A stretch of DNA of 64,000 nt from Bactericera cockerelli (taxonomy: Eukaryota; Arthropoda; Insecta; Hemiptera; Triozidae), in contig CM044955.1 of NCBI GenBank assembly GCA_024516035.1, positions 11,492,050 through 11,556,049 of the forward strand, read 5' to 3'. Both the position numbers and the translations under genes were made by a program. Position 1 is the first letter of the stretch. Each line of letters opens with the position of its first letter. The notes under the pieces were generated by a model. It saw nothing but the letters and a program-made list of their open reading frames with translations. It had not been told where the DNA came from and did not search any database. Shown one piece after another: positions 1-64,000 of this stretch.

Positions 1-880
1 TAAACTCACCTAGCCTAGCCAACCCCAAAGTAGGCCCATAAATTGCTAGTCTCATGTGAAAAGGGGAAAAACAGAATTTTTTATGCTCAAGATCTCTTGC
101 CCTAGGTTGGCTAAAAAAAGGTTCTGGTTCAAGCAAAAAACAGCTGAATGCATAGGGGCTAATAGTGAAATTTCTCACTCTGTGGATTTTATTTAGATGT
201 ACAATACATATTATTATAAAATGAATATTTCACTGATAGGTGGTTCTGCCACACTAAAAATGATGTTTAGGTACTTTGTGACATGCTTCCTGATTACTTG
301 ATTTAAAATTAATTGGCCAATTTACTGTGCACTGTTCATAATAACAATAATAACTATTGTGCTCTCTCTACCACCTTATTACTATGAAGGCCCTTAAATT
401 TTGAGTTAATTTTATATCTATTTAAAAAAAGTGTTCCACACTATTGTGTTTTATAATTTCACTAGTCTTAACAAGTCAATTTTGTTTTAATTTAAGTATA
501 ACAATGTTTTTTGGTAATAATTCTCAAAGCAAACAACCCAGCAATTCTAATTAGCCACAGCAGTATATAAATTGTCATGAAGGATGACAAATACATAATA
601 ACATTCACTAATCCATGTTCAACCCCGTTAGACATTGCTTAACTTTTGCAATTTCATGAAAACTGGTGTATTCAATGCCCCATCTTCATTTTCTGCTGGC
701 TATTAGTTTATTTCTTTGTTATTTTTGGTTTCTCAAAAGAAATATATTTTAATTTACATAGTATTATTATTTTATTGTGATTATGTACATGTTATGAGCA
801 TATTTTATAATTGGATATTATCATTATTTTATTTCTATACTAGCTAAAACCTGGCATTTTGTCACCATTAAGGTTTTTTC
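1..880. other. AT-rich intergenic, nothing recognised
   Basis: No gene-like ORF, splice-supported exon or clear repeat boundary seen. Confidence 0.6.
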
Positions 881-883
881 TCA

Positions 884-1100
884 TGGCCGGTGTCCCAATA
901 AAAATAATAATAACACTTTTAACTGGAAGGTAACCACCAGGTAAGGAAGGTTATGCTCAAAGCATTTTCTACCACCTAACCCGCAGAGTCTTATTATTAT
1001 GTGGTCACAACCATAATGAGGAAAAAATTGAAACAACGGAACCCTACGCTAGGTTGATTATCTGACTAGCGCATTAACCACTTGATTACCAGTGCACTTG
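884..1100 (-). mobile_element. tRNA-derived SINE family C
   Basis: Complement of body (ccaccacctaacc-type, ggaaggtaaccaccaggtaa) and head (taaccacttgattaccagtg). Serves as the empty-site reference for the MITE at 46932-47213. Confidence 0.8.
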
Positions 1101-2330
1101 AAAATTGTATTAGATATTTTAATTTTGATAATTTTCTAGTATGTTGAAGGTGGCTTAGGGGGGGTGAACTCTCAGTGAGAGTACCGTTTGGTATTGTAAC
1201 CCCAAGAGGACATAGTCAGCCAGACATGCATAACTTTGAGTTTTATATATAGAGATTATACCTACTTAGGAAATATTTGTGATACATTGGTACAAGGTCT
1301 TGTGACATGATGGAAATTTGATAGTGCATTTTACACTTTTGGGACAATTTTTTTAATAATAAACACTCTTATTGTAAAAATATAATAATGTTAAAGAGTC
1401 TTATTTGAATTGTATTGTTTAAAACAGATTAGTTATTTTCTTTTTCTTTCCAAATTTCTATATAAAAAAAATTATACTCAAAATTGTGTGTGTGTACGTG
1501 TTAAAAAAACCTATTTAAAATTTATTACTTTATTTTTATACAAAAAAAATATTCTTCATGAGATTTGAATGCATGGCCTCTAAATTAAATAACTGAAATT
1601 GAATTTATGCCTAATATACATTTGTTTCTAGTATTTTTATTACTATTATTATTTGAAGAAAAAAAAAATGCATATAATGGGATTCGAACCCACGACCTCA
1701 AAACCAAGAGCGTAGCATTTGATTATTATGTAGTATAATGTACAGTATAGGTAAATAGGTATGTCAACATTGTGGTAGTGAGTTACTACCCATCCACTAG
1801 AGAGCGCTACAAGTAGCTGGAAATAAGTGGAACAAATCCAGTTGACTTTGGGCAACTGACTTCCAGTTAAAAGTTGGGTTACTTTCCAGTTCATTTCCAG
1901 GTGGAGGTCAGGTGGAAGGTGGAAATCTCCAGCTGATTTCCAGGTGGGCAAGTAGACTTTTTCCACCTAACAGTATGGTATACATCCAGTTGACTGTGCT
2001 GTCTGGGCATGTTGTAAATATATCACAAAGCTATTTTTTGTTTACGTTCAAACATTAAAGTTAAAAACTTTGGCTACAGTGGATTGTCTTAAGAAATTCA
2101 GAGTAAAAAAAACCAACCGGCAGGTCGCTTGTCTCATACCTCTGGAGTTAATTTGCCAAATTGGAAATTGGAATCCTAAAACCGACTGAATAATCTGGTT
2201 TGAGACCGATTTAAGTTTTGCCTTAGTGTAGGATGGACGCTGCTTGTGGTTGATTCTATTTTTAAACGATGACACACCAAGCAGTCACATGGTTGACCCC
2301 TCACATCCTAGCTATTGATGCTATTTCTAT
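1101..2330. other. Intergenic; decayed repeats
   Basis: A tRNA-like box B complement (gggattcgaacccacgacct, 1680) marks an old SINE around 1660-1720. The ORF at 1649-1966 on the - strand has no coding character. Confidence 0.5.
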
Positions 2331-2870
2331 TGTAGTCCCCGCAGTCCTGTACTCAGTGAGTATACCACTCTAGATTGGTTTAGAAGGGTTTGAACTCCGG
2401 CTGGATGAAAAATATTCACTCCGACTCCAACGGGTTCCAGGCCCCTCTCATACCTCGTGAGGAAAAATGATAAGCTTTTTGTCTGGATATTAGCGACAAT
2501 CATTACGTATAAGTAAGTAATTGTTACTTAGGCAAGTGATGTTATTAATAATCCCGTTAAGTTGTGCTTTACGGAATTGTCTGGCTGGGGGACTATAAAC
2601 AGGGAGTAGACCAGCAGTCTGGCTGGGGGACTATAAACAGGAGTAGACCAGCAGTCTGGCTGGGGGACTATAAACAGGGAGTAGACCAGTATTGGCTTGG
2701 TTCTGGGGGCCCTTGTCAATTATTAGCCTCCTTGTAAAGACAGTGGTAGAAGTGCTGAGTCATTCCTCCACTATCTGGCTACCATCGTTCACGATGACGC
2801 CACCCTATGATGAGGAGAATTGTGCTACCCACTAAAATTGTGACATAATAACACAAAGTAACCAAATACT
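2330..2870 (+). mobile_element. SINE-like repeat with nested block; empty-site relative of the 48.4-kb insertion
   Basis: Fragments of SINE family E (cctcgtgaggaaaaatga near 2455; ctacccactaaaattgtgac near 2825) flank a block whose complement (aaggaggctaataattgaca, agggcccccagaaccaagcc) matches the sequences on both sides of the 6.2-kb element. Here that target is uninterrupted. Confidence 0.6.
2578..2690 (+). repeat. Three tandem copies of a 37-bp unit
   Basis: tctggctgggggactataaa followed by cagggagtagaccagcag, three times with single-base differences, inside a dispersed repeat. Confidence 0.95.
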
Positions 2871-4322
2871 CATAGTATTGGAAAAAATTGTAGATCTAAT
2901 CAAAAGACTAGACCTACAAGTCCTACACAATGAAGTACCTGACCTACAAGAGTACCTCTGTATAATGCTCGAATACCTACTGAAATTATAACTTGTATAA
3001 CAAACGTCTCAATTAGTGTGCTAAGAATAAAAAAACTTTTTTATTACACATGAACAGGCAGTAATACTAAACTACTTAAGCGTTTTGTGCAACATCAGCA
3101 TCTCTCAAATCAACGATTGTCAGCCTGAGAAACCACGAACAACAATAGCTGATCTGACTGTGAAGTGAAGAGATTGTTGAAGAATTTATCGAACGAATAG
3201 ATGAAATTCTAATGGCTGGAAAAGTCGTGATGTTATTGTGCATGAAATAAAATCTTATTGGACGTCGGGTCGTGTGTACGCTGATGAATAGAGGAGAATG
3301 TGATGCAAATGATGGAGATTTTGTAATTATTGGATTCCTTCAAATTACCAAGGAATCTGTGTGAAAAATCATTAGAGCATGCTCATTTCCAAAAAAACCC
3401 CATCTACTTATGTAATTTAAGGTATTACTTCCGAGAAATTTCTAATATTAGAAATCGGAAGTATTGTGTTCGTTTTTTTTTAAATATTCTTTTGCTCCGA
3501 TTTCAATTTTTTTCATATTTCTTTATAATATTTCATATTTGTTTCACAAACTCCTGAGCAACTTTGGTTTTGTGTCCGTCTGTCGGTCTGTCGGTCCGTC
3601 GGTCTGTTAAAAATATTCCTTGTAACGCGCAAATCTCAGAAACTACTGAACGGATTTTGATGAAATTTTGCACACATATAGGAGACGTTCTGTAGATGGT
3701 CCCATTTTAAATTCATCAAATTCGTAAGCGGTTCTGGGTGAAAGAGACCATGCGCCTGACCACTAACTTTTTACTTAAACGCTTATATCTCGTAAACGGT
3801 ACACCCGATTTTGATGAAATTTTGTGTGTTGTACATATATTCATATTCTTGTTTTACATAGACTATTTATATTTATTTTTTAATTCATTTTAGTTTAACT
3901 CTGATATTTAAGAAAATCCGAAATTTTGGACAAAAAAGTCAAAAAAACAAGGTCCACAACTTGCCAATTCAGATTTTTTTGTAGAATCTAGAATGTAGGA
4001 AAAATGTTATTCTACCATATGAAATAAATTTGAAGAAAATTGGTCAAGCGGTTTTGGAGATACAAGTGATTTAGTATCTCAAAATTGGCACGTGTACATA
4101 CAATGTAAAACAATCACGAGGAAGTATTGTGTCCATAATTGGCAGTGTTTTTTATTATTTTAGGTTTGCATCTCCAAAAAGTAATTTAAGCATGATTGTT
4201 TTGATTGTGAATACAAGGCAACAGTAGATCTGATAGTATATCCGCGGTCTGAGTTGTTGTAAGATGTAAGAGTAGGGGCTAGGGGCAGGTTTCCACGCCA
4301 TTCTGAACACCCCAAGTGAATA
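2871..4322. other. Intergenic; dispersed repeat with tctgtcggtctg tract
   Basis: 3540-4110 is a dispersed repeat (aaactactgaacggattttg and aaacggtacacccgattttg are internal near-repeats). Otherwise nothing seen. Confidence 0.5.
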
Positions 4323-4584
4323 CCTTTGAGCGTTTGAAAGTTTGAGAGATGGCAGAGCAGTGCCACATTTCTTTTCGGTCACGCAAGGAGATTTTGAACC
4401 AAAAATGGCAGATGAGAAGGGTTGCAAGCAATATTATTCGACGGGCCCTGTCATACGATGCACGCTTCTCATTTGCAAGTTTTTCGCCAAAAACATAACG
4501 ACCTTTCCCCAGCCCCCCTATTCTACTGACCTGACTGTGTGTGACTTCTGGCTTCTACAAACACAAGTATACCCGCTTTAAGGA
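4323..4584 (+). pseudogene. Mariner transposase C-terminal fragment
   Basis: Reads FFAKNITTFPQPPYSTDLTVCDFWLL, the region around the last catalytic Asp of mariner-type transposases (PPYSPDL.PCDFWLF), then a stop. No terminal repeats seen. Confidence 0.65.
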
Positions 4585-4800
4585 TAGGGGCATGTCACAA
4601 AAGATCTATCTAAGGTCGCAGTGACAAAGAGCTTTCGTAGCCGATAGCCCTACCTTTGCCAATACTAATACCAAGGACAGCGGTTGGCAATCTCTTCCAC
4701 CCAACTCTTTATATTGGGTTTTTATATAATTCGGTTCTTATTGCCAATGTAAATACTAAGAGAAACAATCGTGCAATACAAGTTACTTTTGCACTATATT

Positions 4801-5016
4801 ATAATAATAATAATAATAATATCGCCTTATTTATACTGCCCGAGTAGGACTATTATAAAGTCCCATTACTCCAGCAGCAAGCGCAAGACATATTATTATG
4901 TGGTAAAAATCCCAAATGGGAGGATAACATGTCATGTCCCGGCTGGGTTTTGAACCCGCGACCTCTGGAATCTCTGGATTCACAGAGTGTCGCCTTTACC
5001 ACTGAGCTACCGGGAC
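4801..5016 (-). mobile_element. tRNA-derived SINE family A
   Basis: Complete; head at 4935-5016 (ggttttgaacccgcgacctc complement of box B). Confidence 0.9.
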
Positions 5017-5187
5017 ATATATTCTGCACAGTTCAAACAAAATACCTCTTATAGATTCTTAAATTCTTTGAGCTTCATACTTCGAAAAAGGTCCCTAAAT
5101 AAAGTAAAAAATCTCAATGTATGATACTCATTGTGGTGAAGCACAAGGTTCAATTTAACAGTTGGTTGCGAATACCACAAAATATTT

Positions 5188-5300
5188 TTCCTCATTAATT
5201 TGAGTATGTGACCACATAATAAATTAATAATTAGACTCTGGGGGTTAGGTGGTAGAAAATGCTTTGAGCATTAACCTCGCTTGGAGAACGCTATTTAGAA
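5188..5300 (+). mobile_element. tRNA-derived SINE family C, body only
   Basis: tttttcctcattaatttgag, ctctgggggttaggtggtag, gagcattaacctcgcttgga. Confidence 0.75.
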
Positions 5301-5569
5301 AAGAGAATACAATAATATTACTGTTATAATAATAATGTAGGTACTGTCTCTTTGATTCTGGTTACAGTTTTTTATAAGCAGAACAGAAAACACCAGAACA
5401 TGAATCTCTCACTTATCAGCTTATCACTTACACTGTTACCAATAATCAATTCATATTTCATACGTGTTGGATATTTGAATATATCTATACCTACTTCACT
5501 TCGTCAAAACAATAATCTGGTCGCGACTCAAAAATTGCTTATTTTCCTTATTCTTCATAAAAGAAGTAA

Positions 5570-6040
5570 CCCACAAAAAACTACCGTTAAAAAAAGGGCC
5601 AAGTTCCAGAACTCCTATCCAAAAAGGTTTCGCCAATGAATGCAGTGATATCTTGTTTGCGGCCAAGTTATCTTGGTACTAAACTATTTCTTTAATTAAA
5701 ACCCGTTTTCTGAGTTCCTCATTTTGTATGTTTTTAACTGCAAACTATGCTCTAACTTGGCCAGTTTCGCTCCTTGTGATGGCTACATTGTTATTCTGTA
5801 CCTATACATATAGTCGTAATATTCCATACAACCGATTGCATAAAACTGGCCAAGTTAGAGGAGAGTTTGCAGTTAAAAACATACAAAATGAGGAACTCAG
5901 AAAACGGGTTTTAATTAAAGAAATAGTTTAGTACCAAGATAACTTGGCCGCAAACAAGATATCACTGCATTCATTGGCGAAACCTTTTTGGATAGGAGTT
6001 CTGGAACTTGGCCCTTTTTTTAACGGTAGTTTTTTGTGGG
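5570..6040. repeat. Long palindrome: 198-bp inverted arms, 75-bp spacer
   Basis: Arms 5570-5767 and 5843-6040 are inverted copies differing at only a few positions near the spacer (gcaaactatgctctaac against gcaaactctcctctaac). Each arm begins cccacaaaaaactaccg. It is not obviously flanked by a target duplication. It could be a foldback MITE or the core of a larger element continued by the tandem array to its right. Confidence 0.9.
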
Positions 6041-6117
6041 ATATCATTACTTTTTGTAAATGGTTCGTTTCACAGCACGTTTCATTATTTTTTATTAAAA
6101 ATTTCAGGATTCTTCAC

Positions 6118-6893
6118 TTGAATATGCTCCCTAAAACGACACCGTTTAACAGCAGAAATAGTGCGAAAGCAGAAGGTTTCCCAGTACTTTTACAATGAAC
6201 CCTACCTTCATGCAAAATTTCAGCTTTCTATGTAGTAGGGAAGTGCCTCATAATTTATATACATAATATAGTATACTTTCTCCCTAAAACGACCCCGTTT
6301 AACAGTTTTCAGAACTTTTTCAGATTTTTCCCTGTACTTTTACAATAAACCCTACCATCATGCAAAATTTCAGCTTTCTAGGTAGTAGGGAAGTGCCTCA
6401 TAATTTAGATCCATAATCGATTATATATTTCCTCCCTAAAACGACACCGTTTAACAGCATGATAAGTGCGAAAGTTCCGGTTTTCAGATTTTTCCCTGTA
6501 ATTTTACAATAAACTCTACTACCATCATGCAAAATTTTAGCCTTCTAGGTAGTAGGGAAATGCCTCATAATTTATATACATAATATAGTATACTTCCTCC
6601 CTAAAACGACACCGTTTAACAGTGTCCAGAACTTTTTTAGATTATTTTCCTGTACTTTTACAATAAACCTTATCATCATGCAAAATTTCAGCTTTCTAGA
6701 TAGTCGGGAAGTGCTTCATAATTTAGATCCATAATCGATTATATATTTCCTCCCTAAAACGACACCGTTTAACAGCATGATAAGTGCAAAAGTTCCGGTT
6801 TTCAGATTTTTCCCTGTACTTTTACAATAAACCCTACCATCATGCAAAATTTCAGCCTTCTAGGTAGTCGGGAAGTGCCTCATAATTTTGATG
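6118..6893 (+). repeat. Tandem array, about 145-170 bp unit, five copies
   Basis: Each unit starts near ctccctaaaacgacaccgtt (6126, 6281, 6432, 6599, 6751) and ends at gggaagtgcctcataattt. Units vary by internal deletion. The array ends in a (gtca)n tract at 6898-6918 and may belong to the same mobile unit as the palindrome to its left. Confidence 0.85.
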
Positions 6894-7160
6894 ATCTGTC
6901 AGTCAGTCAGTCAGTCAGTATCAAAATCGCAAATTTCAAAATTACATTCCTCTGAAAGTTTTTTGCATAGAGTCTTTAAATTTTCAATATCTTTTTAATG
7001 ATATTAGGACAATCTCTGTTCCAAATTTAATATCTCTATGATCAACTGAACCGAAGATATGAGGGTGTGAAAAACCGGGTGAATCGGTTCGTGTAAAGAT
7101 ACACTGCCGTGCTTGCTGGAACTTGGCCTGGCGCACTGCCGTGCGCTCAGATCAGTACTC
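6894..7160. mobile_element. Repeat related in inverted orientation to 9830-10000
   Basis: cactgccgtgcttgctggaa and gcgcactgccgtgcgc here match, inverted, the block near 9850-9990 (cactgccacacttactggga when reversed). Both carry text typical of dispersed elements (gatcaactgaaccgaagata). The class is not clear; a Helitron-like element is possible. Confidence 0.45.
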
Positions 7161-7304
7161 CCATTTTTACTTTCCTTATCCTATAATAAGGAAAGTATTG
7201 TATTCGTCGAAAATTTGACCTACCCAGTTTTTCACATTTCTGGACGAATCATAGCCTCAGGATACCAAAAAAGTTGTTTTCAGCCATTGGTCCGTGCGTC
7301 TGTC

Positions 7305-7308
7305 TGTC

Positions 7309-7398
<90 letters not shown>
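7305..7398 (+). repeat. (TG)n microsatellite
   Basis: About 43 uninterrupted TG units after tctg repeats. It sits inside a dispersed element whose left part (ctttccttatcctataataa) recurs at 22065-22096. Confidence 0.98.
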
Positions 7399-7402
<4 letters not shown>

Positions 7403-7659
7403 CAGGATATCTCAAGAACGGTAAGAGCTAGAGACTTGAAATTTGGTATACAAATTATTTTTATACACCAGACGAACCACGAAATTTTTGGTTGAAATCG
7501 GACGCAAGATGCGTCCGATTTCAACCTACAACTACACGAAATGTGCTACTTATGCTGTGGCGTATAATATACTTGGTAACGCGCGAACTATTTCGATTGA
7601 CTTGGTGGGTCGGAGCGCTACCACGATCCTTAATGATGACGAAAAAATAAATAATAATA

Positions 7660-7871
7660 TAATATAATAATAATAATATCGCCTTATTTATACTGCCCGA
7701 TAAGGACTATTAAAGTCCCATTATTCCAGCAGTAAGCCCAAGACATATTATTATGTGGTAAAAATCCCAAATGGGAGGATAACTTTTCATGTCCCGGCTG
7801 GGTTTCGAACCCACGACCTCTGAAACCTGTGGATTCACAGAGTGCCGCCTTTACCACTGAGCTACCGGGAC
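7660..7871 (-). mobile_element. tRNA-derived SINE family A
   Basis: Head complement ends at 7871 (ctaccgggac); body and (TAA)n complete. It lies directly 3' of the unrecognised Cys-rich exon, same direction. Confidence 0.92.
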
Positions 7872-7890
7872 AGACTTTTTTTTTTCAAAA

Positions 7891-8081
7891 TCAAATTGCG
7901 TAATGTCCACATCGTATGAAAATCTGTCTTGTATAATTGGGGGAAAACAGTTTACACTCGTAGCTGTAGTTGACATTTTTGTCCAATGTAAATCCCGTCG
8001 CCCAGCAGAAGTGCTGCGGTAGTGACGTGTCGTTCTTGACGTTGAGACAGCAGGCGGCGTCGTCGGCGGTGGGATTACTGC
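7891..8081 (-). CDS. Unrecognised Cys-rich extracellular protein, last exon
   Basis: Read on the - strand, this GC-rich exon begins GC-AGT-AAT after the acceptor CTTACAG and ends at TGA (7891-7893). It encodes SNPTADDAACCLNVKNDTS... to ...RQIFIRCGHYAI. It has five cysteines and three N-glycosylation sequons (NDT, NYS, NYT), which suggests a secreted or extracellular domain. It joins the exon at 8649-8807 in frame through a shared Gly codon. Eleven A residues follow the stop within a few bases, then the head of a tRNA-derived SINE. I do not recognise the family. The TGA may be the true C-terminus, or coding capacity beyond it may have been lost to the SINE. Confidence 0.55.
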
Positions 8082-8088
8082 CTGTAAG

Positions 8089-8647
8089 TAGAGATGCCAA
8101 TATCGAATCACAATATCGATATTTTTGATATCAATATTATCGGAAGCAAAGTATCGATATCCGATATTTATCGAAACGAAAATATCGATATTCCGATATA
8201 TCGAACATCGATATTTTTATTTATTTCATAATTTCATTAGAACAGATGGGGATATAACTTTATTTAGGTGTAGGTGTCACGCTATTAACTCTATTAAGGC
8301 AGGGTCTTAGTCTTAAGTGCATTGTGTTGTAGGCTATAGGTACCTGTACCTATCATATTAATTATTATTTTATTAATGCAATTACCTATAAATCATACAT
8401 TACAATATTTCAGAAAATCAATACGAACTATACAAAGCAACTTAAGACACGTGTTTTGTTCTTATTGGAACTCATCAGTATTTATAGTATTAAATGATTT
8501 TAACCTACAAAACAAGCAAATTTAATCCATTTAGTGTGGGTATTCGATAACGATATTTTTTTCTCTCGATATTATCGGAACCTCAGTATCGATACCAAAT
8601 ATCGATAATATCGGATCCAAAATATCGATATAATATCGACATCCCTA
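8089..8647. mobile_element. hAT-like non-autonomous element forming an intron
   Basis: A 559-bp element with inverted ends TAGAGATG and CATCCCTA, flanked by 8-bp duplications CCTGTAAG (8081-8088) and CCTGGCAG (8648-8655), identical at 6 of 8 positions. This size and end type fit hAT elements. Both subterminal regions are packed with ATCGAT/CGATA motifs in inverted arrangement. It has no transposase. Removing the element plus one duplication restores an uninterrupted reading frame on the - strand. Confidence 0.8.
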
Positions 8648-8648
8648 C

Positions 8649-8807
8649 CTGGCAGGAGATGTACGACGACTTTGGTGTTGCAGCGGGTGTCAGCGTAGTC
8701 GTCTGTGCTGCACATCGGGTTTGTCTGGCTGAGGACGGGCACGTCCGGAGCTTTGATCCAGTCATAACTGTAGACTGCGCACACCTCACTCGGGCACAGG
8801 CTTGAAA
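8649..8807 (-). CDS. Unrecognised Cys-rich extracellular protein, upstream exon
   Basis: A GC-rich - strand exon after the acceptor ttcggcttacag. It encodes SSLCPSEVCAVYSYDWIKAP..., with four cysteines, and ends ...KVVVHLLP plus the first base of a Gly codon at 8649. The next two bases are GT of GTAGGG, supplied by the end of a target duplication and the first bases of the hAT element. Codon composition differs sharply from the AT-rich surroundings, as in the mol exons. Earlier exons, needed to supply the first base of the codon at 8807, were not found. Confidence 0.55.
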
Positions 8808-8884
8808 CTGTAAGCCGAAAAACAATTATATGGCAATGTCCAAAACTTATACACATGGTACCGCATGTACAAGTGTTAAAAACT

Positions 8885-9136
8885 AATGCTTCATGAGGAC
8901 TAAAAAGTCTCATTATTCCAGCAGTAAGCCTGAGATTTACTTAATAATAATAATATCGCCTTATTTATACTGCCCGATTAAAATACTAAAGTCCCATTAT
9001 TCAGTAGTAAGCCCAAGAATATTATTATGTGATAAAAATACCCAAATGGGAGGATAAATTGTCATGTCCCGGTTGGGTTTCAAACCCACCACCTCTGGAA
9101 ACTTTGGATTCACAGAGTGCCACCTTTACCACTGAT
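8885..9136 (-). mobile_element. tRNA-derived SINE family A, head-truncated, with partial tandem copy
   Basis: Body 8940-9060 and box B are present, but the first ~20 bases of the head are missing at 9136. A further body fragment (8885-8930) abuts it. Confidence 0.8.
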
Positions 9137-10880
9137 CAAATGTTTCAATCAAATCAATCAAATGTACAAGGACATTCTGTAATTTGTGTATCAAAACACA
9201 TGAGTCGAAGATGACCTGACCATAAAGGGTTAAAATAAGGTTGTTTATGGTTCTTATAGAGTGTTCGACAAGAATCATACCCTTTAACACCGAAAACAGT
9301 CCTGAGAGCTCTGGATTTTCAATTAAAATCATTTTATAAAATATCTGCAAAATAATTGTTTTAATGGAATAGAAAGGTGGTATAAACCGAAACATGCTAA
9401 AAAGCAACAAAACAAATGTGTTGAAAAAGCCCTTGTGTAATTATTTATTGAAAAAAAAGTATCTCTATTTAACCATTATTTTACATAATCTCTACATCTT
9501 GATTTCCAATACCCTTACCAACATATCAAATCGCTTACCGAACACAACAAAAACAATCAGTAAATATGGAGACATTTTGCTACAAGAGTAGGTATCTATT
9601 GAACTAGTATTTTTTTTCATCAGTGAACCTCATACCATTTCCCAGGCTGCATGGGTAAACAGAGCATTATTTTAGCATCTATGAATCATCTGTAAAAGCA
9701 ATCTGTAAAAGCAATTAGTCTGGCAATCATGATTTTTAGATCAGAATATCGTGTAGGTATTTACTTTTTATTACTTTTTTATAGTTATAGAACATCTTGA
9801 TATTAAAAAAAAAACTCATAGGGTAGAGTTGGTCATAAACCCGACTGGGGTAAAAGGTCGCGCGGCAGTGCGTCATGCCAAGTCCCAGTAAGTGTGGCAG
9901 TGTATGTTTACACAAACAATTTCACCCGGTTATGTTTACACAAACAACTTATATCTTCGATTTTATTGATCATGGAGCTATGAAATTTGGCAAATACATT
10001 CTCTTAATATTAATTAACAATAATAAAAAAAACACATACTAAAAATGTCAAGAGTCTTTACAAAAAACACGCGGAAAGAAGAAATTTGCAATATTGTAAC
10101 TGACTCACTCACTGACAGGATGAGGATATTCCAAGCTACCTGGAAAGATGACTTAAAATAATTATAACTGATTTTCTTGTGGGAGAGAAAACATCATTTT
10201 GTTATGTTTTGAACAATTTTTACGAAAATCTATCCAAGTACCTACTAGTACCTACCTAATTCGTTTGAAAGAAAAACATGAGAAAATGATATGAACTATG
10301 GTTTTGCTTATCTTTCTGAGAATTACACCTATACATATTTTGCACCGAAATAAAATAAATAAATCATATTTTTATGTTTGGGTATTAGGTGAATTTTATT
10401 AAATCGTAAAGATGTGAGTAAAAATGGATGAGGGGGAAAAGAAGAATATAATATATGGAAAATGATAGCGTTCCACTAGTTGTGCGGCGCAGTGTATAAA
10501 AGATAGATCTTTATAGCATAACCATACTAAAACAAGAATCTATTTATAACTTCCACATCATTTTGCGACTGCGACAAACCCGAAGGCCAACTCTTCATTA
10601 ACATTTTCCCGATTCAATAGAAAACAGATGGATTTTTATTACTTTACTCGAGAGCATAACAATTCTAAGTAAATCTACTAAATATATATTTTTCTATGTA
10701 CCTAAGTACAATAGTACATAGATATAGAGTTTCACGTTATACTCGCAGTTCAGTACTTGAACTTTGGCAGATACGATACTGCAATTCCATAGTGGGTAAA
10801 TTCGCTTGTGTGCAAGGTCAAGTCTGCAATGACGAGAGGGGGGGGGGGGGGTCTCGTGGTTTTAACAGTCTAAAATGTCT
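9137..10880. other. Intergenic; no gene seen
   Basis: Contains the inverted relative of 6894-7160 at 9830-10000; otherwise AT-rich with no supported exon. Confidence 0.5.
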
Positions 10881-10936
10881 CCCTGCTTGCTTGTGGCCCG
10901 TCGACACAAAGTTTCTGCTGAGACTTTGGGCTGGTC

Positions 10937-11106
10937 GTGGCGTAGCTAGAACTACATTTCGGGATTTCCAGGTGTGGGGGTTTTTTTGAGGGGGATTCAG
11001 AAATCTCGCCTAACGTATATTCTATCTTTGCTGGGGTATTTTTGGAAATTTCGGGGGGGGGGGGTTTTTGTCCCCAAACCCCCCCCCCCCCTTGGCTACG
11101 CCACTG
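10937..11106. mobile_element. Decayed hAT MITE with G/C homopolymers
   Basis: Ends gtggcgtagctag and cttggctacgccactg between copies of gctggtc. The interior has an 11-base G run and a 14-base C run. Confidence 0.6.
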
Positions 11107-11218
11107 GCTGGTCCTGTGGAAAAAATAATTAATTTAGATAGTTGAAAGCTAAAGTTAGCCAGCCTCGATGGCACGTTGAAAGATTTTTCTTTTTCGTCAA
11201 CCTTGGAGACTTATATAT

Positions 11219-11627
11219 TTTTTTTTTTTTTTTGGTTTAACGTCGCTTTCAACTGTATGGTCATATCGCCACGGCCCCGTGTTGAAACGGACACAAAAAT
11301 TGAGCCTGTCCCACTCCTGATACACTCCAAGTCCAAGCTTACCTTAGGAAGTTAGGACTGAGCACGCGAAGCTTTAAGGGCTGAATAGCCTAGGTGCACC
11401 CAGAATGGGGACCTCGCGTGCTTGGAAGTATAGTGTTCTCTAGATATCGCGACGGGAGTGTTACCCTCCATTCGCAGGAAACTCACAAACCTGCTACTCA
11501 CATTAACCTCATTCAGCCTGGGTTGGGCCGGAATGTCAGCATCACGATGTCTTCACCTCGCTGGACGTTGCTTAACTTCAGTGATCCTACAAAATCCGGT
11601 GCATTCAACGCCCCATTGACACTGGCA
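11219..11627 (-). mobile_element. 5S-derived SINE, rearranged
   Basis: Head complement at 11540-11627 (gttgcttaacttcagtgatc) and body at 11457-11530 are normal, but about 180 bp of foreign sequence (around 11275-11450) lie between body and the poly(T) tail end. Confidence 0.75.
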
Positions 11628-11987
11628 AAAGAGACTGTTACTGGATCACTTCCTGTTAATGTTTTACTAACATTTTCATTGATTGGTAGAGTTCTAATTT
11701 TTAAAACTATTTTTAGTCGATTCATCATCATCAAGAACTTAAAGAAAATAAATCTATGAAGTTTCTAAAAAATATTTTTACAAATCATACAGTAAGCCCC
11801 ATTGATACTTTCAAAAGAGACTGTTACTGGATCACTTCCTGTTAATGTTTTAATAACATTTTCATTGATTGGTATAGTTCTAATTTTTAAAAACTATTCT
11901 TAGTCGATTCATCATCATCAAGAACTTGAAGAAAATAAATTTATGAAGTTTCTAAAAAATATTTTTACAAATCATACAGTAAGCCCA
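11615..11987 (+). repeat. 186-bp tandem duplication (two copies)
   Basis: 11615-11800 and 11801-11987 match closely (attgacactggcaaaagag against attgatactttcaaaagag; both end in cagtaagccc). The first copy includes the edge of a 5S-derived SINE, so the duplication is younger than that SINE. Confidence 0.9.
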
Positions 11988-12789
11988 TACTTACTAGAAA
12001 AAATAGATATTGGAATTCCAAATGAAAGGATTAGATAAAGCGGAAATATTCTTTTCAAAACATCAAACAAAAAAGAAACACATGAATACAAGTCACCTAT
12101 CATATCTGCCTTGGATAAATATAATAGGAAGAAGAATAATATTTATATGCTGCCCACCATATTGGGTTGCTAAAAATCACAGCATAACAATCTGTTTAAA
12201 AAAATAAAAAATAAAAAAAACATTTTTTTTAGTGTCAGGTTTAGTGTTTTTTTTTAATATGGTCCCGAGGAAGTAATGCGACACTGCATTTTTATCTACT
12301 CTAAGCATTGTATACTGAGCATCACCTCGACATGTTACTTATTTACAATGTTGACTATATTAGGGCCAATAATGTTGGCTCTATTAGGCCCGAAGTCATA
12401 TTAATATCTGAAATCTTCACTGGATTAATCACACATCTTATTCTATTATCTCATATGTCTTCACATAATCCTTATATTCTATCAATACCAAGTTGTTACG
12501 TCATAACTTCAGGGGATGAAGGCATTGCATACACGATATACAGCGTTATCATAAAGTCTGACCCCACTCCCAGTATGTGTTCTATGCTGTATCTGCAGAA
12601 AAAGAATTGGTAGAAAGATGATTTTTTTTCATGAGAAATCCTCTCAACTACACCTTTCAAACATATTCAACCTTATCTGATGGTGTTAGTTTTGGGCTGG
12701 CTGTACAGTTACTGGCCAACGTGCCGAGTGGGGTGAGACTTTGTGTCCACCCTGTATACGTACCTAGGAACCTAAGAACTATGAGGGTA

Positions 12790-12888
12790 TTATTTATTCG
12801 CCTGAAGTTAGTAGAAGCTCACGTGAGGATACCATCCAACCAGACGAATCCTCACGTGAGATTCTACTAACTTCAGGCGAATAAATAA
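12790..12888. repeat. 41-bp perfect-but-one hairpin
   Basis: Arms 12790-12830 and 12848-12888 pair with one mismatch (cgcctgaagttagtagaa with ttctactaacttcaggcg; ctcacgtgagg with cctcacgtgag) around a 17-base loop. It resembles a miRNA-type or foldback-MITE hairpin. Confidence 0.9.
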
Positions 12889-15273
12889 ATATGCTTCCAT
12901 TTCAAATTAACGAAAATTTTCTAATGAATGAATGCATGCCTACCGGGTTTTACGTAAGATTGTTTTAGTTGGACGAAGATAGAAACGATTGAGCTGACAG
13001 GATTTTGTCTACAGTGCGGAGTTTTGTCAATCAGGACGTGGGGATTCCCTACAGTACTTATAAAAGCAAAATTCACTCACTGGTTTTATACACTTGAGAG
13101 CAGCAAAAGCGAATCAAACTTTTTCCTCCACCAAATCTGCGATATCTTCGAAATTACTATTTCTATCGAGTCGTAAGATATCTCAAAATGTTGTAAATTT
13201 TGTTTTCTACAATTTCATAATTTGATTGTTTAAAAAAAACCTTGGCCCGTCGACATAAAGTTTTGCTGACTGGGCGGTCGTCGAAAAGAGAACAACATTC
13301 GTGATTTTTTTTTTTTAATCAGAAAGTCTCTAACTGAATATCTCTAGATTTTCAAACAGGTTAGTCATAACTTGGCTACGCCCCCTGGTCTGTGGATACA
13401 GCATAATTAATTTAGATAATTGAGATAAATTAACCCACACAAATTTTCTTTTGGCAACCTTCTCATTTTTGGTTAACGATCCTTTGACTCTGGCTATACG
13501 GCCTGTGAAGACCGGTGCCCATCTGCCTCGAACAACTTCCTTAGGGAGTTGATCGACAGAATTTAAGCAATACGTCAATGGGGGTCGCACTTGGAAGGTA
13601 GTCCAAATATCAATTTCCCTCCATTCCAGAAACTCCCCTAACACAGTTACCTCATGTGGGTTGGGCCAATGTGTCCGTGCCATCGCTGGAGGAACTTCGG
13701 TATTACAAACCGGGGATCAACCCATCGACTGCAGGATGTTACTTCATTTATCCTGATGTTTTACTAACACTTTTCTTGATTGTCAGTTCCAATTTAAAAC
13801 AATTCTAGTCTTTCTTCAAGGTGAAAAATACACTCAGAATTTTAAAAAACCAAACATACAGTTATCCTGTATCATTACTAGAAATACATATTGATTCCAG
13901 AGGCTTTAGATTGGACTATTTCTTTTCATTACCAAACAAAAAGAACCCGCAATCATCAGTGAAGAGATACAATCGCCGTTGCTCAGGTGTTCCAATCCAC
14001 TAATGTTCTTATGGCGAATCTGAAGTCTCCTTTCCTGTGCTCTTTGTAGAATTTGGGTCCAGTTGGAAGTTCTCTTTGGTTATCATGCTAGCTTTTGAAG
14101 TCACTGCAGACTTATGTGGGTGTCTTCTGGATCAAATTATGGCACTATTTCCATCCTACATGCACAAATGCCCGCACAATCAGGTAACATGTTTTTAGTG
14201 GGAGTTTTGGTGGAGGGAATGATGGACACTTTGTACTACCCTTTTAGTGACCACACTCACATGATTATAAATCTGTGTGACTAACTCAAAATGTTGGCTA
14301 TTAGGCCCGAAGTCATATTAATATCAGATTTCTACTGGATGAATCGACATTTGTTTACTCGCCTCAATAATCTTTTTAATTTGTCCGTCCATTACCAATC
14401 GATGAATCTGGGATCCAGAGTCGGGGAAGGGCACATGAAAGTACTGGATTTACCAATATTAATAGTCATTGGCTCTTGTTGATTTTCTCAGGTATAAAAC
14501 GGTTATTTTTAAAATAAAAAAATGTACGTTTTACTTCAGTTTTGACCGTCCTAGTAGGTAATATATTTAATTTTGAAGGCTTTGATAGGTTTTTTTTAAA
14601 CCAATCAAAATATATGCAATTTAAATAACGAAAATTTTCAAAATGAATATGCTACGGTACGTAGATTAGACAAAGTAAAATTGTCTGACAGATTTCCGCG
14701 GAGTTTGTCATGGAGTAGAAAGTTTTGAATTCCTTTGCTGGTTTCAGTTAGTATCTCTGTAATGACAATGGACAACTTTAGACGCTTGTGGTCTGTCTTT
14801 CAGCATACTTCCTATCTGATGTGCGAGAAGTGACACAATACTTCCCATTTAGGTGCTGGGTCAACATGAGCGCACCGAAAGGTGTCCCTTAAAAACAACT
14901 GTAACCAATTTTTGTCGACTCTAGAGTCCGAAACTGGGACCTTTTACATTTTTTTTAATTCTAGTCATGAAATATTATTGTCTAATTTTTTGTATTTTAT
15001 TGTAAAAATGGCTAACTCGTGAACTTGCAAAAAAAAAAAAAAAAAAAAACATGGCAAGCAAGTATCTCATTAATTTGTTGACAAGATTATTTATCGAAAA
15101 CATTTATGGCGATCAAAAGATAATGGTTTAAAAATGCAATTTTTAAATAATGGACGCGCAAAAGAAAATATTCTCTTTTTTGTAGAAAAGACCCCAGGAA
15201 TTATTAATGTAATAATGAATGTGTGTAAATTATGATTTTTTTATTATTTTTCTTCTTCTTTCAGGAAGCCACC

Positions 15274-15432
15274 ATGATGAAAGGCTTCCTGAGGACGGAG
15301 GGGGGCCCCACCATGTACAACACCCCCAACAGGACGCCCGTCACAGGAGACGTCCAGGCCATCTCCGTGTATCTGGTGTTCTTCACTCTGTTCCTGGCCT
15401 TCCTCATCATCTTCCCTGGAGTCCGGAAAGAG
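15274..15432 (+). CDS. mol: mol coding exon 1
   Basis: Residues 1-53, ending in VRKE just after the first membrane segment. The exon itself begins at 15265 after a pyrimidine-rich acceptor (cttctttcag) and ends at AAAGAG before gtgagt, phase 0. A second ATG follows immediately at 15277, so the protein may start with one or two methionines. Confidence 0.93.
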
Positions 15433-18400
15433 GTGAGTCCTTGGTCCACCTTAATAGATTGTTGTTGTAACCAGCGAAAGCAGTTCCGCGGCACAACTTG
15501 AAAAAAAATGCAAATAATACTAATATAAAAATAATATAATACAAAGGTCCTTCTTCTTTACTTGCCAATATTGCCACTAATACTCTTTATTGGAAGGTAA
15601 CCACCAGGCCAGGTTAATGCTCAAAGCATTTTCTACCACCTAACCCTCAGAGTCTTCTTATTATGTGGAACTATGACCACAAAATAAATAAGGAAAAAAT
15701 CATGCTTTGCGTGAGATTCAAACCAACGGATTTTAACTACCAAGGCACGGTTCGCTAGTTTGTTCTTTCTTTTTATTAATCACCCATCAAACAGGATAAA
15801 TACTGTTTCTTTTCAATTGTCTGAAAAAAATACTGTGTCTTTATCAAAGTCTGAAATAATACTGCTTCTTTTTCATTTTCAAATTGTCTGAAAAATAAAC
15901 ATTGTTTCTTTTTCATTCTCAAATTTGTCTGAAAATAAACAATATTGTTTCTTTCATTTTCAAATTTGTCTGAAAAATAAATACTGTTCTTTTCATTTCA
16001 TTCGCCAAAAATGTCTGAAAAATAAATACCGTTTCTTTTTCATTTTCAAATTCATCTGAAAAATAAATACTGTTTCTTTTTCTTTTTCATTTTCAAATTT
16101 GTCTGAAAAATAAACATTGTTTCTTTTTCATTCTCAAATTTGTCTGAAAAATAAACAAATATTGTTTCTTTTTCATTTTCAAATTTGTCTGAAAAATAAA
16201 TACTGTTTCTTTTTCATTCCCAAAAATGTCTGAAAAATAAATACTGTTTCTCTTTTCATCCCAAAAATGTCTGAAAAATAAATACTGTTTCTTTTTCATT
16301 TTCAAATTTGTCTGAAAAATAAATACTCTTTCTTTTTCATTTCAAATTTGTCTGAAAAATAAACATTGTTTCTTTTTCATTTTCAAATTTGTCTGAAATA
16401 TAAACATTGTTTCATTTTCATTTTTAAATTTGTTTGAAAAATAAACATTGTTTCTTTTTCATTTTCAAATTTGTCTGAAAAAGAAACATTGTTTCTTTTT
16501 CATTTTCAAATTTGTCTGAAAAATAAAACATTGTTTATTTTTTATTCCCAAATTCATCTGAAAAATAAATACTGTTTCTTTTTCATTCTCAATTTTTCTG
16601 AAAAATAAACATTGTTTCTTTTTCATTATCAAATTTGTCTGAAAAATAAACATTGTTTCTTTTTCATTCTCAAATTCAAGAAGACGAAAAACATTGTTTG
16701 ATTTAAAAAAGTCATCTAATTGAATACTTCCCTCGTCTGTTCCAGCGGTTCACAACCTTCATGAGTGTCACCCTCAGTCTCTTCGTGGGAAATGTCATTC
16801 TGGGTAAGTCCAGTGTTATCTTGATGGGAGTTTTAAATAAGTCCACTCAACCTTCTATAAATAGCCCTAAATTTGTTTATGCGACTATAACAATAATAGG
16901 GCCATTAATTGATCTAAAACTAAAAACCAAATAAAAAAAAATTACAAGTTTAAATAAGGTACAAACTTGTGATCCACACTGAATAAAAATATACCTGACT
17001 CAATTTTTTTCAAGACCCAAGTGATGGATTTTGTTTGATCCCTTGTGGATGTAAATCCATTCAAAGGGAATGGCCGTCTACATATTTCATGTTTTTGTTA
17101 ATTTCAAATGTATTTCGTTGCGGAGTACGTGTTAACAGACTCATTCATTCCTAATTAAATCAAATACCTATGTACTTTTGTACATATTGGAGAGCATCTT
17201 CAAGTTCACTACTATCACATGATTCACAAGATTACTCAGATGAGTCTTACCTATTTTTTATGAGATTTTTTTCAATGTCGACTTCCCAAAATATCTACAA
17301 TCACCACTCTAATATACATAAAAATTACCGAGGTGACAATTTTACAAAGTTGTTTGCATGTTTGCAGTTGCTTGATCACCTTCAGTCGGTTCATAGGACA
17401 ACACCTCCGGAGCTATAGTTCCCGATGCATAACCACCTAGCTAGTCCACCTACCGTTCTTAATCACCTTAATCTTGTGCATGAACATAACTACATCATTA
17501 AAAGTCACCACAAACTCCTACGCACTGATATATGAGAGAACTTTCTGTTCATTTATTTAATTTGTCATTTGTAGTTTATCTTTTTATATCAGTAGAAACC
17601 CCGCTATTAATGATCCGATATTAATGAACTTTGGATAAAATGAACTTTTTCCGGCCGATCTTTTTTTTTTTTTTTTCTTCGCGAAGTTTTTACTAAATGG
17701 AATTTCCTCTCATTCTAGATTTCTTTAGCTCCTCACAATAGTTCAATGTACATAAAATATTTTGTATTTATGTACTAATCGTACCTAAATTAACATTCAA
17801 TACATGACCCCCGTGGCCCCGTTATATGTTCCAAAATTTGCCTTATTCCTATTACCTATAATTATATGGAACCCCGATATATGACTTACATAAACCCCGT
17901 TCATGTTCAAAATTTGCCTATTTCCCTTATTTTACTTAATTATATGACCGCATTATGAACTTTTACATTAAACCCGCATTATGAATACCCCTGGTCCAAT
18001 TAGTTCATAATAACGGTTTAACTTATAAACAAAACTTTAGAAAGTATTTTATGTAGGTAGTAAAAGAATAGAACAGTCAGACTGTCTGTTCATTTGATTA
18101 ACGCCGCTTTCACTACATGGTCCTATCACGACGTTCTTTAACTACAATTCGCTGGGCTAAGAATCCAGTACTCAAATTAACCTCAGCCTACCTCAGTAGG
18201 GGCCAGGATAGCAGCAGAATGTGATTGCCATGATAACCATGAATGGACTCGAAACCAGAACGGTCACCAATCATCCATGTACCGTTGAACGTTGCTTAAC
18301 TTCAGTGATTGGATGAGAACTGGTGTATCCATCTCCGCAGGCTGAGGTCAAAACTGTTTATGCTCTAAAATACAGATTTTGATAATTTATTAAATAAAAA

Positions 18401-21400
18401 ATTAATAAATATCCTATGTGCCCGGTACTCTCGTATAATAGCAACACCAACACCTGTGTGCAATAATAAAAAAGGTCTAAAAGAGTTTAAATTTTTATTT
18501 CTTTATTCCCTACAAGAGTAGAGTTTTTAATACTATTTCACTCAGAATAAAAAGGGATAATATATACCTAACAATAATAAATCTAACCGACCTCAGTAGC
18601 TTGATCGATAAGGCAGCGGACTTATAACCTGGAGGTCGGTGGTTCAAGTCCCGGTTTCAGCGTAGATTTAGTAAAGCGAGTTTGAGTAGTTGTGATATCA
18701 CGAAAGTGATTTACACAAATATGATAACTTTTTTAACTTTTAACAATAATAAATCTATTTCTCAGCTCTCAATGATCCACAATTCCACAGCAAAAATGTT
18801 GTGGGTTGGGAAAATATCGAAAATCAACAAAACCAATGCATGGGCGCAGTGGTACGATTCTTGCCAGATTAATCGAGCATTCAATGATTAATCAAGCTTG
18901 CAATAATAACACCTAGTTGTGAGGTAGATAAACATTGATCAAGACAGTTCCGCTTCGTGTCTTTATAACCCAGGAAATCGCTCTGATTTCTCTGATTTGA
19001 AATCGCGATACCGATTCGGTTCCGGAGTCATGAAACTTTTCCAATGTCAAGATCGAAAAACTCAAACATCACAGTGATGTCATTAATGAGCCGTGACTCG
19101 CATCAGCCAAGGTGACCTGGCGGTTCCTGAGTCGGTTCTTTTCATTGTGATTCCATGATTTTCATTGTGATTCCATGATTTTCATTGTGATTCCATGATT
19201 TTCATTTTAATTCCACGATTTTTATTGTGATTCCATGATTTTCATTGTGATTCCACGATTTTCAAATCAAATTAAATCAAAGTTTTTATTCATGTTTATC
19301 AATTTACACAAATTGTTAACACAAGTCAAAATACATATAAATAAGTTAAAAGAAACAAAGAGATAAGAAATAAATATGCAGAACCCAACCCAACTTTTCA
19401 TTGTGATTCCATGATTTTCATTTTAATTCCACGATTTTCATTGTGATTCGATGATTTCCATTTTGATTCCACGATTTTCATTGTGATTCTATGATTTCCT
19501 ATTTTGATTCCAATATTTTCATTGTGATTTCATGTTTTTAATTTTTATTCCACGATTTTCATTGTGATTTCATGATTTCCATTTTAATTCCACAATTTTC
19601 ATTGTGATTCCATGATTTTCATTTAAATTCCACGATTTTCATTGTGATTCCATGATTTTCATTGTGATTCCATGATTTTCATTGTGATTCCACTAGTTTC
19701 ATTGTGATTCCATGATTTCCATTTTGATTCCACAATTTCCACTTTGATTCCACGATTTTCATTTTAATTCCACGATTTTCATTGTGATTTTAAGATAATT
19801 CCACGATTTTCATTGTGATTCCATGATTTTCATTTTAATTCCACGATTTTCATTTTAATTCCACGATTTTCATTGTGATTCCACGATTTTCATTTTAATT
19901 CCACGACTTTCATTGTGATTCCACGATTTTCATTGTAATTCCACGATTTTCATTTTAATTCCACGATTTTCATTGTGATTCCATGATTTCCATTTTAATT
20001 CCACGATTTTCATTGTGGTTCCACAATTTTCATTTCGTGTTTTTTATTTTTATTCCACGATTTTCAATGTGATTTCATGAGTTTTGTTGTGATTCTGCCA
20101 GTATAATCTGTCAGTTTTATTGTGTTTCTGCATGTGATTACACTGAAAAACAAAGTTAGAGGAACGGAAGTTGTTTATCTCACTAACCGTCGAGAAGATG
20201 TAATACCAACTTCTGTTTTATAATAAAAATTATGAATACAGGATCTGAATTATGAATACGTAGAAATTTTGTCTACCTATCAAATATTTTCCAATGAAAA
20301 ATTAAAGCAGCTGCCTACTTAAATATTCTGCCATTTTCCCCTATAACAGCCAAGCATACTACTGTTACAAGCAAAACAGAGGTCAGCGGCAGCGTCGATG
20401 GCACGTTGAATGCACCTGCAGTTCTCATTCTGGCACTGAAGTTAAGTAACGTCTAGCCAGTTTAGGATATGGATGGGTGACCATTCAAATTTGAGTCTTT
20501 GTGACGCTGGCTATATTTCCGTCCCCAGTCAGTCTGGGTGAGGTTAATTTGAGTTGCTGGTTTGTCAGTTCCCAGCGAATGCAGTTTAAAGCGAGGTTAA
20601 ACCCAAATAAAAAGGAAGCAAAACAGACCATGTTGATGAGCGTAATAGGGTAGCTAAAGTAGTTGATTAAAAAATTATTGACTTCAAAAGCACGAGTTTT
20701 GTATTAAAAAATAGTTATACAGGTACTCCTACTGTGATAACTATTGAACCATAGCAAAGTATCTGCAAATCAGCAGAGGTAATCTTGTGTTTCAGCTATT
20801 GTATGTAAGTAAAACAAATGTTTTTTTGGCTTTTGAAAAACGAAAAGTTTTTTTTATAGAATCAATGCGAAATCGAATTGACTCTATTAAAAATCATAGA
20901 AAATAATTAAAGAAGTCCCTAATTTCACTGCAGAGTATGCAGGACAAATAGCCTTTTTTATCGTTCAATTTTAAGTTACACTAAGATGTAATTTCATTGG
21001 ATGATAGGTACTCTATACATATAAGTCTAACTTGAGAGCATATATTTCGTCGTAAATAAGTACGGCTGTAAATTATCTATAGCTACGAGAGCACGTCGCG
21101 TCGATTGCCTATTCATTTACTATTCAGCCAAATATACTAGCGAGGCGAATGAACCTAACAAGGTCCCGAAATATTCAAACAAAAGACCATCGTAGAGTTC
21201 ACATAACGCAAATACATATAATATATGATACATATATTATATGTATCTGCATGTATATGTATGTATTATAGGTAGATACATATAATATATTATGTATCTG
21301 CGTGTATTGTCTGTACATGCTCGGTATGCCTACACCTGACGCTATTGAACCATTTCATTGACACAAGAGGCACAAGCCACAATGTCCGCATTCTCCCGGT

Positions 21401-24400
21401 AGGTACTGCCTCCGTGTCACGGGCAAGGTCCCTGGCTAACCTTCCCCTCTCAGGCCAGACCACATCACCACACTGCCGCGGGCACTTCTCTCATGTGGTG
21501 CAGCCAGCCCATGACGTGAGGCAGAGCCGAGATGGCTATTTATAGATCGGTTGCCTCTCCAGATGTGGATTGATGATTTATATTCGTCATCCCGAGGTCT
21601 TGGAGCGTGTGTCGTGTAGTGAGAGAAACAAATTGTTCATATATTTATAATAATAATAATAATGCTTTTTCTTTGTGTTATTATGTCACAATTTTAGTGG
21701 GTAGTGCAGCATCATAGGACTTTACCACTTTAATTAACAATATCATGTATTTTTTTGCCTATGATTCTGCTACTGGTCGCTGCTTCACATTAAAGCAGCT
21801 ACTCATTTTTCCTCACGAGGTATGAGTGGACCCCGAACATCCAAGTACAGAGCAGAAAAATTCCTACACCGCTGGGGATCGAACACCGTGTGTGCAATGC
21901 CTAGCACGCTAACTCACTCTGCCACAGTGACTACTATCATTTTATATATTTAAAATATATTCAATAGTGGCTGTCTACCATTGGTAGATTGCTACTACAC
22001 AGCAAACTCATCAATCAAGAAGATATTAGCTTCCTCAATGTAGGGGTTTTTCTAATTTTTTACTTTCCTTATCCTATAATAAGGAAAGTATTGTATTTTC
22101 ATTTATTCTTTATTTTTTTCTTTCCAATTTCAGTTTCAATCATACTCCATATTATATAATACATGTGGTGATGGAGGATATATATGGAATTTTTTAAAAG
22201 ACAGTTTTTTTTTTTAAGTGGGGTTTAACGTCGCTTTCAACTGCCATGGTCATATCACGACGGGGGTTTTACCCTCCATTCGCAGGAAACTCACAAACCT
22301 GCTACTCACATTGACCTCACCCAGCCTGAGTGGGGCCGGGAAAAGCCAGCGTCACGAGAATTAGAATTTGAATGGTCACCCATCCAAGTCTTAACTCTTT
22401 GCGGCACGGTGGTCCCAAGGAGGACCACATAAAATGGGACCCTTACTGCACGGGCCCTCCTGACTTGTTGTGCCCTGTGAAAGCTACGAAAAAGTCCGAC
22501 TACAGCCGAAAACTTTTATCCAATAGGAAGAAGCTTCAGTGGTCCCTGGCTGAGTGAAGCGTGCTGAGACGATACTAAAGACAGTTCTCATATGGACACA
22601 CCGTGCAGTAAGGTACATTTTCCAAGTGGTCTTTCTGGGGACCACCGTGCCGGAAAGGTTATTCAAAAAAATCCGAGCTTGTGCCGCAAAGAGTTAACCT
22701 CGCTGGATGTCGCTTAACTTCGGTGTTCTGAAGGGAACCGGTGTATTCAACATGCCATCGACGCTGGCTAAAAAGACAGTTTACTAAGCTGAGATGTTGG
22801 GGTTCGAGTTCTGATTATGAGGAGAAATTAGCAGACAATCAGACTAGTGAGATGTGTACCTGGGGAAATAATATTCTTAAAGGACCAGCGTCTGTTCCTC
22901 ATGTCTACCAATAGGATAAATACCCTGCGTAGTAAGTAGGGTAGTATTCTGAGCTACTTCCAAGAATACATACATGTACCTCACAATGATGGGTCTCAGA
23001 AAAAATCATTCAGAAAAATAATTTGGACCAGGACGAGCTAAGCGTGGTTCTGTTTCCTAAGAAGTGTCAAATTAGCAGAGGAAACAATACACAATTCTAC
23101 TCTACCATTACCCACTTACTTTGAAAGTTCAAATACCGCTATAACAAAAATTGTGTTTTCCAACACTAATAATAATAATTTAATGTAAAAAATTAAAAGA
23201 ATACCTACCCATCTGCCAAAATAAAAAGGCTTTTGAAAAGATTAAACTTATCTTTCCAGTGTCTGTACTCAAAGTACACATTAGGTATACTCGACTACAT
23301 CTGTATGCTTTATGTGTTCTTCATAATTAATATACATAGAATGCAGTCTCCTGGATAACTTGAGCTTACTATAAAATAATTTTAAGTTTAAGGGATGCTG
23401 TTTTGAGGGATGCAATTTATGATTGATAGAGCTGGATTATATGCTTATTTACGTATTTTCATACATTAAGTTTTATTGTAATTGTATTTATGCCAACCCT
23501 TTGTAACATAATATTACAAATAAATTATTCAATTCAATTCAAAGCTGGATGCTGTTGAAATTTGGCAAAATATCTTTTATAGGTAGGTACATAATGAATA
23601 GTAGTAAGATATTTATAATTGTAGTAATAATTCTGCATGCCGAAGTCCAAGCTTATTGGAGCAAGATGCAAAATAAGAACAGGTTTTATCATTTATTCAT
23701 TTATTTCTCTTAACTAGGCACTATGGTCATGGTCATCATGCGATGGAACTTTTACCCACCCTTCGTTGAGCACCCAGATAGAGGTGTGTGAGCTATGGGA
23801 AAAGCTGATCATCAAAACATGAATTACCATGTTTGGCTAATCGCCCACTAGGCTACCAGGCTGCTTGGTCGCTTTCCCATTAGGTGTAGTTGTTGTTGTT
23901 GTAGCGAGCTTGGCTACAGCTGGAGGGGTGAGTGAGATCTCCATCCAACTTTATTTTCAAAGTTGGCTCGTCCTGAACGACATATTTCTATGTGCGATCT
24001 TTAGGTGTAGTGGTTTTATTTATTTACACTTTATTTTTTTTTTTTACAAAAACAATTCAACAACAAAAAATTAATAACATAAAAATAAAAAAGTATTTAC
24101 AAAAAATAGGCAACAATATTAATTTTTAATTACAATTGTTTTGTAATCTGGGCGAAGTTAACGCCTTAGGTATTCTCTGCCGCTTAATCCGGGTTCATTT
24201 TGGCTTGTCAATTTATCCTCATCACTCATCAGTCTCAAGGTAGTCTGAATTCAAAGTGCATTATTAAACTCAATACATTCACACTACACACTGGGCACGG
24301 AAGGAGCCCAGAACGCTGGTTCTGGGACTTCTGGTCGTCTACAGGGTTCAATAACTGCACCCTTCTACCACCCTGACATTACACATGGACTGTATTTATA

Positions 24401-27400
24401 CTCAAATAAATAAGAGGTGCTTTGTTAAACTGTTGGCATAATAGGACTACCTGTCTTGCGCTGACAGTCTAAATAAAGCACTACTTATACTTATAGATAG
24501 TGGACACGGAAAGCAAAGTAAAGTATTCAGTCTCATCACGGATAAATTTTATGATGGTCACCAATCCACTTACTTTTCACGATTGACGTTTCTGAACTTG
24601 GGTGTATTCGTCGTATGACCTCCGCTGTCCACTGATAGATAAACAAACGCGAAAACAAATTATAAAAGAGACGTATATTCAGGCTGGTCAGTACAGAAAA
24701 GTCACCTATAAAATTAAAAAAAAACTAATATAAGGTGACCTTAGGGACATGAAACCATTATATTATATGTCTATCACTATATAATATGTCTACCTAGTAG
24801 GTAATAGACACATAAACTTTATGGCAGTTCAAACATTGTAAAGATAAAGGCTTGATGACTTTATCTCGAGGTATGGCTATAAATTTGTCACTTTCAAGTA
24901 CAAAGGCACTCGAGACTTGCCCGCCATTACTTATTATTCTTATACCTTAACTTGCATGGTTGTAATAATACTTACCAAAGTAAGTCATATTATTTTAAAT
25001 ATGGGTATTGTACCTATATTTAAAGCATGTACCTTGTAACAATAATGCATAGTAACTATATCAGCTAGAATAGATTCAAAGTAAGTTATCTTAGTCCTGA
25101 CCTTATCTGGTTATAATAATTAAAATTCTTTCATCTAGTTACCTGTAGTGTCCATAGATAGTACGTTAGGTGCACTACCGTACAAGTTTAGATTCTGCAG
25201 TGATAATGAGAGGTGCAGAATCTTTTATTCAGATCTGCACAGAGCCTTGAACATTTCAAGCTTAATTAGAACCAACATAGGCAACATATCAAAACTAGAA
25301 TCTATAATATGGACCAAGCACTCAAGAAAGATACAAGTTCTTGGCCTGACTTAGGAGAATTGTGCATGAAGTAACTGTGGCTACGTTGTTTAGTGCACGT
25401 TGCTTGCATGTGAGTAACCCATGTTCGATCCTCGACTAGCTAGACATTTTTATAATAATAATATCGCCCTATGGAAAGTGCCAGAGTAGCACTAATGAAT
25501 CTCATTATTCCAACAGTAAGGTCAACCGTGGGAGAATACTGTCTTTCGAACCCACGACCTATGGATTACCAGACCAACGGCCGACGTATTGACTGCCTGT
25601 CTCGGTAGATGAGTGGATCTACCGAGACAGACTCTGTAGTCTATATGTGGATGGTCGGGTTTCCTTCATACTTATTCTGTTATCTATATGAGACTGTGAG
25701 ATTCACTGAGAGAAAAGAGTAGAAAAAGGTAACATAATTGCGGAGATGCTTGAGAGTAAAGAGAAATGGAATTGCGTAGAGAAAATGGTTAGAGAAATAG
25801 TAAAAATCAAGGATGGAGATAGGTTTAGGGCCCAAAATAGCTCAGAGCCCAAAGCGTAGAGATCCCGAAGTAATGTATCACATATCACACGGTTCCGGGA
25901 TCTCATACGTCTTCTGAGGATAGGTTTTTAGTGGGTAAAAATCCCACACCCCTGGGAGTGAGGTGGCTGGGTGTCTTTAGAAGATTTTTCTATCCTCAAA
26001 TAAAAAAAATCTATATGAGACTATGCAAAAAAAATATCTTAGGGCCGCATTATAAAACAGGATTAGATTTAGTTGAAAGTTGAAAGTCTGCGTTAAGGGA
26101 TAGTGTCCAATTAGATCCAATATAATTCTGTTTTAGGAAATTGAAGCATGTTCTTTCTACCATCTTATCAAGTAGACATACTGTCCTTAAAGAAGCGGCG
26201 TATACGACGAAGATGATCATCTCTCACCAGGTTAATTGATAAAGATGATGAGAGCAAATAAGCTCGAAACAGCTGTCCAGGTATGTTCTGATATTCATGT
26301 ACATCTGGTACAACTTCTCACTATTCTGTTTATACTGAATTCTGTTTATACTGAAGAAAATCCTCACTTCTCACATACCCTCCCACATCAAAATTCTCAA
26401 CTTATTACGCATCAGACAAGAAACCTTCATCTCAACTTTCGCCACAAAAATTTTCCACAGGCAAAAAAACTCGTCGCATGGAAATTCCTGACCACCCCAG
26501 GTCACTAGTTGCCTCACTGGACGCGAGCTATTAGCTGGACCAGAGGTGGTTTCAAGTTTACATTTTTCGTAAGGTCGTTGAAGGCCGTTGGTTGGCTCCC
26601 GTCCTGCATTCCTCAGTGATACTCTCACCCGGTGTTGTGGTGGCTCACTCACTAATGAATAATATGAATATGCTTACTATCTAGTGGCGTATGTTGTGCT
26701 AGGAGGTGGCTCACTCACTAATGAATAATATGAATATGCTTACTATCTAGTGGCGTATGTTGTGCTAGGAGGTGGCTCACTCACTAATGAATAATATGAA
26801 TATGCTTACTATCTAGTGGCGTATGTTGTGCTAGGAGGTGCCTCACTCACTAATGAATAATATGAATATGCTTACTATCTAGTGGCGTATGTTGTGCTAG
26901 GAGGTGGCTCACTCACTAATGAATAATATGAATATGCTTACTATCTAGTGGCGTATGTTGTGCTAGGAGGTGGCTCACTCACTAATGAATAATATGAATA
27001 TGCTTACTATCTAGTGGCGTATGTGGTGCTAGGAGGTCGCTTACTCCACTAATGAATAATATGAATATGCTTACTATCTAGTGGCGTATGTTGTGCTAGG
27101 AGGTGGCTCACTAACTAATGAATAATAGGAATATGCTTACTATCTAGTGGCGTATGTAATGCTAGGAGGTGGCTCACTCACTAATGAATAATATGAATAT
27201 GCTTACTATCTAGTGGCGTATGTTGTGCTAGGAGGTGGCTCACTCACTAATGAATAATATGAATATGCTTACTATCTAGTGGCGTATGTTGTGCTAGGAG
27301 GTGGCTCACTCACTAATGAATAATATGAATATGCTTACTATCTAGTGGCGTATGTTGTGCTAGGAGGTGGCTCACTCACTAATGAATAATATGAATATGC

Positions 27401-30400
27401 TTACTATCTAGTGGCGTATGTTGTGCTAGGAGGTGGCTCACTCACTAATGAATAATATGAATATGCTTGCTATCTAGTGGCGCGTATGAAGAAACTTTTA
27501 TTTTTCTCAACAATTCTGCAATTTTTCAAGAATTCAGTTCTCCTGCAATTAACGTAAAAGTATAAGTATAGTATCTCGTATATAGAATGATCATTGTTTT
27601 GATTCTTATTTTGTGTGAAATACCAGTGGCTTTTGAATGATTTGCTGCTTGTTACGACTATACTCGTAACTTGAGCCTCGTAGTACTTCAGCCTCCGTTG
27701 CGTAACGGTTGTCTCTACTGCCCGTAGTCCAGAGATCCTGAGTTCGACTCCCGGTTGGGGCAGCTTTTTCTAACAGAAAATTCTGTAAAACCCCCGTCCT
27801 GACTCTCTATCTCAAATTAGGATGTTAAAACCAAATAGAATCAACTGGTTACAATAGATCTAATTTCGTCTCAGTGTTAATAATTGTAAGGGTTTCATTG
27901 AAAACTCTGCAACCAGGTCAGATAATAATGCCTACATATTTGAAAGTATATTTTTAAATATCTAATTTCCGGATTTAGCCATTGGCTTTGTCGGGCAACA
28001 TTTCTTATCAATTCTGTGAAAAGGTTAATTCATTTTTCAAGTTTTAAGATTTTGCTGTCACTGTGGCCAAGTGGAGTTGCGTACTAAGCTTGTACACACG
28101 GTGACATAGGCTCGATCCCCAGCGGCGTGGATTTTTTTTCTCATCTAGAATTGGATGTCAACTCATACTTGGAGAGGAATAATGAGTAGACCTCTTTGTA
28201 TACTGAACAGTGGTGGCATATTCATCCCATCGTTATTAATTTTCAAAGTATTGAATAAGTAGATAGCTAAATATTTAGTTGGAGAGGTGTAGCTTAATGT
28301 TAGCGTTTTTTTTATCTAGGAAAGACATTTATAAATTGTGTCCAATGTTTATATGTATAAATATCACAATAATATATTTGAATTGAATAACGAGAAGGAA
28401 CATGATATGTGGGCAAAATATGTGCTTTGAAATTTTGCTGATTTAACCACTAAAGTTGTGATTTAATAACTCAAAGAAACCTCATTGAAAGTTACGAACA
28501 TACATTATTATTATTATTATCTGACCTGGTTGCAGGGTTTTCAATGAAATCCTTAGGTATAACTAACACTGCGACCTAATTAGATCTATTGTGACCAGTT
28601 GATTCTACTTGGTTTTAACGTCCTGATTGAGATAAATAGTTAGGACGGGGGTTTCACCCTCCATTTGCTGAGACTCGTACCAGATACCCACATTAACCTA
28701 CAAATTCTAAAAATATCTTATCCGTCACTGAGTGAATGTAAAACATTAATGGTTTGCCATTAGTGTTGACTTCATAGACATAATTCATCTGGTATTCTAG
28801 TAGGCAGTTTGGTATTTCGTCTCATATAGCACCGTGTCCTTCCGCTTGTCCTGTGGAATAGGAAGTGAACCAAATGAGTCGGGTGACCTTCTCCCAGACC
28901 AGTATTCGGGTTCTGAATACCTACTCACTCGTTCCAACGATCTGATCGATCTGTCAAGATGTTGCGAGATTAGAGCCAAAACTTCGCCGTCCATTAAATG
29001 GTCATGACGAATTGAACAAGTGATTAGTCTTGTTTAATATCACGTGGGATATTCTGTTTCAGGAGAATTTGAATTGAAGTAACCGTGTCTTGAGAATTCT
29101 TCACTAGAGGTATACCCAAAATGTTAACTACCTGGGATAATGTAACGACTCTTGAATGCAATCAATGTAAATTGAACTTAATTTTTAGTCAACAGTTAGT
29201 GTGTTCTCGTCCGACCACTGCAGTTAAGCAACGCCCATCAGCGTGGTCAGGACTTTGTGGGTGACCAATCAAATTAGAACCCTTATGATAGTCGTAGTGG
29301 TTCCTATCCCGGCCCAACCCAGGTTTGGTCAGCTTTATGTATGTTTGTGATAGATAGCTGGATTGTGTGTTTCCACCGAATGGAGGGTGAAACCCGCGCC
29401 GCGTCTCAAATGACCTATGTAAATTTTACAAAGAAAAAAAGCTATAGAATTCTACAGTACTAGTTTAAAGTTTAAATTTCAGCGTCTAGTACTAAAATTT
29501 ATCAGGTCAAATTTAAATACATGGGTTGCTGTTCATTGCCGACATAATAAAGCTGAGTGAGATAAAAGTGAGGCTAGTCTCGAATCACCGCTCGTGCTAA
29601 AGAGACCAATCACAAAATAACCCTAAAATATCTATTTATTTATATATTAAGTAAATTGATGGGAGCTACCCATTATACAATAAATTGAGACCCTAATTTA
29701 ACCGATGAAAAATACAAACCTACAAAATACAATCAATAACATTAAAAAAAATTAAATCTAATCTTAAATATATAAAATAATATATAACCTTCTTGTTTGT
29801 CAAAAAATAACCAAACGTCTATTTTTATATAAATAAAATAATTAATTTACTCCAAGTGAATAGTTTCCTTGACGTTTGACAAAAATAAGGTAGTCAAGCT
29901 CTTCTATCGAACCAATATTCAGCCTTGTTATTTCAGATTAAATCCACTAAAAAGTAGAACTGGACTTGGCAACGTCTCAGCATTGCAAAAATATTTGCAA
30001 TATTTAATACCTGGGCAGACATTCAAGTTTCATTACACAACGTATAGCGTACTCGTATTTACACCAATAGTCAATTTCTCCATTTATTGGATCATGTTCG
30101 TACCTAACTCATTATGGACTATTATAAATACCCGATTACTGCTGCACACACGCAATGTGAACTCTGATTCCACGACTGGTAGACTACTTTACGACTAAAA
30201 AGAAGTAGTAAACTATATGGTAGAAAAATATAAAGTCCATATTTTCTTCATATTACCACCAATTTGTGGAATAGTTCATTAGTTTTGCTTAAGGGTAGTA
30301 GCACATGCTGTAGACATGATTATCATTGAGGTTGGATATTTTGCAGTGAACAACAAAATTGACATTGATGTATGTAATAAAGGTTTTCGTTACTCCATGT

Positions 30401-33400
30401 TTTTTTTATGTTTTTTCATTGGTGGTCTTTCATATAAAAGAGAGAGGAGACAAGAAAATTGAAACCAAACTACATCTGTTTTAATGTACCTATGTAGATG
30501 TAGATATCGCGAAAAAAAAAAACAGATTTACAATTTTAGAGATGAAATAATTATGTTCTACCATTTGGCTATACAAGGTAATATTTTCTAACTTTTTCTA
30601 GGGAAAAATTTGCTATTTCAAACGAAGGCATTGTTCATAGCCTTCGAAAGGATTTTTTACCCTCTAAAAAACCCCCCCTTCTACAATTTTTTTTTTTATC
30701 TTTGCTAACTTTGGCTTTTTTTTCTTTTCTTTTTTTGGCATTGGGGCAAAATAACCCCATACAGCCATATCCATTTGGCTTTACAAGGTAATATTTTCTA
30801 ACTTGTCATTAAAGTTTATGTTAGATTGTGATTAAAGTGCATCTATTTCTTTCTTCCAGTGTCAAAATGTGGCTCGGGGTGGCATGTGGGTAAGACAGAG
30901 ATCACAAGCTCCTACCGTGCTTACTCTAGAGAACTGATCAACGCAGAGCTCGGCGCTTTCATTGGACTGAACCACGTCAATATTACCTTGAGAGGTAAGT
31001 GCGTGCTTGTGAATGCAAGGGCGGAATTAATAGACGTTTTTGTAATACTTCTGTGGCGCTAAGTCACGGATTGCGTACTGTGTAAGATAGGGAAAATCGA
31101 CACTTGCCAAGGACTTAAGTTAATGATGTTGTCTATTAATTCCGCCCTAAATGTCCATTTGGAACGATGGAACTGTCCCTAAGATTCACAAATTCAATTC
31201 ACAGCGGAGTCAAATATTTTGTAAACAATTACAGTTAAAGAATTATTTAATAATGTTTGGTTTTGTTTTGGTTTGTTCTTATATTTGTGTTAATCACTTT
31301 CATGATGTCACAACCACTCAAACTCGCTTTACTAAATCTACGCTGAAACCGGGATTTGAACCAACGACCTCCGCGTTACAAGTCCGCCGCTGTTACAATC
31401 GATCAGCTACCTACTGAGGTCGGTCATTTTTTTCTTCTCAAATATTTTAAGCTGTTGCCTGTTTAGTTTGAATCATGTGACCAAAGACATCAAAGAGAAT
31501 AACCGCCCATTGCTTTTCAAAATTTTACTTTTCATTTTTTCACGATTTTCATTTAACTAAAATAATACCAAAAGCACTCAAAATCAATTGAAACTTCTCA
31601 CGAAAAGTACAACAGTACTTCATGGAGATGTAATAGGAAGTGAAATGTATATGAAAACAAATAAAGATACTTATTGTTATTATAATCCTACCAATACTTA
31701 TTATAATCCTACCAGTAATGTATGCACTATTACTATACTCGTATAATATTGCACATTGCATATACACGTTTTCAGGTGTTCATACAAAAAATCAAATTTA
31801 TTTTCAAGTATCTAGGTACCTCATTATCCGTAAAAGTTTTATTTCTTAGAAATACCTTTACGCGTTCATACTTTATAGTAGTCCATAGATTCAGACTACA
31901 AACACTGATAATCACTTATGATGCATAATTTGAACACTGAAAATTTTGTAATAACACTATGGACAAGTTTTCAATTTTGCGTTTTGCTATGGAGAAATGT
32001 AAGAACTAATACAAACTTTTGATGCTGATTGCATCTATTGATTTATTTTGCCCTACGAGCAACACAACCACCTAGTTAAATTATATTGGTAAAACAGCAA
32101 GAGGTTATTTGTATGTTCTACTGTAAATAAAGTGATTATGCAATGTGCGAAACTTTTGAAGATTTATTTTATTTCTAGTACCGTATTAATGATGTGTTCT
32201 AATTGCCTATGTACTCACAATGGCGAATTTTATGACATAGGTTGATTGCACATAAGATGTATGCTTTACACATAAAGTTCACCCTAATTATGTTATGACA
32301 GGTTGATTACACATAAGATATACGCTTTACACATAATGTTCGCCCTAATTATGTTTCCTTTATAAGGAAGCACAATTCATTGCCTTAATATTATTTTAAG
32401 GGCCATTGCCTTAATATTGAAGGGTCATTATCTTAATATTGAAGGGTCATTGCCTTGATATTGAAGGGTCATTGTCTTAATATTGAAGGGTCATTGCCTT
32501 GAATTTTTTTTTTTTTTTTAATTTTTGTGGCTCTCTCTCCCTAAGGAATACTTCTAAGGATTGAAGGGTCATTGCCTTGATATTGAAGGGGCTACTCGTC
32601 TTGCTATTCTGTGTGCTTTCAGCTTTGCCGACCGACAATAGCACCGAGGTGGAGGACATTGACTTCAACGAGAGGTTCTCCTGGGTGGGCTCCTACGAGA
32701 TGGGCGAGAGCTACCGGGAGGGTCTGGTACGGGGACTGCCCTTCCCTATCCTCACCGTGGCCGAGTACTTCAGTCTGGGGCAGGAGGGCTTTGCCTGGGG
32801 CGGCCAGTACCGGGCGGCGGGATACTATGCGGGCGTCTTCCTCTGGTCAGTACTCTCCCTTCTAAGTCTGTCCCGGTAGCTCAGTGCTAAAGGCGGCGCT
32901 CTGTGAATCCAAAGTTTCCAGAGGTCGTGGGTTCGAAACCCAACCGGGACATGACAAGTTATCCTCCCATTTGGGATTTTTACCACATAATAATATGTTT
33001 TGGGCTTACTGCTAGAGTAATGGGACTTTAGTAGTCTTAATTGGGCAGTATAAATAAGGCGATATTATTATTATCATATGAACGGAGAAGATCGACCCCC
33101 CCCCCCCCCCCTTCATTTAATTTTCATTGAAAGAAAATTCTGTGTGTGTGCTTTTTCCTCTTATTTAAGGTTTTTTCAGTTTAAACCACGAAACAGTTGA
33201 AAGTGTTGCATGAAATGGCTGATGAGTTCTTTGTGCTATTATACAGTATACATACATAGAAATGACTGACTAATTTTCTAATGGGTGAGAGACTGATTCA
33301 TAGATGCTTCAAATAATGTACGCTAGTTATTTTTTATTAAATTCTTTTTTTGATATAAAAAGACAAAAGTGCAGTACAGATTAAATACAAAAAAAAAAAA

Positions 33401-36400
33401 AAAAAAATGGAAACCATGTAAACAATAAAAAGGAAAAAATAGATAAATATATTCACACATATTTTGTCATAACTAAATGAACAACTCGTACATTACATAC
33501 GTAAGGAAGTTTACAGATTTCAGAGCTAGTTATAACACGATGCGATCGAACTTTATTTATGCATAATTTAATTCGATTTTAGTAGATGAAGTTTGACGTT
33601 ATAGAAAATCTCCCTGTTTTCAGATCCTGCAAAAAATAACATTGATCTTTTTAACATGAGAAAACCCTCTGACCATTACGTAAGTTATAATTTGTTATTG
33701 AGGGTTGTAGCAGAATAGAGATAATGCATTTTGTACTCTATCAGCTTGTTTTTAACCTTTTATCATAAAGTAAGAGGCTAAGGGCCGAATTATGAAACAG
33801 GATTAGATTTGATCTACGTGGACACTATCCCTTAACTCGGGCTATAGTTTCTTGTGATTGGTTGAAAATTCCGACTTGAGGGCGTGTCAGGCTTAGATTA
33901 ACTTTTATCCTGTTTCATAATTTGGCCCTGAGACTGTCTTATAAGCTGGAACGCGTGAATCCAGGGATTTTGAAAGTACCCAAATAATGAATGATATTCT
34001 CATTCCTAATACAGTAGAACCCCGTTATTATGAACTAATTGGGACCAGGGGTAGTTCATAATAGCGGGGTTCAATGTAAAAGTTCATAATATCGGGGTTC
34101 ATAATAAAAGTTCATAATAATCATAGGTAAAAGAAAGGGAAATTAGGCAAATTTTAGACATATGAACGGGCGTACATGTATTTGAATGTTAATTTAAGTA
34201 CAGATTAGGTATATAAATACAAAATATGTATGTTCATTGTACATAGATCTATCGTGAGGATCTTTTTTTTGTTTTTGTTTGTTTTTTTTTTAACAATTTT
34301 TATAGATGTTTATTATACAACAAAGGTTTATAACAATCGTGAGGATCTAAAGAAGTCAGTAATTCTTGAGAAATTGGAGAAAATTTCCATTTCAAAAAAA
34401 ATATTGCGGAAAGAAAAAGTTCTTTTTATCCGAAGTTCATAATATAGGGGTTCATAATAACGGGGTTCTACTGTAATTTGATAATTTTCTTCTAAAGCAC
34501 TCACTAACTGATCCCATTTTTTTTTTTTTTTTTTAATGGCATTATGGCAAGGTGAGGCAATATGGCATTATGGCAAGGCATACTCAGCCCCTTCCCCCCC
34601 GTAACTCCTCCTCTGTCCACAGGGCGGCCCTGGCGGCCTGGCTCCTCATGAACCTCCTACTGGTGGTAGTACCCCGCTACGGAGCCTACGCCATGACCAT
34701 CACCGGCGTCCTCATGCTCCTGTCCGCCGCCCTGTACCACTGCATGATGCCCAAGGTGCCGCTGGTGGTGCGATTCGAACTGAACCGGGTGCTGTCCTTC
34801 CAGTACGGGTGGTGCTTCTATTTGGTGATCGCGGCTGGTAAGGCTGGAGACAATAGATAGGGCCTTTTTTTATTTATTTTTTATTTTATTTTATTTTATT
34901 TTTATTTATTTATTTATTTTATTTTGTCTTTCTTTAACTTTCTTTCTTTTTTCTCTTTCTCTTCTTAAACATTTATCTCTCTCTTTCTCTTAATTTTTCT
35001 TTGCTCTTTTGTTTAGATTTAAGTACTTCTATTTGGTGATCGCGGCTGGTAAGACTGGAGACAATAGGGCCTTTTTATCTTTCTTTCTTTTTTCTCTTTC
35101 TCTTCTTAAACCTTTATCTCTCTCTTTCTCTTAATTTTTCTTTGCTCACTTATTGTTTAGATTTAAGTACTTTTTAACTTTAATTGTATATAATTTAGTA
35201 TTTATTGACTTTGTACAAAATTCACCTGAATATTTACTTATGTACAAATAAAACATTAAATTAAAAAAAAAAAATTAAAATTGAATATCATAAATCGAAG
35301 CAAAAGTAATAATAATTGACACAGAAACTAAAACAAGGCTGCATCCCATGACACAAGGACCATACTTCATAGGTGTGGCTCTTAGTGTGGGATGACGACA
35401 GCCAATAGAAACTAGCATAAGTTCAGTTAAATTTTTTATGAATTATGTAAACTGTCATCGTTATATTAAATTAGATTTTATGTCTTTTTTGCTGATCATT
35501 TAACATTTTTTTTACATTGTTGTGTTACTTACAAAGAAAAGTGTTATGTTATTCACACGGCGAGCTTTGGATAGTGGTTTCTTAGAAGCTTTAGCTTAGG
35601 AAAAATACCTTTGTATATGTTATCCTGTAATTAATTAAATAAATAAATTTAAAAAAAAAAATGATTTGGTACCTAGTGGTAATAATGTTCAGCATAATTT
35701 TCTAGCGTCTGAAATGGGTCTGCAGAGTGTGATACTCTCGTATAACTACTCCAGTCTTTGTAAGTATCGTTTTACTTTACTTCAATAGTCGAGGCCTTAG
35801 TTAAGTGTATATTAGGGCGGAATTAATAGACGTTTTTTGTAGTACCTCTGTGCCGCTAAGTCACGGATTGCGTACTGTGTAAGATAGGGAAAACCGACAC
35901 TTACCAAAGACTTAAGTTATTGATGTTGTCTATTAACCCGGGATGAGTACGGTTCGGTTTTGTAACGTATCCAGTACACGGTAACGTATACGGTTGTGAG
36001 AGAAATCTCTCACAACTTTTTTTTTATAGCTTTATTAGGAGGACAAAGTACAGGTAACATTATAAAATTAAGAAAAGAAAAAAAAAACAAACAAATGACA
36101 AAATAAATAAGTAAAGAAAAAAGAAAATAACAATAATGTCCTACCTAAAGGGCGGGGTTATTGCCTGTGGCAATCTCTTCCACCCAACCCTTGTACTGAT
36201 TGCCGGTTAATTCCGCCCTTAGTCTTGTTGAGATTTTCTGTTTCTTCCCAGGCTTCCTTTGTTTCATCATTGGTCTCATAATATCCACGCTGGATCTCAT
36301 GTACCCCCACAAGTTCTCCACCATACTGGAGGTGGACTACGACACTCCCTACGACCGTCACATCATCATCGAAGACAGCAGCACCAGCAAGAAGCGAAGC

Positions 36401-38807
36401 AAGGGGCTGGAGGATCCGCCAGGCCTGGGCAAGAGACTGCTCAGGTGAGACTGGTACTTATACGTCTCGTCTGTCCCGGTAGCTCAGTGGTAAAGGCGGC
36501 ACCCTGTGAATCCAGAGATTCCAGAGGTCGCGGGTTCGAAACCCAGCCGGGACATGACAAGTTATCCTCCCATTTGGGATTTTTACCACATAATAATACG
36601 TCTTGGGCTTACTGCTGGAATAATGGGACTTCATAGTCCTAATAGGGCAGTATAAATAAGGCGATATTATTATTATACACATAGCCCGGTGTGGTGGTAC
36701 TTGTACACATAGCCCCGGTGTGGTGACACTAGTACACTTGGCCCGGTGTGGTGACCCTTTGTACACACAGCTCGGTAAGGGTTGGGTGGAAGAGATTGAC
36801 ACAGGCAATAACCCCGCCCTTTAGGTAGGACATTAACTTCATTCTTTTTTTTTTTTTTGCTTAATCTTTTTGTTTTTCTTTATAATTTCATTGTATTTTA
36901 CTGTATATATTTTTGTTCTACCTAATAAAGATTAATATAATAATAATAATAATATGGTGACATTTGTAGCTATACAAGACTTTTTGTTCAGGCGACTTGA
37001 ACTTTCAAAAAAATTAATAACACGAGTGTATGTATATTTCTTAGGTACTCTTGAATTTTTTACACCCTTCGTTTCAAATTGTTCAAAAATAAAATAAATA
37101 TTCGTCATAAAACCATCTCATTGAGAAACGTAAAACATTATCTTAATATACAGGGTGGGGCAAAAGTCTGGAAACCCCTGAATAACTTTCGAATGGCTTC
37201 TTCGGTAAAATTAAAATTTTGTAAGGTAAACCGGGCTAATAAGATCTTCTTTTAGAGTGGGGTCGATTTTTGTTACCGGCCCCCATGTCGGGGCCAGGGG
37301 GGCCAACTTCATTTTTTTAAATACGAACCCCCACCTTGCGATACATTTGTGGAAAGGTCTTTAAATAAGAAATACATTGGTGAAAATTTTATTTTTTTAA
37401 TGTTAACTGTTTGCAAATGGCGTCCAACTTTCTGTATGCAGTAAAGTCTGGAAACCCCTGAATATCTTTCGAAAGGGCTTTCTCAGTAAATTTAAAATTG
37501 TGTACGGTAACCCTTGGTAATTAGACCTTTTATTAGAATGGGACCAATTTTTTTTAACCGGTCCCCATGTCGGGGCCAGGGAGGCCAACTTCATTTTTTT
37601 AAATACGAAACAACACCTTGCGATACATTTTTGGAAAGGTCTTATTACCCTGACTTACCGTGTACAGTTTTAAATTTACTGAGAAAGCCCTTTCGAAAGA
37701 TATTCAGGGGTTTCCAGACTTTACTGCATACACAAAGTTGGACGCCATGTGCAAACAGTTAATATTTAAAAAAATAAAATTTGCACCAATGTATTTCTTA
37801 TTTAAAGACCTTTCCAAAAATGTATCGCAAGGTAGGGGTTCGTATTTAAAAAAATGAAGTTGGCCCCCCTGGCCCCGACTTGGGACCGGTAACAAAAATC
37901 GACCCCACTCTAAAAGAAGGTTTTATTAGCCCGGTTTACCTTACAAAATTTTAATTTTACCGAAGAAGCCATTCGAAAGTTATTTAGGGGTTTCCAGACT
38001 TTTGCCCCACCCTGTATAAATGTCAAAGTCACTGACTGACTGACCATCGCTCTACAGCCCAAACCGTAATACCTAGCGAGCTGAAATTTGGTAGGTAGCT
38101 TTGTCTTATAGTCTAGATGTGCAACAAGACGGGATTTTTCGAAATTCCCACTACAACATCTGCCATTGGCGAAAAAGGATTTTTTGCTTTCACGGCCATG
38201 CCTCGGCCCGCAAAGCGGGCGACAGCCCGCTAGTACATCATATATGTCGGTGTTGACTTTTTTATTTCATTTCCACCCTTCTCGTATTCATATTTTTAAA
38301 ATATAAGAAAATTAGACCATTTGGGAAAGAAATTGGCCAAAAAATTGGTCTGGCCATTCAAAGAGGAAATAGTTCTTGCATCCTCGGTTCCCTTCCGGAA
38401 GGACGGTCCCTGGGACAAGTTTTTTTTATATTTAATAAAACTAAATAAAACAGTTCTTCTTACAACAACAACAAAAAAAATCTCAAAACCCATCTCATTC
38501 TTCAACTTGCAGACGACTCTCCTCGAAGAAGGACGAGAAAGACGAACAGGCGGCCTCTGCGGGGGCGGAGCCCATGCGCCTGCGCGGCCTAGACAACCGC
38601 GCCTTCGACCAGGAGCCGCCCAAGTCCCCCTGGCGGTACCCCTTCCAGCGGGCCGCCATCCAGGGCACCGCGTTCCGCCGCTCCGAGTCCCAGGACTCCA
38701 CCTCCAGCACCGCCTCCAGCATTGCCAAAGCCTCGGTCCACTTCGCCGAGTTCCCGGCGCACAAACCTCTGCGGGCCACCAACCCATCCGCCCTCCACAC
38801 GAGGTGA
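15274..38807 (+). CDS. mol: Dual oxidase maturation factor (DUOXA / moladietz), 7 coding exons
   Basis: The joined exons 15274-15432, 16746-16803, 30860-30994, 32623-32845, 34623-34837, 36252-36444 and 38513-38807 total 1278 nt, a 425-residue protein plus stop, with every junction GT-AG and frame-consistent. DUOXA proteins are ER/plasma-membrane partners that let dual oxidase mature and reach the surface, where it makes hydrogen peroxide. I see the conserved N-terminus (RTEGGP, NRTPVTGD), five hydrophobic segments near residues 30-48, 56-73, 187-209, 212-232 and 254-278, and a large extracytosolic loop with sequons at N113 and N123. The loop has the family signatures GWHVG, SYRAYSRE and IGLNHVNITL. 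The tail (about 290-425) is charged and Ser/Thr-rich. The start ATG lies in a strong context (GCCACCATGATG) nine bases after an acceptor, so a 5' UTR exon lies upstream. Intron 2 is 14 kb and full of repeats. The Drosophila orthologue is moladietz (NIP). Confidence 0.95.
15580..15765 (-). mobile_element. tRNA-derived SINE family C in mol intron 1
   Basis: ggaaggtaaccaccaggcca, ttttctaccacctaaccctc, and a box B complement (gattcaaaccaacgga). Confidence 0.8.
15793..16680 (+). repeat. Minisatellite in mol intron 1, about 45-55 bp unit
   Basis: About 18 copies of a unit with aaataaacattgtttctttt, tcattttcaaatttgtctga, with a variant tactgtttc replacing cattgtttc in alternate blocks. It ends 65 bases before exon 2. 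Confidence 0.95.
16746..16803 (+). CDS. mol: mol coding exon 2
   Basis: A 58-nt exon giving RFTTFMSVTLSLFVGNVIL, the second membrane segment. Acceptor ttccag, donor gtaagt. It ends one base into the codon for Val73, completed in exon 3 14 kb away. It lies 65 bases beyond the end of the minisatellite in intron 1. Confidence 0.92.
17595..18018. mobile_element. Degraded Tigger/pogo-like MITE
   Basis: Begins cagtagaaaccccgctatta and ends ttagttcataataacggttt; inside are cattatgaacttttacatta and related motifs shared with 34012-34473. In mol intron 2. Confidence 0.65.
18085..18350 (-). mobile_element. 5S-derived SINE, degraded
   Basis: Complement of head motifs (gttgcttaacttcagtgatt, ggtcaccaatcatcc) and body (taacctcagcctacctcagt) remain. 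Confidence 0.7.
18586..18741 (+). mobile_element. tRNA-derived SINE family B, complete with 16-bp target duplication
   Basis: Head accgacctcagtagcttgat (box A) and ggtggttcaagtcccgg (box B), body gagtttgagtagttgtgata. Flanked by AACAATAATAAATCTA at 18570-18585 and 18742-18757, identical. Confidence 0.93.
19137..20065 (+). repeat. Minisatellite in mol intron 2, ~20-bp unit
   Basis: Repeats of tttcattgtgattccatga and tttcattttaattccacga alternate, giving a loose 40-bp higher-order unit. It is interrupted at 19264-19394 by a 130-bp AT-rich insertion. Confidence 0.95.
19264..19394. mobile_element. Probable retroelement fragment inside the minisatellite
   Basis: caaattaaatcaaagttttt followed by A-rich text, unrelated to the array around it. 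It resembles the complement of a retroelement 3' end (compare ttattcaattcaattcaa near 23527). Confidence 0.4.
20381..20615 (+). mobile_element. 5S-derived SINE, complete with target duplication
   Basis: Head cagcgtcgatggcacgttga, gaagttaagtaacg, tatggatgggtgacc, gacgctggc; body and tail acccaaataaaaagg. Flanked by AAGCAAAACAGA at 20369-20380 and 20616-20627. Confidence 0.9.
21320..21620. other. GC-rich island in mol intron 2, function unknown
   Basis: About 55% GC over 300 bases in AT-rich surroundings, with a TATA-like ctatttatag at 21537. No splice-supported ORF. It may be a regulatory element, an alternative promoter or an unrecognised repeat. Just upstream (21215-21300) is an ATATGTAT-rich palindromic tract. 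Confidence 0.3.
21640..21934 (-). mobile_element. tRNA-derived SINE family E
   Basis: Head complement at about 21860-21934 (gccacagtgactac; gatcgaacacc), body cctcacgaggtatgagtgga and tttgtgttattatgtcacaa. Confidence 0.85.
22207..22772 (-). mobile_element. 5S-derived SINE split by a TTAA MITE
   Basis: Same head and body as at 39061-39328, with almost identical sequence, interrupted at 22395-22693. Tail is the poly(T) run at 22207-22216 on the + strand. Confidence 0.9.
22395..22693. mobile_element. piggyBac-like MITE (TTAA duplication) inside a 5S-derived SINE
   Basis: A 299-bp element with 13-bp inverted ends CTCTTTGCGGCAC / GTGCCGCAAAGAG, flanked by TTAA at 22391-22394 and 22694-22697. The SINE copy at 39061-39328 shows the empty site (gtcttaacctcgctgg). 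No coding capacity. Confidence 0.85.
22773..25447. other. mol intron 2, no gene seen
   Basis: AT-rich; a retroelement-like tail (aataaattattcaattcaat) near 23520. No splice-supported ORF. Confidence 0.5.
25448..25612 (-). mobile_element. tRNA-derived SINE related to family A
   Basis: Box B complement (ttcgaacccacgacc) and (TAA)n end as in family A, but a different body (atggaaagtgccagagtagc). The head region forms the hairpin ctgtctcggtagat / atctaccgagacag at 25600-25632. Confidence 0.6.
25690..26010 (+). mobile_element. LINE ORF2 end and 3' UTR fragment
   Basis: An open stretch EMLESKEKWNCVEKMVREIV resembles the C-terminus of R1/jockey-type ORF2 proteins, followed by ggtaaaaatcccacacccct and an A-rich end near 26005. 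5' truncated. Confidence 0.45.
26639..27483 (+). repeat. 66-bp minisatellite in mol intron 2, about 12.8 copies
   Basis: Unit ggtggctcactcactaatga...gtatgttgtgctagga, period exactly 66 except one insertion near 27042. Most copies are identical; a few carry single changes (27016-27050, 27110-27175). The homogeneity implies recent expansion. Confidence 0.98.
27688..27925 (+). mobile_element. tRNA-derived SINE family D
   Basis: Head ctccgttgcgtaacggttgt, gagttcgactcccggttggg (box B); body cccccgtcctgactctctat to aaccaggtcagataataatg. Confidence 0.8.
28056..28240 (+). mobile_element. tRNA-derived SINE family E, partial
   Basis: gtcactgtggccaagtggag, ggctcgatccccagcgg, then a shortened body. Confidence 0.7.
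28497..28705 (-). mobile_element. tRNA-derived SINE family D, body
   Basis: Complement of the body at 27785-27925 (ctgacctggttgcagggttt, gtgaccagttgattctactt), so the two form an inverted pair 570 bases apart. Confidence 0.8.
29195..29405 (+). mobile_element. 5S-derived SINE, degraded
   Basis: gcagttaagcaacgcccatc, ggactttgtgggtgaccaat, then body ggcccaacccaggtttggtc and gaatggagggtgaaaccc. Tail missing. Confidence 0.75.
29406..30859. other. mol intron 2, end
   Basis: No gene seen. ccatttggctatacaaggta and its repeat at 30768 indicate a local duplication (30560-30600 with 30770-30805). Confidence 0.5.
30860..30994 (+). CDS. mol: mol coding exon 3
   Basis: Residues 73-118, the start of the extracytosolic loop. 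It contains the Trp-His pair (GWHVG), the Tyr-rich SSYRAYS stretch, the motif IGLNHVNITL and a sequon at N113. Acceptor ttcttccag, donor gtaagt. A 129-bp MITE starts 24 bases after the donor. Confidence 0.94.
31019..31147. mobile_element. PIF/Harbinger-like MITE, complete
   Basis: 129 bp with inverted ends GGGCGGAATTAATAGAC / GTCTATTAATTCCGCCC, flanked by CAA and TAA (a decayed TAA duplication). It lies 24 bases after the donor of mol exon 3. Confidence 0.75.
31285..31426 (-). mobile_element. tRNA-derived SINE family B
   Basis: Complement of family B (actcaaactcgctttactaa, gaccaacgacctc). The adjacent 31160-31255 block recurs at 42033-42125 (cacagcggagtcaaatattt), another dispersed repeat. 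Confidence 0.85.
32222..32355 (+). repeat. Two-copy tandem repeat upstream of mol exon 4
   Basis: aggttgattgcacataagat...ccctaattatg occurs twice with a period of about 65 bp, with few changes. Confidence 0.85.
32400..32592 (+). repeat. ~23-bp tandem repeat next to mol exon 4
   Basis: Eight or so copies of gggtcattgccttgatattg, interrupted by a poly(T) tract (32508-32526). The array stops about 30 bases before the exon 4 acceptor, so it occupies the region where the branch point and pyrimidine tract should lie. Confidence 0.9.
32623..32845 (+). CDS. mol: mol coding exon 4
   Basis: Residues 118-192, the rest of the loop with a sequon at N123 and motifs FNERFSW, GLPFPILTVAEYF and QYRAAGYYAGVFLW. 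Acceptor tgtgctttcag, donor gtcagt (weaker than gtaagt). The exon follows directly on a short tandem repeat, and a tRNA-derived SINE starts 24 bases after its donor. Confidence 0.94.
32870..33075 (+). mobile_element. tRNA-derived SINE family A
   Basis: tRNA-like head gtcccggtagctcagtgcta (box A) and gggttcgaaacccaaccggg (box B), then a conserved body (atcctcccatttgggatttt, taaggcgatattatt). 24 bases after the exon 4 donor of mol, sense. Confidence 0.9.
33782..33928. mobile_element. MITE with GGGCCGAATTATGAAAC ends
   Basis: 147 bp; inverted ends GGGCCGAATTATGAAACAGG / CCTGTTTCATAATTTGGCCC, flanked by TAA and TGA. Fits PIF/Harbinger. A related left half lies at about 26042-26110 (gggccgcattataaaacagg). 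Confidence 0.7.
34012..34473. mobile_element. Tigger/pogo-like MITE
   Basis: 462 bp with inverted ends CAGTAGAACCCCGTTATTAT / complement, flanked by TA. Further inverted copies of gttcataata-cggggttc lie subterminally. No intact transposase; a short ORF in the middle is not recognisable. Confidence 0.8.
34623..34837 (+). CDS. mol: mol coding exon 5
   Basis: Residues 192-264, covering membrane segments 3 and 4 and the start of 5 (WCFYLVIAAG). Acceptor tctgtccacag, donor gtaagg. The last 23 bases of this exon and its donor are repeated about 210 bases downstream in intron 5. Confidence 0.94.
34815..35170 (+). repeat. Tandem duplication spanning the end of mol exon 5 and its donor
   Basis: cttctatttggtgatcgcgg, ctggtaag, then actggagacaatag and a long pyrimidine tract occur at 34815-35024 and again at 35026-35170, both ending in tgtttagatttaagtact. 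The intronic copy therefore carries 23 bases of exon 5 and a perfect second donor at 35049. Confidence 0.92.
35815..36218. mobile_element. PIF/Harbinger-like MITE, interrupted
   Basis: Ends GGGCGGAATTAATAGAC and the complement (ttaattccgccc), flanked by TTA on both sides. The same element is uninterrupted at 31019-31147. Here 270 bp are inserted at its right TTAA. Confidence 0.75.
35937..36206. mobile_element. TTAA-flanked insertion carrying a LINE 3' end
   Basis: Lies between TTAA copies at 35933-35936 and 36207-36210. Its ends are roughly inverted (CCCGGGATGAGTAC / complement of gtactgattgccgg). Inside are the palindrome gttgtgagaga-aatctctcacaac and a LINE-type tail on the - strand (gggcggggttattgcctgtg). 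Either a piggyBac-like element with a nested LINE, or a composite. Confidence 0.55.
36252..36444 (+). CDS. mol: mol coding exon 6
   Basis: Residues 264-328: the end of membrane segment 5, then the start of the cytosolic tail (MYPHKFSTILEVDYDTPYD, SKKRSKG). Acceptor tcttcccag, donor gtgaga. A tRNA-derived SINE in the sense direction starts 28 bases after the donor. Confidence 0.94.
36473..36676 (+). mobile_element. tRNA-derived SINE family A
   Basis: Near-consensus copy: gtcccggtagctcagtggta, gggttcgaaacccagccggg, body, (ATT)n end. 28 bases after the exon 6 donor of mol, sense. Confidence 0.92.
36770..36955 (+). mobile_element. Non-LTR retrotransposon 3' end with (TAA)n tail
   Basis: gttgggtggaagagattgac, aataaccccgccctttaggt, then T-rich sequence, aataaag and an ATA-rich tail. 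Other copies of the motif: 36125-36190 (-), 48925-48965, 52222-52268 and 4688-4715 (-). Confidence 0.6.
37151..38014. mobile_element. Foldback Tc1/mariner-like MITE with ~400-bp arms
   Basis: 864 bp flanked by TA, ends CAGGGTGGGGCAAAAGTCTG / complement. Almost the whole left half pairs with the right half. Within each half the motif gtctggaaacccctgaat recurs, so the arms are themselves partly duplicated. In mol intron 6. Confidence 0.88.
38030..38233 (+). mobile_element. Possible Helitron 3' end
   Basis: Ends gcccgcaaagcgggc (hairpin), 10 bases, then CTAG followed by T, the expected Helitron 3' arrangement (hairpin plus CTRR before T). Upstream text (ctgactgactgaccatcgct, gagctgaaatttggtaggta) is typical dispersed-repeat sequence. 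The 5' end was not identified. Confidence 0.45.
38513..38807 (+). CDS. mol: mol coding exon 7 and stop
   Basis: Residues 328-425, a GC-rich exon encoding a basic, Ser/Thr-rich cytosolic tail (SSKKDEKDEQ, RSESQDSTSSTASS) ending ...NPSALHTR with TGA at 38805-38807. The tail resembles the long variable tail of insect DUOXA proteins rather than the short vertebrate one. Acceptor tcaacttgcag. Confidence 0.9.
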
Positions 38808-39060
38808 AATCGCATCAGGTGAGAACGGTGGCAACACTGCTGGTCCATGCAGTCAATTTCTCGCAACACTCTAGAGGTGAAATCTCACCAGGTGAGAACT
38901 GTGGCAACACTTGAAGATACCTAACACAAAAAGATACCCCTACCACAGGTCGATTTGATACTATAATTAAATGAAATGCTAAATATTCTAAAAAACTCTT
39001 CTTTACTTTTCTTCTTTCACTATCCTTACTCTTCTTCCATCCTTCTAAAATTCGTACAGG

Positions 39061-39328
39061 ATTTTTTTTTTTTTTTTTAAGTGGGGTTTAACGTCGCTTT
39101 CAACTGCCATGGTCATATCACGACGGGGGTTTTACCCTCCATTCGCAGGAAACTCACAAACCTGCTACTCACATTGACCTCACCCAGCCTGAGTGGGGCC
39201 GGGAAAAGCCAGCGTCACGAGAATTAGAATTTGAATGGTCACCCATCCAAGTCTTAACCTCGCTGGATGTCGCTTAACTTCGGTGTTCTGAAGGGAACCT
39301 GTGTATTCAACATGCCATCGACGCTGGC
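39061..39328 (-). mobile_element. 5S rRNA-derived SINE (SINE3 type), complete
   Basis: Read on the - strand, the head is a full 5S-like sequence: gccagcgtcgatggcatgtt, gaataca, accgaagttaagcgacatcc (box A region), gacttggatgggtgacc (intermediate element) and a closing gacgctggc. A body (ccactcaggctgggtgaggt) and a poly(A) tail follow. It is flanked by TACAGGATTTTT copies (39055, 39329). Transcription would be by RNA polymerase III from the internal 5S promoter. Confidence 0.9.
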
Positions 39329-39689
39329 TACAGGATTTTTAACATCCCAGGCAACCGCACGAACGAGCTCTTACTCACAAAAACAAAGCGATGTTCTCTT
39401 TAGAGTGTGAGTATAAGTACAAAAAAAAGCTTTACCCACCTATTTACTTTTCAAATCTTCTCTATTAAAATTGTATTTATTTATTTTAATATTTTCAATT
39501 TTACTTTATTCTAATTTTATATGCTTCGATTAAGATTTGAATTGTTGTTATTACCTAAATACTGTACAAATATATATTACATTACATTACACTGGTCCAT
39601 GCAGTCATTCTCACGCATCACTCTAGAACGGTAGCATGTCGTGCATTGGTAGTCACTCAAAAAGCTCTAGACTGGTAATATAGGTAGCG

Positions 39690-39803
39690 TAGCTTGAATT
39701 TTTCCTCATTTATTTGAGTTTGTGACCACATAATAATAAGACTCTGAGGTTAGGTGGTAAAAAATATAGGATTTGAGCACCATCCTCGCCTGGTTACCTT
39801 CCA
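39690..39803 (+). mobile_element. tRNA-derived SINE family C, body only
   Basis: tttttcctcatttatttgag, agactctgaggttaggtggt, ggttaccttcc. Confidence 0.75.
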
Positions 39804-42800
39804 AAACAAAATAAAAAAACATCAAAGGAAATAACATCCTTGAATTCTTTGATAGGCACCTACCTCTCGGTCATTCACATTGAACTAAACGCTAATAATA
39901 ATTCTGTTGATATTCTGTTTATTTGTTACAGATCGCCTCTCAAAAACCTCACTCTTTCAAAACTGGGGATTTTCAAACAACCGAAAACATTTTCCTTAAA
40001 AAATTCTTACATTTGGCTGTGATCAAAATTCGTTATTTATGTATGTAATTTATGTTTGAACTTGACGCTGTCTGTTAAGCTCTTTGCCATTACGTTTTTT
40101 CATTTTTGTATAGAAAATGTTAGAACTAATTTACCGTAGATTTAGATTTTAGCTTGTAAGATAGAACTCAAACAGAGTGGTACTCTAGCATTCTGATGCC
40201 AAACCGAGAAGGTATTACTGCGTACCTTGAGAAAACATAATTAATGAGGATATTCCTACAATGTAGGTAGGTACCTGTATTTTAAGGAAAATAAACTATC
40301 TCTTTTAATTATTAAAAGGTTCAAATGAGCGTACGTCATAATGTATGCCAATCATACCCTAAAAAAAGGCCACCTTCTATAAATTTCCCATACACAATCA
40401 ATAAACTTGGTAGAGTATATCCGAGTCACTCGGCCAATTGGGACTTCTCAATTGGCCCGGCCAGCGATCAGCTCTCAAAAGTTAAAATTTAATATTGTCT
40501 ATATTGATCGTGTGAACCAAGGAACGTTGATTAAAATAAAACCTGATTTAAATGAGTGCGCTGAAATATTACGCCAAACATTCCAACAACGCCTTATAAA
40601 TTTAGGTACGGATGCTCAGGAAAGTTCTTTATCACTTTACAAAAGTTAGAAATTAGAAATCTTGTATCTAATAATTAGTGATGCCAACATTTCTGCGCCT
40701 CTAAAGTGTGCCAATAGGTTGCCCAAGTTAGGATTTAGATTAGTTGCGACCCCATGTGATTGTATAGGTTAAGACTATTGTACATATAATTTAGTGATTT
40801 TTAGTGATAGTAATTTTAACAGTTATGTATGTATAATATAATTAAATAGCTGGTTAATTATTACTGTTAAGACTCCATGTTGAGAAGAATTATTTTTGTA
40901 GGGAGAAGGAGAATTTGAAGGGTCGCGGACCTCATCTTTTCATAACTACATATATGTCATATGAAACAACCATCTCTGTCTTAAGAAGCGATGGTTTCAT
41001 GAGGTGATTTAAGCAATTATTTTCTGGTCCTTGGATAAGGTAATGATTTTTTCACTCGTCTCTTACTGTCTATTTCTAGGAGTAAAAAAGAGTTGTGAGA
41101 GTACACAGGATAGCGAAGTTCGTAGGTTCAAATTGCGGAGGGCGCGATTTCCGGTCTTTTTCTCTGCTGGAATGACACACATGTAAGATTTCCTAGACCG
41201 AAATAAGCCTCGCAGGGTTTCAGAGTATAAAAAAATAGAAATGAAGAGCAATTTTGTTATTGGATTTTCTGGGAGTTTATTATTCTGTGGACCCTAGTTG
41301 ATACTAACCTGTTTGTATTCACAGTGCTAAAATTCTACGGGATTTCTTCATTATTTTGCTATCCTTGCTCATGCTGACTACTGACTACCATAGTAGTCCC
41401 CTGCCCAAGTGTCATATTATAATTTCCATAGGCAAGTACGAATAAGTTGTATATGTTATAAGTAGTGCCACAAAAATACAATGTACAATATTAATTCAAT
41501 AAAATTATTTATTTATAACGAATCCCAAACAGTTTGTTTCTTCTATCGTTACGAGGTTTGGCTTTTAACTTTCAGGACTGGGAATCATACCAGATTTCCA
41601 GCGCTGGCTGGAATGCCAGACAAGTAGAACAAGTCAATTACAGTAGAACCTCTCAACCACCAATAAATAAAGGATTCAGTTTGTGTTATGGAGGCTTAAT
41701 GCATGATATGAAGTTTCAAATTGAAAGACACCACCCAAAAAAAAGAATTGGAGATTTTTTTCAATAAAATAAGGAATCATCATTATTTAGCGATTAAAAA
41801 TAAATAAAATACATAACGAAATTTATTAATATAATGATTTTTGTACAAATTTTAGTTATGGGTCAGGATAATTTATATATTTCCAACAGGAATTAAGGAA
41901 AGCATGCTCTGATATTGCACACTTCTGGGGAATAATCACTTCTACAGTAGGTTAAGAGCACCTCATACGGACCAATCAATATGCTAAGACTGTTAAAAGT
42001 GTTTTTAAATTGGATTGGACTTAACAAATTACGATGGAACTGTCTCTAAAAATCACAAATTCAATTCACAGCGGAGTCAAATATTTTGTAAACAATTACG
42101 ATTAAAGAATTATTTAATAATAAAATTAGTTCTTGCATTATGGACAACAGGGCTCATAAATATTCTGTATGATAGTTAATTTGTGAATAAGTATCGAGTA
42201 GTGGTAGAATTTCAGGATTTGAAAATACTAAAAAAAAAATCAATTTAAATTCTATTTGTTGGTACCAAGATATATCGTTGAATATTTAATAAAAAAACAT
42301 GATGATACCCTCAAAAAACTAATTGTATTTATACATAGAATACAAAAATAAAAATACTGCTTTAAGTCAAACACACTTCGATAAACGAGTAGTGATAAAT
42401 AATCAGTATAAGGAATCGAGTATAAATGTCTTTTGACCCGAGGGATACCTACGACCAAAAACTTTGATTAAGTAACGAATATTGTTCATATTTTTTTCTT
42501 TCGGTTACAACCTATATTTCAGTGACACACATATATTCACTGTAGCAGTGAGCGCAATGCTAACTTGTATAGAAGATCCCTAGCAATGGACGGACTTAAA
42601 TTAAACACAAAGCTTTAGAAGCTAACAGGAGATTTTTTGGAGTTTAAATTACGAGGAACGGGGAGTTGAGTTTGTCAAAGAAACGTTCTATCTTTGTGGT
42701 ATAAAATACAATGAAGCAAACATTGGATCAGATTTTTTTTACTTTTGACATTCTACAAAATATAGATGGATATAATAAGCCATTTTTACCTAATTTAAAA

Positions 42801-43046
42801 AAAAATGTCAATCGAGATAATTTCAACATGCATAATTTTAATATAAGGATCAATAACATTTCAGTATTCTGCTATGTACAAACTTAAGTTCAAAGATTAT
42901 GATTAGTGGTCGGGAATGCATTGAGGTTATAACCTCAAGACCCATTTGTCATTAACTGGAGGATTTTTAGATATGATGACAAGTTAGGAGAACCTTGCCA
43001 TGTCCTAACAGTGCAGGGTCCTGGGATCATAACCAGCAGCTTACTT
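39804..43046. other. Intergenic between mol and AP-1 mu
   Basis: Short open stretches at 40407-40649 (KFNIVYIDRVNQGTLIKI, unrecognised) and 41576-41767. Dispersed repeat at 42033-42125. Otherwise nothing supported. Confidence 0.45.
41576..41767 (+). CDS. Candidate terminal exon ending in a PIP-box-like motif
   Basis: An acceptor-like ttttaactttcag precedes 63 codons in phase 0 starting DWESYQISSAGWN and ending HHPKKRIGDFFQ, then TAA overlapping AATAAA. The end resembles a PCNA-interaction box (I..FF) but lacks the usual Gln. No partner exon was found, and a Tigger-like end sequence (cagtagaacctc) lies inside, so this may be chance. Confidence 0.18.
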   Translation, partial: DWESYQISSAGWNARQVEQVNYSRTSQPPINKGFSLCYGGLMHDMKFQIERHHPKKRIGDFFQ

Positions 43047-44317
43047 TCAAGTGGTCCTCAACTGATAGTCTCCATTCTGAGTGATGTATCTGACCCAGGG
43101 CAGCGCCTGGTAGCCACTCTTCTCTATGATCTTCAAGTACCGCACCTGTATCCCTGATGTGGTGAAGTAGGGAATCTCGAACTTGACCTGGATGGGAGGT
43201 TTCCCCTCTGCGTCCTCATTCTCCACGCTAGGGAGGCCGAAGTGAGCTCTCATGAGGTACTCCTTACCTCCGGGGAATGACTTGATTGTCCAGGTGATAG
43301 CGCTTTGTTCCGGCGTATACTTGACACTGCCTATTGTTGTCTTGAACTTGGGGGAGTCCGCATCTGCTGGTACCGGGATCACAATCTCCACGTTGTTGGC
43401 AGTGGATCTTCTCTTGAACTGAGACTTGGCTTTGATCATATACTCAACTCTCGAGTGTACAAACCTCTCGATCACGCTTTCAATCCAGATCAGTGGTTTG
43501 ACATGGGTATTCAATCGATAGGACATGAGTTCAAACTCGCCATCGGGTGGTATGAACGAGATGGTGCGATCATTCTCAAAGCGAGAGAGTCTGACACACT
43601 GGTGGAACTTGACATCCTCCAGCTCCACAGACTTGGACTTGCCCCGTCCTGTACTCTCGAACAGAACCTTATCATTGAGTCCCAGCCGGAGTTCTGGCAT
43701 ACCTGACAGGTACACCCGCATCTTGATAGCACCTACTATTTCACTGCGTAGGACATTGCCATTCGAGTTGGCCAGGAGGTTCACGCTCTCAATCACATCC
43801 AGGAACACCTCGTTCTTCCTGTACTTGATGCCCTCGGACCTCCAGGACACAGCATTGGTGACTGCCATGGGGATCCTGGGCTGGAATCTCCAACTTGTGT
43901 CCTTCCTGTGTGATGTACTCCTGCAGGATCTTACTGTCTGTGGTCTGGGGGTAGCCAAAGTCAATCAGCTCATCAAGGAGTTCATAGATTACAACGAAGT
44001 TGTCTCGAATACTTTCTTCTTCTATTTCTTTGAAATATTCTGTGAATACTCTCACAATCTTGTTGAGGAAGACAAACACAAGCGCTATATTGGCATTCTT
44101 CTTGGTGGTTGATACAATGAATAAGTTGTTGTACTTGATGTAGGCGAATGTGCAGTCACCTCGTCTGTAGGAGGGGGGTAAGCATGCCCTCTTCCTCCTT
44201 CTCCATGAGGAGTGGCATGAACTTTTCTATGACTCCCATCTCCACATCCCCCCGGTAGTTGCGGGAGATGAGGACCTTGCCCTTCACATCCAGGATGTAC
44301 AAGGCAGAGGCAGACAT
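43047..44317 (-). pseudogene. AP-1mu: AP-1 clathrin adaptor mu subunit (AP-47), intronless, two +1 frameshifts
   Basis: From ATG at 44317-44315 to the stop at 43047-43049, this - strand block is a nearly full AP-1 mu. AP-1 mu binds Tyr-based sorting signals and works in trans-Golgi/endosome clathrin coats. The longin part (VKGKVLISRNYRGD, DNFVVIYELLDELIDFGYPQ) and the mu homology domain (NAVSWRSEGIKYRKNEVFLD, FIPPDGEFELMSYR, ending RYITQNGDYQLRT) are strongly conserved. One extra base after the LLQT codons and another after GHKLEI break the frame; discounting both gives 422 residues, the family length. No intron interrupts it. A plausible acceptor at 44375 suggests a 5' UTR intron, which favours a real locus with assembly indels; a young retrocopy is the alternative. 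No poly(A) tract follows the stop directly. Confidence 0.75.
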
Positions 44318-44399
44318 GATGGGTGGTGTAGCTACTCGGGTATCAACACAAGCTCATGGTAAGCAAACCACCTGCAACATAGAGAAAATTAGAAGAATG

Positions 44400-46202
44400 A
44401 GGATAAAAGAAGGTACAATTGCAAAAAATTTGGCAATCATAGACACAATCATTTGGAAAAAAAAAAGTTTTAAAACATTTTTTTACTTTTCTCAATCCTT
44501 TACATTACTTTCTTCATAATATTGTGATGCTGCCATCTGCCTAGGTTATTAACTTATTACTCATACAAGTAACTACACACTTTTACTCACAAGGTACGAG
44601 TGATTAGTGTATCCAAAATACAAATAAGAATTTTTTCACCCAGCTGGTATTTGAACTACTCGACTTGGCCATAGTGACTTAAATATTAGAAATAAGTCTG
44701 ACTTCTAACCAATAAGATATGGTTCAGTGAGTTGATAAGAAGTACCCTTATAAGTATCTAAGTACATGTACTAAGAAAACAACTGCACAGGTGGAAGGTG
44801 CCAAACTACCTATCTTAAACGGGTAGTGTAAGACATTTTAAAATGGAAGTGCATTTACATAAGACACTGACTAGCTTTTTCAATTGTGAAGTCTTTTTCA
44901 AGATTACAAAGTTTAGGAGACAAGAGTCATGTCTTGACTAAATCAACTCAAAAATAAATGTATACTATGAAACCAACCCAACTTATAATAATAATAGTAA
45001 ATGCCTGCAGAATGGGCATATATTCACGTGCCTAGCTCTATTTACAAATAGAAAACAAATAACATCAATATGACATAAGAAAGGTTTAAAAACAATCATC
45101 AAAAATCACAAAATATATCACAGTTATAAAAAAAAAAAAGTGTATACATAAAAAATATCAAAAAAGCCCAAAAAATGATCAAGATTAAAAAAGAAATATA
45201 CTTGCATATAAATAAATAAAATTGTAATTATAAAATGTCAAAAATAATAAAAAAGAATGAAACTAATGTCAATGGTTTAAAAAAGAAAGAAAAACAAATA
45301 AAATGTATATACAAAAATATTGGCAAAGTTCAAAGTGAACTATGCAAGTCAGAGAAAAAAAAAATCAAGTAAAGTCAAAATAAGTGCTGACATTTGCTGC
45401 CCTCATCATCCTATTTAATGGAGCATTATCTGTATTATACATTTAGTTTGTGGCACATGTCACTACATGGAATGTGTTACCTCTTTCAAAGTAAACTTTT
45501 CATTTATACCAATTTGATCAAAATTTTCACACAGCATCAAAACTTTCAGATTTAATTTGTCATAAAGCAGTTTTGCCTTTCAGGACTAAATAGAGGTCAC
45601 ATTATGCTATTTCTTGTATATGACATATTTTTCTCTAGCCCAATTCACTTGAAATTTGCACAATAGTTAGGTTTCTAAAACTTTATTTTTTTAAATAATA
45701 AATATACTTCCAATTTCTATAAATACAGTGGACCAACTATTGTTGGTCATTGGCTGCAAATGTTGTCAAATCCAAAAGCTGGGGTGGTACATAAGAGTAC
45801 CCCTATAAATCATAACTAATAGGTAAAGAGTTCTTTTTAACATAGATTCATTTTCAGTTATTTAAAATATGGACCACAATAATAGAAATAGAGTTTTCCA
45901 TTCAGTAGACACTACATAGATAAGATCTACATCCTGTATTATGTTCCCTAGCAAGACAATCAATATTTTTGTATGTCATTGCCTGTTATCTTTATATTTT
46001 TTATCAAATGTGATAACACACTAGCATGCAACACCAGCATTTCCACTAAGTCAATTTAACTACTATTCAGTGAGAAACAGGTGGACAAAAATCTGTCTCT
46101 TCTTTTTACTTTCATGAAACATTCTGACATATTTTTTTTCCGCCCCTTTTTTTTTCTTTTTTTTCAATAACTACATGTACACATGTCATTTGAAGATACC
46201 AT
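44400..46202. other. Intergenic upstream of AP-1 mu
   Basis: A-rich, probably old retroelement 3' ends around 44980-45370. No supported exon. Confidence 0.45.
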
Positions 46203-46395
46203 AGCAAGTGTTGATGGCACATTGAATGTATCAGTTCTTGTTCTGTCACCAAAGTTAAGCAACATCAAGTGATGTTAGGACTTGGATGGATGCCCATTCA
46301 AATTAAAACCCTTTTGATGATGGCTCTACCAAGACCAACCTAGACTAGGTTATGTTAATGTGGGTAGCAAATGGAGGCTAAGACCTCCATCTTGA
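46203..46395 (+). mobile_element. 5S-derived SINE, degraded
   Basis: gtgttgatggcacattgaat, ccaaagttaagcaacatcaa, ggacttggatggatgccc, body gaccaacctagactaggtta. Confidence 0.75.
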
Positions 46396-46730
46396 TCCTC
46401 ATATTGACACTGTCAAAATGAACTGTTTTAAGTACAAAAAATTTGCTTTTCAGTTAAGATATGTATTGTACAGAGTGTATGTTTTTAATGACACAAGGTG
46501 TTGTATTTCCATTCCTTTCATGTTATTTAATTCATTTTATATGTGTCACAAGTGAACTTATGAAGTTTCAGAGCAAGCAAAAACTATTGTAAGTACACTT
46601 GTGAAAAAAGAGATTTTATACTTATGACAGTTCATTTTGACGGTGTCAATATATGACCATACTATATATGACCATACGGATCAAATAAAGAAAAAAATAA
46701 CCCATCTGGGAACACAAAGCTGACATAATC

Positions 46731-47235
46731 AAGTGCACTGGTGGTCAAGTGGTTAACACGCTAGTCTGGTAATCTAGATAGTGTAAGGATCTGTTGGTTC
46801 AAAGACCACCAAGTGTATGAATTTTTCCTAATTAATTTGAGTTTTAGACAGCATAATAATAAGACTCTGAGTGTTAGGTGGTAGAAAATCCTTTGAACAA
46901 TAACCTTACTTGGATGTTACCTTCCACTTAACACATTGTGTACGGGGGATAAAAATGAAAATTAGCTCTAGGGACGGGGGCCTGATTTGGGATTTTCCAC
47001 TGTCATACACATCTGAATGACGCCGCTCTAAGTGACTTACTACTATGTCAATGTTGTACATATGTGTATGTCCCTAGATTAATACTACCGTTTGACCAAG
47101 TTCTTCTTTCGTGTCATACAAATATGTAGATTTGTGTCATACAAATATGCATGACACCATCTGTTCTGCGGTGTGACAGTCATACAAATATGTATGACGC
47201 CATACACAATGTGTTAAGAGTGTTATTATTTTAAT
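46731..47235 (+). mobile_element. tRNA-derived SINE family C split by a TTAA MITE
   Basis: Head gtgcactggtggtcaagtgg (box A), ctgttggttcaaagacc (box B), body ctctgagtgttaggtggtag; end resumes after the MITE at 47214. Confidence 0.85.
46932..47213. mobile_element. piggyBac-like MITE (TTAA duplication) inside a tRNA-derived SINE
   Basis: A 282-bp element with inverted ends CACATTGTGTACGG / CCATACACAATGTG, flanked by TTAA at 46928-46931 and 47214-47217. The SINE copy at 884-1100, read in reverse, shows the empty site (ccttccagttaaaagtgtta). Internal catacaaatatgtatgac motifs repeat. Confidence 0.82.
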
Positions 47236-48289
47236 ATTATCATACACTAAAATTAAGTCTCTTTTTTAAACTTCAAAACTCATTGTGTTCTTTCTTTTCT
47301 TTAATAAGCGGTGAACTCAATCAGTACATGAATGGTGTCATTGTTGAGATCATGTGACACATCATAACATAAACCACCAGATTTATTTATTGTCCCTAGT
47401 GCCTATTTAAAAACTTACCTAAAAATAAAACCATGTTTGACAAATCTACATGCAGTGAAAGTTAGTCTTTCAAAGAGAAAAATCATTGATAACGGTAATA
47501 TCTAAATTTGTATTTGACAGACCATAGAGGTTTTATAACAAGGATTTCCTGATGTTTCCACACAAAAAGAAAGGATTTAATGTTATGACAACTATGACCT
47601 ATGACAGAGAAAACTTACAGTGACCCCTTGAGAAGTTGAATGAATAACCATTATATTTTTATATTTCTTTTTCAATGAAGAGCAAAGGTTTTACCAGTTA
47701 GTCTATTTATTCATAATATGTAATTGACTGATTTAATAGCATGGGGACTTGATTAAGAAAGAACAACGTCTTGTATGTAGGGCAGATAAGTCACCAACAG
47801 GACATTTTTTCACTCACCTGTTATATTAGTTCTTTGATGTTCCTAGACCCAGTAAAATCTCAGGATACTCCAATCTTGGTGAAACAGCAATATGCTTGAT
47901 GAAAACTATATAATTATATTTTGGTTTTACTGATGAGACCGATTAGAAAATATTGTGCTAATGATATATATGAAAATTCGTATTAATTTTAATTTAATAA
48001 AATAAGATATTAATTGGTATGAATTGATAAAAAGATTCAAAATTCCACATCAATCTCCAACAACTTGACATTCTTGACAATTGAGTATAGAGCCTTGACA
48101 TTCTTGGCAATCTTCAAGTCAAACTTATGACTTGAGAAGATAGCCTCGTTACCGAAGTTTATTCGTCGAGTTTTTCTTGCTACACAGATTTCTATGAATA
48201 TTGGACATCAAATTAATATAAAAATCTGTTTCATTTAGAGTGTGCAATGCAATACCTACAAAACTACGAAAAGTAGAGAATATATTCTT
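47236..48289. other. Intergenic, nothing recognised
   Basis: AT-rich, no splice-supported coding sequence or repeat boundary seen. Confidence 0.5.
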
Positions 48290-48401
48290 TAAAAAAGTAG
48301 ATGATATCATCATCATAGGGTGGCATCATCGTGAACGATGGTAGCCAGACAGTAGAGAAATGACTCAGCACTTTCTCTACAAGGAGGCTAATAATTGACA
48401 A
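48290..48401 (-). mobile_element. Left half of the repeat split by the 6.2-kb element
   Basis: Complement of 2712-2810: catcgtgaacgatggtagcc and aaggaggctaataattgaca. The other half resumes at 54592 (aagggcccccagaaccaagc). Confidence 0.75.
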
Positions 48402-51010
48402 CCCCTTAAACAAAAAACAGTCTCGGAACCATCTCCGAGATCTAGGAACGAGATTGTATCGTCCTGTCTCGGATCCCAAAAAATGATATCGGAGACACCT
48501 AGGAGACCGTTCGGAGACTGCTACGGGACAGTCTACGTCCGCACCGTAGCGTCGATTGCTGGTGCTCGAGATTGCTCCAAGATCGGTCTCGGGAACTGTC
48601 TCCGAGATCATTCTCGGGGACCGTCTCCGAGCCTTCTCGGAACCGTCTCCGAGAACATTCTCGGGGACTGTCTCCGAGCCTTCTCGGAACCGTCTCCGAG
48701 AACATTCTCGGGGACTGTCTCTTCTAGACCACAGACCGTTTTAAATACCCTGGGAATTTTAGCTGTAAAACCACCTAAAAATAATACGACACATTTTTAT
48801 AATAGAACATTTTCTTTATTGTGAAATTTAAAATAAAATAATTAAGAACAAAACAAAAAAAAAGAAGAATACACCTTAAAGAATGAAAAATCCCAATAAG
48901 AGACTAGAAACAATTGGAATAAAGAGATTGCCATAGGCAATAACCAATAACCCCGCCCTTTAGTTAGGACATATGTATAGGACATTGGATACGAATTCAA
49001 TTTTTAATATTAATTTTTCGAGTTTAAGTCAGTTCTAACTCAGTTAGGGTCCATTTCTGACCCCTAGTTGATAGAGATAATCCATGCTTATTTGACCCAA
49101 GGAATCTAAGGTATCAATATATTTATGCAATCAATTTAGAAACATTAGAAAAAAAATTGACATGAAAATAAAAGTATCACATAAGTTCACATCTTAAAAG
49201 TATCTCTATCTTTAGTCACAGCAGACTACCCAGACGGCACAGAAAGTGTTTAAAAAGATTTTAAAAACACTTATTTTGACAAGATTCAAACATTTTATAA
49301 AGCTTATTTTGACAAGGCTTAACATTTTAGAAACACTTTTATAAGCTTACTATTTCCTCCCCCTGAGCATTTTATTAAGCCTATTTTTACAAGGTTTTGG
49401 AAATTGAATACCTAATTAATAATTAAGGGGCTCCATATTGAATTTCATACCACCGCCATTGCCCGGAAAAATTTGAAAATTGTGATTTCACAGGAAATTT
49501 TTAAAATTAATTTGGATTTGATGAAAAATATACTATTTCAAGGCAATTTGGTTCTACAATGATGAAAAGCTGTTGATGAAATGCTAACATTAATAAATAA
49601 GAAGACAATTTGTGTTTTACAGTTTTATATTTTTCCATTTTCATGGTAAAAGAATTAAAAGCAAAAATATGTAACAAACAAAAACATGAAACAAACAGAA
49701 TATAATACATAGAATCAGCAGATAAATTAAGCCAAGTGGTCTTAATTAATCTAAATCTATTATACATATAGGTAATTAAGAGAGAGATGTGCTGAAATGC
49801 CATCTTCCTGCCCAGCAGCAGGCTGCCCGAAGACAAAGACTACCAGAACAGAAGTTGAGATTATTAAAGATGAAATTAGGAAATAGAACCCAGAGAGAAT
49901 TTTGACTATAATATGGCATTCATAAAAAAAGAACAGTCTTCCAGATTTTTTTTTTGTTTGATTAAATGGGTTTAACCTCAATTGCATAGTCATATCATGA
50001 CCGAGGTTTTACCCTCATTTGCAGGAAACTCACAAACCTGTTACCCACATTAAGCTCACCGAGCCTGGGTTGGGCCATTTTATTCTGAATTTACTGGGAA
50101 TAGTACCAGGTAGCCACATTAACCTCACCCAGCCTGATAAAGGCTGTGTATACACATGTCAGCCTCATATTTTCTAAAGAAGGAGAATTATCTGTTTCAC
50201 AACAACAAAAATGAACCAAAATCTTTAGATTACGGGGAGTAGTCAAATCTTGAATAATACAAGCTACTGTTTTAAAAATTAAAATTAATGAACACATTAT
50301 AGTAAAAAATGTACTTATTACAAGTAAAAAAACTGTCTAAATTTGCAACACTTAATACTTCTTCTAAACTTACAATATTTTTTTTTATGTTATAGCTGGT
50401 TCATGAAAAACCCCTGTCCTGATTTGAGATAGTGAGGATGGGAATTTCATTCTGAATTTAATGGGAACAGTACCAGATACCCACATTCACCTCACTCAGC
50501 CTGAGTAGGGCTAGATATACCAGCCTCACATTTTCGGAGAACAGATTTATTTATTTAAAATAAAAATGGGGGTTGTATACTGAATTTACTGGGAATAGTC
50601 CCAGCTACCCACATTAACCTCACTTAGCCTGATAAGGGCTAGGAATGCCTCATTTTTAAAGGGAACAGAATTGCTGTTTGAAAAAAAAAAAAAACTGTGA
50701 ATTGAACACAGGATCTATTGATTATGGAACAGTATAGTCAAATCTTCAATAATGTGAACCTATTAAAAAGCCTTTAGCTAGTCAGTTCTCTGTTCATAGT
50801 TGTCTAGCAAAACACTGGTCTTTTCCCTGTTTAAAATCCCCCAGTCAGACACCTGTTAAGAGTGTGATTCTGATTAAGTGGAATATCTGGAACAGGTTAA
50901 TCTCCAGCATTTCCACATACATATCCTGGTTTGACTATAAAAAAATGTAAAATGTAAGATATTGTTTAGATATTGCTTACCCCACTAATTGGAGTGTAAA
51001 ACTCACTTAT
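48402..51010 (+). repeat. Direct duplication, copy 1
   Basis: Nearly identical to 51703-54319, with differences mainly in A/T-run lengths and scattered substitutions. It begins at the element's left terminal repeat and ends at aaactcacttat. It includes a 5S-SINE body fragment (around 49980-50075) and further SINE-body copies near 50400-50650. Confidence 0.9.
48415..48735. repeat. Subterminal CTCGG/CCGAG palindromic repeats (left end)
   Basis: Dense inverted motifs CTCGGAACCGTCTCCGAG alternate with CATTCTCGGGGACTGT in about three tandem units of roughly 45 bp at 48590-48720, with looser copies before. The same block recurs at 51716-52036. Subterminal arrays like this are transposase-binding sites in several DNA transposon families. 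Confidence 0.8.
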
Positions 51011-51702
51011 GATTAATGCATGGAAATTGGTACACTTTAGAACAGTAAACTTTTTAAAGTAGAGAAAAATTTCTTTTTAGTTACACCCTAAAACTATGAT
51101 GTAGGAACTTTAGAAGAGTCAACTTGTTGGACTTTTATCAGAAATTGTTAGATATAATTATTTTGTGTAAATCATCAATTTGTAGTCACTTTCACTTATC
51201 CCATGTCAGGTTCAATATGTTTTGAGGAGGGAGGCAGCTTCAATAGGTTTCTTCAGGTTGAAGCTATGTTGGATTGGATGCACAATACATGTAAACAGGT
51301 GGAAAATATCATGTGGATTTCCTCCATAGATCATAATTATTTTAGTAGTAGTATCTATAGTATCTATAGATCAATATATTGATTGCAATCAATAGATACT
51401 AACACAAGGGTATGTCTGTGAAAACCAAACACTTTTGCAAAGAAGAAACTATAAAAAGATTACACATTACACCTATTATGATATGATAAAACAACTTACG
51501 ACTTTTAAAAAGATTACAACATTTACCTACAGGAGATTTTTTTTTAATTTATGTTTAACGTCGCATAAAACAAAGAACTTTAAAAATTAAAAACAAAATG
51601 CGTGCACGCTCTTAAGATATGGAGCCAGGCGCATTGCGGTGTTGCCACAGGGTATTGGATCTCGTTCGGAGACCGTTCCGAGACCATGTACTCGGGACGT
51701 TA

Positions 51703-54319
51703 CCCCTTAAACAAAAAACAGTCTCGGAACCATCTCCGAGATCTAGGAACGAGATTGTATCGTCCTGTCTCGGATCCCAAAAAATGATATCGGAGACACC
51801 TAGGAGACCGTTCGGAGACTGCTACGGGACAGTCTACGTCCGCACCGTAGCGTCGATTGCTGGTGCTCGAGATTGCTCCAAGATCGGTCTCGGGAACTGT
51901 CTCCGAGATCATTCTCGGGGACCGTCTCCGAGCCTTCTCGGAACCGTCTCCGAGAACATTCTCGGGGACTGTCTCCGAGCCTTCTCGGAACCGTCTCCGA
52001 GAACATTCTCGGGGACTGTCTCTTCTAGACCACAGACCGTTTTAAATACCCTGGGAATTTTAGCTGTAAAACCACCTAAAAATAATACGACACATTTTTA
52101 TAATAGAACATTTTTTTTATTGTGAAATTTAAAATAAAATAATTAAGAACAAAACAAAAAAAAAAAGAAGAATACACCTTAAAGAATGAAAAATCCCAAT
52201 AAGAGACTAGAAACAATTGGAATAAAGAGATTGCCATAGGCAATAACCAATAACCCCGCCCTTTAGTTAGGACATATGTATAGGACATTGGATACGAATT
52301 CAATTTTTAATATTAATTTTTCGAGTTTAAGTCAGTTCTAACTCAGTTAGGGTCCATTTCTGACCCCTAGTTGATAGAGATAATCCATGCTTATTTGACC
52401 CAAGGAATCTAAGGTATCAATATATTTATGCAATCAATTTAGAAACATTAGAAAAAAAATTGACATGAAAATAAAAGTATCACATAAGTTCACATCTTAA
52501 AAGTATCTCTATCTTTAGTCACAGCAGACTACCCAGACGGCCACAGAAAGTGTTTAAAAAGATTTTAAAAACACTTATTTTGACAAGATTCAAACATTTT
52601 ATAAAGCTTATTTTGACAAGGCTTAACATTTTAGAAACACTTTTATAAGCTTACTATTTCCTCCCCCTGAGCATTTTATTAAGCTTATTTTTACAAGGTT
52701 TTGGAAATTGAATACCTAATTAATAATTAAGGGGCTCCATATTGAATTTCATACCACCGCCATTGCCCGGAAAAAATTGAAAATTGTGATTTCACAGGAA
52801 ATTTTTAAAATTAATTTGGATTTGATGAAAAATATACTATTTCAAGGCAATTTGGTTCTACAATGATGAAAAGCTGTTGATGAAATGCTAACATTAATAA
52901 ATAAGAAGACAATTTGTGTTTTTCAGTTTTATATTTTTCCATTTTCATGGTAAAAGAATTAAAAGCAAAAATATGTAACAAACAAAAACATGAAACAAAC
53001 AGAATATAATACATAGAATCAGCAGATAAATTAAGCCAAGTGGACTTAATTAATCTAAATCTATTATACATATAGGTAATTAAGAGAGAGATGTGCTGAA
53101 ATGCCATCTTCCTGCCCAGCAGCAGGCTGCCTGAAGACAAAGAATACCAGAACAGAAGTTGAGATTATTAAAGATGAAATTAGGAAATAGAACCCAGAGA
53201 GAATTTTGACTATAATATGGCATTCATAAAAAAAGAACAGTCTTCCAGATTTTTTTTTGTTTGATTAAAGTGGGTTTAACCTCAATTGCATAGTCATATC
53301 ATGACCGAGGTTTTACCCTCATTTGCAGGAAACTCACAAACCTGTTACCCACATTAAGCTCACCGAGCCTGGGTTGGGCCATTTTATTCTGAATTTACTG
53401 GGAATAGTACCAGGTAGCCACATTAACCTCACCCAGCCTGATAAAGGCTGTGTATACACATGTCAGCCTCATATTTTCTAAAGAAGGAGAATTATCTGTT
53501 TCACAACAACAAAAATGAACCAAAATCTTTAGATTACGGGGAGTAGTCAAATCCTGAATAATGCAAGCTACTGTTTTAAAAATTAAAATTAATGAACACA
53601 TTATAGTAAAAAATGTACTTATTACAAGTAAAAAAACTGTCTAAATTTGCAACATTTAATACTTCTTCTAAACTTACAATATTTTTTTTTTTTTTTATGT
53701 TATAGCTGGTTCATGAAAAACCCCTGTCCTGATTTGAGATAGTGAGGATGGGAATTTCATTCTGAATTTAATGGGAACAGTACCAGATACCCACATTCAC
53801 CTCACTCAGCCTGAGTAGGGCTAGATATACCAGCCTCACATCTTCGGAGAACAGATTTATTTATTTAAAATAAAAATGGGGGTTGTATACTGAATTTACT
53901 GGGAATAGTCCCAGCTACCCACATTAACCTCACTTAGCCTGATAAGGGCTAGAAATGCCTCATTTTTAAAGAGGAACAGAATTGCTGTTTGAAAGAAAAA
54001 AAACTGTGAATTGAACACAGGATCTATTGATTATGGAACAGTATAGTCAAATCTTCAATAATGTGAACCTATTAAAAAGCCTTTAGCTAGTCAGTTCTCT
54101 GTTCATAGTTGTCTAGCAAAACACTGGTCTTTTCCCTGTTTAAAATACCCCAGTCAGACACCTGTTAAGAGTGTGATTCTGATTAAGTGGAATATCTGGA
54201 ACAGGTTAATCTCCAGCATTTCCACATACATATCCTGGTTTGACTATAAAACAATGTAAAATGTAAGATATTGTTTAGATATTGCTTACCCCACTAATTG
54301 GAGTGTAAAACTCACTTAT
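51703..54319 (+). repeat. Direct duplication, copy 2
   Basis: Second copy of 48402-51010, beginning with a second full left terminal repeat at 51703 and ending at ctcacttat, beyond which the two diverge. High identity indicates a recent event. Confidence 0.9.
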
Positions 54320-54591
54320 AGCTTGGAGTTAGCTTGGATCTTGTCCCGAGTTAGCTCGGGCATAGATCCGGGATAGGTTCCGAGTAAGTTGGTTAAACAT
54401 TCTCCGGGAGAGTTTCTATCCATTCCCGCAGTACTCCCAGAGAAAGATGTTTCCGAGCACGCTTTTTTTACTCTCTCGTAGTACTCCCAGAGAAAGATGT
54501 TTCCGAGCACGCTGTTTTTACTCTCTCGTATCAATCTCCGAGACTACTATATCGGAGTTAGTAGATCAGAGACACCTTTTTGTTTAAGGGG
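54320..54591. repeat. Right subterminal region of the 6.2-kb element
   Basis: Carries CCGAG/CTCGG motifs (ttgtcccgagttagctcggg) and two 50-bp tandem units beginning gtactcccagagaaagatg at 54431 and 54481, then the right terminal repeat. Confidence 0.7.
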
Positions 54592-54640
54592 AAGGGCCCC
54601 CAGAACCAAGCCAGTGTTGGTCTACTCCCTGTGATTATAT
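54592..54640 (-). mobile_element. Right half of the repeat split by the 6.2-kb element
   Basis: agggcccccagaaccaagcc and ttggtctactccctg continue the repeat interrupted at 48401, matching the complement of about 2660-2712. Confidence 0.75.
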
Positions 54641-55420
54641 GGATTAGGTAGGTATCAAACTGTTTTCCTATAATAGGCTCATTCACTGGTTGCGTTATCT
54701 CACACTACTCACAATAAAGGAACTACGCGTCTCACAGCCAGCTTCAAAGCACTTCTTCAAGGCATTATCGATGGGGTGATTTTGTTCAACGTGTTTTAAA
54801 CATACAAAGAACTACAATCGCAGCAGCGTGACACGTAAGGGGAGTATATATAGTTCCTCAAGAGCTTTAAGAAGTTGAAAAATTAACCCTTTTAAATTTC
54901 TACAAACTTCTACTTAGCAAAAGGACCTACTTTGTATTTCACGGACTAGAAATCTGTTGGGGTCAACACGGACTTTATAGAAATCTGTTACCTAAAAGAC
55001 GTCAAACTCACAGTTGAAGGATGAATACTCACTCAACTTGTTCATTGAGTTGAGTCCTGAGTTGAATCATAGCTCATAGCGTGAAGTTGAATGTTGTACG
55101 CGAGCGGGTGTGTGGACGAGTGATAGATTGAAATCAAATTCATGAAATTCAAAATTTTAAATCAGAAAGAATCTTTTCTGAACTTTTGGTCACTATCTCA
55201 TCAGCATTTTGTATTTGTTTAAGAATTTCCTTCAAAAGTTTTCTATTTCAATATCAAAGATTGCACAAGATCTATAAAATTTAAAGGCATTCAGTATTAA
55301 AATTGATGGAATAAAAGATTGGTTTTCAGTTCAGTTCTTCATGCGCACAGACCAAAGTTCACATTCTTTTGAATTTGCATGACAAGTGTAGCCATAATTT
55401 GTTAAAATCTATAATCAGTT
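54641..55420 (+). promoter_or_regulatory. Presumed shared promoter region of mRpL48/RYBP
   Basis: The non-repetitive stretch between the 6.2-kb element and the first mRpL48 ATG; no TATA box stands out. Inferred only from position. Confidence 0.35.
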
Positions 55421-55444
55421 ATGTTTCGACTAGCCTTGCATCGT
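55421..55444 (+). CDS. mRpL48: mRpL48 coding exon 1
   Basis: Eight codons (MFRLALHR) followed by a strong donor gtaagtatc. If the intron is retained, the frame runs GTA-AGT-ATC-TAG, an 11-codon upstream ORF ending at 55456, 19 bases before the RYBP ATG. Confidence 0.75.
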
Positions 55445-58189
55445 GTAAGTATCTAGAGTATAATGTTGTAATATAATGAAAATCAAAGGAATGGATAGAA
55501 AGACCCCAACCAAAAGAAGAAGAAAGCAAGTGAAAGATGAAAACTACTGGGATTGCAGTGTATGTACATACAGAAATGTGGCTGAGGCTTTCAAATGCTC
55601 CATGTGTGACGTTAGGAAAGGAACATCAACGAGGAAGCCTCGTATAACTCCTGACCTGGTAGCTCAAGTCACGCAACAGTATCCAGTTCCAGCAACATCC
55701 AAAGTTGGAAACAAAAAAGAAGGTGGTTTGAAGGAAAAGTCTGAAAACAGAAAGTTCAAAAGACATGGCAGAAGGAAATGGAACCCACCTAAATTGAAGC
55801 ATGTTGACAGAAGCACAGCCCATACTCTAGAGATCACTGTCAATAACCTGACAGTGAAAGTGACTGAATTCAAACCAAAAATAAAAAAGAATGTCTTGGA
55901 TTCAGATCTGAGCAGTGTGGAGAATGATAGTCAGTCTGAGTCCAGTTTAAATACCAAAAATGGAGACATCACCACTGACTAACAATGTAAACAAACTGTG
56001 TAAAAATCTTGTACATAGTGTACAGTTTGTTGTGTATTGTGTAATTGTTTCCCCTGCCTGCCATAACACTGCCTCACTCCTAAACCATCATTCAATGTTT
56101 TTGTCCTAGGTAATAGAATATTCAACTACATTCTTTTAATTTATTTAATCCCATTTCTTTAAGACAATCATGAAGTACCTAGGTAACATTAAGTATATCA
56201 ATAGTAATTTTTGATTGATAGGATTTTCAAAAAATAATTTAGGTATATACGTCCTACCTATGTATGCACTAATCCTATAGATAATCAACAATACACCATA
56301 TTTATATTAATAATAATGTGTGCAAGTCAAAGGATGATTATTTTATTATTATTTTTAACCATCACAATCTTGCAGACACAATTTCTTTGTTTTTTTGTTA
56401 AAGCATAAATTATTGTGTTGATTTAATTTTACCAATTTTATTTAAAAATTATTGTCTAAAAATCATACTCCCCACAGTAGCAATACTGACATATACATTT
56501 TTGAGTATGAACACCTAAATTATATGATGTATTTGTATTTCAGATTGGATTTGCCAATATTATTAGAAGACCTCTTGCAATTAATTTCAAGGGCTTCAGT
56601 TCTGTATCAGAATCAGGACCAAAGAAAGTACTATTTGAACCTGAGTATTTGGATCATTTGAAACCAGAAATACCTGTCTATGACGAGGTTAATGTTCAAA
56701 TTAAAGGCTATGACTACCCTATTTTAGAATCTTTTCAAAGATATGTTCACAAGTTAGCTGCCAGCTTAGAAATAGAAAGTGATGAGAGGTAAGTAGTTCT
56801 TAGAAAACTCACATATAAGTATAATGCATAATGAATGGGTTAGCATGATAAGTCATATTGCTCAAAATTTCAACAAAAGTTATTTTAATAAACCACATTT
56901 CTATGTTTGTACTTTGTATATGCACAAGGTCTCACTGGACGATGTTAAGGTACCAGTCGTGTCAGACCAAAAGACAATACAAATCATTGGCACCATAAAC
57001 AGAGATAACCTTAAGACTTAAAAAGTGGAAACAAAAGAATCTCAACTATAAGGAAGAGGTTAACCAATGGCAACCCCAAGCTGGTTTGGGGAAAATCTTT
57101 TATGTAATTATAGTTTTATCATTTGGTTCTTCTCTTCAAAAGACTGGCAGTACAACTAAGAGCTAGAGATTTGCCCAAGACAGGGATGAAATTGGTAACA
57201 TTTCAAATTATTATCCAACTACCTACGAATAATCAGAATATGACCATGTAGTTGAAGGCAACTTTAAAACCAAAAAAAAATAACCTTCTTCTGGTGTGCT
57301 CATTTTTATGTTATTTTGAGATGAGTATAAACTCAGATTCAAAGAGTTCATTAATTCCCTTTGTACTACTTTTTATACCTATGTGTATTGCCTATTTTTT
57401 TGTGTACATACTTTACTCAATGTTTTTTTTTCAGTTGGGCTCTTCCTGCTCAAAAGTTAGAGATATCTAGAACCGAACCTAATAGTTCCATTGTTGACAC
57501 AACTTATCACCTATCTATCTATGAAAGAAATGTTCAGGTAAGAATCAAATCTAAACTATACCTTATTTAAAATCATTATATATTGTACGAAAAGATTGAT
57601 CAAGACTAAAATTTATTATTTAACATAGGAGATACAAATTCCTGGGTAAAAGAAATGCCCCTCTTGCTCTGTTTCCACACCCTCAGATACGTGACTAAAA
57701 TCTTGGATAAAGGTTCTGAGAATGTCAATACATATCTTCACTTGGAGTATGAAAAGATAATCTATTACAATACTTTCCTTCCTACAGGTTAAACTATTAT
57801 ATAAAGGAAAGTTAGATTTCTTTTCTTTCTACAGGAATTACACTTTACTTTTAAAAAAGAAATTGAAAAATGACTAGATCTAAAAAAAATATATACATAT
57901 ATATAGATTAAAATTATCTTTTTCTTTTTAAATTAAAAGAGAAAAATAAATTGTTAACATTTTATCTTTGTTTCTTTCCCAGGTTGTAGATGTTCCCTCA
58001 AACATTATGTCAATATTTATTGAAGCCGTACAAACTGCACTGCCTGAAGGAGTGAACTTGGAAGTTCACGTGCATACTAAGGAGCATGAAGAGGCCCGCT
58101 ATGTGCCAGATCTAGAACTGAAAGAACTTGAGAAAACATTGGAAGAGATGGGCGGACCCAGAGAGATGAAACCTCTGAAGAGAAAGTAA
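55421..58189 (+). CDS. mRpL48: Mitochondrial large-subunit ribosomal protein mL48 (MRPL48)
   Basis: Four exons, 55421-55444, 56544-56788, 57435-57537 and 57983-58189, join to 579 nt, a 192-residue protein. mL48 is a component of the 39S mitochondrial ribosomal subunit with an S10-like fold. The first exon encodes MFRLALHR; with the start of exon 2 ([20 protein letters not shown]) it makes a basic, Ser-rich mitochondrial presequence. The core contains [20 protein letters not shown] and [18 protein letters not shown], and the C-terminus [13 protein letters not shown]. All junctions are GT-AG and in frame (donors gtaagt, gtaagt, gtaaga). Intron 1 (55445-56543) contains the whole RYBP coding sequence on the same strand. 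The first exon is short, but its frame, donor and presequence character support it. Confidence 0.88.
55476..55982 (+). CDS. RYBP: RING1 and YY1 binding protein (RYBP/YAF2 family), single exon
   Basis: An intact 168-residue ORF. RYBP bridges RING1 and histone H2AK119 ubiquitin in non-canonical Polycomb repressive complex 1, in the nucleus. The RanBP2-type zinc finger is at residues 24-50 ([10 protein letters not shown]...[18 protein letters not shown], Cys 27, 30, 41, 44). A basic linker follows, then the C-terminal RING1-binding segment at 106-133 ([25 protein letters not shown]) and an acidic Ser-rich tail. Met1 (55476) or Met6 (55491) may start translation; vertebrate RYBP aligns better from Met6. 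The gene is intronless and lies wholly inside intron 1 of mRpL48, same strand. It could be expressed by retention of that intron or from its own promoter. Confidence 0.93.
56544..56788 (+). CDS. mRpL48: mRpL48 coding exon 2
   Basis: Residues 9-90. Acceptor tttgtatttcag, donor AG|gtaagt. Encodes the rest of the presequence and the linker [19 protein letters not shown] leading into the S10-like domain. Confidence 0.87.
57435..57537 (+). CDS. mRpL48: mRpL48 coding exon 3
   Basis: Residues 90-124 ([19 protein letters not shown]..., [11 protein letters not shown]). Acceptor ttttttttcag, donor gtaaga, ending in phase 0. Confidence 0.87.
57983..58189 (+). CDS. mRpL48: mRpL48 coding exon 4 and stop
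   Basis: Residues 125-192, with [16 protein letters not shown], an acidic helix [12 protein letters not shown] and a basic end MKPLKRK, then TAA. Acceptor tttctttcccag. A possible poly(A) signal (aataaag) is near 58422. Confidence 0.9.
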   Translation, partial: VVDVPSNIMSIFIEAVQTALPEGVNLEVHVHTKEHEEARYVPDLELKELEKTLEEMGGPREMKPLKRK

Positions 58190-60372
58190 AACCTGGTAAA
58201 ATAGATATGTCAATAATTTGGGCTCTTACCTTGTTGTAGCACCTCCTAAACTGAAATAGAATTATTAGAACTAGATAAGCAACCAATGAACTAGATGAAG
58301 GTTTGATCCATCTCATTGAAGTACTTCCTTCAATGATAGTACACAATACAAATAATATAGCAATTCATAATGAGTTAGTTAAACTATATTTTCATGAAGA
58401 AAGATTTTTTTTTTAAGTAATAAAGATATCTTTATGATAAGATTTTATTATCACAAAATCTCTTGCTCAAACCTATGAAGAAATAAAAACAGGAGACAAG
58501 CACAGCTAAATATATAGATTTTTTAATAATAAATTTTCCCATCTCTTCATTAGGTCACGACAGCTTGACATAACAGGGCATTGCTCTGAGCCTCATCAGA
58601 TAGTTTCTAGCAATGAGCATATGTCTTTACTTAATGTTTATTTCATACTGCCTGTTCTGATGCTTATATAAACTGAAATATTTGTCAAAATGAATATGGT
58701 TAAGATACTACCTAAATGCTATGCATTTTCTCTATCAGGCTCAATAATAATTATTATCAATGTTGTTTGTTTCAACTTTTAACATTTTGATGTATGTCCC
58801 TTCCATTTGTATTTTTATTGTCATTTAGTTCTTTGAATAATAATTTGTATTTATTTGTAGTTTTTCTTTAAAGGAGGTCAAACTGTAACTTCTATGAGGC
58901 CTCTACAATTTTCCTATTTAAAATTTAATAATAAATAATTTATTTATTTGTGACTTTGTGATGTGAAATTTGTATTTACTTTCATAGGCAGTGGCGTAGC
59001 CAGATTTCTGAACCCCCCTCAAAACCTCCCCTGAAATGTTGGTCTAGCTATGCCACTGTTCATAGGTACTTACATGTTGAATTGTATAATTAGCGGCTGT
59101 GACATTAGCACTGGTTTAGTGGAGATGTCAGCTTCACCAAAATCATAGCTTCAAATTCTATACAATACATGGTTGGTTCTATTGCTATCATGAGTACATG
59201 TTGAATTGTATAGTTAGTGGATGTGACATTAGCAACATCTCATCATAGTGTAAATCCTGTACATAAATTATGTGCACACTTCAATCTTGCACTAGTATAA
59301 GTGCTTCTTTTCTTTCTTGATAATACCTGTATATTCATTCATGTGGAACAACTCAACCAAATTACTTAAAACGTAAATTTTAACCCTGGAATTGAAATCC
59401 ATTCACTCACTGTATGATTGTTGTATTTCAAAAATTATACCTAGGTCACTGATTTTTTTTTTTACACTACAAGGTCATCTAGATATGAAATAAGACATCT
59501 CTGACTTGAGTACAAGCAATAGTCTTACTCTTAGAAGCTCTTCAAAGCTTAGGAGAAGTACCTTTGTATAAATGTTTCTTTATAAAGAAAAATAAATAAA
59601 TAAACTATTATTATTATTATATATATATATATATATGTAAGGGTATAACTCCATAGATCCAGGTTCATCCTATACCTCATGAGGAAAAATGAGTGGTTAC
59701 TTACACTAGTAATAACCAATGACGTCATTAACGAGGTAATAGGAGCCTAGTAATTCTGTAATATCAGATATTATACTGTAATAGATTTTATCATCAATTT
59801 ACATATATTCATAATGAACAGAAATCCAAAACAGCGGGACCAAATGACTTGAAAGTTGGCAATAAATGTAGAGGCAGGAGCATAGTAAGAATAGATTTTA
59901 AAATTCCATAGTGGTGACTAAGTGCTGGGTTTCAGCTAGTAATCTATAACATATTTGACATTGAGAAGAAAAAAAAAAAAAAAACAAACATTTAATAATA
60001 ATTTAATACTGACACTTTATTAAAATACAAACTATTTTATCAATTTTGACATTCAATAAGTAATGTATTAATGAGGTAATTTCTCTCCAATAAATGAAAT
60101 CCATAAAATTAATATGAATGGGGAGAAAATAAGTTGTGGTTAAAAAGAATACATTATTATGAATAAATACTTTATTCAAATACAAAAAAATAACAAATAT
60201 GGATGGAAATTTTCGAATGTTTCAAATTCAATATAATAAAAGGTACAAAATATATTTTAATTTAAAATACAACAGAATAAAGAAGACATCTAATTAGTAT
60301 TATCTACAAAAGAGAAGAAGGTACGAGAGTAAAATTTATAAAAATGGACGGAAGAACAATGGCACTCTACTA
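58190..60372. other. Downstream of mRpL48; repeats only
   Basis: The 70-bp hAT MITE, a duplicated block (tacatgttgaattgtata at 59070 and 59198), a retroelement tail near 59540-59605 and an (AT)n tract at 59617-59637. Confidence 0.5.
58989..59058. mobile_element. 70-bp hAT MITE with perfect 8-bp duplication
   Basis: Ends CAGTGGCGTAGCCAG / CTAGCTATGCCACTG flanked by TTCATAGG at 58981-58988 and 59059-59066. A related, decayed element is at 10937-11106. Confidence 0.88.
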
Positions 60373-60434
60373 TTAAACAACTCCGAAATGAACTACCTTG
60401 ATTTTCTTTGATTCTTCCTCGTCAAATTTGGTTT
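60373..60434 (-). CDS. Possible terminal exon of an unrecognised - strand gene
   Basis: After a good acceptor (ctctttttcag) a short exon can read TKFDEEESKKIKVVHFGVV and stop, if two bases complete the first codon. Spliced directly from the phase-0 donor at 61821 it would instead read a different short basic tail, so an intermediate exon would be needed for the acidic/basic reading. Product unknown. Confidence 0.25.
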
Positions 60435-60619
60435 CTGAAAAAGAGAAAAAGATAAAATTAACAAGTTGCCTTCAAATGTGCTACATATTTCTTTTTGACA
60501 AAAGGATACCCGTAAGTCTAGCTCATAATTAGGTCAGAAGTGACAAGACCTCTTTAGAATTCCAAATCTGCCTCTACAAGGAGAGAGACCCTATAAACAT
60601 TTAAATATTAGAAATCTGT

Positions 60620-60800
60620 GATGCAGTGTCCGCGTTGAATACATCAGTCCTCGTTTCGTCACTTTAGGCGAGCGACCATCCGGTTTCAAACCCTCGTGAT
60701 CCTGGCCCCACCCAGACTGGGTGAGATTAATGTCGACACATGATTTGTGAGATTCTTACGTATGAAAGGTAAAACTATCGTCTGGATATGACCAACAGTT
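60620..60800 (+). mobile_element. 5S-derived SINE, 5S box region partly deleted
   Basis: gtgtccgcgttgaatacatc and cgagcgaccatccggtttca remain of the head, then body ccacccagactgggtgagat. Box A is lost. Confidence 0.6.
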
Positions 60801-60867
60801 GAAAGGGAGGTGAAACAAATTAAAAAATCTTTTGCTGGAGACAGACCTAAAAGATCAAGGCTTGTAA

Positions 60868-61073
60868 TCATAATAATAATATCGCCTTATTTATACAGCC
60901 CGATAAGGACTATTAAAGTCCCATTATTTCAGCACTAAGCCCAAGACATATTATCATGTGGTAAAAATCCCAAATAGGAGGATAACTTGTCATGTCCCGG
61001 CTGGGTTTCGAACCCACGACCTCTGGAACCTGTGGATTCACTGAGTGCCGCCTTTACCACTGGCTACCGGGAC
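60868..61073 (-). mobile_element. tRNA-derived SINE family A
   Basis: Complete copy with short deletion in box A (actggctaccgggac). Confidence 0.9.
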
Positions 61074-61336
61074 AGATACTGAGTGTAACATTTTGTGTCG
61101 GATTTTGAATGGGAAAAGGTTGGCAAGCGTTAGGCAATGTTTTAGTCAGTTGAATTCAATTCCATTTGATCAAAACTCAGCTCTTCCAGAGCTGTGAGCT
61201 TGAAGAGGTAACTCAGTAGGATCTAGGCCTAAGTAGGTGAAAAGTACAGACGCTCAAGTATGGGTGTTTCCTAAACCAGGGTCAACGAGAAACTTCTAAA
61301 AGTGGGCAATCGGTAATAAGGTATAGTTAAGGAGCC

Positions 61337-61487
61337 ACACCGACCTAAGTAGCTTGATCGATAAGGCGGCGAACTTGTAACCTGGAGGTCGGTGGTTTAA
61401 GTCCCGGTTTCAGCGTGGATTTAGTAAAGTGAGTTTGAGTAGTTGTGATATCACGAAAGTGATTAACACAAATATGATAACTTTTTT
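61337..61487 (+). mobile_element. tRNA-derived SINE family B
   Basis: accgacctaagtagcttgat, ggtggtttaagtcccgg, body to ataacttttttagttaagga; agttaaggagcc occurs on both sides (61324 and 61488), the likely target duplication. Confidence 0.9.
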
Positions 61488-61821
61488 AGTTAAGGAGCCG
61501 CAGCCTTTTACAATATTAAACAGGTGTCCGTGAAGAATAAAATGTTTGCGAACCACTGGTTTACACCACCCAAGGAGGGACTAGGGCTGTGGAGGAATCG
61601 GTCTCCAATTACAAGGCGGTGGTTGGTTGGGTGGAAGAGCTCCCTTGGGAGAATCCTGCCATGTTAAACAAAGCCATTAAAAAAAAGTACCTATCTTGAT
61701 TATTTCATACAGCAAATTTTTAAGGGTAAGTTTCCCCCTAAAATTAAGGGGAAAACCCCTTAATTTTAGGGGGGGGGAACGCAAAATTTGGCTGTAGAAT
61801 GCATTGTACTATTGTACTTAC

Positions 61822-61992
61822 GCAGTGAAGAGGTTTGATAAACAATATGCTTGGAGGTGGAGGGGGGTTCAGGTGGTTGAGTGAATCTCTACTGGGGGTA
61901 GACAAGGGAACACCCAGCTTACCATTAGATTCTCTAGAGGGGGGAGTTAGGGGAATTCCCAAGTTTCCGTTTAGATGAGATGCTAGGGCCAC
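61822..61992 (-). CDS. Probable internal exon of an unrecognised - strand gene
   Basis: Between an acceptor (tgtgattacag) and a strong donor (gtaagt) lie 57 codons in phase 0: VALASHLNGNLGIPLTPPSR, then a near repeat SNGKLGVPLSTPSRDS, then a polyproline stretch and ILFIKPLHC. The duplicated PLxTPSR motif suggests proline-directed phosphorylation in a disordered linker. I do not recognise the protein. Confidence 0.4.
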
Positions 61993-62040
61993 CTGTAATC
62001 ACAAGAAGTTAAAAGATGTATGAAGAAACTAATATCGTCT

Positions 62041-62396
62041 GTCCCGGTAGCTCAGAGGTAAAGGCGGCACTGTGTGAGTGAACCACTGTGTGGTAAAGGC
62101 GGCACTGTGTGAATCCAGAGATTCCAGAGGTCGCGGGTTCGAAACTCAGCCGGGACAAGACAAGTTATCCTCCCATTTGGGATTTTTACCACATAATAAT
62201 ACGTCTTGGGCTTACAAATAATTATGGTGGATGAAAATCAATAGACTCTTCTTAGCTTAGGACTAGAATTCTGATGATGAACAGTAATAAAATGTGTTTC
62301 TTTGTGTTATTAATAATATGTCTTGGGCTTACTGCTGGAATAATGGGACTTCATAGGCCTCATCGGGCAGTATAAATAAGGCGATATTATTATTAA
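62041..62396 (+). mobile_element. tRNA-derived SINE family A, head duplicated and body interrupted
   Basis: The head carries a repeated ggtaaaggcggcactgtgtg. The body is broken at about 62215 by ~100 bp (aaataattatggtggatgaa...) that is itself related to 62421-62530. Confidence 0.85.
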
Positions 62397-62494
62397 TATC
62401 ATTTCAGTCGACACGAACAAATAATTATGGGTGGATCAAAATCAATAGACTCTTCTTAGCTTAGGAACTAGAATTCTGATGATTAAACAAGTAA

Positions 62495-62785
62495 TAATAT
62501 AATAATGTGTTTCTTCGTGTTGTTATATCACAATTTTAGTGGGTAGCTCAGAATTATAGGACTTTTCCGTATCTTTAATATCCCAATATCTTATTTTTTT
62601 GCCTATAATACCGCCACTGGTCGCTGCTTCACATCAAAGCAGCTACTCATTTTTCCTCACGAGGTATGAGTGGACCCTGAACACCCAAGTACAGAACAGA
62701 AAAAATCCTGCCCCGCTGGGAATCGAACCCAGGTCACCGAGCGTCCAATGCCTAGCGCGCTAATTCACTCGGCCACGGTGACTAC
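62495..62785 (-). mobile_element. tRNA-derived SINE family E
   Basis: Head gtagtcaccgtggccgagtg on the - strand (Ser/Leu-tRNA-like box A) and gggttcgattcccagcgggg (box B). Body as at 21640. Confidence 0.88.
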
Positions 62786-62922
62786 TAAGAGCAATGGATA
62801 AAGGCGTCCATATAAGTAATTCTTCCAACACCACCGGAAGATTGGTAACATCTGCGCCTATTATTGCGAACGAAGAGTAACGAAGTGTGTTGGGTTTTTT
62901 TTTTAAAGTTTCCATGTATTTA

Positions 62923-63834
62923 CGAGGTCTGTAAATTAAGTGATGAGACTGATGTTATAACTCCTGACCTGTTCATTCTCAAACTTTGAAATTTTCAAGG
63001 ATTCAAGGTCAATATGTAATGAACGTTCAGTGTTAATTTGGAAGCTGTAGGTTCATTATCTCAACTTTCGTGATTATTTTCCGATAACTTGTTTTTACAG
63101 TGCGCCACGAAAATGATAGAACAAAGATGTGCGATTCAGTTTTGTGTGAAACTTCGGTACAGTGCGAGTGAGACATTTGTAAAAATTCAACAGGCTTATG
63201 GGTAGAGTTCTTTATCAAGGGCATGGGTTTTTAAATGGTTCAGTTCGTTTTCGAAGGGTCGGGAGTTGATTGAAGATGAACCCCGCAGAGGAAGACCTCC
63301 AACTTCGAAGTCTGATCAAAACATTGAAAAAGTTCGGGTTCTTGTGCGTTCTGATGGACGTTTAACAGTCAGAATGATTGGAGATGAATTGGGATTGAAT
63401 CACACAACTGTTCATCAAATTAACTGAAAATCTGGAGATGAGAAAGGTGTGTGCGAAAATGGTCCCCAAAAACCTGGTCACACAGCGATGTCAATGAATG
63501 AGTATTTGGCCAATAAAAGTATCCCTGTGGCCCCGCAACCAGTTTATTCCCCTGATCTGAGTCCTTGTGACTTATTCCTATTTCCCAGGCTTAAAAATTA
63601 ACTCAAAAGACGACATTTTGGTACTCTTTAAAACATTAAATCTGCCGTGACCGACAAACTAAAGGTCATTCAGCAATCTGAGTTCCAGCACTGCTACGAA
63701 AATTGGAAAAACCGTCTCCAGCACTGTATCAACGTACAAGGAAACTACTTCGAGGGAGATCATATTGAAATCTAGATATATGTAACCAAAAAAATTAAAT
63801 AAATTTTGTCTCATCACTTTATTTACAGACCTCG
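62923..63834 (+). mobile_element. Internally deleted mariner
   Basis: 912 bp between TA dinucleotides, ends CGAGGTCTGTAAAT / complement, inverted over about 28 bp with one mismatch plus flanking similarity. The + strand retains transposase text: IEQRCAIQF, VKIQQAYG, a DNA-binding region reading RPPTSKSDQNIEKVR, then after a large deletion RKVCAKMVPKNL, PVYSPDLSPCDLFLFP-like and NYFEGDHIEI. Stops and frameshifts show it is dead. Confidence 0.88.
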
Positions 63835-63880
63835 TATATTTCACAATAACATCTTCAACAAACAATGAGGGTATACCCAC

Positions 63881-63978
63881 CTTCAAAAGATTAAAAATAT
63901 TGCTTAAGGTGGTAAAAGTTTGACCCGATCGATCTTTGTATCCATCTATATGTAACACGATGTAATTTTTGTCCATTC
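63881..63978 (-). CDS. Possible upstream exon of the same - strand gene
   Basis: An open - strand stretch encoding MDKNYIVLHIDGYKDRSGQ, then TFTTLSNIFNLLK, ends at GAAG before gtgggt in phase 0, which joins in frame to the exon at 61822-61992. A mariner relic lies in the intervening 1.9 kb. Either the start codon is at 63976 or the exon runs beyond the window; a stop codon lies close upstream in this frame, so the ATG is plausible. Confidence 0.3.
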
Positions 63979-64000
63979 AAATTGAAAATTTCCGGGTTTA

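Follow-up and report, generated by a model that had tools for sequence, protein, structure and literature searches.

How new introns arise has long been asked, and few clear cases of their birth are known from animals. The locus described here raises this question in an unusually legible form, with the target, the duplication, the element ends and the splice sites all readable from the sequence. It lies in a 64-kb stretch of DNA (hereafter the window, whose positions are used throughout), in which two predicted minus-strand exons face each other across a short insertion (Table 1). Did this insertion become an intron, did it disrupt a gene or fill an older intron, or does it merely lie between frames that belong to no real gene? 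We propose that a short non-autonomous hAT-like element probably entered a coding exon, where it immediately served as a spliceosomal intron of phase 1.

Table 1. Positions of the features discussed in the text; a slash marks a splice junction.
Feature	Position	Strand	Details
Predicted spliceosomal intron (element plus one duplication)	8082..8648	-	567 nt; phase 1; GTAGGG...CTTACAG
Predicted 5' splice site, core CAG/GTA	8646..8651	-	extends to GTAGGG, 8643
Predicted 3' splice site, CTTACAG/	8082..8088	-	inside the acceptor-side duplication copy
Branch-point-like word TTGAT	8130..8134	-	A at -50
Putative non-autonomous hAT-like element	8089..8647		559 bp; ends TAGGGATG... and TAGAGATG...
Terminal inverted repeat, donor side	8633..8647	-	TAGGGATGTCGATAT; 12/15 identical to opposite end
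Terminal inverted repeat, acceptor side	8089..8103	+	TAGAGATGCCAATAT; complement ...CATCTCTA is the pyrimidine stretch preceding the acceptor
Sub-terminal arm, ATATCGATA repeats	8547..8631		76% match to 8113-8191
Sub-terminal arm, ATATCGATA repeats	8113..8191		partner of 8547-8631
Target-site duplication, acceptor-side copy	8081..8088		CCTGTAAG; minus strand CTTACAGG
Target-site duplication, donor-side copy	8648..8655		CCTGGCAG; minus strand CTGCCAGG; its final G (minus strand) begins the intron
Possible exon 1	9539..9575	-	37 nt; ATG, hydrophobic leader; phase 1 end at TCG/GTAAGC
Predicted intron 1	8808..9538	-	731 nt; acceptor CGGCTTACAG/TT; contains SINE copy 8942-9135
Predicted exon 2	8649..8807	-	159 nt; GC 0.57; phase 1-1
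Predicted exon 3, portion showing coding signal	7957..8081	-	
Uncertain exon 3 tail	7891..7957	-	may be coding up to a TGA (ending at 7891) or give way to an additional intron from a weak donor near 7957

Anatomy of the element and its target site

hAT elements carry short terminal inverted repeats that begin with YAGNG. The ends found here begin with TAGGG and TAGAG, match at 12/15 positions and are flanked by an imperfect 8-bp target-site duplication (6/8 identical), which bears out the preliminary description of a 559-bp element with hAT-type ends and 8-bp duplications. Judged from its ends and the length of its duplication alone, the element is best called hAT-like. No transposase frame was found inside it, and since none of its stop-free stretches exceeds 72 codons, the length of the longest, we regard it as non-autonomous.

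The window was scanned for TAGRG...CYCTA pairs spaced 80-3000 bp apart, with flanks matching at >=6/8 and inverted repeats at >=10/15 positions, and the element was the sole pair recovered. As a control, first-order Markov windows were scanned in the same way: at the looser inverted-repeat level (>=10/15) at least one pair occurred in 15 of 100 windows, and at the level observed here (>=12/15) two pairs occurred across 400. Further inward, the inverted sub-terminal arms (115 bases each) gave an alignment better than those of all 500 shuffles, and the four occurrences of ATATCGATA in the 64-kb window all fall inside the element. A blastn search of the same window detected no second copy of the element, and the 25-base word from its terminal inverted repeat had 0 matches among viral contigs.

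The two copies of the target-site duplication differ at two adjacent positions, and either form would encode sense codons. The preliminary description had read this difference as a change toward a better acceptor. The difference itself stands; its direction does not, as nothing in the window polarises the copies. Given this lack of polarity, and since the alternative form, CTGCCAG, likewise ends in CAG/G, we discarded the idea of an acceptor improved by selection. Were the donor-side copy ancestral, the empty target (8649-8655 plus 8078-8081, minus strand) would read CTGCC-A-GGCAG, an 11-bp palindrome.

On the coding strand both copies have AGG as their last three bases, an ending that is scarce among 8-mers: it occurs in 1 of the 270 contained entirely in exon 2 or in exon 3 as far as 7957, and in 29 of 1321 from the AP-1 mu and RYBP coding sequences of the window. 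A random insertion would therefore rarely yield such splice sites, and an AGG-type target would be expected for an insertion surviving in a living gene.

Splice signals at the element borders

The predicted intron, 8648-8082, corresponds exactly to the element plus one duplication, as previously claimed. Its donor lies at the joint between duplication and terminal inverted repeat and its acceptor in the other duplication copy, and the former proved very strong and the latter clean. We could also confirm that the flanking minus-strand exons read in frame across the element, their phases being compatible and the codon series CTG-CCA-G/GC-AGT unbroken. Element borders that coincide with splice sites while the frame is kept are what would be looked for in a transposon-derived intron, and both are found here.

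The donor, CAG/GTAGGG, is predicted to form a U1 duplex of -11.2 kcal/mol, compared with -7.1 kcal/mol for the next best GT within the element. Only 7 of 3533 minus-strand GTs are equal or stronger, the donor itself counted and the outer 100 bases of the window excluded. The acceptor is preceded by 174 AG-free bases. Among 3584 AGs, again including the acceptor, 232 match it for a C or T before the AG together with pyrimidine share, 6 for AG-free distance, and 2 for distance and pyrimidine share combined. Within the last 70 nt of the intron the yTnAy pattern is matched by TTGAT and by one further word at -4, too close for use.

The predicted gene

Our gene model comprises three exons with matching phase-1 junctions, open from ATG to TGA over 128 codons with 9 cysteines, and its predicted product is a small secreted cysteine-rich protein. 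Exon 1 was chosen by eye because its phase fits; its donor has a U1 energy of -8.2, equalled or surpassed by 56 of the 3533 GTs. The exons had been described as GC-rich, which holds for exon 2 (0.57) and less so for exon 3, whose GC content to the TGA is a moderate 0.48.

Coding potential was assessed with a codon score whose training set was 482 codons taken from two genes of the window, AP-1 mu and RYBP. The null excluded every stretch that overlaps these two, the predicted gene or one of three DUOXA pieces. The claimed frame of exon 2 was the top of six, with a score of 15.3, attained by 12 of 1102 other stretches in the window. In exon 3 the claimed frame was again the top of six, with a raw score of 7.2 up to 7957. 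When the tail as far as the TGA is included, the score falls to 2.7, a value reached by 74 of 1096 other stretches, and the 3' end of the gene is therefore uncertain; the possible donor near 7957 has an energy of -4.4 kcal/mol. Exon 1 scored -3.7 and its claimed frame was not the top of six, although 12 codons are little informative either way.

Searches for relatives were negative within their scope. No Pfam family matched the predicted protein at E <= 1, the four PDB matches (best E 0.5) are at chance level, and a tblastn search for a second locus in the window gave chance-level matches only. Of the 16 pattern stretches that exon 2 produced in viral contigs, none was confirmed. No relative of its 95-aa core was found in the protein collection by a search requiring three shared 5-residue words. 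As this collection includes the proteins of at least one psyllid, the latter result counts somewhat against the gene; on the other hand, a fast-evolving protein could escape a search with such a requirement.

Genomic context

The RYBP frame of the window is 96% identical to contig protein P0121 and 87% to another record. Among the matches listed, it shares 92% identity over 84% of the query with Cyamophila willieti (Psylloidea), while the other recognised named hemipterans among the 120 listed stand at 50-61%. The host is therefore probably a psyllid. The AP-1 mu coding sequence (43053-44317, minus strand) has no intron-sized gap and shows frame changes near 44161 and 43884, so that it may represent either a processed retrocopy or assembly indels. 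Three plus-strand frames, at 15229-15501, 32565-32879 and 34537-34860, match parts of the family of dual oxidase maturation factors; they are spread over ~19 kb, and the portion of the profile that falls between the first two did not turn up.

A direct repeat of ~2.6 kb (48401-51010 and 51702-54319, 98.9% identical) is either a recent duplication or an assembly duplicate, and large tandem arrays occupy 26639-27482 (66-bp units), 15866-16676 (41-bp) and 19395-20034 (20-bp). A tRNA-like SINE family of ~210 bp is present at 7654-7877, 4796-5017, 8942-9135, 32864-33079, 36469-36676 and 60867-61076, the copies being 90-95% identical to 7654-7877; fragments also occur around 62037-62403, 25452-25520 and 8893-8930. 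One of the copies lies directly 3' of the predicted gene and another in intron 1.

How the insertion may have become an intron

We propose the following course of events. The 8-bp target in the coding exon would have had AGG as its final coding-strand triplet. Upon insertion, the upstream duplication copy followed by the start of the terminal inverted repeat (TAGGG) would have formed the donor CAG/GTAGGG, while the opposite end of the element (CATCTCTA) would have provided the pyrimidine stretch and the downstream copy the CAG/G of the acceptor. Because the duplicated AGG triplet supplies both junctions, excising the element and one copy would restore the original codons. The earlier claim of an element-made intron stands as far as anatomy, frame, splice-site strength and insect host are concerned; the insertion history, the actual splicing and the gene being alive are what we infer.

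A living gene is favoured by the observation that the duplication copies carry two changes, yet frame damage in ~375 coding bases is zero. Under a log-uniform divergence prior (0.001-0.3), which was our choice, and with the exon copy evolving at a quarter of the free rate, a living gene is favoured over a dead one by a ratio of 6 to 15, depending on the assumed indel rate. We consider this ratio supportive, not decisive.

We hold the intron reading to be the best of those considered. Its main rival is that the insertion disrupted the gene, splicing being absent or inefficient and the allele null or weak, perhaps polymorphic. The element has stops in all three minus-strand frames, and translation indicates that a read-through protein would end ~24 residues into it. 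The sense strand of the intron also holds five poly(A)-signal words, all within the element (four AATAAA and one ATTAAA; intron 1 has one of each). Furthermore, the donor sits in a stable predicted structure, since the two ends of the element are predicted to pair as an extended RNA stem in which it is included (z -7.5; 0/100 shuffles fold as well). However, U1 could bind before this stem forms, because the donor is transcribed ~550 nt ahead of its pairing partner. The failure of the predicted protein to find a relative in the protein collection would likewise fit a damaged gene. What makes disruption unlikely, in our opinion, is that top-ranked splice signals coincide precisely with the element borders, that targets ending in AGG are rare, and that the frame is intact although the duplication copies had time to diverge.

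Neither a Pfam family nor a protein relative would be expected if the exons were not part of a real gene at all, but chance open frames or a relic with the element merely between them. This reading would also be in line with the ordinary coding score of the full exon 3, the negative score of exon 1 and the absence of AATAAA or ATTAAA from the 491 nt from the TGA onward. Yet it would leave to coincidence an exon 2 score that so few other stretches reach, the first rank of the claimed frame in both exons 2 and 3, and three exons joined by matching phase-1 junctions, with a leader-like exon 1 (chosen by eye) and a good first donor; we hold it to be distinctly improbable. Finally, an older intron might have occupied the position and been replaced or filled by the element, and phase-1 introns are common in genes of secreted proteins. 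A filled intron should have left residual flanking sequence, but between exon and element there is no base beyond one duplication copy, and we therefore give this explanation very little credence.

Comparison with known systems

An insertion that turned directly into an intron would have a close parallel in maize, where insertions of Ds/Ds1 (hAT) are reportedly spliced as introns, for example in sh2-m1 and Adh1-Fm335. That system shares with the present locus the hAT superfamily, the 8-bp duplication and the removal of the element from the message as an intron. In contrast to those plant mutant alleles, we are dealing with a natural psyllid-like insect locus, and the piece removed here would be the whole element plus one duplication. 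Studies in which Ds gives rise to a maize intron, or behaves as one, are listed among the references of PMC3260210.

According to passages of Gozashti et al. 2022 (PMC9860276), Introners are non-autonomous and often have target-site duplications or terminal inverted repeats. In some of them one splice site is brought by the element and the other is taken from the duplication; in one case (Florenciella) the insertion site supplies both. The element described here resembles them in being non-autonomous, in having terminal inverted repeats and a target-site duplication, and in that its predicted splice sites would likewise be carried or co-opted. However, Introners are families with many intron copies, whereas a single copy was seen in our 64-kb window. 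The same passages state that most Introner-bearing lineages are aquatic and that, among animals and land plants, Introners occur in two groups only, both animals. It is doubtful, though conceivable, that our element belongs to a hAT-like mini-transposon family that repeatedly makes introns in a terrestrial animal, namely a psyllid introner family. Were this true, TAGGG...CYCTA ends would be pre-adapted for GTAGGG donors and pyrimidine-rich AG-free acceptors, every AGG-target insertion would be spliced cleanly, and the range of introners would extend beyond mostly aquatic lineages.

Among insects, the Doc1053 intron of D. sechellia GM26034 is described in passages of Yenerall et al. 2011 (PMC3296678) as made by a Doc element, and the same passages cite earlier examples of introns made by transposons, from maize, rice and Oikopleura. 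Like our candidate, it is an insect intron derived from a transposable element with target-site duplications. Doc1053 is, however, a retrotransposon, and five amino acids were gained with it; at our locus the junction would restore the codons exactly. Passages of PMC12124190, on human intron gain, name introners and contain no hAT case. In an open-access library, searched by titles and abstract starts, we did not find a hAT-made insect intron, nor any open-access paper in which the terms introner and hAT occur together. As a hAT element serving as an intron and a transposon-made intron in an insect both have precedents, we regard this locus as a candidate of a known kind. It suggests a rule that can be tested genome-wide, namely a sense-oriented insertion at an AGG-ending target. 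If spliced, it would be for animals, and at a natural locus, what the Ds introns are for maize.
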